This document shows positions 1 to 24,306 of a stretch of 24,306 nt of DNA, in pieces. The DNA is from a virus, in IMG/VR virus record IMGVR_UViG_3300037010_003335, positions 1 to 24,306 of that record; one strand, given 5' to 3'. The translations under genes and the position numbers were made by a program. The notes beneath the pieces were generated by a model that did not search any database, was not told the DNA's origin, and saw nothing but the letters and a program-made list of their open reading frames with translations. Every line of letters starts with the position of its first letter. Positions within the stretch are counted from its first letter, which is position 1.

Positions 1-626
1 AGGCCTAGCGTTTTAAGAGCGGCAATCATCTCTGTTCCGAACTTGCGGGTTCCCGTCACTGGTGGGAGCTGGAAGCTTTCGTATTTTCTTAAAAACTCTT
101 TTGTAAAGCGCCAAACATAGCTGTTGCTTTCTTTCAAGCCGGCATTTTTAGAGCTATTGCCTTTTATGAATCTAGCGTGAGTAACGAGCAGCACCTGCTT
201 GCCGTTGATCTTAACTATAAGAGCCGGATAGTCTTTATCTTCTGTAAGCTTTTCAACTGCTTCTGCGACTGTAAGCTCATGCGTTTCAAGCTTAGAGCCT
301 CGACCTATCCGAGCGTGAAGAGCGGTTGTTTTGCGAGTGTCACCAAAGTCAAAATCATCCTGCCAGGTGTTTCTTGCGTACTTGCTATTCGGCGGCGCAA
401 CATAAGAGCGTTTTGCACGTTCTTCGACTTCATGAGATTTTTCATAGCTCTTAAGCGTTGATAAGTCCTGATCAGATTTCCACATCGCCCCTTTACGTTG
501 GAGCTTTTCAACTTCGCCAATCAAGGGTTTTAAAAGCTCCTTATCAACCGCGTCAAGGTTACCTAAATGCTCAAGCAGCGCTTCTTCAAATAATTCTTCT
601 AGTTCTAGTAAACTGCTGATCTTCAT
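1..626 (-). CDS. Unknown phage protein, 3' end beyond window
   Basis: An open frame on the - strand starts at ATG 626-624 and stays open for 208 codons to the left edge, so the C-terminus is missing. A good Shine-Dalgarno (GGAG) lies about 6 bases before the ATG, and a late-promoter-like ATTAAATA lies 20 bases upstream on the same strand. The N-terminus reads MKISSLLELEELFEEALLE: acidic, leucine-rich and probably helical. It resembles the short MKLxxLLE leaders of several accessory genes in this window. The middle is charged and probably flexible. Around residues 130-200 there is a more globular part (ALIVKINGKQVLLVTHARF, then YVWRFTKEFLRKYESFQLPP). I do not recognise the family. It is transcribed away from the gp13 operon. 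The reading frame is secure; the function is not known. Confidence 0.8.
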   Translation of the reverse strand, partial: MKISSLLELEELFEEALLEHLGNLDAVDKELLKPLIGEVEKLQRKGAMWKSDQDLSTLKSYEKSHEVEERAKRSYVAPPNSKYARNTWQDDFDFGDTRKTTALHARIGRGSKLETHELTVAEAVEKLTEDKDYPALIVKINGKQVLLVTHARFIKGNSSKNAGLKESNSYVWRFTKEFLRKYESFQLPPVTGTRKFGTEMIAALKTLG

Positions 627-646
627 AACCGCTCCAGGTGGTCAAC

Positions 647-654
647 TATTTAAT
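647..654 (-). promoter_or_regulatory. T4-late-like promoter ATTAAATA for the leftward gene
   Basis: Read on the - strand this is ATTAAATA, one base from the T4 late -10 octamer TATAAATA, ending 20 bases before the ATG at 626. The same spacing is seen for the gene at 6924. There is no obvious -35, as expected for late promoters. It is inferred from sequence and position only. Confidence 0.45.
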
Positions 655-683
655 GCTATGTCAGCTTATGATGTAGCGAGCTA

Positions 684-691
684 TGTAAATA
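684..691 (+). promoter_or_regulatory. T4-late-like promoter TGTAAATA for gp13
   Basis: TGTAAATA has one mismatch to TATAAATA and ends 21 bases before the gp13 ATG. It is followed by CATGAGAGG, which contains the Shine-Dalgarno (GAGAGGA, 702-708). The same TAAATA...CATGAGAGG arrangement precedes the gene at 6924, which supports a shared late-transcription leader. Confidence 0.5.
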
Positions 692-712
692 TGACTGGCA
701 TGAGAGGATTAT

Positions 713-2491
713 ATGACTGCGGTAAACTCGCTTACGAACTACGTTGACGCTGAAGGGCGAGAGCTTCAAGTACGTGTCACGCGTCTTAGCTCGACATCGG
801 TTAAAGTTTCCTGGAACGTTCCCGACAAGCCTTATGTTTATGCTGGCGCTCTTGTCGTCGCTTCCCATCTCGAGCTTAACCCGTCGAACTTCCCCGTAGA
901 CGGTGTTCGCTATACAGCTTCGGCTGACTATAATGTACCTGCTGATCGAATTGGTCAAGCTCATGTCGTAGGCACGTTCTATGATGACATGACCACGACA
1001 GAGGTCACCATTGTAAACCTCCCTGAGAATGAGCCGGCATATGTAGCAGTGCACTTGGCTACCAACGTGTACAGCTACTACACGATTGGCGTGCGCTCGT
1101 ATCCTGACTCTCAGCTGTCATCAGCTTGGGCATCGCACATTGACGACAACTACGGTCCGCCTGACAACCCTGTGTCAGGTCAGGTCTACTATGATCCCAC
1201 GCAACGCATGACCTTTGCGTGGGACGGCACTGCATGGTTGCCAACCTCCGCACATACGGTGATCACAGGTGAGGTTGATCCTGTTGCTGTCATTCAGGTG
1301 TTTAACCAATCATACTCAGGTGTCGGTGACGGCTTACTTGTATCGGCTGCTGCGGGTTCAGCTGCAATTGAAGAGCAGGTGTGGACGGTCATGGCTGTCA
1401 CGCCTACTGTCTTTACGGTGACAGGCTCGACGCTTGGCATCAAGCCATCAGCAACTGTAGGCGTGCCGTACACAAACAGCTCGTTAAGCTTCACTATCGA
1501 GCCAGGCGGCTTTCCGTTCATGGCAGGTGACACGTTCACCGTAAATGTTAAGTCAGTCACATCTACCCCTGGCTTGCCTACAGGCTATCCTAAGCAGGGC
1601 GACTTCTTCTACAACGTGCGGACTCGCAAGCTTAAGTGCTGGTCAGGCATCACGTGGATCGAGTCTGAGACGCCTGCAAAGGGTGTGCCTACGTATCAAA
1701 AGCTGCACATTGGCGACAATGGCGAGCCTGGTCCGCGTGACACGATCAAGGACATCCTGAAGCGGCAGCTTGGCTATCCTAAGGTTTGCGTTGAGCTTGA
1801 CGAAGAGCAGTTTGACATCGCGCTGAATAACGCTTTGCAAGAAATTCGTCGACGCACTGACTCGGCTTACTACAAGCAATTCTTCTTCATGAACATCCTG
1901 AAGGGTCAAGACACATACTACTTAAATGACCCTACCAAGGAGCTCGATCGTATCGTTGACGTGATCAAGGTTCACCGGCTTAACATGCTTGGCTTAGTGA
2001 ACTTTGGGCCTGATAACCTTTATGCTCAGCAGTTCCTAAATCAATTTTATGCGCCTGGCGTGGGCTATGACTTGGTCTCGATCCACCTCATCCACTCGCT
2101 GTCTGAAATCTACTCTCAGCTGTTTGCAGGTGACGTTGCGTACAATTGGCGCGAATCGAAGCGTGAGCTCAAGATCTACCGTAGCTTTGGTCATAATGAG
2201 AAGGTGCTGATTGAATGCTCATGCGAACGTCCTGAGCAAGAGCTGCTGATTGACCGTTGGACCCAACAGTGGATTCAGCAGTGGGCTGAGGCAGAGCTGA
2301 TGTTCATGCTGGCTCACATCCGCGGCAAGTTCTCGACGCTGCCTGGTCCTGGCGGTGGTCTGTCGCTGAACGCTGACGCCCTCATGTCAGAAGGTCAACG
2401 ACTGCAGGATGATTGCGTAAACCAGATAAAGAATTACGAAGTTGGGCAAAACGGCCCTGACAACTTCCACATGCCGTTTGTGATAGGATGA
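713..2491 (+). CDS. gp13: gp13-like neck protein with FN3-like N-terminal extension
   Basis: The C-terminal part (residues about 341-592) matches T4 gp13, the neck protein that closes the head-tail connector. The helix RDTIKDILKRQLGYPKVCVE followed by ELDEEQFDIALNNALQEI parallels T4 LKDVILRRLGAPIINVEL...QIYDCIQRALEL, and both proteins end in a P-F-x-(x)-I/V-G type terminus (here HMPFVIG). At 592 aa it is about twice the length of T4 gp13. The extra N-terminus holds a fibronectin-III-like domain (about 15-130), a first WdGtxW motif (YYDPTQRMTFAWDGTAWLP, near 158-176), a beta-rich segment (190-280) and a second such motif (RKLKCWSGITWIE, near 305-317). The start is supported by GAGAGGA at 702-708. 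The last 17 codons are recoded relative to a second copy at 4142-4195 (see repeats). The gp14-like gene follows, as in T4. Confidence 0.82.
   Translation: MTAVNSLTNYVDAEGRELQVRVTRLSSTSVKVSWNVPDKPYVYAGALVVASHLELNPSNFPVDGVRYTASADYNVPADRIGQAHVVGTFYDDMTTTEVTIVNLPENEPAYVAVHLATNVYSYYTIGVRSYPDSQLSSAWASHIDDNYGPPDNPVSGQVYYDPTQRMTFAWDGTAWLPTSAHTVITGEVDPVAVIQVFNQSYSGVGDGLLVSAAAGSAAIEEQVWTVMAVTPTVFTVTGSTLGIKPSATVGVPYTNSSLSFTIEPGGFPFMAGDTFTVNVKSVTSTPGLPTGYPKQGDFFYNVRTRKLKCWSGITWIESETPAKGVPTYQKLHIGDNGEPGPRDTIKDILKRQLGYPKVCVELDEEQFDIALNNALQEIRRRTDSAYYKQFFFMNILKGQDTYYLNDPTKELDRIVDVIKVHRLNMLGLVNFGPDNLYAQQFLNQFYAPGVGYDLVSIHLIHSLSEIYSQLFAGDVAYNWRESKRELKIYRSFGHNEKVLIECSCERPEQELLIDRWTQQWIQQWAEAELMFMLAHIRGKFSTLPGPGGGLSLNADALMSEGQRLQDDCVNQIKNYEVGQNGPDNFHMPFVIG
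2438..2491 (+). repeat. Direct repeat, copy 1: recoded 3' end of gp13
   Basis: These 18 codons (EVGQNGPDNFHMPFVIG plus stop) are repeated at 4142-4195 on the other side of HEG1. Nine codons, including the stop, differ between the copies and none changes the amino acid. The copy here is the one fused to intact gp13. This is a coding-level duplication, not a simple DNA repeat. Confidence 0.9.
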
Positions 2492-2515
2492 TTGATTAAA
2501 GCAATACATAGTTAC

Positions 2516-4093
2516 ATGATAACTATTGAGCTGCTTGAAGAGCGTCTATACGAACAGTCAAAGCATGGTCTTAGGCCTAGCTCTAGGAAGATTGCGGCTC
2601 GTGATAATCAAGCTCTCATCAGCGAGTTAGCAGCCGTTACAGCTTACTTGCCTCAAGACGCGTCCATCTTAGAGCGTATCTACTCTGTCAAACATGGGTT
2701 AACTTCTCGTCCATGCTGTCAAACCTGCGGCGGCCCGCTTCATAGCCGGGCTCTCTCAAGATTCAAAATTTCAGAAGGCTATACAAAGTTTTGCTCTCCT
2801 CGTTGCGTTAGAGGCAATCCTGCAGTGCAGGCTAAGCAGGTGGCCACCTGCTTAGCCAAGTACGGTGTCAGCTCTGTGCTTAGGGCTGAAGCCGTACGAG
2901 ATAAAATCAAGCAAACTAATTTAGAGCGCCATGGCGTTGAATCGACTTTACAAGCTACGCACGTAGCAGCGGCCAGGGCCGCTGGGTTGAAAGCCTATCA
3001 CAACGACGATAGGCGCATGCGTCTCGCCGCGCTAAAACGCATCGGGCAACGAGAATACCCCGACTACAAAGTTGAGCTCGACGAACAGCTTTTTCTATCA
3101 GACCTCACAATGAGGTTTACTCATAGCTGTGGTCGTGTGTTTGAAGCAAGGCTGTTAAATGGACAAGCGCCAAGATGTCCAAGCTGTGATCCGCAACGCT
3201 CAAACATCACAGCCCCGCACAAGTCTATTGTTAAGCTCTTAGAGCCTTACTGTGGCTTAGGGCTTGTTCAGAACAGCAGAAGCATGCTTAAGCCCTCTCG
3301 TAAGGAGCTTGACATCTATGTTCCAAGCGCTAGGCTGGGGATTGAGATAAACGGCTTGTACTGGCATTCATTCTTTGCTGAAGAACGTGCATTGATTCAG
3401 CTCACAAGAGACTACCATCTTGAAAAGACTCGGTTAGCTGAAGCTAACGAAATTCAGCTGATTCATATATGGGAGCACGAAGCAAATGATCCGCGGATGC
3501 ATGACATCCTCTTAAGCAAGCTTGGAGCGACTGTAAAGATCGGAGCTAGAAAGCTCGAAACAAGATTGATAAGCTATAAGCAAGCGCAGGAGTTCTTGCT
3601 TAAGAATCATCTGCAGGGCAGTGTGGTCAGCAGCTATCAAGTTGGGCTATTTAGAGCAGACGAGCTCTTAGCGGTAATGACGTTAGGGAAGCCCAGATTT
3701 AGCAAAGACGCGGACTGGGAACTCTTAAGGCTTTGCTCGAAGCTAGGGATCACAGTCGTAGGCGGAGCGAGCAAGATGCTCGCTAGATTTGTAAAAGACG
3801 TTGCTCCCAGCTCGATCTTAAGCTATGCAGAGCGAAGATTAAGCAGCGGCAACGTATACAAAGCCTTAGGTTTTGCTCTCATGAGACGGACCTCTCCAGG
3901 ATACTTTTATTGGAAGACAGACAATGGCTCTATCCGGATAGTATCAAGGTACATGGCTCAAAAGCACAAGCTCCCTAAGCTCTTGGGTGACAGCTTTAAC
4001 GTCGAGCTGACGGAGCAGCAAAACATGCTTAAGCAAGGCTACGGCCTCGTGTATGACTGTGGACAGCTAGTGTTTATCAAACAGTTTGGCTAA
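2516..4093 (+). CDS. HEG1: Vsr-like (Hef-type) free-standing homing endonuclease
   Basis: A 525 aa protein of the modular Hef/EDxHD type. An N-terminal zinc-finger-like Cys set (C68, C71, C93, C97) is followed by two 23-residue KYGV/RHGV helix repeats. A second Cys cluster (about 205-224, SCGRVF...CPSC) precedes a Vsr/PD-(D/E)xK-like nuclease core. Key residues there are E264/D266 in KELDIY, E277 in GIEINGLYWHS and H284, followed by QLIHIWEHE. The C-terminal domain (about 345-525) contains LRLCSKLGITVVGGASKML and GNVYKALGF, which look GNAT-like. The expected role is cutting HEG-free relatives near the 3' end of gp13, with copying of the gene by recombination. I prefer ATG 2516. TTG 2492, right after the gp13 stop, would add 8 residues. 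Base composition resembles the phage genes, unlike HEG2-4, suggesting older residence. Confidence 0.85.
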   Translation: MITIELLEERLYEQSKHGLRPSSRKIAARDNQALISELAAVTAYLPQDASILERIYSVKHGLTSRPCCQTCGGPLHSRALSRFKISEGYTKFCSPRCVRGNPAVQAKQVATCLAKYGVSSVLRAEAVRDKIKQTNLERHGVESTLQATHVAAARAAGLKAYHNDDRRMRLAALKRIGQREYPDYKVELDEQLFLSDLTMRFTHSCGRVFEARLLNGQAPRCPSCDPQRSNITAPHKSIVKLLEPYCGLGLVQNSRSMLKPSRKELDIYVPSARLGIEINGLYWHSFFAEERALIQLTRDYHLEKTRLAEANEIQLIHIWEHEANDPRMHDILLSKLGATVKIGARKLETRLISYKQAQEFLLKNHLQGSVVSSYQVGLFRADELLAVMTLGKPRFSKDADWELLRLCSKLGITVVGGASKMLARFVKDVAPSSILSYAERRLSSGNVYKALGFALMRRTSPGYFYWKTDNGSIRIVSRYMAQKHKLPKLLGDSFNVELTEQQNMLKQGYGLVYDCGQLVFIKQFG

Positions 4094-4102
4094 ATAAGCT
4101 CG

Positions 4103-4195
4103 ATGTACTACTATCTCCTAAACTCGTTACTGCTTGAAGGCGAAGTAGGTCAGAACGGCCCTGATAACTTCCACATGCCTTTCGTGATCGGTTAA
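4103..4195 (+). pseudogene. Displaced gp13 3'-end remnant (30-codon mini-ORF)
   Basis: Just after HEG1 an ATG opens a 30-codon frame beginning MYYYLLNSLLLEG. It runs in frame into EVGQNGPDNFHMPFVIG and a TAA stop, the exact gp13 C-terminus. The first 13 codons do not match the residues before this point in intact gp13. The simplest reading is the original gp13 tail, cut off when HEG1 brought in a recoded one. The mini-ORF could still be translated, and its LLLEG start resembles leaders of other genes here. There is no convincing ribosome binding site. Confidence 0.6.
4142..4195 (+). repeat. Direct repeat, copy 2: displaced gp13 3' end
   Basis: Encodes the same 17 residues and a stop as 2438-2491, using different synonymous codons at nine positions (for example GTA/GTT, GGT/GGG, ATC/ATA, TAA/TGA). 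It sits 3 bases before the next start codon at 4199, the place where the gp13 gene would have ended before HEG1 arrived. Confidence 0.9.
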
Positions 4196-4198
4196 GCT

Positions 4199-4495
4199 AT
4201 GCTGCTAAAACAATTGCTCGAAGCTACCAAGCAAAGCTTATTCAAAGTTCAGCAAGAGCTTGTTGACGCGCTGCCTAATAAGCTTAATGTCGAGCTCGTG
4301 CATGAGAAGTACTTTGACAGGTACTACCTGCGCGTTAGCAATGAAAGACAGTTAAGCATCCGCGTTGAGTGGCCTGGCGAGCAGATGAAGTTTACGATCA
4401 CGCGCGAGTATGAAACAGGCGATAGCCGATATCCCGAGATCCGCTCTATAAAAGAGCTGGTGATGATCCTAACCAATGAGCTTGAACATGGCTGA
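4199..4495 (+). CDS. Small unknown protein, paralogous to part of the 21816 gene product
   Basis: A 98 aa protein starting MLLKQLLEATKQ. Residues 6-34 (LLEATK, F-K-VQQELVDALP, NVEL) align closely with residues 157-184 of the 317 aa protein at 21816 (LLETSK, F-R-VQQELIENLP, DVQL). The two are therefore paralogous over at least this stretch. The rest has a beta-strand look (YYLRVSNERQLSIRVEWPG, MKFTITREYE). The start lies 3 bases after the displaced gp13 stop, and the 3' end overlaps the gp14-like gene, so it is translationally coupled. No catalytic motif is visible. The N-terminal LLE resembles the T4 prohead-protease site rule (L/I-x-E). No function is assigned. Confidence 0.72.
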   Translation: MLLKQLLEATKQSLFKVQQELVDALPNKLNVELVHEKYFDRYYLRVSNERQLSIRVEWPGEQMKFTITREYETGDSRYPEIRSIKELVMILTNELEHG

Positions 4496-6080
4496 TGAAC
4501 CGCTAGACTGTAACGCTCCGCCGAACCCACAGTTCGCTTACGATACGACACCTGACAAGTACGTGCCGTCACCGATCTGTGTCGGCACGGTTGACTACTC
4601 TACGTCCGAATGCGCCGATCACGAAGCAGAGTACATCGCCAGCTTGCAGGCTGAAGCTCTCGAGATGGCAGCTGGCCCTGTCAATATCTTTCCTATGCTC
4701 GGCGTACATAGCCAAGGTTCTACCGTTGACCTGATCAGCACTACAGGCTACCCGCTCTCATCAGGAGCCCCAAGCGGCTTTAACGCGCTTGACGCTTTCA
4801 ACATTAATGAAGAGTCATGGCGCTCTATTCAGCAGGGCAATGACGTAATTACAGCGCCTGCATACATCGGGTACTGCTTTGGCACTAAGAAGGCTTGGGA
4901 GAAGATCGGCGCGCCGCAAGAGCGGTATGTCAAGCCAGAGCCAGTACGAAAGCAGGTCGGCTCGATCAAGATCAAGCAGGGTTCGGTTGCTGAGAACCGC
5001 GTGACAAAGCTACGCATTGAAGTAAGCGATGATGGAGTCGCTTGGAAGCGTCTAGGAATCGTTTCCATCCCAGATACAGGGGATTTAGTTACCGTAGGGA
5101 TTCCATCGAATGCAATGTATAACCAGTGGCGTCTGGTACCCATCTTCTTCAACGGCATTGCGACAAACTCCCAATGGGAGGTTATTGAGCTGCATCTTGT
5201 TGAGGCTACCACAACGAGCATTGACAACATTCAAGACTTCTTCCTCAATGAAAACCGCGATAGGTCATACAGCCGACAGTCAGTGCTGCTTAAGTGCCAG
5301 TATGACTTGCTTGATGTACAGTCTGAACTAGCCAAGTTCGGTATTAGCTTGCCACAGACCTACATCTTCACGTGCAGCTACGCTATGATGATTCAGCGTT
5401 TAGGCAGGCCGATCCTCATCGGCGACGTGCTCGAACTGCCTGGTGAAGTACAGTATGATGCAATGCTCAACCCTGTGCGTAAGTGGCTTGAGGTTACTGA
5501 CACGGCTTGGGCGACCGAAGGTTATTCGTTCAACTGGAAGCCCCAGATGTTTAAGTTCTACGGTCAGCCGATCATGCCATCCGTAGAACATCGTGACTTG
5601 CTTGGCACGCCAGGCAAGGTAAATGACGCTATGGCTGATGATGACTTCTTAAAGGGCGTGCTGCAAAATGACGCAGCTTATAAGTCAACTGAAGCTATCA
5701 TGCAGCAGAGCAAGGATGACGTGCCGCAAACAGGTGGTGACCCCCAGAACATTCGCTCAGGCAAAGCTATGGGTCAGCCACCAGGTACTTATGACGGTCG
5801 TGACCCATACGTGCAGGACGCTATTCCACCTGACGGCGCGTCGTTCACAATGGGTGATCAGCTGCCTGCTGCTAACACGATCGCTGCTGGGCACTATCAT
5901 CGACAGACCTACACAAACGCGCCTATTTCGCTTCGACCTGCTGACAGGCTGCTAAAGTGGAACGGTACGCGTTGGAACGTGATCGAAGTTAACACGCGTG
6001 TAACTTACGAGTCGCATAAGCGTAGCGTTTCTCGAATTCTAAGCTCAGCAAACAAGGTCAACTTGGATGCTAAACCATGA
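4488..6080 (+). CDS. gp14: gp14-like neck protein with inserted discoidin-like domain
   Basis: A 530 aa protein. Residues about 48-75 (EYIASLQAEALEMAAGPVNI, then FPML) correspond to the T4 gp14 segment [23 protein letters not shown]. Residues about 270-358 (SELAKFGISL, then RPILIGDVLELP, the WATEGYSFNW region and FKFYGQP) correspond to its C-terminal core with KEGDLIYFP and the QLGQNAIRKIT part. Between them (about 95-240) is an insertion that looks like an F5/8C/discoidin jelly roll: NINEESWRS, APAYIGYCFG, LRIEVSDDGVAWKRLG and NQWRLVPIF. T4 gp14 is about half this length. Its position directly after gp13 matches T4 and supports the call. Start: ATG 4488 has GAG at a usable distance; ATG 4476 would add 4 residues. 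The end overlaps the next gene as ATGA. Confidence 0.68.
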   Translation: MADEPLDCNAPPNPQFAYDTTPDKYVPSPICVGTVDYSTSECADHEAEYIASLQAEALEMAAGPVNIFPMLGVHSQGSTVDLISTTGYPLSSGAPSGFNALDAFNINEESWRSIQQGNDVITAPAYIGYCFGTKKAWEKIGAPQERYVKPEPVRKQVGSIKIKQGSVAENRVTKLRIEVSDDGVAWKRLGIVSIPDTGDLVTVGIPSNAMYNQWRLVPIFFNGIATNSQWEVIELHLVEATTTSIDNIQDFFLNENRDRSYSRQSVLLKCQYDLLDVQSELAKFGISLPQTYIFTCSYAMMIQRLGRPILIGDVLELPGEVQYDAMLNPVRKWLEVTDTAWATEGYSFNWKPQMFKFYGQPIMPSVEHRDLLGTPGKVNDAMADDDFLKGVLQNDAAYKSTEAIMQQSKDDVPQTGGDPQNIRSGKAMGQPPGTYDGRDPYVQDAIPPDGASFTMGDQLPAANTIAAGHYHRQTYTNAPISLRPADRLLKWNGTRWNVIEVNTRVTYESHKRSVSRILSSANKVNLDAKP

Positions 6081-6892
6081 AACTTGCTGAAGGCTTGATT
6101 AAGCTCCCTCCCAGGCTTCTTAGCCAAATGACCGAGTTTGTGCTGACGTGGTACTTTGCGCATGTATCTGCTACAATTGACAAGCGCTTTCGCTTTGATG
6201 AAGACTCGTTAGACCGTGCGCATCACTTGCTTAGCGCTGCTATGGCTGAGCATCATGTAGCAGTACCGCAAGCTAAGGTGCGCATCGCACGAGAAAAGAA
6301 GGTTTTCATGAAAACCTTCGAGCTCAATCATGAAAGCGTGTATGACACGCAGCTTGCGCTGAACGTAAAGCTTAAGCTGGTATTTGAACGACATCGAGGC
6401 TTAGCTACAAACCTTGGCGTGTACCGTGACAACACAGCATTCATCATCCTGTCGCCGTATAACCTACACATGACTGGCGCGTCATTAGCTACAGTTGCAT
6501 CTCTTAAAGCTTCGCTTCAAAAGGTACCTGAGCTTTTGGGCTTTCTTGAGCACGAGTTAACTCACTTAATCCAGCATCGGTTTTTCAATCATGCTGATCA
6601 GCTCAAAGGTAATTATAGCCAGACGGATGAGTTCGATGATGCCTACGGCCTTGCCCCTGTAGAGTTCGACCCACTTATCAAGAGCTCGCGAGCAACGTTA
6701 AGACGATTAGAGCAAAAGTATAAAGGCTATCCTGAGTTCAACCGGACAGAGATGATTAATGCGTACCTATCTGCCGGCCCAAAGCCTAGGTGGATGCATG
6801 ATAGCGATGTCTGTCAATTCTTTGAGGTGTTGAAGCGTCGCGCACCGGTTCGATGGAAGAAGGCCGTTAAACTCTTTATGCATGCTTATTGA
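6077..6892 (+). CDS. Putative zinc metallopeptidase-like protein (HExxH)
   Basis: A 271 aa protein starting MKLAEGLIKLPPRLL. Residues 158-167 read EHELTHLIQH, giving the zincin signature H159-E-L-T-H163. A following acidic region (QTDEFDDAYGLAPVEFDP) could supply a third ligand, but I cannot identify it. Upstream, residues 118-150 (DNTAFIILSPYNL) suggest the strand that precedes the active-site helix in zincins. The start codon overlaps the gp14-like stop (ATGA), so it is coupled to the neck genes. No signal peptide or transmembrane segment is seen, so it would act inside the cell or in the virion. Possible roles are virion protein processing or action on host proteins after injection. Activity is inferred from the motif only. 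Confidence 0.65.
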   Translation: MKLAEGLIKLPPRLLSQMTEFVLTWYFAHVSATIDKRFRFDEDSLDRAHHLLSAAMAEHHVAVPQAKVRIAREKKVFMKTFELNHESVYDTQLALNVKLKLVFERHRGLATNLGVYRDNTAFIILSPYNLHMTGASLATVASLKASLQKVPELLGFLEHELTHLIQHRFFNHADQLKGNYSQTDEFDDAYGLAPVEFDPLIKSSRATLRRLEQKYKGYPEFNRTEMINAYLSAGPKPRWMHDSDVCQFFEVLKRRAPVRWKKAVKLFMHAY

Positions 6893-6895
6893 TTG

Positions 6896-6903
6896 CATAA
6901 ATA
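6896..6903 (+). promoter_or_regulatory. T4-late-like promoter CATAAATA for the MoxR/VWA operon
   Basis: CATAAATA is one base from TATAAATA and lies in the short gap after the metallopeptidase-like gene, ending 20 bases before the ATG at 6924. CATGAGAGG follows, carrying the Shine-Dalgarno at 6912-6917, the same layout as at gp13. Confidence 0.5.
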
Positions 6904-6923
6904 CCAAACATGAGAGGTCATAC

Positions 6924-7190
6924 ATGAAAGTCAATAACGTCATGGGTTCAAAGCCCATCAATGATACGCTACGCCGCTTAGTTGACGCGGTTGTTGAAGG
7001 GCGATCAGCTGCACCAGCACGCGAGATCAATAAGAAGATCGTTGAAGCCGCACCTGCTATCGAGCAGTCGGAACCCGATGAGGTCGAGCACAAGCTGCTG
7101 TTCCAGCCTAGTGAAAGCTTCAAGCATATTTTAAGCTTGATCGCCAAAAGCGATAAAAAGTTGTATAATCGTATTATTGGGTTGGAGTAA
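6924..7190 (+). CDS. Small unknown protein, first gene of MoxR/VWA operon
   Basis: An 88 aa hydrophilic protein of no recognised family. The start at ATG 6924 is chosen because GAGAGG lies 7 bases upstream and a late-promoter-like element precedes it; an earlier in-frame start at 6882 would overlap the previous gene and lacks such signals. The N-terminal half is basic and helical (DTLRRLVDAVVEGRS), the middle is acidic (EQSEPDEVEH), and the end (FKHILSLIAKSDKKLYNRI) looks amphipathic helical. Only 3 bases separate it from the AAA+ ATPase gene, so it is probably co-translated and may be a partner or adaptor of that ATPase. That role is inferred from position only. Confidence 0.7.
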   Translation: MKVNNVMGSKPINDTLRRLVDAVVEGRSAAPAREINKKIVEAAPAIEQSEPDEVEHKLLFQPSESFKHILSLIAKSDKKLYNRIIGLE

Positions 7191-7193
7191 TTA

Positions 7194-9881
7194 ATGGCCG
7201 ATTCAGATAAAAAATTCTCCGTCTCATCGACTGCTCCTGCTCAGCGTTTGAAGTTCATAGACTCGATCATTGCCGACATGAAGGGCAAGATGCATCGACA
7301 TGTGCTCGGTGGTATGCTGCTTGCAGGTGACCCTGGTGTTGGCAAGACCTCATTTGTGCGTCAGCTCTCTCGCCTCTTAGGTATGACGCTTGTGTTGATT
7401 GAAACTCCGCACTTGGTCGAAGAGCACATCATCAACATCCCGTTCATCGTATACCATCCAGAGTCTGACGCGTCGAAGTCCGGCGTAGTTAAATCTAAGG
7501 GTGATGATTTTGACATCGAGCTAGCTGACTCTGACCTATACAACCAGGTCATGAAGTCTAAGAAGCTGCCTGACTCAGAGGTGCTTGCTAAGATCAAGTC
7601 GGATGCAAACCTCTTCGCGCTTCATCAAAAGCTTGGCGGCACAGAAACAGCCTTTTCAAAGCGTGTTCAGCAGCTCCGTGAAAACTTTAACTGTATCTTA
7701 TTCCTAGATGAGTACTATCGCGAAACTTCGACCTCAATTCGGAACATGCTTCGTGGCATCTTGAACAGGAACTTGGGCTTACATGAGCTCCCTGACAAGG
7801 TCTATTGCATCTATGCTTCGAACATGAATGATGAGGGCATCGAAGAAGTTGCCCTGAATCAGGACTACAGAAAGCTCACATTTAACAACCCAGGTAAGCA
7901 AGAGTGGTTTACATGGTTCGTGAATAAGTTCCAGCATGAGAAGCATGTTAAGCTTGACATGCGTGTCATTGACAAGTTCTTTAACGCGCTTGAAGAAAAT
8001 GACCTGTCGTCTGATGACGCAGAAGCTGACGTGCGTACGTCACCTCGGCGTTGGGAGCAGCTTTTACTGCTCATTAATGCATCGCTGCCTGTTAAGAGCG
8101 AAAAGGAAGCACATGTGCTCATGAGCCAAGTGCACCTGAACTTTGAAAACTATGAAACAGGCGCAAAGGCTAAGCTCGTAGAAAAGGTTTCAGCCGCTGT
8201 AGCTGAGCTCATTAAAGAGACGTCGCATATCACGATCGGCCCAAATGACACTCATCCTATTGAGCACTGGCGCGACGTGCTTAAGCATCAGCTCGAAGTT
8301 AAGATGAAGCTTAACGAGTCACGGTCTTACGTGCCTGTGATCTCTGGATTGCCTGGCATCGGTAAGTCTAGCCACATTCAATCTGTTGCTTGGGAGCTAG
8401 GTCTTGTCCCGGTTATGATTGAAACTGATAAGCTGACTGCAGAGGACGTGATTGGCTTACCGGTTCCTGGCGGAAAGAGCGCCACCGGCAACAGGACGAT
8501 TAAGTTCTCTGAGGCTATGCTCTATAAAGTGATCATGAACAAGATCAAAGAGGGCGAGAAGATCCTTAAAGAGCATCTTAAGACGTTCCACTTAGGTTCA
8601 ACTCATGGCTCTGGCGAGCTTCGGTCGCAAGATGCTGATCCTGAAGTCGATTGGAAGGAATTTCAGTCTCGCGAGCATAAGTACTTAATCTTCTTCGACG
8701 AGCTGAACCGTGTGCCGGTCAAGACGTTCAACGCGCTTCGTCGGATTCTGCTTGACAAGACATTTGTCGGCGAACCCGGGCATGAAGGCACGTTAGAGCT
8801 GCCTAAAGGCTCCATCATTGTTGCCGCTATTAACCCAAGCGATGGTGCGTCAACGACATCGATGACTAAGCACATGCGTGACGTGCTGGACATCATTCCT
8901 ACTGGTTCGAGCTGGAACCAGACTGTAACATTCTTAAAGACTAAGCTCGAGCCAGAAGTTAAGAAAGAGCTTGAAAATCCTGAGATTGCTAAGCCGATTC
9001 TTGAAATCCTCCTTGCATTTCATCAGCATTACAGCGATGATGAAAATAAAGGCAAGCATGGCGGCACCGAAACCGAGTTCCACATGCTTACGGGTTCAAA
9101 GGGCATTTACATCTCACCTCGAGAGTTCTCTGACCTTTATACCTCAATGTGCAATGAGGTGGATATAAAGATTGAGCGGTTCAAAGAGGACGCTATCAAA
9201 GAGGAAGATCCAGCTGAAGTCGAGAAGATGGCGTTTGAAGTGAAAAGCGACTTGTATGATGTTGTTCACTCTAAGCTTAGCTTCATCATTGAAAACAAGC
9301 ACAAGGTTGAAAATCCTGAGTTCTTCGAAGAGCTGAAATCATGGTTCCTGTACTCAGAGGAGGCTGACAAGCTTGACTTGGTAGCAAAGAAGGCTAAGAC
9401 GTTGTCATTTGAAGAGATCTTCAAGAAGGTCTATGACGATGAGAACATGCTGTTGGCTGACAATGGTGAGTTCATCAACTACATCCAAAACGGCGATCCA
9501 GCGATGTTTAAGCGTGACCTCACGCACTTCTTGATCACCCGTTCAACGAACAACAAAGCCTTCTACCTTGATGAAGTTCGGTTCTTGCGCGAGCTTCAAG
9601 CGGATGGTACCACCATTAAGAATGGAACTGACAAGAAGACTAACAAGTCAAAGGTCACCCACTTCGAGCACTTCATAAGAGAGATCTTAAATGCGATCTT
9701 CATGCATGGTCTTTCGAAAGAGTATATCCTGCCGTTAAAGCAAAGCATTAACGAGCTGTTAGGGTCGCCTGACTTACCTGATGAATCATTGAAGGATCTA
9801 GGCGCCATTAACTCGCGCTTGTCAAAGTACATCACAGAAATTAGCAATCAAGCTAAAGCTCGGGAAGAGAAGAAGAAATGA
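7194..9881 (+). CDS. MoxR-type AAA+ ATPase with two ATPase modules
   Basis: An 895 aa protein with two AAA+ cores in one chain. Module 1: Walker A GDPGVGKT (45-52), Walker B ILFLDE (168-173) and a sensor-1-like ASNMND. Module 2: Walker A GLPGIGKS (385-392), Walker B LIFFDE (about 498-503) and sensor-1 IIVAAINPSD, the form typical of MoxR/RavA/CbbQ. The C-terminal third is helical and ends in a basic tail (KAREEKKK). Family members usually have one AAA+ module and work as hexamers with a VWA-domain partner to remodel other proteins or load cofactors. The next gene encodes such a VWA protein and overlaps by ATGA, which strongly supports a working pair. GGAG at 7184-7187 supports the start. The target, perhaps a virion complex, is unknown. 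Confidence 0.85.
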   Translation: MADSDKKFSVSSTAPAQRLKFIDSIIADMKGKMHRHVLGGMLLAGDPGVGKTSFVRQLSRLLGMTLVLIETPHLVEEHIINIPFIVYHPESDASKSGVVKSKGDDFDIELADSDLYNQVMKSKKLPDSEVLAKIKSDANLFALHQKLGGTETAFSKRVQQLRENFNCILFLDEYYRETSTSIRNMLRGILNRNLGLHELPDKVYCIYASNMNDEGIEEVALNQDYRKLTFNNPGKQEWFTWFVNKFQHEKHVKLDMRVIDKFFNALEENDLSSDDAEADVRTSPRRWEQLLLLINASLPVKSEKEAHVLMSQVHLNFENYETGAKAKLVEKVSAAVAELIKETSHITIGPNDTHPIEHWRDVLKHQLEVKMKLNESRSYVPVISGLPGIGKSSHIQSVAWELGLVPVMIETDKLTAEDVIGLPVPGGKSATGNRTIKFSEAMLYKVIMNKIKEGEKILKEHLKTFHLGSTHGSGELRSQDADPEVDWKEFQSREHKYLIFFDELNRVPVKTFNALRRILLDKTFVGEPGHEGTLELPKGSIIVAAINPSDGASTTSMTKHMRDVLDIIPTGSSWNQTVTFLKTKLEPEVKKELENPEIAKPILEILLAFHQHYSDDENKGKHGGTETEFHMLTGSKGIYISPREFSDLYTSMCNEVDIKIERFKEDAIKEEDPAEVEKMAFEVKSDLYDVVHSKLSFIIENKHKVENPEFFEELKSWFLYSEEADKLDLVAKKAKTLSFEEIFKKVYDDENMLLADNGEFINYIQNGDPAMFKRDLTHFLITRSTNNKAFYLDEVRFLRELQADGTTIKNGTDKKTNKSKVTHFEHFIREILNAIFMHGLSKEYILPLKQSINELLGSPDLPDESLKDLGAINSRLSKYITEISNQAKAREEKKK

Positions 9882-12160
9882 CAAAGCCTCCCTGCGTAGA
9901 GTGTGCCGTTGACGAAGGCAGGGACTTTGACACCCTGCGCCGTTTGCTCGAGGGTGAGAATGCTGACGGCTCGTTTACATCTAACTTATCTGTGACTGAG
10001 CGAAAGCTGCTCAAAACAACGTTTAGCGATCCGCACGTCAAGGCTATCATGGATCACGCGATGAGCGGTGATCAGAAGAAGATTGACCACTTCAAGGATG
10101 AAGTAACCGAGGCGCTGCAAAAGCTTGAATGTGTAGCAAAGGTCTCTCCGATCTTGTATGAAGCTGCGGTTGATAACATTATCGAGACGAAGCTGTTTGA
10201 CAAGTATTGGAAGCGACCCGAAACGGCAGCTGAACTGATCGCTAAGCAGCTTGGCGTTACGCTAGATCATCCAGACCATGTTAAGCGTGCGCCTGACGTA
10301 ACGACGGCTCCAAAGTTTAACTTGTTGACTTGGAATAAGCTGCTGCAAAAGATTAGGACTGAGTCAAGAACATTCTTTCCACTTCGAAACATGATGGACT
10401 ATCATGTGATTCATCGACCGTCATTTAAGATCATCGGTGATGGGCTCAATGAAAGAGACGAGAAGCGGTTTAAAGGCATTGATACAGCTTGTGCTACCGC
10501 TGATGGGACCTTTGTCTTCAACGTCAAGTTTTGCCAAGCGCTGCTCGATTTCGGCCACTTGAAGGGAATCAAAGCAGGTTCTGGTAAGTTTGGCAAGAAG
10601 TATAAGTCGCAAGGCGGTGACATTCCTGATGAGTGGGAGTACATCGAGTTCTTGATTCGTCACGAGCTAATGCACTTCACCTACTCTGACTTCCACTATC
10701 AAAAGATCATCAAGGAGTCAACACCTACGCTGATCAACTGGGTAGGTGACTTTCGCTCAAATCACCGTTTGATTCAGCAAGGCTTCAATCAGCTTCCCAT
10801 GGGGCTGTTCTCAGCATATGTAAACTTTCACAGGCAAGGCTCTTACCAAGAGATGTTTAACCTTGTCAAAGCTGAGTTTGCTAAGATCAAAGATCAGTGC
10901 AAGGAAGAGCTTGAAAAGGCGATGAAGAGCGCCGATGACCACTCGCAAGGCGGTAGCACTACTGAAGGTGGCGAAGGTGAAGAGGGTGGAGAGGGTGGAG
11001 AAGGAGCACCAGGAGAAGGAACTTCTGGTAAGGGCAAGCCGGGTAATGGTAAGGGCGGAAAAGCGTCAACCCAAGATAACGGCGAAGAAGGTGAAGGAAA
11101 GCCTGGTGAAGGCGAAGGGAAAGATAAGGGCGAAGGGAAAGATAAGGGCGAAGGGAAAGATAAGGGCGAAGGTGAAGGTAAGTCAGGCGAGGATAAGGGC
11201 GGCAAAGATAAGGGCGACAATGATAGCGATGATCCTGGCGTAAGCAAGGAAGGCGACCGTGGCGAAAGGGGTAAGGGTGGCCACGGTAAGACCAATGAAA
11301 GAAATCTAACGCCTGAAGACATCGATAGCTGGAACAAGAAGCAGCATGAGCGCATGGAGAAGGAAGATCGTCAAGCGACCGACGAGACTACTAATCCTGA
11401 CTATGACGCCAAGCCTAGCGGCGGTGGCCCTGGAACTGCTAAGGGCGGTCATCATAAAATTGACTATAGCAAGATTACGCCTCGCTATAAGTGGGACGCG
11501 CTGTTAAAGAAGATGGTCAGCGAAACAGCATACACTGTTGAATCATCGTACCAGAAGATTAGTCGTCGCGCTATTAGCTCTGTTCATCAAGCTGTTACTC
11601 GGGGCGCCGGCGCTGTTAAGCCGGGTGATGTCAAGAATCCGAATAAGCGGAAGATCAAGCTTGCAGTGATCGTTGACTCGTCTGGTTCGATGTCGTATGT
11701 CATCCACACCGTGATGGCTAACCTTGACGCGCTGCTTGTTAAGCGGCAAGGCGTCACAGGCGTGCAAGACGAGTTCTTCCTCTTTATGTTCAGCGGCGAC
11801 TATGACATTTTTACCTGCACAGCAGGTAAGAGCGGTATGGCAACGCACGTTAAGGACGTTGAAGGCACGCCAGGGCCGTTAGGTAAGATCAAACTGTCTG
11901 AGGTGCTAAATCACCACAAGGCAGGCGGCACGATCTTTAGCTCAGACCTTGCTAATCAGGCTAAGAAGCTGGCTGCAAAGGGCTATAACGTACTGGTTGT
12001 GTCAGACGGTGACTTGCTTGCTACTGAGAACTTTGACACGTTCAAGGACCTTTACTACAGCCATCGAAAGAATGTTTGGCTGCTGTTGAATGACAAGCGT
12101 ACATTCGAGCAATTTTGCTCGAGGATGAAAGAAATTACAAACAACGCGTCGCACCTATGA
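9878..12160 (+). CDS. VWA-domain protein with metallopeptidase-like N-terminal domain, MoxR partner
   Basis: A 760 aa protein resembling the DUF2201-type arrangement of a metallopeptidase-like domain followed by a VWA-like domain. The N-terminal part carries H262-E-L-M-H266 in LIRHELMHFTYSDFH. Residues about 350-500 are a highly charged G/E/K/D linker with 6-residue GEGKDK repeats. The C-terminal VWA domain has a complete MIDAS start, D600-S-S602-G-S604 (VIVDSSGSM), with KAGGTIFSSD and VVSDGD supplying likely further metal-site residues. In cellular MoxR/VWA pairs the VWA protein binds the ATPase and the substrate. The ATGA overlap with the ATPase upstream means coupled translation. The HExxH could be an active protease or a structural zinc site; the sequence does not decide. 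Confidence 0.82.
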   Translation: MTKPPCVECAVDEGRDFDTLRRLLEGENADGSFTSNLSVTERKLLKTTFSDPHVKAIMDHAMSGDQKKIDHFKDEVTEALQKLECVAKVSPILYEAAVDNIIETKLFDKYWKRPETAAELIAKQLGVTLDHPDHVKRAPDVTTAPKFNLLTWNKLLQKIRTESRTFFPLRNMMDYHVIHRPSFKIIGDGLNERDEKRFKGIDTACATADGTFVFNVKFCQALLDFGHLKGIKAGSGKFGKKYKSQGGDIPDEWEYIEFLIRHELMHFTYSDFHYQKIIKESTPTLINWVGDFRSNHRLIQQGFNQLPMGLFSAYVNFHRQGSYQEMFNLVKAEFAKIKDQCKEELEKAMKSADDHSQGGSTTEGGEGEEGGEGGEGAPGEGTSGKGKPGNGKGGKASTQDNGEEGEGKPGEGEGKDKGEGKDKGEGKDKGEGEGKSGEDKGGKDKGDNDSDDPGVSKEGDRGERGKGGHGKTNERNLTPEDIDSWNKKQHERMEKEDRQATDETTNPDYDAKPSGGGPGTAKGGHHKIDYSKITPRYKWDALLKKMVSETAYTVESSYQKISRRAISSVHQAVTRGAGAVKPGDVKNPNKRKIKLAVIVDSSGSMSYVIHTVMANLDALLVKRQGVTGVQDEFFLFMFSGDYDIFTCTAGKSGMATHVKDVEGTPGPLGKIKLSEVLNHHKAGGTIFSSDLANQAKKLAAKGYNVLVVSDGDLLATENFDTFKDLYYSHRKNVWLLLNDKRTFEQFCSRMKEITNNASHL
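11111..11182 (+). repeat. 18-bp tandem repeats encoding the GEGKDK linker
   Basis: The unit GGCGAAGGGAAAGATAAG occurs three times perfectly (11111-11164) and once in a degenerate form (11165-11182). It adds 6 residues per unit to the charged linker of the VWA protein. Perfect identity suggests recent expansion, so copy number may vary between relatives. Confidence 0.9.
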
Positions 12161-12330
12161 AGCTTCAAGCTCTCACTGAAGGCAGCAGCGTTAGCAAGGG
12201 GTTCCTAAGGAAGATTTTCTTGCCGTGCAAGACCGTGTTTTCACCGCGGCAATTGTCAAGTTCGAAAGCTTCCTTTGAGGCTGCGATGAAGGTTCACTTT
12301 CCTGACTTCAAGCTCGACCGATGCTTTTAG
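12157..12330 (+). CDS. Small unknown protein, probably truncated by a frameshift
   Basis: The ATG overlaps the VWA gene stop (ATGA), so this is the fourth gene of the operon. It reads 57 aa, starting MKLQALTEGSSVSKGF, a leader of the MKLxxLxE form seen in other accessory genes. The frame ends at TAG 12328 just after KLDRCF. If one base is skipped after the GAC at 12316-12318 (KLD), the next frame continues for 36 more codons as DAFRGALQYEGSDPLDLLKL and onward to TAA 12430. That would give a 90 aa protein with a natural-looking helical C-terminus. A mutation, a sequencing error or a programmed +1 shift could explain this. Function unknown. Confidence 0.6.
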   Translation: MKLQALTEGSSVSKGFLRKIFLPCKTVFSPRQLSSSKASFEAAMKVHFPDFKLDRCF

Positions 12331-12430
12331 AGGCGCTCTCCAATATGAAGGGAGCGATCCTCTCGATCTGCTTAAACTAAGGTTTGATAACTTTGTAAAC
12401 ACCCTCATGACTGCGAAGAAGCATGCTTAA
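12320..12430 (+). pseudogene. Out-of-frame 3' part of the 12157 gene
   Basis: Open for 36 codons in the +1 frame relative to the upstream gene, ending at TAA 12428-12430. It has no start of its own and reads like protein (LQYEGSDPLDLLKLRFDNF). The last 26 bases overlap the antisense 3' end of HEG2. It is most simply the displaced C-terminus of the 57 aa product. Confidence 0.5.
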
Positions 12431-13961
12431 TAAAAGTCAATGAGCCGGCGTCGTAAAGCTTTAAAAACCCATTTGATAACATATTTGTAGTTTCAGATAC
12501 AGATTCATCAAATGCCACTAATAGCTGTTTCAGCTTGTGTTTTTGGCACTGGTATCGAGAAAGCATTCCGTATTTGTGTTTATAATAGCTATAACTTGGC
12601 ACATCTGTTGTGAGCTGGGTAAATCCTAGTTTTCTATATGCTGCCCCTGAGCTCCACCTTCTGTTTGCATAAGATACCATTGGCTTATCTGTTTGTAATG
12701 CGCGCAAGAGCTTAGACATCCCACCCACAACTGTGATATTTTGTGCTGAAGCCATTCGTAAAAGCTCATCATAACCTACTCTAAACCTAGCTGGCCCAAC
12801 GGTCATTAGCTGAACAAGCTCATCCCCGTTATAAAGCCCGAGACGTTTTGAGCATGCTACATATCCTTGCATGTGGTTTTTTTCAAGAAATGATCGTGCA
12901 TCTTGCACAGATACATCCCTCAATAAAAGCTTTCTAGCATAAAGTCTTGTTGTCAAGTTAAGCTTTGACATACACATGCTTATTATAAGCTCTGGTTGTT
13001 TTAACACTTCTATGTCATAAAATGACATGAGCTGTATTTTTACACTCTCGGCTAAATCATGCTTCTTTGCTAAATGATGTTTATCTGGATTTACATCTGT
13101 TGAATGCCAATAGACACCGTTTACCTCAATAGCAAGCACAGGTAAACCATGCTTATGAATAACAATGTCTAGCTCCTTCCCGCCGAGAAGTTTCCTATTA
13201 TTCTGCTGAATACTATATTCAGCAGGTAGCTGAGATATAAGAAGCTCAACGAGTCGCTGTTGAGGTAGGCTTCTAGGTGCACATCGTGGGCATTTAGGAA
13301 GTTTACCGCTTTCTAATGTCGACATGAAATTGAAGCCACAGCTATGCTTCCAGTTATATTGAAGTAATGATCCTTGATAAGTGTTTGGGTCAAAGTTAGG
13401 AACGATTCCATGATCGAGTATGATCGGAAGCCTGGCTGTTAAAAAGTTAGTAAGCGCAAGTTGTTGATTTGAATGCTTAGAGCCACTTTGCTTCATAACA
13501 GCGCTTCGGCCACCTAAGCTTTTAAAAGCGGCATTTGCTGCCATCCTAACACGCCCTAATTGAAGAGGCGTACTAACGCCGTAGCGCTCAAGATTTGTAG
13601 CTTTTTGAGAAGCCAGCTGATCAGCTGTCCATATTCGTTTAGGCTGTTGTTTGCTATGGGTTGCTCTAGCTAATGGATTTGCATAAAATGTTTTAACACG
13701 AAGGCTTTGCGCCTCTTTTATACAGCTTTTAGCTGTGCATGTCGATGAGTATCCTGTTTTGAAATTATAAAATTTTGGAGATGAGCTGCAAAACATGCAA
13801 GTAGGCTTAATCGAGTTAAGTTTAAGCTCGATGAACAACGCCTCTGGTATTGACGTGTTATACTTATCAGTAAGATCTTTTACAAGCACTTTGTAGCGTT
13901 TACAGCGTTCAGCTGAGACCCGGCCTGTATCTGTGAGTAAGCATGAATAAATAGATGTCAT
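12405..13961 (-). CDS. HEG2: Vsr-like (Hef-type) free-standing homing endonuclease
   Basis: A 518 aa protein of the same family as the other three HEGs in the window. Order: N-terminal Cys cluster (CMFCSSSP...YSSTC), a single RYGV helix-type repeat, the HSCGFNF...CPRC zinc-ribbon-like part, then a Vsr-like nuclease core with KELDIVIHKH and LAIEVNGVYWHS, then the GNAT-like C-terminal domain (RMASAQNITVVGGMSKLLRA, GAAYRKLGF). It lies antisense between the operon end and gp15, with its ATG only 17 bases from the gp15 ATG. It is visibly more A+T-rich than its neighbours, suggesting recent acquisition. Its presumed target is a sequence near the gp15 start. The 3' end overlaps the out-of-frame tail of the 12157 gene by 26 bases. 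Confidence 0.83.
   Translation of the reverse strand: MTSIYSCLLTDTGRVSAERCKRYKVLVKDLTDKYNTSIPEALFIELKLNSIKPTCMFCSSSPKFYNFKTGYSSTCTAKSCIKEAQSLRVKTFYANPLARATHSKQQPKRIWTADQLASQKATNLERYGVSTPLQLGRVRMAANAAFKSLGGRSAVMKQSGSKHSNQQLALTNFLTARLPIILDHGIVPNFDPNTYQGSLLQYNWKHSCGFNFMSTLESGKLPKCPRCAPRSLPQQRLVELLISQLPAEYSIQQNNRKLLGGKELDIVIHKHGLPVLAIEVNGVYWHSTDVNPDKHHLAKKHDLAESVKIQLMSFYDIEVLKQPELIISMCMSKLNLTTRLYARKLLLRDVSVQDARSFLEKNHMQGYVACSKRLGLYNGDELVQLMTVGPARFRVGYDELLRMASAQNITVVGGMSKLLRALQTDKPMVSYANRRWSSGAAYRKLGFTQLTTDVPSYSYYKHKYGMLSRYQCQKHKLKQLLVAFDESVSETTNMLSNGFLKLYDAGSLTFIKHASSQS
13946..13953 (+). promoter_or_regulatory. T4-late-like promoter AATAAATA for gp15
   Basis: AATAAATA, one mismatch to TATAAATA, ends 25 bases before the gp15 ATG and is followed 5 bases later by CATG. 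It lies inside the first codons of HEG2 on the other strand. HEG3 has a similar antisense segment (ATAAATAGA) just upstream of its start. Confidence 0.42.
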
Positions 13962-13978
13962 GCGGTATTTACCTTCTT

Positions 13979-14848
13979 ATGCTTAAGCAGTACTATTATA
14001 ATCAACAATTGAAGAAAGCGACAATAGTCTTTGCGAACATCTTTGCGAACTTGAAGGTTCGCACAGGTAAGAATGCTTGCGGGGACATTGAAGAGCTAAC
14101 CGTTCCCATCCGTTACGGTTCGGCTGACCGCGTAGCTGCAGCAATTGCAGCAGGTAACACGCAAAACAAGCTCCACACGTTGCCGATCATGTCATGTTAC
14201 ATGACAGGCATCGAGCTTGCCCCTGAACGTAAGCATGGCCATGGTACGTTTGACCGTAAGTCCTACCTCGAGCAGGGTGGCACGTTTCCTGATGATGTCA
14301 AGTTTATCAAACGGTTGATGCCCACGCCGTACAACTTGACATATGAGCTCTCGATCTACGCTTCGAACACAGATCAAGCGTATCAGATCATCGAGCAGAT
14401 CATGATCGTCTTTGACTATGACATGCAGGTGCAGTTCAATGACTCACCATTTGACTGGGCGAAGATCACGCGCGTCACATTAGAGTCCATCGGCAATGAA
14501 GAGAACTATCCTGCAGGTACTGATCGGCGCATCATCGTCTGGAACCTAAGCTTCATGTTCGAGACGTGGATCTCACCGCCTGCTGAAGTCAAGCAAGGCC
14601 TGATCAACAACATTGTGCTCAACTTCGCTAACATGGATGATCCTGAGAAGGGTTGCAAGATCTTTGAAGTGGGTGAGGATGGTGAGCTAGCGCCGTTTGA
14701 TCCAGAGCAAGAAATCGGGCAGGTTGTAATTGCAGGTGAGGCCGGCGAGCTTGATCCGCCCGATGACGTGCCTGAGTGCGACTTACCAGAACGGTACAAC
14801 CCGAGCCTCGATCCTGAGTGCCACCAACAGCCTCCCGCTAAGCCATGA
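13979..14848 (+). CDS. gp15: gp15-like tail completion / proximal sheath stabiliser
   Basis: A 289 aa protein clearly related to T4 gp15, which caps the tail tube and sheath and joins the tail to the neck. YYYNQQLKKATIVFANIFAN matches T4 FYNSSFRRYATLMGDLFSNI. ELTVPIRYGSADRVAAAI matches FIRVPITYASKEHFMMKL. PTPYNLTYELSIYASNTDQA, YQIIEQIMIVF and NLSFMFETWISPP match T4 IKMIYELSIFTRYEDDMFQI, EQILPYF and SLTFEVNGWMYPP. I chose ATG 13979, where homology begins; ATG 13955 would add 8 residues overlapping HEG2. The C-terminus extends beyond T4 with an acidic, proline-rich tail (about 225-289). The stop is followed within 25 bases by the peptidase-like gene. Confidence 0.9.
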   Translation: MLKQYYYNQQLKKATIVFANIFANLKVRTGKNACGDIEELTVPIRYGSADRVAAAIAAGNTQNKLHTLPIMSCYMTGIELAPERKHGHGTFDRKSYLEQGGTFPDDVKFIKRLMPTPYNLTYELSIYASNTDQAYQIIEQIMIVFDYDMQVQFNDSPFDWAKITRVTLESIGNEENYPAGTDRRIIVWNLSFMFETWISPPAEVKQGLINNIVLNFANMDDPEKGCKIFEVGEDGELAPFDPEQEIGQVVIAGEAGELDPPDDVPECDLPERYNPSLDPECHQQPPAKP

Positions 14849-14872
14849 AGCTAAAAACTCCGGAAAAAAGAA

Positions 14873-15613
14873 ATGAAGCTTAAACATCTACTTGAAGAAA
14901 TTCAGCATCACGTCAACCGCGATGACCTCATCGCCATTCTTGATGTGTTTGGGAAAGAGCTTACACTTGTTTACAAGCACTGCTTTGTCAAAGCGCTGTG
15001 CGAGGCCTTAGACCTTCACGGCTTTGAGGTAAATGAGTCAGAGCTCTTTCATGAAATTGTTATGATGCATGGTGATGAAACTAGCGACGACGGCAAATTT
15101 ATTCATCCTGATCATGCCAAGAGCACGTTAGCCGCAAGGTACGCCATCGATGTTAAGTTTAAGCATTTGCATTCAACCGAAGATATCAAAGCTGCTCTTC
15201 GGAAAAAACTACCTGTTATCGTATCTATCGTGTGGTATGACCCATATTATTTAGTAGCCCGTGAGCTTCGTGATGGGCAGAAGGATAAGCCTAATACATT
15301 TTACAGGTATCGTCGGATGGGTGCGACTAATGAAATGGTGAAGAAGGCCATTAACGGCATTGTACCTTATCCATCCGAAAAGCTTATTAAGAGCACGCAA
15401 CGAGGTGAAGATCTCAAACATGCTATCCTCTGTGTAGGCTATGACGCAGGCGATGATGCTTTTATCGTGCGCGACTATATGAACAGCAATGCGCACTTTG
15501 ACGGGTTCTTCAAGATCGAGTCAAAGCTCTTCTTCGACAAACGGCTCGAGCAAGAAGGAATCTCTGTAGTTGAAGCTGCTATCTCAGTTGCCGCAACGGC
15601 AGGAGCTCGTTGA
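14873..15613 (+). CDS. Papain/C39-like cysteine peptidase fold protein (putative)
   Basis: A 246 aa protein starting MKLKHLLEEIQHHVNR. The segment HAILCVGYD (H183) followed by FIVRDYMNSN and a GFFKIE strand is the His-strand-Asn/Asp layout of papain-like C1/C39 families. C37 in KHCFVKALCEAL would be the candidate nucleophile on the first helix; C43 is an alternative. Residues 105-120 (ALRKKLPVIVSIVWYDPYYL) fit the central strand where C39-like proteins read P-V-I-V. GGAAAAAAG precedes the ATG by 2 bases, somewhat close. The N-terminal LLE leader matches other accessory genes, so it may be packaged into the head. Fold assignment is tentative and activity unproven. Confidence 0.6.
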   Translation: MKLKHLLEEIQHHVNRDDLIAILDVFGKELTLVYKHCFVKALCEALDLHGFEVNESELFHEIVMMHGDETSDDGKFIHPDHAKSTLAARYAIDVKFKHLHSTEDIKAALRKKLPVIVSIVWYDPYYLVARELRDGQKDKPNTFYRYRRMGATNEMVKKAINGIVPYPSEKLIKSTQRGEDLKHAILCVGYDAGDDAFIVRDYMNSNAHFDGFFKIESKLFFDKRLEQEGISVVEAAISVAATAGAR

Positions 15614-15621
15614 AGCTCGCA

Positions 15622-17721
15622 TTATGCTCTTGCTTCGTGAGTTAATTCGTAAACATAGTTTCCGCAATCAAAAAGTCTATACCAACCGTTCTTATTCATG
15701 TTTTGAACTTCTGTGAGAAATGGGTCGAATTTATCACCCAATAGCTTAGGGAGTAAATGTTTTTGTGCTTGATAGCGCGTGATAATGTTTCCGCCTTTGA
15801 CATACCAATAATTGGGTTGGCTTTTATGCAAGCGTTTAAATCCCAATGACTCATAAAGCTTGCCTGTGCTATAACGTGCATCGGCATATGTTATTAGTGA
15901 ACCGGCATGTTGTGATCGAAAGCTTTTAAGCAATTTAGCCGCACCGCCTTGAACGGATGTCATGAGCTTTGTAGAAAATCGTATTAATTCCCAATCATAG
16001 CGCTTATCAAATCTAGGCTTCCCGAATGACATGCAAGACAGCAATTCATCATTCGACCAAAGCCCGAGAGCTATTCTTGCATTTGCGTCGCCTTGAAGAT
16101 GATTTTCTTTAAAGAATGTAAAACGCTCTTTTGCTGAAACGGGTCGTATTGATAATGATCTTGCTCCATGCTTAACATTAATAGCTTTAAGCTTATAAGC
16201 CAACATGCTATAGCAAATTTCAGGTTTAAGTTCAAGCTCATGCTCAAATAGCTGGATCAAGTTGATTCCCGACGAGTAAGCTTTAAGATGCTTCATTTCA
16301 TGATAATTGTCATCTTTGAAATCTGAGCTATGATAGTAATCTCCGTGAACTTCAACTCCGAGGTTATTAGCAGGAATTAAAATGTCAATTTCAAATGGCT
16401 TTATTGCTGTTCTATCATTAATGAGCATATCATGCGAGCTAAGCTCTTTAATCCAACCTTCTACCTTCCCTTGAAGCAAGCTATTACGGCACTTTGGACA
16501 TCCTCTATATCGGTAACGTCCTAAGACAGAGTAGATAGTCCCGCAGATATCATGTTTAAGCTGATATTCTTCATTGTTGATATATGAATTGATAGCTGAA
16601 TCTTCACCATCAGGTAAGCTATAACCGCGTGCTAAAAGCGATGCTAACCTTGCTGCAAACTTGACAGCGTTTCGTTTTAGATTTTTAAGAGTAACAGTTT
16701 TAGAGATTTTTGCTTTGACTTCTAGGCATGATGCAGGCGCCCCATTGTACAGTTTTTGCAATGCGTTTTTTGCAAGCATCTGACATGCAGGTGTGGCTAA
16801 GTATGATATTGCCCCGTGCCGTTCTAAATTTGTTTGTTTAAATTTGTCTAATAGCTCAATGCTTTGAAGAGCATGCTTTACACCATAACGCGTTATCATT
16901 GTAGCACGAACCTTGTCTTTTACAAGATCAGCTTGCCAGACATTATTGACGCCATAGCGTTCTTGCACAGTATTAAGCAGCTTAAGCTTAATTTCCGCAG
17001 AATGCATAGGATGCTCAACACCGAGCGAAGCAAATATAGACTCTTTGCTTTTTTGAATAACATCCGAACGTTGAAAATTGTTTTCTATACCATATGTACT
17101 GAGCAAGCTAAGCTTGCTTAATTGATAAATTGCTTTATTGAATTCGGGTCCAAACTTAGCCTCTTTTGAGGCTAAAGCTTTAAGCTTGAATTTATCATGT
17201 TGGGCTACGTTGTCAACACCGTAACGTTCTAATGTAGTTTGTCGTGTCTTAGCAATAATAGTTTTTGTGATAGCATGCTCTATGCCGTATTTGTTTAGAC
17301 ATGTAGCTTTTCGCTTAGCTGTAATCACGGCTTCGCTGATTTCCGAACGGGCTTGCTTAATTTTTGCTATTGTATCGGGTAACATGAATGCATTTTCTAC
17401 CCCGTGCTTTTTAAGCATTCCTTGTTTAATTGCAGCCGCGTGGGCTGCACCCCCTGTCCCTTTTGTGCCGCACGTAGAGCTACAAAAATTAGAATAGCCT
17501 AGCTTAACAGATTTAAAAGCTGTTGGTTTGTTACATAGCAAACAAGCACCTTTAGGATTAGCTAAAAGATACCCATATTCTAACGGTCTTAGACCATTTA
17601 ATTCAATACCCTCTTGTGCAAAGAGCTTTTTAAGTTGAAGAGCGCAGCTCGTTTCATTTCGTGTTCCAGCTTTGACCTCTTTAATGAGCTGCAAAGCTAA
17701 TAGCTCTGTTTGGTGATTCAT
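15622..17721 (-). CDS. HEG3: Vsr-like homing endonuclease with expanded repeats
   Basis: A 699 aa protein, longer than its three relatives because of about eight 22-23-residue helix repeats, each opening with a K/R/T-Y/H-G-V/I motif (KHGVENAF, KYGIEHAI, RYGVDNVA, TYGIENNF, SLGVEHPM, RYGVNNVW, RYGVKHAL, RHGAISYL). These sit between an N-terminal Cys cluster (CLLCNKP...FCSSTC) and a zinc-ribbon-like HDICGTIY...CPKC. The nuclease core is PFEIDILIPANNLGVEVHGD followed by YYHSS and LIQLFEHE. The GNAT-like end has TSVQGGAAKLLKSF and GKLYESLGF. The start is ATG 17721; TTG 17754 would add 11 residues. The gene is A+T-rich, antisense, and ends 8 bases from the peptidase-like gene. It sits directly upstream of the gp19 tail tube gene, its likely homing locus. 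Confidence 0.83.
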   Translation of the reverse strand: MNHQTELLALQLIKEVKAGTRNETSCALQLKKLFAQEGIELNGLRPLEYGYLLANPKGACLLCNKPTAFKSVKLGYSNFCSSTCGTKGTGGAAHAAAIKQGMLKKHGVENAFMLPDTIAKIKQARSEISEAVITAKRKATCLNKYGIEHAITKTIIAKTRQTTLERYGVDNVAQHDKFKLKALASKEAKFGPEFNKAIYQLSKLSLLSTYGIENNFQRSDVIQKSKESIFASLGVEHPMHSAEIKLKLLNTVQERYGVNNVWQADLVKDKVRATMITRYGVKHALQSIELLDKFKQTNLERHGAISYLATPACQMLAKNALQKLYNGAPASCLEVKAKISKTVTLKNLKRNAVKFAARLASLLARGYSLPDGEDSAINSYINNEEYQLKHDICGTIYSVLGRYRYRGCPKCRNSLLQGKVEGWIKELSSHDMLINDRTAIKPFEIDILIPANNLGVEVHGDYYHSSDFKDDNYHEMKHLKAYSSGINLIQLFEHELELKPEICYSMLAYKLKAINVKHGARSLSIRPVSAKERFTFFKENHLQGDANARIALGLWSNDELLSCMSFGKPRFDKRYDWELIRFSTKLMTSVQGGAAKLLKSFRSQHAGSLITYADARYSTGKLYESLGFKRLHKSQPNYWYVKGGNIITRYQAQKHLLPKLLGDKFDPFLTEVQNMNKNGWYRLFDCGNYVYELTHEARA

Positions 17722-17732
17722 TGATGTTTTGA

Positions 17733-17740
17733 TATAAATA
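17733..17740 (+). promoter_or_regulatory. Late promoter TATAAATA for gp19
   Basis: A perfect match to the T4 late octamer, 57 bases before the gp19 ATG. It lies between the divergent HEG3 and gp19 starts. This is the best late-promoter match on the + strand in the window, consistent with strong expression of the abundant tube protein. Confidence 0.6.
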
Positions 17741-17754
17741 GAGTCAACGGACAA

Positions 17755-17786
17755 GACATGTAATTGTAAACCTGCATGTCGTTACA
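17755..17786 (+). promoter_or_regulatory. Interleaved inverted repeats in the gp19 leader
   Basis: GACATG (17755-17760) pairs with CATGTC (17775-17780), and TGTAA (17765-17769) pairs with TTACA (17782-17786). The pairs are interleaved, so they form either alternative hairpins or a compact pseudoknot. They end at the Shine-Dalgarno AGGA (17786-17789). A role in mRNA stability or translation control of gp19 is inferred only. Confidence 0.35.
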
Positions 17787-17790
17787 GGAT

Positions 17791-17798
17791 TATTTATA
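17791..17798 (-). promoter_or_regulatory. Late promoter TATAAATA reading toward HEG3
   Basis: Read on the - strand this is a perfect TATAAATA, 69 bases upstream of the HEG3 ATG, overlapping the first base of gp19. With 17733-17740 it forms a pair of face-to-face late promoters in the same gap. It could arise by chance from the A+T-rich ribosome-binding region of gp19. Confidence 0.4.
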
Positions 17799-18391
17799 TG
17801 GGAACGCTTGCACAAGTTGGAATTGCGGGAATCGGAACAGGTATTCTCCATCCAAAACATAAAAATCGTTGGCGCGCTATCTTCTCTGGCCTGGGCGGAC
17901 AGCTCGGCGCTTCAGCAGGCGTGCCGAATGACCTCTCGATGCAGGTTGTAACTTGGACTCGTCCAAGCCTATCATTCGAAGACATTCAGCTTGACCGCTA
18001 CAACTCACGAGCATATGTTGCTGGTAAGCATAGCTTCGACTACGCTCAGCTAACGGTTGAGGATGACGTGACCAACAAGGCTGCAAACGCCATTCAAACT
18101 CAGCTCGAGCGTCAGCAACGCCTGATCGGCGCGTCTGGCCCATGGCTGAACACCGAGGCTACAGCGTTCGGCTACAAATTCGGTATGTTGCTTGAGATGC
18201 TCGACGGTAACGAAGCGGTCACCGAATCTTGGAAGTATGAAGGTTGCTTCTTCCAAGCTGTTGACTGGACTGATTTAGACTATTCAACAGGTGAGAAGGT
18301 CATGATTAACCTGACCGTTCGCTTCGACCACGCACGCCAGGTCCTGATCCCAGCAGTGACCGGCTCGGCAATTGGCGGCTTGATTCAATAA
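17798..18391 (+). CDS. gp19: gp19-like tail tube protein
   Basis: A 197 aa protein of the T4 gp19 tail tube family, whose rings stack to form the tube through which DNA passes. Recognisable family features are NRWRAIFSGLG near the N-terminus, SMQVVTWTRPSLSFEDIQLD, the highly typical LDRYNSRAYVAGKHSF, the VEDDVTN segment with IQTQLERQQ, and a C-terminal beta part (YEGCFFQAVDWTDLDYSTGE, then INLTVRFDHARQVL). T4 gp19 is a little shorter (about 163 aa). AGGA at 17786-17789 gives good spacing to the ATG. The gene stands alone, with its own late promoter and an intrinsic terminator, and is flanked on both sides by homing endonuclease genes reading away from it. Confidence 0.88.
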   Translation: MGTLAQVGIAGIGTGILHPKHKNRWRAIFSGLGGQLGASAGVPNDLSMQVVTWTRPSLSFEDIQLDRYNSRAYVAGKHSFDYAQLTVEDDVTNKAANAIQTQLERQQRLIGASGPWLNTEATAFGYKFGMLLEMLDGNEAVTESWKYEGCFFQAVDWTDLDYSTGEKVMINLTVRFDHARQVLIPAVTGSAIGGLIQ

Positions 18392-18404
18392 ACGAAACGA
18401 GCTG

Positions 18405-18432
18405 AAAAAGCCACCTAGCAGGTGGCTTTTTT
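18405..18432 (+). terminator. Rho-independent terminator after gp19
   Basis: A perfect stem AGCCACCT / AGGTGGCT (extended by A-T pairs) with a 3-base AGC loop, ending in a run of six T. It begins 13 bases after the gp19 stop. It separates the tube transcript from HEG4. Confidence 0.92.
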
Positions 18433-18440
18433 ATGCTTTG

Positions 18441-18448
18441 AATAAATA
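18441..18448 (+). promoter_or_regulatory. T4-late-like promoter AATAAATA for HEG4
   Basis: AATAAATA, one mismatch to the late octamer, lies just after the gp19 terminator and 38 bases before the HEG4 ATG, in a very A+T-rich gap. A second A+T element (TATAAAATA, 18473-18481) is too close to the ATG to act as the promoter. Confidence 0.38.
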
Positions 18449-18486
18449 ATGATATTATCAATCTATCTCTTATATAAAATAACCTT

Positions 18487-20100
18487 ATGACCGAAGATCA
18501 AGTAATTGCGCTTCTTACTTCAGGCCGCAGTGCTAATAGCATTTTTACCGTACTTGGGAAAGCCTTAGCCAAGGGAGAGCTAAATTGGCTATTAACTCAT
18601 CCTGAAATTTCCATTAAAGAACAGCTTTATCTTTATGTAAGCAAAAAAGAACGTCCTAGCTGTTTAGCAGTTGGCTGCATTAATGTACCAGCATTTAAAG
18701 GTTATACTAGAGGGTATCAAACATTTTGCAGTACCAGCTGTGCACGGACTTACGGATTTCAAACAAATGGGGCGGCTATTCATGAAAAAATGAAAGCTAC
18801 ACTGTTAAAGAATCATGGTGTTAATAGCCCATTCAAAGTAGAAGGCGCAGTCGAAAAACATCATGCTGCTATGATAGCCACACGTGGTCGTAAAGTAAAG
18901 CAAGAAACATTAGCTCAAATTAAACAAACGTGCATTGACAGATACGGCGTTGAAAATCCCGGAATGATTCCTGCCGTTCGAGAACGTGTTGCTAATACCA
19001 TGAATGAACGTTATGGTGGTTATTATCTTGCTGTTAATGGAAATGAGCATAAACATAAAGCTTGGACGCTTCGAAAAACAAATGTATTATTGACAGAATT
19101 TAATACTAAGCTGCTTGAACCTATCGACTCATCTAAAGACAAATATAGAGCCTTGTGTTTATCATGCCACGAAGAGTTTAATCTCAACATAGCAAATGGA
19201 GATGTTAGCAGATGCCCAAAATGCTTTTTTATTCCTGCAAATCGTTCTAAGAAAGAGGCAGCGCTTAGCACGTTTATTCATGAACTAGGATTTACTACTA
19301 TAACAAATGCTAAATCAAAAGAACTAATTTGGCCTTATTCTTTAGATGCTTGGATACCAAGTAAGCGAATCGCTATTGAGTTTAATGGGGATTATTGGCA
19401 TCGAGAGGAGCATAAAGGTGCTTCATATCATTTGGATAAGTTAAAGAGCTGTATCGCAAAAGGTATAAAGCTGATTCAAGTATTTGAGCATGAATTTGAC
19501 TATAAACGAGAGCTTGTTAATGCAAGAATTAAAAGCATTTTTGGCGTAATTGAGCAAAAACTTTATGCTCGTAACTGTCAGCATGTTGAAGTAAATGCGG
19601 CTGACGCCCGAGCATTTCTAGATAGAAATCATCTTCAGGGTTTTGTGAGCTCTGCTTTAAATTTAGGATTAGCTTATAAGGGTGAGCTTGTAATGCTAAT
19701 GACTGTTGGTAAACCAAGATATAATTTAACAGCTGAGTTAGAGCTATTGCGTTTATGCACAAAGCGCGAGTTAACAGTTGTCGGCGGTGTAAGCAAGCTG
19801 CTTAAGCAGCTTAAACAGCTGCATCTTGGAAAAACATTGTTGACATATCATGATAGACGTTGGGGTGAAAGCTCAGTATATGAAGCTCTTGGATTCATAA
19901 AAGGTGAACCAAGTCCACCGAGCTATATCTACATAAAGAACGGTATAAAGCTTTCACGTTATCAAGCTCAAAAACATAAACTGCCCAAGCTGTTAGGTGA
20001 GAAATTTTCAGAAGCGTTAACTGAAAGTGAAAATATGAGTAAGGCTGGTTATCATAAGCTTTATGATTGTGGGCAACACGTATATACGATGACACTATAA
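18487..20100 (+). CDS. HEG4: Vsr-like (Hef-type) free-standing homing endonuclease
   Basis: A 537 aa protein of the same family as HEG1-3. It has an N-terminal Cys pair set (CLAVGC...FCSTSC) and NHGV/RYGV/RYGG helix repeats. These are followed by a CLSCHEEF...CPKC zinc-ribbon-like part, a nuclease core with SLDAWIPSKRIAIEFNGDYW and LIQVFEHEFD, and the GNAT-like C-terminal domain (LRLCTKRELTVVGGVSKLLK, SSVYEALGF). Unlike HEG1 and HEG2 it has Y-S rather than K-E before the L-D of the first nuclease strand, so one acidic position of the usual set is missing or shifted. The gene is strongly A+T-rich against its neighbours, pointing to recent transfer. It lies between the gp19 terminator and the LRR-like gene, 22 bases before the latter's ATG. 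Confidence 0.83.
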   Translation: MTEDQVIALLTSGRSANSIFTVLGKALAKGELNWLLTHPEISIKEQLYLYVSKKERPSCLAVGCINVPAFKGYTRGYQTFCSTSCARTYGFQTNGAAIHEKMKATLLKNHGVNSPFKVEGAVEKHHAAMIATRGRKVKQETLAQIKQTCIDRYGVENPGMIPAVRERVANTMNERYGGYYLAVNGNEHKHKAWTLRKTNVLLTEFNTKLLEPIDSSKDKYRALCLSCHEEFNLNIANGDVSRCPKCFFIPANRSKKEAALSTFIHELGFTTITNAKSKELIWPYSLDAWIPSKRIAIEFNGDYWHREEHKGASYHLDKLKSCIAKGIKLIQVFEHEFDYKRELVNARIKSIFGVIEQKLYARNCQHVEVNAADARAFLDRNHLQGFVSSALNLGLAYKGELVMLMTVGKPRYNLTAELELLRLCTKRELTVVGGVSKLLKQLKQLHLGKTLLTYHDRRWGESSVYEALGFIKGEPSPPSYIYIKNGIKLSRYQAQKHKLPKLLGEKFSEALTESENMSKAGYHKLYDCGQHVYTMTL

Positions 20101-20122
20101 AGCATCTATCGTAAATACTTGC

Positions 20123-21025
20123 ATGAAACTCTCAGAAGCATTAGAACCGTTGCACATGCGTCAAAAAGCAGGCTATGTCAAGCCTAGCAAGGATGTCATC
20201 GCTGTAGCTCGCGCAGCGGCTCTTAAGAGCCCAGAGTATGCAAAGATAGCAGCTCTTCCTGGGTTCAAAGATACGTCAACGCCCATACAGGTGGCTAACG
20301 GGACTATTAACTTTTTAATACATGGGCATGTTTATACTCAATGCACAGCTGCGCTGATCTGTCGTTTTCAAGGGCCAGGTGATCATGTAGCGCAAAAAAT
20401 CCCTGTTCCTGATCGTGTAGCTGAGCTGCCGTTAGCTGAGGCTTATGTAGAGATGCTTAAGATCATCTACGACAAGTTTAAAGGCTTTGCACGTGACGAG
20501 TATGACATTACAGAAGCGCCTGGATATCCTAAGAAGGTTAAGCCCGATCGAGATCTTTCTATCAAGTACCAAGGCATTACATCATTAGCAGGCCTCTCCG
20601 GCAGCTTTAATTATGTTAACGTGTCAGGAAATAAGCTAGTAAACCTAGAATGCAATGCGTCAATTCAGACGTTAATTGCCCCTTACAATAAAATCACCAC
20701 GTTAAAGAATATGCCAACGTGTTGGCTGGACATCAAAGGCAACACAGAAGTGCTCGATTGGGCCGTTGAATACTCTCACGCGCGCATTAGGCGTGGACTG
20801 ACTATAAGCGCCAAGAACTCAAAAAATATCTACATGGCATTTATGTGCCAAGGGCTTGAACAGATCTCAATTGATTGGGTTACTAGAGACATTAAGCCGT
20901 CTCAGGCTGCTGAAGTTAACCGATGGATTAGGGACGTGCTAGCGCATCCTAACCGTAAAACAGGAATGTTTGAGTTTCAGCAGCGCATCATCGATGCCGG
21001 CCTTGACCACATCTTTGACGTATGA
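20123..21025 (+). CDS. Leucine-rich-repeat-like accessory protein
   Basis: A 300 aa protein starting MKLSEALEPLHMRQ. The middle (about 150-215) reads as short LRR-like turns: ITSLAGLSGSFNYVNVSGNK, LVNLECNASIQTLIAPYNKI and TTLKNMPTCWLDIKGN, with the typical L..L..N spacing. Such repeats form a solenoid used for protein binding. The C-terminus is helical (AAEVNRWIRDVLAHP). No enzymatic motif is evident. GTAAATA sits 5 bases before the ATG, and no strong Shine-Dalgarno is seen. The stop overlaps the next start (ATGA), so it heads a three-gene block with the kinase-like and 317 aa genes. A role in binding host or virion proteins is inferred. Confidence 0.68.
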   Translation: MKLSEALEPLHMRQKAGYVKPSKDVIAVARAAALKSPEYAKIAALPGFKDTSTPIQVANGTINFLIHGHVYTQCTAALICRFQGPGDHVAQKIPVPDRVAELPLAEAYVEMLKIIYDKFKGFARDEYDITEAPGYPKKVKPDRDLSIKYQGITSLAGLSGSFNYVNVSGNKLVNLECNASIQTLIAPYNKITTLKNMPTCWLDIKGNTEVLDWAVEYSHARIRRGLTISAKNSKNIYMAFMCQGLEQISIDWVTRDIKPSQAAEVNRWIRDVLAHPNRKTGMFEFQQRIIDAGLDHIFDV

Positions 21026-21819
21026 TCTTAACTGAGCTGCATGGGTACAAGCAGTACCTCGACAAGGACTTCTACGAACTGATGAACCTGCTTAAAACAC
21101 ACGCAGACATCAATGACAATGGCCGCTTCAGCACCATTGTCATTCCTAGAAGCGGTGAGCACGTCTATAAAATCTGGACCAATGACGAAGGTTACGAGAC
21201 CTACTACAACATTGCTAAGCGTCTACAGGGTAACAAGTTTGTGCCTAAGCTTGGGCTGATTCGAAAGCTGCCCATCTTCTTCAAGCGGCCTGACACGGTT
21301 GACGGCTACTTGAAAATTGTAAAGCTCGAGAAGCTTAAGCCGTTCAATGACCGTGGATTAGGGATAGCTTTAGCAGAGTTCATCCGCTTCTTTGTAAGTG
21401 AAAAGATCGAGCTTACGAGCTTCAAGCAAGAGCATGCTGGTAACGACGTGAAGCGCTTCGTAGACGGCCGTCGAGCATACAAGAGCGCGCCCAACCTATA
21501 CAAATTTGAGGTTGATGACCTTGAAACTAGCTCTGATGACCTCTTTGAGCTGGCGCACGCTCTTAGGTCAGCTATGATCAATAATGAAGACCTGTGCTTC
21601 GACATGCATAGCGGAAACATTATGCTTCGAGGTTCACAGCCTGTAATTACTGACCCGTTTTGTCTTACTGGAGATTCAGAAGATCACCAACGCCACAAGG
21701 GTGTGCTCTTCATGAATCATTTGGGCACTAATATCGACGCTATCGCTGATGCATTTCAGCGTGGTAAGTATGCAACAGCAGCAACAAAAACGGGCAACCG
21801 CCCACGAGTCAAGCCATGA
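21022..21819 (+). CDS. Protein-kinase-like fold protein (putative)
   Basis: A 265 aa protein starting MILTELHGYKQYL. Landmarks of the kinase fold occur in the right order: K50 in EHVYKIWTND (ATP-anchoring lysine strand); a helix with E56 or E59 nearby (EGYETYYNIAKRL); the catalytic loop D194-M-H-S-G-N199 followed by IML; and the metal-binding D211 in VITDPF. The D-x-H-x-x-N pattern is closer to phosphotransferase/atypical kinases than to Ser/Thr kinases. A glycine-rich loop is not obvious, as in many small phage kinases. It overlaps both neighbours by 4 bases. It may phosphorylate host proteins, perhaps after injection, given the leader-like N-terminus (LTE). Activity is inferred from motifs only. 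Confidence 0.7.
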   Translation: MILTELHGYKQYLDKDFYELMNLLKTHADINDNGRFSTIVIPRSGEHVYKIWTNDEGYETYYNIAKRLQGNKFVPKLGLIRKLPIFFKRPDTVDGYLKIVKLEKLKPFNDRGLGIALAEFIRFFVSEKIELTSFKQEHAGNDVKRFVDGRRAYKSAPNLYKFEVDDLETSSDDLFELAHALRSAMINNEDLCFDMHSGNIMLRGSQPVITDPFCLTGDSEDHQRHKGVLFMNHLGTNIDAIADAFQRGKYATAATKTGNRPRVKP

Positions 21820-22769
21820 GCTTTACCCTCCTCAATGAGCTCATCGAGCCAAAGAACAAAGCCGTAGAAGAGATGCGGCCCTTCCTTGAGAAGATCTGCA
21901 AGCTGATCTTCATGCAGGCAGGCTCGTATTCGTCAGGTACCCACTTCGGCGTCATTAATCAAAAATCACAGATCACTGATCCTAAGGGTAACTATCTCGA
22001 CCTAACATTTGACAACAGCAATGCCCAAGGCGAGTACGAGCTGAACTCCCTCACAGCCTTATGCATCGAGAAAGACAGCCCGACGGTTGACGAGCTTGTC
22101 AAGATGTACAAGGAACACGAAGTCAAGTCAGCTGCGAAGCTCAAGTTCATCACGAAGCAAGGGCAAACGCTTCTTCGCGGAATCAACTTCGGCACTGTCA
22201 TTGACGAGAAGGTGCTTCGCATGATTCAAGACGTGATGGTCATGCTGTCACATGACTTCAAGCGCGAAATGAAAGGGCTCTCACTGCTTGAGACCTCTAA
22301 GAGCGAAGCGTTCAGAGTTCAGCAGGAACTAATTGAAAACCTTCCTGATGAGATGGACGTTCAGCTTGAAGGTGGTCGTTTTGGTCCTAAAGTTGTTGTC
22401 ACGTGTGAGAATTCGGCAGCCGATCCCTATAAATGCTTCACTGATGAGTTTCCTTCAATTAACAGCCAGAGCATAAAATCTCGTTGTAAAGCAATCATGC
22501 TGCATTTCATGGCAGAGATTTTAAAAAACGAAGGCTTTTCAAGAAAACCTGGAAACCAGTTCGGTTTAACTGAGTCTGATCGTCATTATACGGCAGCCCA
22601 GGTGAACAACCTTGACGCGCCGTTACGCATCATCCTCCGATCGATTACTATCATCAGGCATATCATCATAATCGCTGACGTATACACCTGTACTGGTTTG
22701 AAGCGCGCTCTAAATGAGCTTGCACAGCTTGACCCAAATACTAAAAATGAAATTCGGACATACGAGTAA
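21816..22769 (+). CDS. Unknown protein, possible fusion with a paralogue of the 4199 gene
   Basis: A 317 aa protein of no recognised family. Residues 1-150 form one domain (FMQAGSYSSGTHFGVINQKS, LTALCIEKDSPTVDELVKMY, FDNSNAQGEY). From M152 the sequence reads MKGLSLLETSKSEAFRVQQE, then LIENLPDEMDVQL, closely matching the start of the 98 aa protein at 4199. Because M152-K-G-L-S-L-L-E itself looks like one of the leaders in this window, the gene may be a fusion of two formerly separate genes. The C-terminal 60 residues are hydrophobic in part (IILRSITIIRHIIIIADVY) but do not form a clear membrane segment. The ATG overlaps the kinase-like stop (ATGA). Confidence 0.68.
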   Translation: MSFTLLNELIEPKNKAVEEMRPFLEKICKLIFMQAGSYSSGTHFGVINQKSQITDPKGNYLDLTFDNSNAQGEYELNSLTALCIEKDSPTVDELVKMYKEHEVKSAAKLKFITKQGQTLLRGINFGTVIDEKVLRMIQDVMVMLSHDFKREMKGLSLLETSKSEAFRVQQELIENLPDEMDVQLEGGRFGPKVVVTCENSAADPYKCFTDEFPSINSQSIKSRCKAIMLHFMAEILKNEGFSRKPGNQFGLTESDRHYTAAQVNNLDAPLRIILRSITIIRHIIIIADVYTCTGLKRALNELAQLDPNTKNEIRTYE

Positions 22770-22776
22770 ATAGAGC

Positions 22777-24306
22777 ATGTCCTCATTGCTTGAAACTGCC
22801 CTAAGTCGAGTCGGCGTTACTCCAGATGCTAACGGCGCTATTGGCGCCGCTCTTGGGCTCACAAAGGCTCTTACTGACTTCGGTTCAGCTAACAATGGGC
22901 TTCCAACTACCGGCGTTGGCGGACAGCTTCGGAACATTATCGAGAGCAACATCCCTCCGATATTCCGAACCAATCCAGTGCCTGGCGGTACGAGCTTTGC
23001 GCCAAAGTCAGGTGAGTGGACAGCGTTGCATTATGCTGATGACTTGGTGGCTCACCATCCGAAGTTCAAGTTCATCTTTAAGGTGAAGTTCGAAGGCTTT
23101 GATGGCATCGGTAATGACCACTCTTACCACTACGTGCATCGGTGTGATAAGCCTAACGTGACACTTAATCACACGGATGTTAACTACTATAACTTCCGAA
23201 CTCGTGTTCTCACATCAGTAGTTTTCCAGCCAATTTCAATGACGTTCTTGGATGAAATCGGCAACTCAGTCAATGACTTCTTCGTGAAGTATATGGCTGG
23301 GATCTCGGGTCAAGGTGCCGGCTCACACGGCATTCAAAACGGCTTTGGAGCGTCTACGAGCTCAAAGCCTTATAAGCACGGTTACTCGTCAGGTAAAGCG
23401 ATCATTATCAACCAAATCTTTGCAAACGGGCTTTACACTAACCAGTTTAAGTTTGTCAACCCGCGCATTGAAAATTTCTCATTTGACGAGTTGAACATGG
23501 AGGATAACGCAGGCTCGCTCGTGACGTTGCAGTTCTCTTATGACAGCTTAGTCATGAACACGTATGCTGTCGGCGAGGATAATGACAGCGGCATCTATAC
23601 TTGGGGCAATACGGACATTCTCAGAGGTGGCGGCACGTCCGGCCTCCCAAACGCAGGCGCGACTTCGCTCAATGAAGCTGGTAAGCAAGCAGCATCTTCA
23701 GCTAGTGGCGGCTCGTTAATTGCAGGCCTAGGCTTGCAGAAGTACACGGATGCAGCAGCAAACCTGATCAAGTCTGGCTTGTCACAGCTGAATAGCTTGC
23801 CTAACACGCTTAAAGACTTAGTTACCCCTAATAACCCAGGCACTGCCATTGGCAAGCTGTTCTTGAACAACTCGTCAAGCGCAGGTAATGACATTGGCAA
23901 GCTGTTCTTGAACAACTCGTCAAGCGCCGGGAATGATATCAGTAAGCTGTTCTTAGACTCTAAAGCATCTACAGTCGACATAAACACGGCCATTACGTTA
24001 AGCTCGATTCAAGACGGTTCGAACTTCAGCACCGTGTCGCTAACAGACGCCCAAAGATTGCTGCCAGACATTAATGCAGAGCCACAAGCACCTACACAGC
24101 AATTCTTCGCTGGTGACATTTCAGGTGGACCGAGCTTTGCTGCGTTATCAGCTAACACAGACTCTGCTTTTATCACTACAACCCCACCTCCAAAAATTAC
24201 ATCCGGGGGCGGTGGTGATTTTGCTGGCGGCGGTGCAACAGGCTCATGGGCGCCAGCATCATCGACGCTCATTCCGCTCGATTGGAACTGGAACACAGCG
24301 ACCGGA
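22777..24306 (+). CDS. Tail-tube-like structural protein, possibly baseplate tube initiator; 3' end beyond window
   Basis: Open from ATG 22777 to the right edge (510 codons, no stop). After a leader of about 70 residues (MSSLLETALSRVGVTPD...), residues 88-255 look like the tube-fold domain shared by gp19/gp48/gp54-type proteins: FKFIFKVKFEGF, RCDKPNVTLNHTDVNYYNFR, VVFQPISMTFLDEIGNSVND and FSFDELNMEDNAGSLVTLQF. From about 270 on it is low-complexity, Ser/Ala/Asn/Gly-rich, with two 15-residue repeats (IGKLFLNNSSSAGND). T4 gp54 is about 320 aa, so this protein is clearly longer. It lies 7 bases after the previous stop, with GTAAATA immediately upstream and only a weak GAG as ribosome binding site. 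Which tube-like protein it is cannot be settled from the sequence. Confidence 0.75.
   Translation, partial: MSSLLETALSRVGVTPDANGAIGAALGLTKALTDFGSANNGLPTTGVGGQLRNIIESNIPPIFRTNPVPGGTSFAPKSGEWTALHYADDLVAHHPKFKFIFKVKFEGFDGIGNDHSYHYVHRCDKPNVTLNHTDVNYYNFRTRVLTSVVFQPISMTFLDEIGNSVNDFFVKYMAGISGQGAGSHGIQNGFGASTSSKPYKHGYSSGKAIIINQIFANGLYTNQFKFVNPRIENFSFDELNMEDNAGSLVTLQFSYDSLVMNTYAVGEDNDSGIYTWGNTDILRGGGTSGLPNAGATSLNEAGKQAASSASGGSLIAGLGLQKYTDAAANLIKSGLSQLNSLPNTLKDLVTPNNPGTAIGKLFLNNSSSAGNDIGKLFLNNSSSAGNDISKLFLDSKASTVDINTAITLSSIQDGSNFSTVSLTDAQRLLPDINAEPQAPTQQFFAGDISGGPSFAALSANTDSAFITTTPPPKITSGGGGDFAGGGATGSWAPASSTLIPLDWNWNTATG
23848..23937 (+). repeat. Two 45-bp tandem repeats in the tube-like protein
   Basis: Two 45-base units (23848-23892, 23893-23937). 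The first 33 bases are identical and the last 12 differ at three positions without changing the protein. A third, partial unit (ATCAGTAAGCTGTTCTTAGA) follows. Encodes IGKLFLNNSSSAGND twice and ISKLFLDS once. Confidence 0.92.

Follow-up and report, generated by a model that had tools for sequence, protein, structure and literature searches.

The locus presented here raises the question of which function a MoxR-type ATPase and a VWA protein could serve in a bacteriophage whose neck genes surround them. The DNA analyzed (the window, 24,306 nucleotides) is a fragment of an uncultured T4-superfamily phage, available as a 24.3-kb virus record, and carries a MoxR-VWA operon between the gp14 and gp15 positions, from 6896 to 12330. 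The original prediction, which had extended this stretch to 12430, described a coupled unit of a double-module ATPase, a metallopeptidase/VWA protein and two small proteins, and proposed that it is expressed late and acts in virion assembly or as a virion-borne device. Its open reading frames at 6882-7190, 7194-9881, 9878-12160 and 12115-12330 were found where it had placed them. For the first gene, the ATG at 6924 is the most likely start, since a late promoter element lies within the frame drawn from 6882, and the last one is better read as 12157-12330. The features are as follows.

713-2491: gp13
4476-6080: structural protein at the gp14 position
6077-6892, plus strand: separate HExxH protein (zincin), a core neck-cluster gene outside the MoxR-VWA unit
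6896-6903, plus strand: CATAAATA, late-promoter -10-like element, 28 nt 5' of the ATG at 6924
6924-7190, plus strand: small protein of 88 aa with the conserved C-terminal tail ..KSDKKLYNRIIGLE; frame open from 6882
7194-9881, plus strand: tandem-module MoxR-type AAA+ ATPase, 895 aa (Pfam, PHROG, alignment, model)
7326-7349, plus strand: Walker A of module 1, GDPGVGKT, residues 45-52
8346-8369, plus strand: Walker A of module 2, GLPGIGKS, residues 385-392
9878-12160, plus strand: HExxH metallopeptidase (DUF2201_N-like), disordered charged/Gly linker and C-terminal VWA domain, 760 aa
10661-10675, plus strand: HELMH zinc-binding motif, residues 262-266 (alignment)
11675-11689, plus strand: MIDAS motif DSSGS, residues 600-604 (alignment)
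11930-11932 and 12005-12007, plus strand: MIDAS Thr685 and Asp710
12157-12330, plus strand: ORF of 57 aa (orf71) starting on the VWA stop codon, leader-like N-terminus MKLQALTE/GSS, not conserved
12405-13961, minus strand: homing endonuclease gene between operon and gp15, outside the unit (phrog_3339, 4e-82)
13955-14848: gp15
17798-18391: tail-tube protein

The arrangement is not an assembly error, since a second contig (L003) repeats positions 1-11480 of the window at 99.9% identity. With gp15 as bait, seven related contigs (L005-L011) were retrieved. In L005 and L006 the gene order is gp13, gp14, zincin, small gene, ATPase, VWA, an extra ORF, gp15, C39 peptidase and tail tube; the ATPase is 62% and the VWA protein 51-61% identical to that of the window, and the neck-cluster junctions, including that between operon and gp15, are free of homing endonucleases. 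In L007, L008, L009 and L011, gp14 and the zincin are followed directly by gp15, and in L010 the zincin lies immediately 5' of gp15, in each case with no MoxR-VWA genes at that place. From this gene order, the zincin at 6077, which had been suspected to belong to the unit, is a core neck gene, and the MoxR-VWA genes occupy this place in one lineage only. On the 360-kb contig of L011 (G001), a tandem ATPase gene and a VWA gene are also present, but at a distance of about 150 kb from the neck genes. Hence these phages do possess the unit, its location is variable, and insertion between gp14 and gp15 is not a trait of the family. The tandem pair was found in a gp13-gp15 neighbourhood in the window, L034, L035, L039 and L045, and in roughly 12 of 29 loci T4-like structural or packaging genes are no more than about 10 kb away. 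Elsewhere its position varies, with some copies adjoining tail fibres, ClpS/ClpA (ClpS and ClpA in L063) or unknown genes.

The ATPase consists of module 1 (about residues 1-335), module 2 (about 340-660) and a helical C-terminal domain. Both AAA modules, as had been predicted, are recognized by Pfam (AAA, 4e-12; AAA_5, 7e-11 in two stretches; AAA_5/AAA_3 matches), and each contains Walker A and B motifs, sensors 1 and 2 and an arginine finger, as is typical of MoxR AAA+ proteins. Across 25 homologues that are 26-62% identical to the window copy, the Walker A lysines K51 and K391, the Walker B residues DE 172-173 and 502-503, the sensor-1 residues N210/N547, the sensor-2 residues R285/R643, and R187/R516 are invariant. 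The Walker A of module 2 is also an intein insertion site in two relatives. The structural model (mean pLDDT 85, pTM 0.74) aligns over residues 13-730 with AAA2-AAA3 of dynein (Z 14.6, 514 residues, 5.2 A) and with Mdn1 (Z 12.7, 464 residues, 4.6 A); module 1 aligns with NorQ (Z 12.2 over 237 residues), which is the NorQ/RavA-like fold specific to MoxR proteins. As the model aligns across both modules with neighbouring dynein modules and with Mdn1, it fits a single ring with the two modules next to each other better than a stacked arrangement. In a tree of modules the two module clades are separate, but no conclusion on their origin is drawn, because the single-module references sit on long branches.

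The start of the VWA gene overlaps the stop codon of the ATPase gene (ATGA). Its product matches DUF2201_N (PF13203, 3e-9, above the cut-off) and, weakly, VWA_CoxE, and its HExxH motif is followed downstream by NxxxD, as expected for a DUF2201_N metallopeptidase. Among 19 homologues H262, E263, H266, N287 and D291 as well as the MIDAS residues D600, S602, S604 and T685 are invariant, and D710 is present in 90% or more, so that both the HExxH site and the MIDAS appear intact, in agreement with the original prediction. Judged from the alignments, the conservation of the presumed catalytic residues in ATPase and VWA protein is far beyond chance. The model of the VWA protein has a pLDDT of 70, with low confidence for residues 1-40 and 348-475; the best Foldseek matches were NorD in NorQD complexes and the midasin MIDAS, and in VIA-align NorD was one of many VWA domains matched at Z 9-11. 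A tblastn search with the HExxH region alone gave unrelated mycobacteriophage matches only.

A profile search with the ATPase yielded 32 viral loci covering both modules. The tandem ATPase was called as an ORF in 29 loci (the window and 28 further ones), and in 27 of these 29 a VWA gene with a complete MIDAS lies directly 3' on the same strand; the fragments L040 and L047 are without the partner. Thus, the coupling of the two genes was borne out, and with it their co-occurrence in other viruses, for which a search had been suggested. The cultured-phage collection contained neither a tandem ATPase nor a close relative of the VWA partner, only single-module fragments, and among the matches listed for GTDB genomes there was no tandem ATPase, only short AAA/P-loop fragments, so that a cellular origin was rejected as far as these matches go. 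The tandem MoxR-VWA machine is a feature of some very large, uncultured relatives of T4, with no cultured phage yet known to carry it.

The two small proteins fared differently. An ORF of 60-130 aa lies just 5' of the ATPase gene in 23 loci (in L049, one gene further up), its stop codon usually 0-40 nt before the MoxR start. These proteins vary in sequence except for a tail of the form (N)PxLYxKIxxxD/E-end, kept at a constant distance from the C-terminus in 23 loci. This constant spacing to the free C-terminus suggests that the tail may serve as a docking site for the ATPase or the VWA protein. The first small protein belongs to the unit. The second, orf71, does not stand as a conserved partner: no homologue was found, and its match to an L034 protein at the same place is at chance level (E 1.2). 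That L034 protein, 178 aa long, duplicates the C-terminal domain of the ATPase as a polypeptide of its own.

The timing of expression was approached through promoter elements. Taken alone, CATAAATA at 6896 is unremarkable. Across the family, the element NATAAATA is found 25-53 nt 5' of the small gene in 17 of 24 loci, the window included, as compared to 0.62 expected, the 17 including the near-identical pair L052 and L063; this corresponds to a T4-type late operon, with a late -10 element at a fixed distance before the first gene. It was not found before the small gene in 7 of the 24, among them the closest relative L034. Directly before ATPase (3 of 28) and VWA genes (2 of 28) the element is rare. 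In G001 it occurs 20-60 nt 5' of 37 ORFs as compared to 2.6 in shifted sequence, and the genes so preceded include gp13, gp18, gp20, gp21 and tail-fibre genes. By sequence, the tandem family has conserved the late element before its first gene, which supports the predicted late expression.

These data also bear on a different explanation, namely that the proteins form an early machine for host takeover, counter-defence or superinfection control that is unrelated to the virion. Single-module relatives do lie among replication and metabolism genes, with sigma70-like promoters in G001 (TTTACT-17-TATAAT) and G008 (TTGACT-16-TATAAT), and ClpS and ClpA lie beside the L063 pair; the tandem pairs, however, carry the late element instead. 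A defence system was rejected as an interpretation since PADLOC gave short P-loop matches only to defence models. In G001 and G008 the tandem operon looks late and the single-module paralogues look early, as far as promoter motifs tell, and we consider an early machine improbable.

The single-module relatives lead to the question of how much of this system is already known. A MoxR-VWA pair with one AAA module and a proposed role in assembly was described in a survey of jumbo phages (PMC7824862). It corresponds to ASV44729.1/ASV44728.2 of phage Atu_ph07 (PHROG 1297/1314), families that the window genes match as well (phrog_1297, 1e-25; phrog_1314, 2e-14). The PHROG name 'HNH endonuclease' for family 1314 was rejected as misleading, since the region matched is metallopeptidase-VWA. 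Both kinds have an AAA gene followed on the same strand by a metallopeptidase-VWA gene with MIDAS and DUF2201_N. In the Atu_ph07 pair, however, the ATPase (417 aa) has a single AAA module, not two, the VWA partner has 429 instead of 760 aa, and both adjoin genes for DNA polymerase I, RNA ligase and glutaredoxin. An upstream gene for the small tail protein was absent from the two single-module pairs that were checked. The traits of this kind, i.e. a single module, a metabolic neighbourhood and, in the two genomes with clear sequence, an early-type promoter, are not those of the window pair. As both kinds coexist in G001, G006 and G008, the tandem kind is a distinct paralogue. MoxR-VWA pairs are thus already known, including a phage version with an assembly hypothesis, but no earlier description could be found of the tandem arrangement of modules, the small protein with its tail, the late promoter or the head-targeting leaders dealt with below.

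For single-module phage pairs a function as cobaltochelatase CobST in host cobalamin synthesis has also been put forward (viral cobST, PMC8651126). The general AAA plus VWA logic is shared; no match to CobS or CobT families was obtained in Pfam or NCBIfam at E 0.1, and the intact metallopeptidase site, the two AAA modules, the late element and the small tail protein all speak against such an activity, which we regard as highly improbable for the tandem pair.

In NorQ-NorD, CbbQ-CbbO and RavA-ViaA, too, a VWA/MIDAS protein accompanies a MoxR ring; module 1 aligns with NorQ, and the C-terminal domain of the phage partner with the VWA domain of NorD. In cellular MoxR-VWA pairs each ATPase chain contributes a single AAA module, as is usual for MoxR homohexamers, and an HExxH protease domain is not known from them; here, two modules are joined in one chain. 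No sequence-level match of the window proteins to the solved members of these three systems was found. Modules joined side by side in one chain, as modelled here, are also seen in midasin (Rea1/Mdn1) and dynein, and midasin carries its MIDAS domain behind a disordered charged linker. These proteins have six modules per chain as compared to two, with only about 12-16% sequence identity to the window ATPase; midasin has no known protease domain, and the MIDAS of the phage system is on a separate protein. By analogy, the machine may be seen as resembling those that dismantle ribosome-assembly intermediates or insert metals into enzymes.

Further evidence on a link to the virion comes from the N-termini. 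The T4 prohead protease gp21 cuts after L/I-x-E, and N-terminal propeptides of 10-19 residues send proteins to the head (PMC9026906). Such a short leader is present on T4 IPI, IPII, IPIII and Alt, ipII and ipIII both starting with MKTYQEFIAEA. An N-terminal L/I-x-E with the E at residues 5-26 was found in 21 of 26 VWA proteins (shuffled mean 6.1, maximum 13) and 13 of 28 ATPases (shuffled mean 4.0, maximum 11), and the motif is followed by Ala at 11 of the 21 VWA sites versus 4% at internal sites (p 3e-7) and at 6 of the 13 ATPase sites versus 7%, although these tests overstate independence because the proteins are homologous. An example is the leader of the L054 ATPase, MSIYTSLLTE/A, to be compared with MKTYQEFIAE/A of IPIII. 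Similar leaders occur near tandem operons on 42 ORFs in 19 families as compared to 3.5 expected (e.g. MITFKQFLTEE in L048), and another such leader is MTTFKEFLAES in G001. The mature parts of the T4 internal head proteins, in contrast, have no sequence relation to the tandem pair. In the window, the ATPase has no leader and the VWA protein has a late, Gly-followed LLE at residue 25, a weak candidate. Alternatively, the L/I-x-E motif could be a conserved helix instead of a leader.

The main competing explanation is an assembly chaperone that stays in the cell and strips or cleaves prohead, neck or tail assembly factors, much as midasin acts on pre-ribosomes. The late element would suit it equally, as would the gp13-gp15 neighbourhood in the window, L034, L035, L039 and L045 and the midasin-like fold matches of the models. 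The assembly role proposed for the single-module pair was itself drawn by analogy with a MoxR-VWA pair of the Acidianus two-tailed virus, reported, as cited in that survey, to be required for tail formation (PMC7824862); this virus is an unrelated archaeal one, and its pair is not known to have a peptidase domain. The leaders ending in L/I-x-E before Ala on many members, which suggest head targeting, and the lack of a conserved neck position argue against a cell-bound chaperone, and we consider it rather unlikely, if still the strongest competitor.

Taken together, the operon probably encodes a late, virion-associated remodelling and proteolysis machine of large T4-superfamily phages, as suggested by the late promoter together with leaders on many members that resemble the head-targeting ones of T4; in this respect the predicted role in virion assembly or as a virion-borne device gained support. 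The most likely options are that it functions in maturation of the head or neck, or that it is packaged together with the DNA. Packaging into the head specifically is put forward tentatively, as less likely than not. In such a machine three ATPase chains would close one six-module ring, on which the MIDAS domain would dock to grip a substrate or the small protein; ATP hydrolysis would drive pulling, and the metallopeptidase domain would cut or release the substrate. A T4-type propeptide, which the gp21 protease would then remove, might direct the VWA protein of many members and the ATPase of up to about half of them to the prohead core. In the most far-reaching version, a midasin-like two-module motor with a MIDAS-metallopeptidase of its own would be assembled late and enter the head by means of T4-type leaders; after trimming by the prohead protease it would be injected along with the DNA and would cut or dismantle a host complex as soon as the next infection begins. 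This version is doubtful.

Concatenated AAA rings with side-by-side modules are known chiefly from dynein and midasin. A two-module ring with a MIDAS protein, so far seen in phages only, would therefore be a simple model for the origin of such rings and for the coupling of a MIDAS grip to them. The leader and promoter patterns described here make the proposals directly testable by virion proteomics. A late remodelling protease, possibly carried in the head, would be a new kind of component, either of T4-type virion assembly or among the phage proteins that are injected.

The small gene and the tandem MoxR ATPase gene are both present in two further viral loci, L040 and L047, and no VWA partner was found anywhere in these contigs (81 and 113 kb searched, respectively). 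The members of PHROG 1314 in this analysis are metallopeptidase-VWA proteins, and thus the database name of this family, 'HNH endonuclease', looks wrong. Immediately downstream of the VWA gene, the following genes were observed in L034, the closest relative, and in L063, another locus with the tandem ATPase:

L034 14631-15167: free-standing copy of the ATPase C-terminal domain, 178 aa (33% identity, E ~1e-15)
L063 15077-17703: phage ClpS-like and ClpA genes

Intein-like insertions are located in the Walker A loop of the second AAA module in the tandem-ATPase loci L060 (10007-13651) and L059 (9641-13563). That of L060 is in-frame, with the junctions GK/AQPLYS...THN/TS. In L059 the ATPase gene is divided between two ORFs: the N-part (GK/CLRGNQEI..) is very short, and the C-part ends in HHN/TA; this arrangement is a candidate for an atypically split intein.

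The late gene cluster of the window is interrupted by four free-standing homing-endonuclease genes of a single family (phrog_3339), none of which was detected in L005-L011, the relatives found via gp15:

2492-4093: homing endonuclease
12405-13961: homing endonuclease
15622-17754: homing endonuclease
18487-20100: homing endonuclease

Just downstream of gp15, the window encodes a C39-like peptidase with the leader MKLKHLLE, which is retained in L005 and was not detected in L007-L011:

14873-15613: C39-like peptidase

Head-targeting-type leaders are found in family F2, multi-copy leucine-rich-like proteins with 40 members in 14 loci, whose genes are grouped around the operon in L048, L045, L039, L041, L049 and others. 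The F2 proteins are possibly packaged cargo or substrates.
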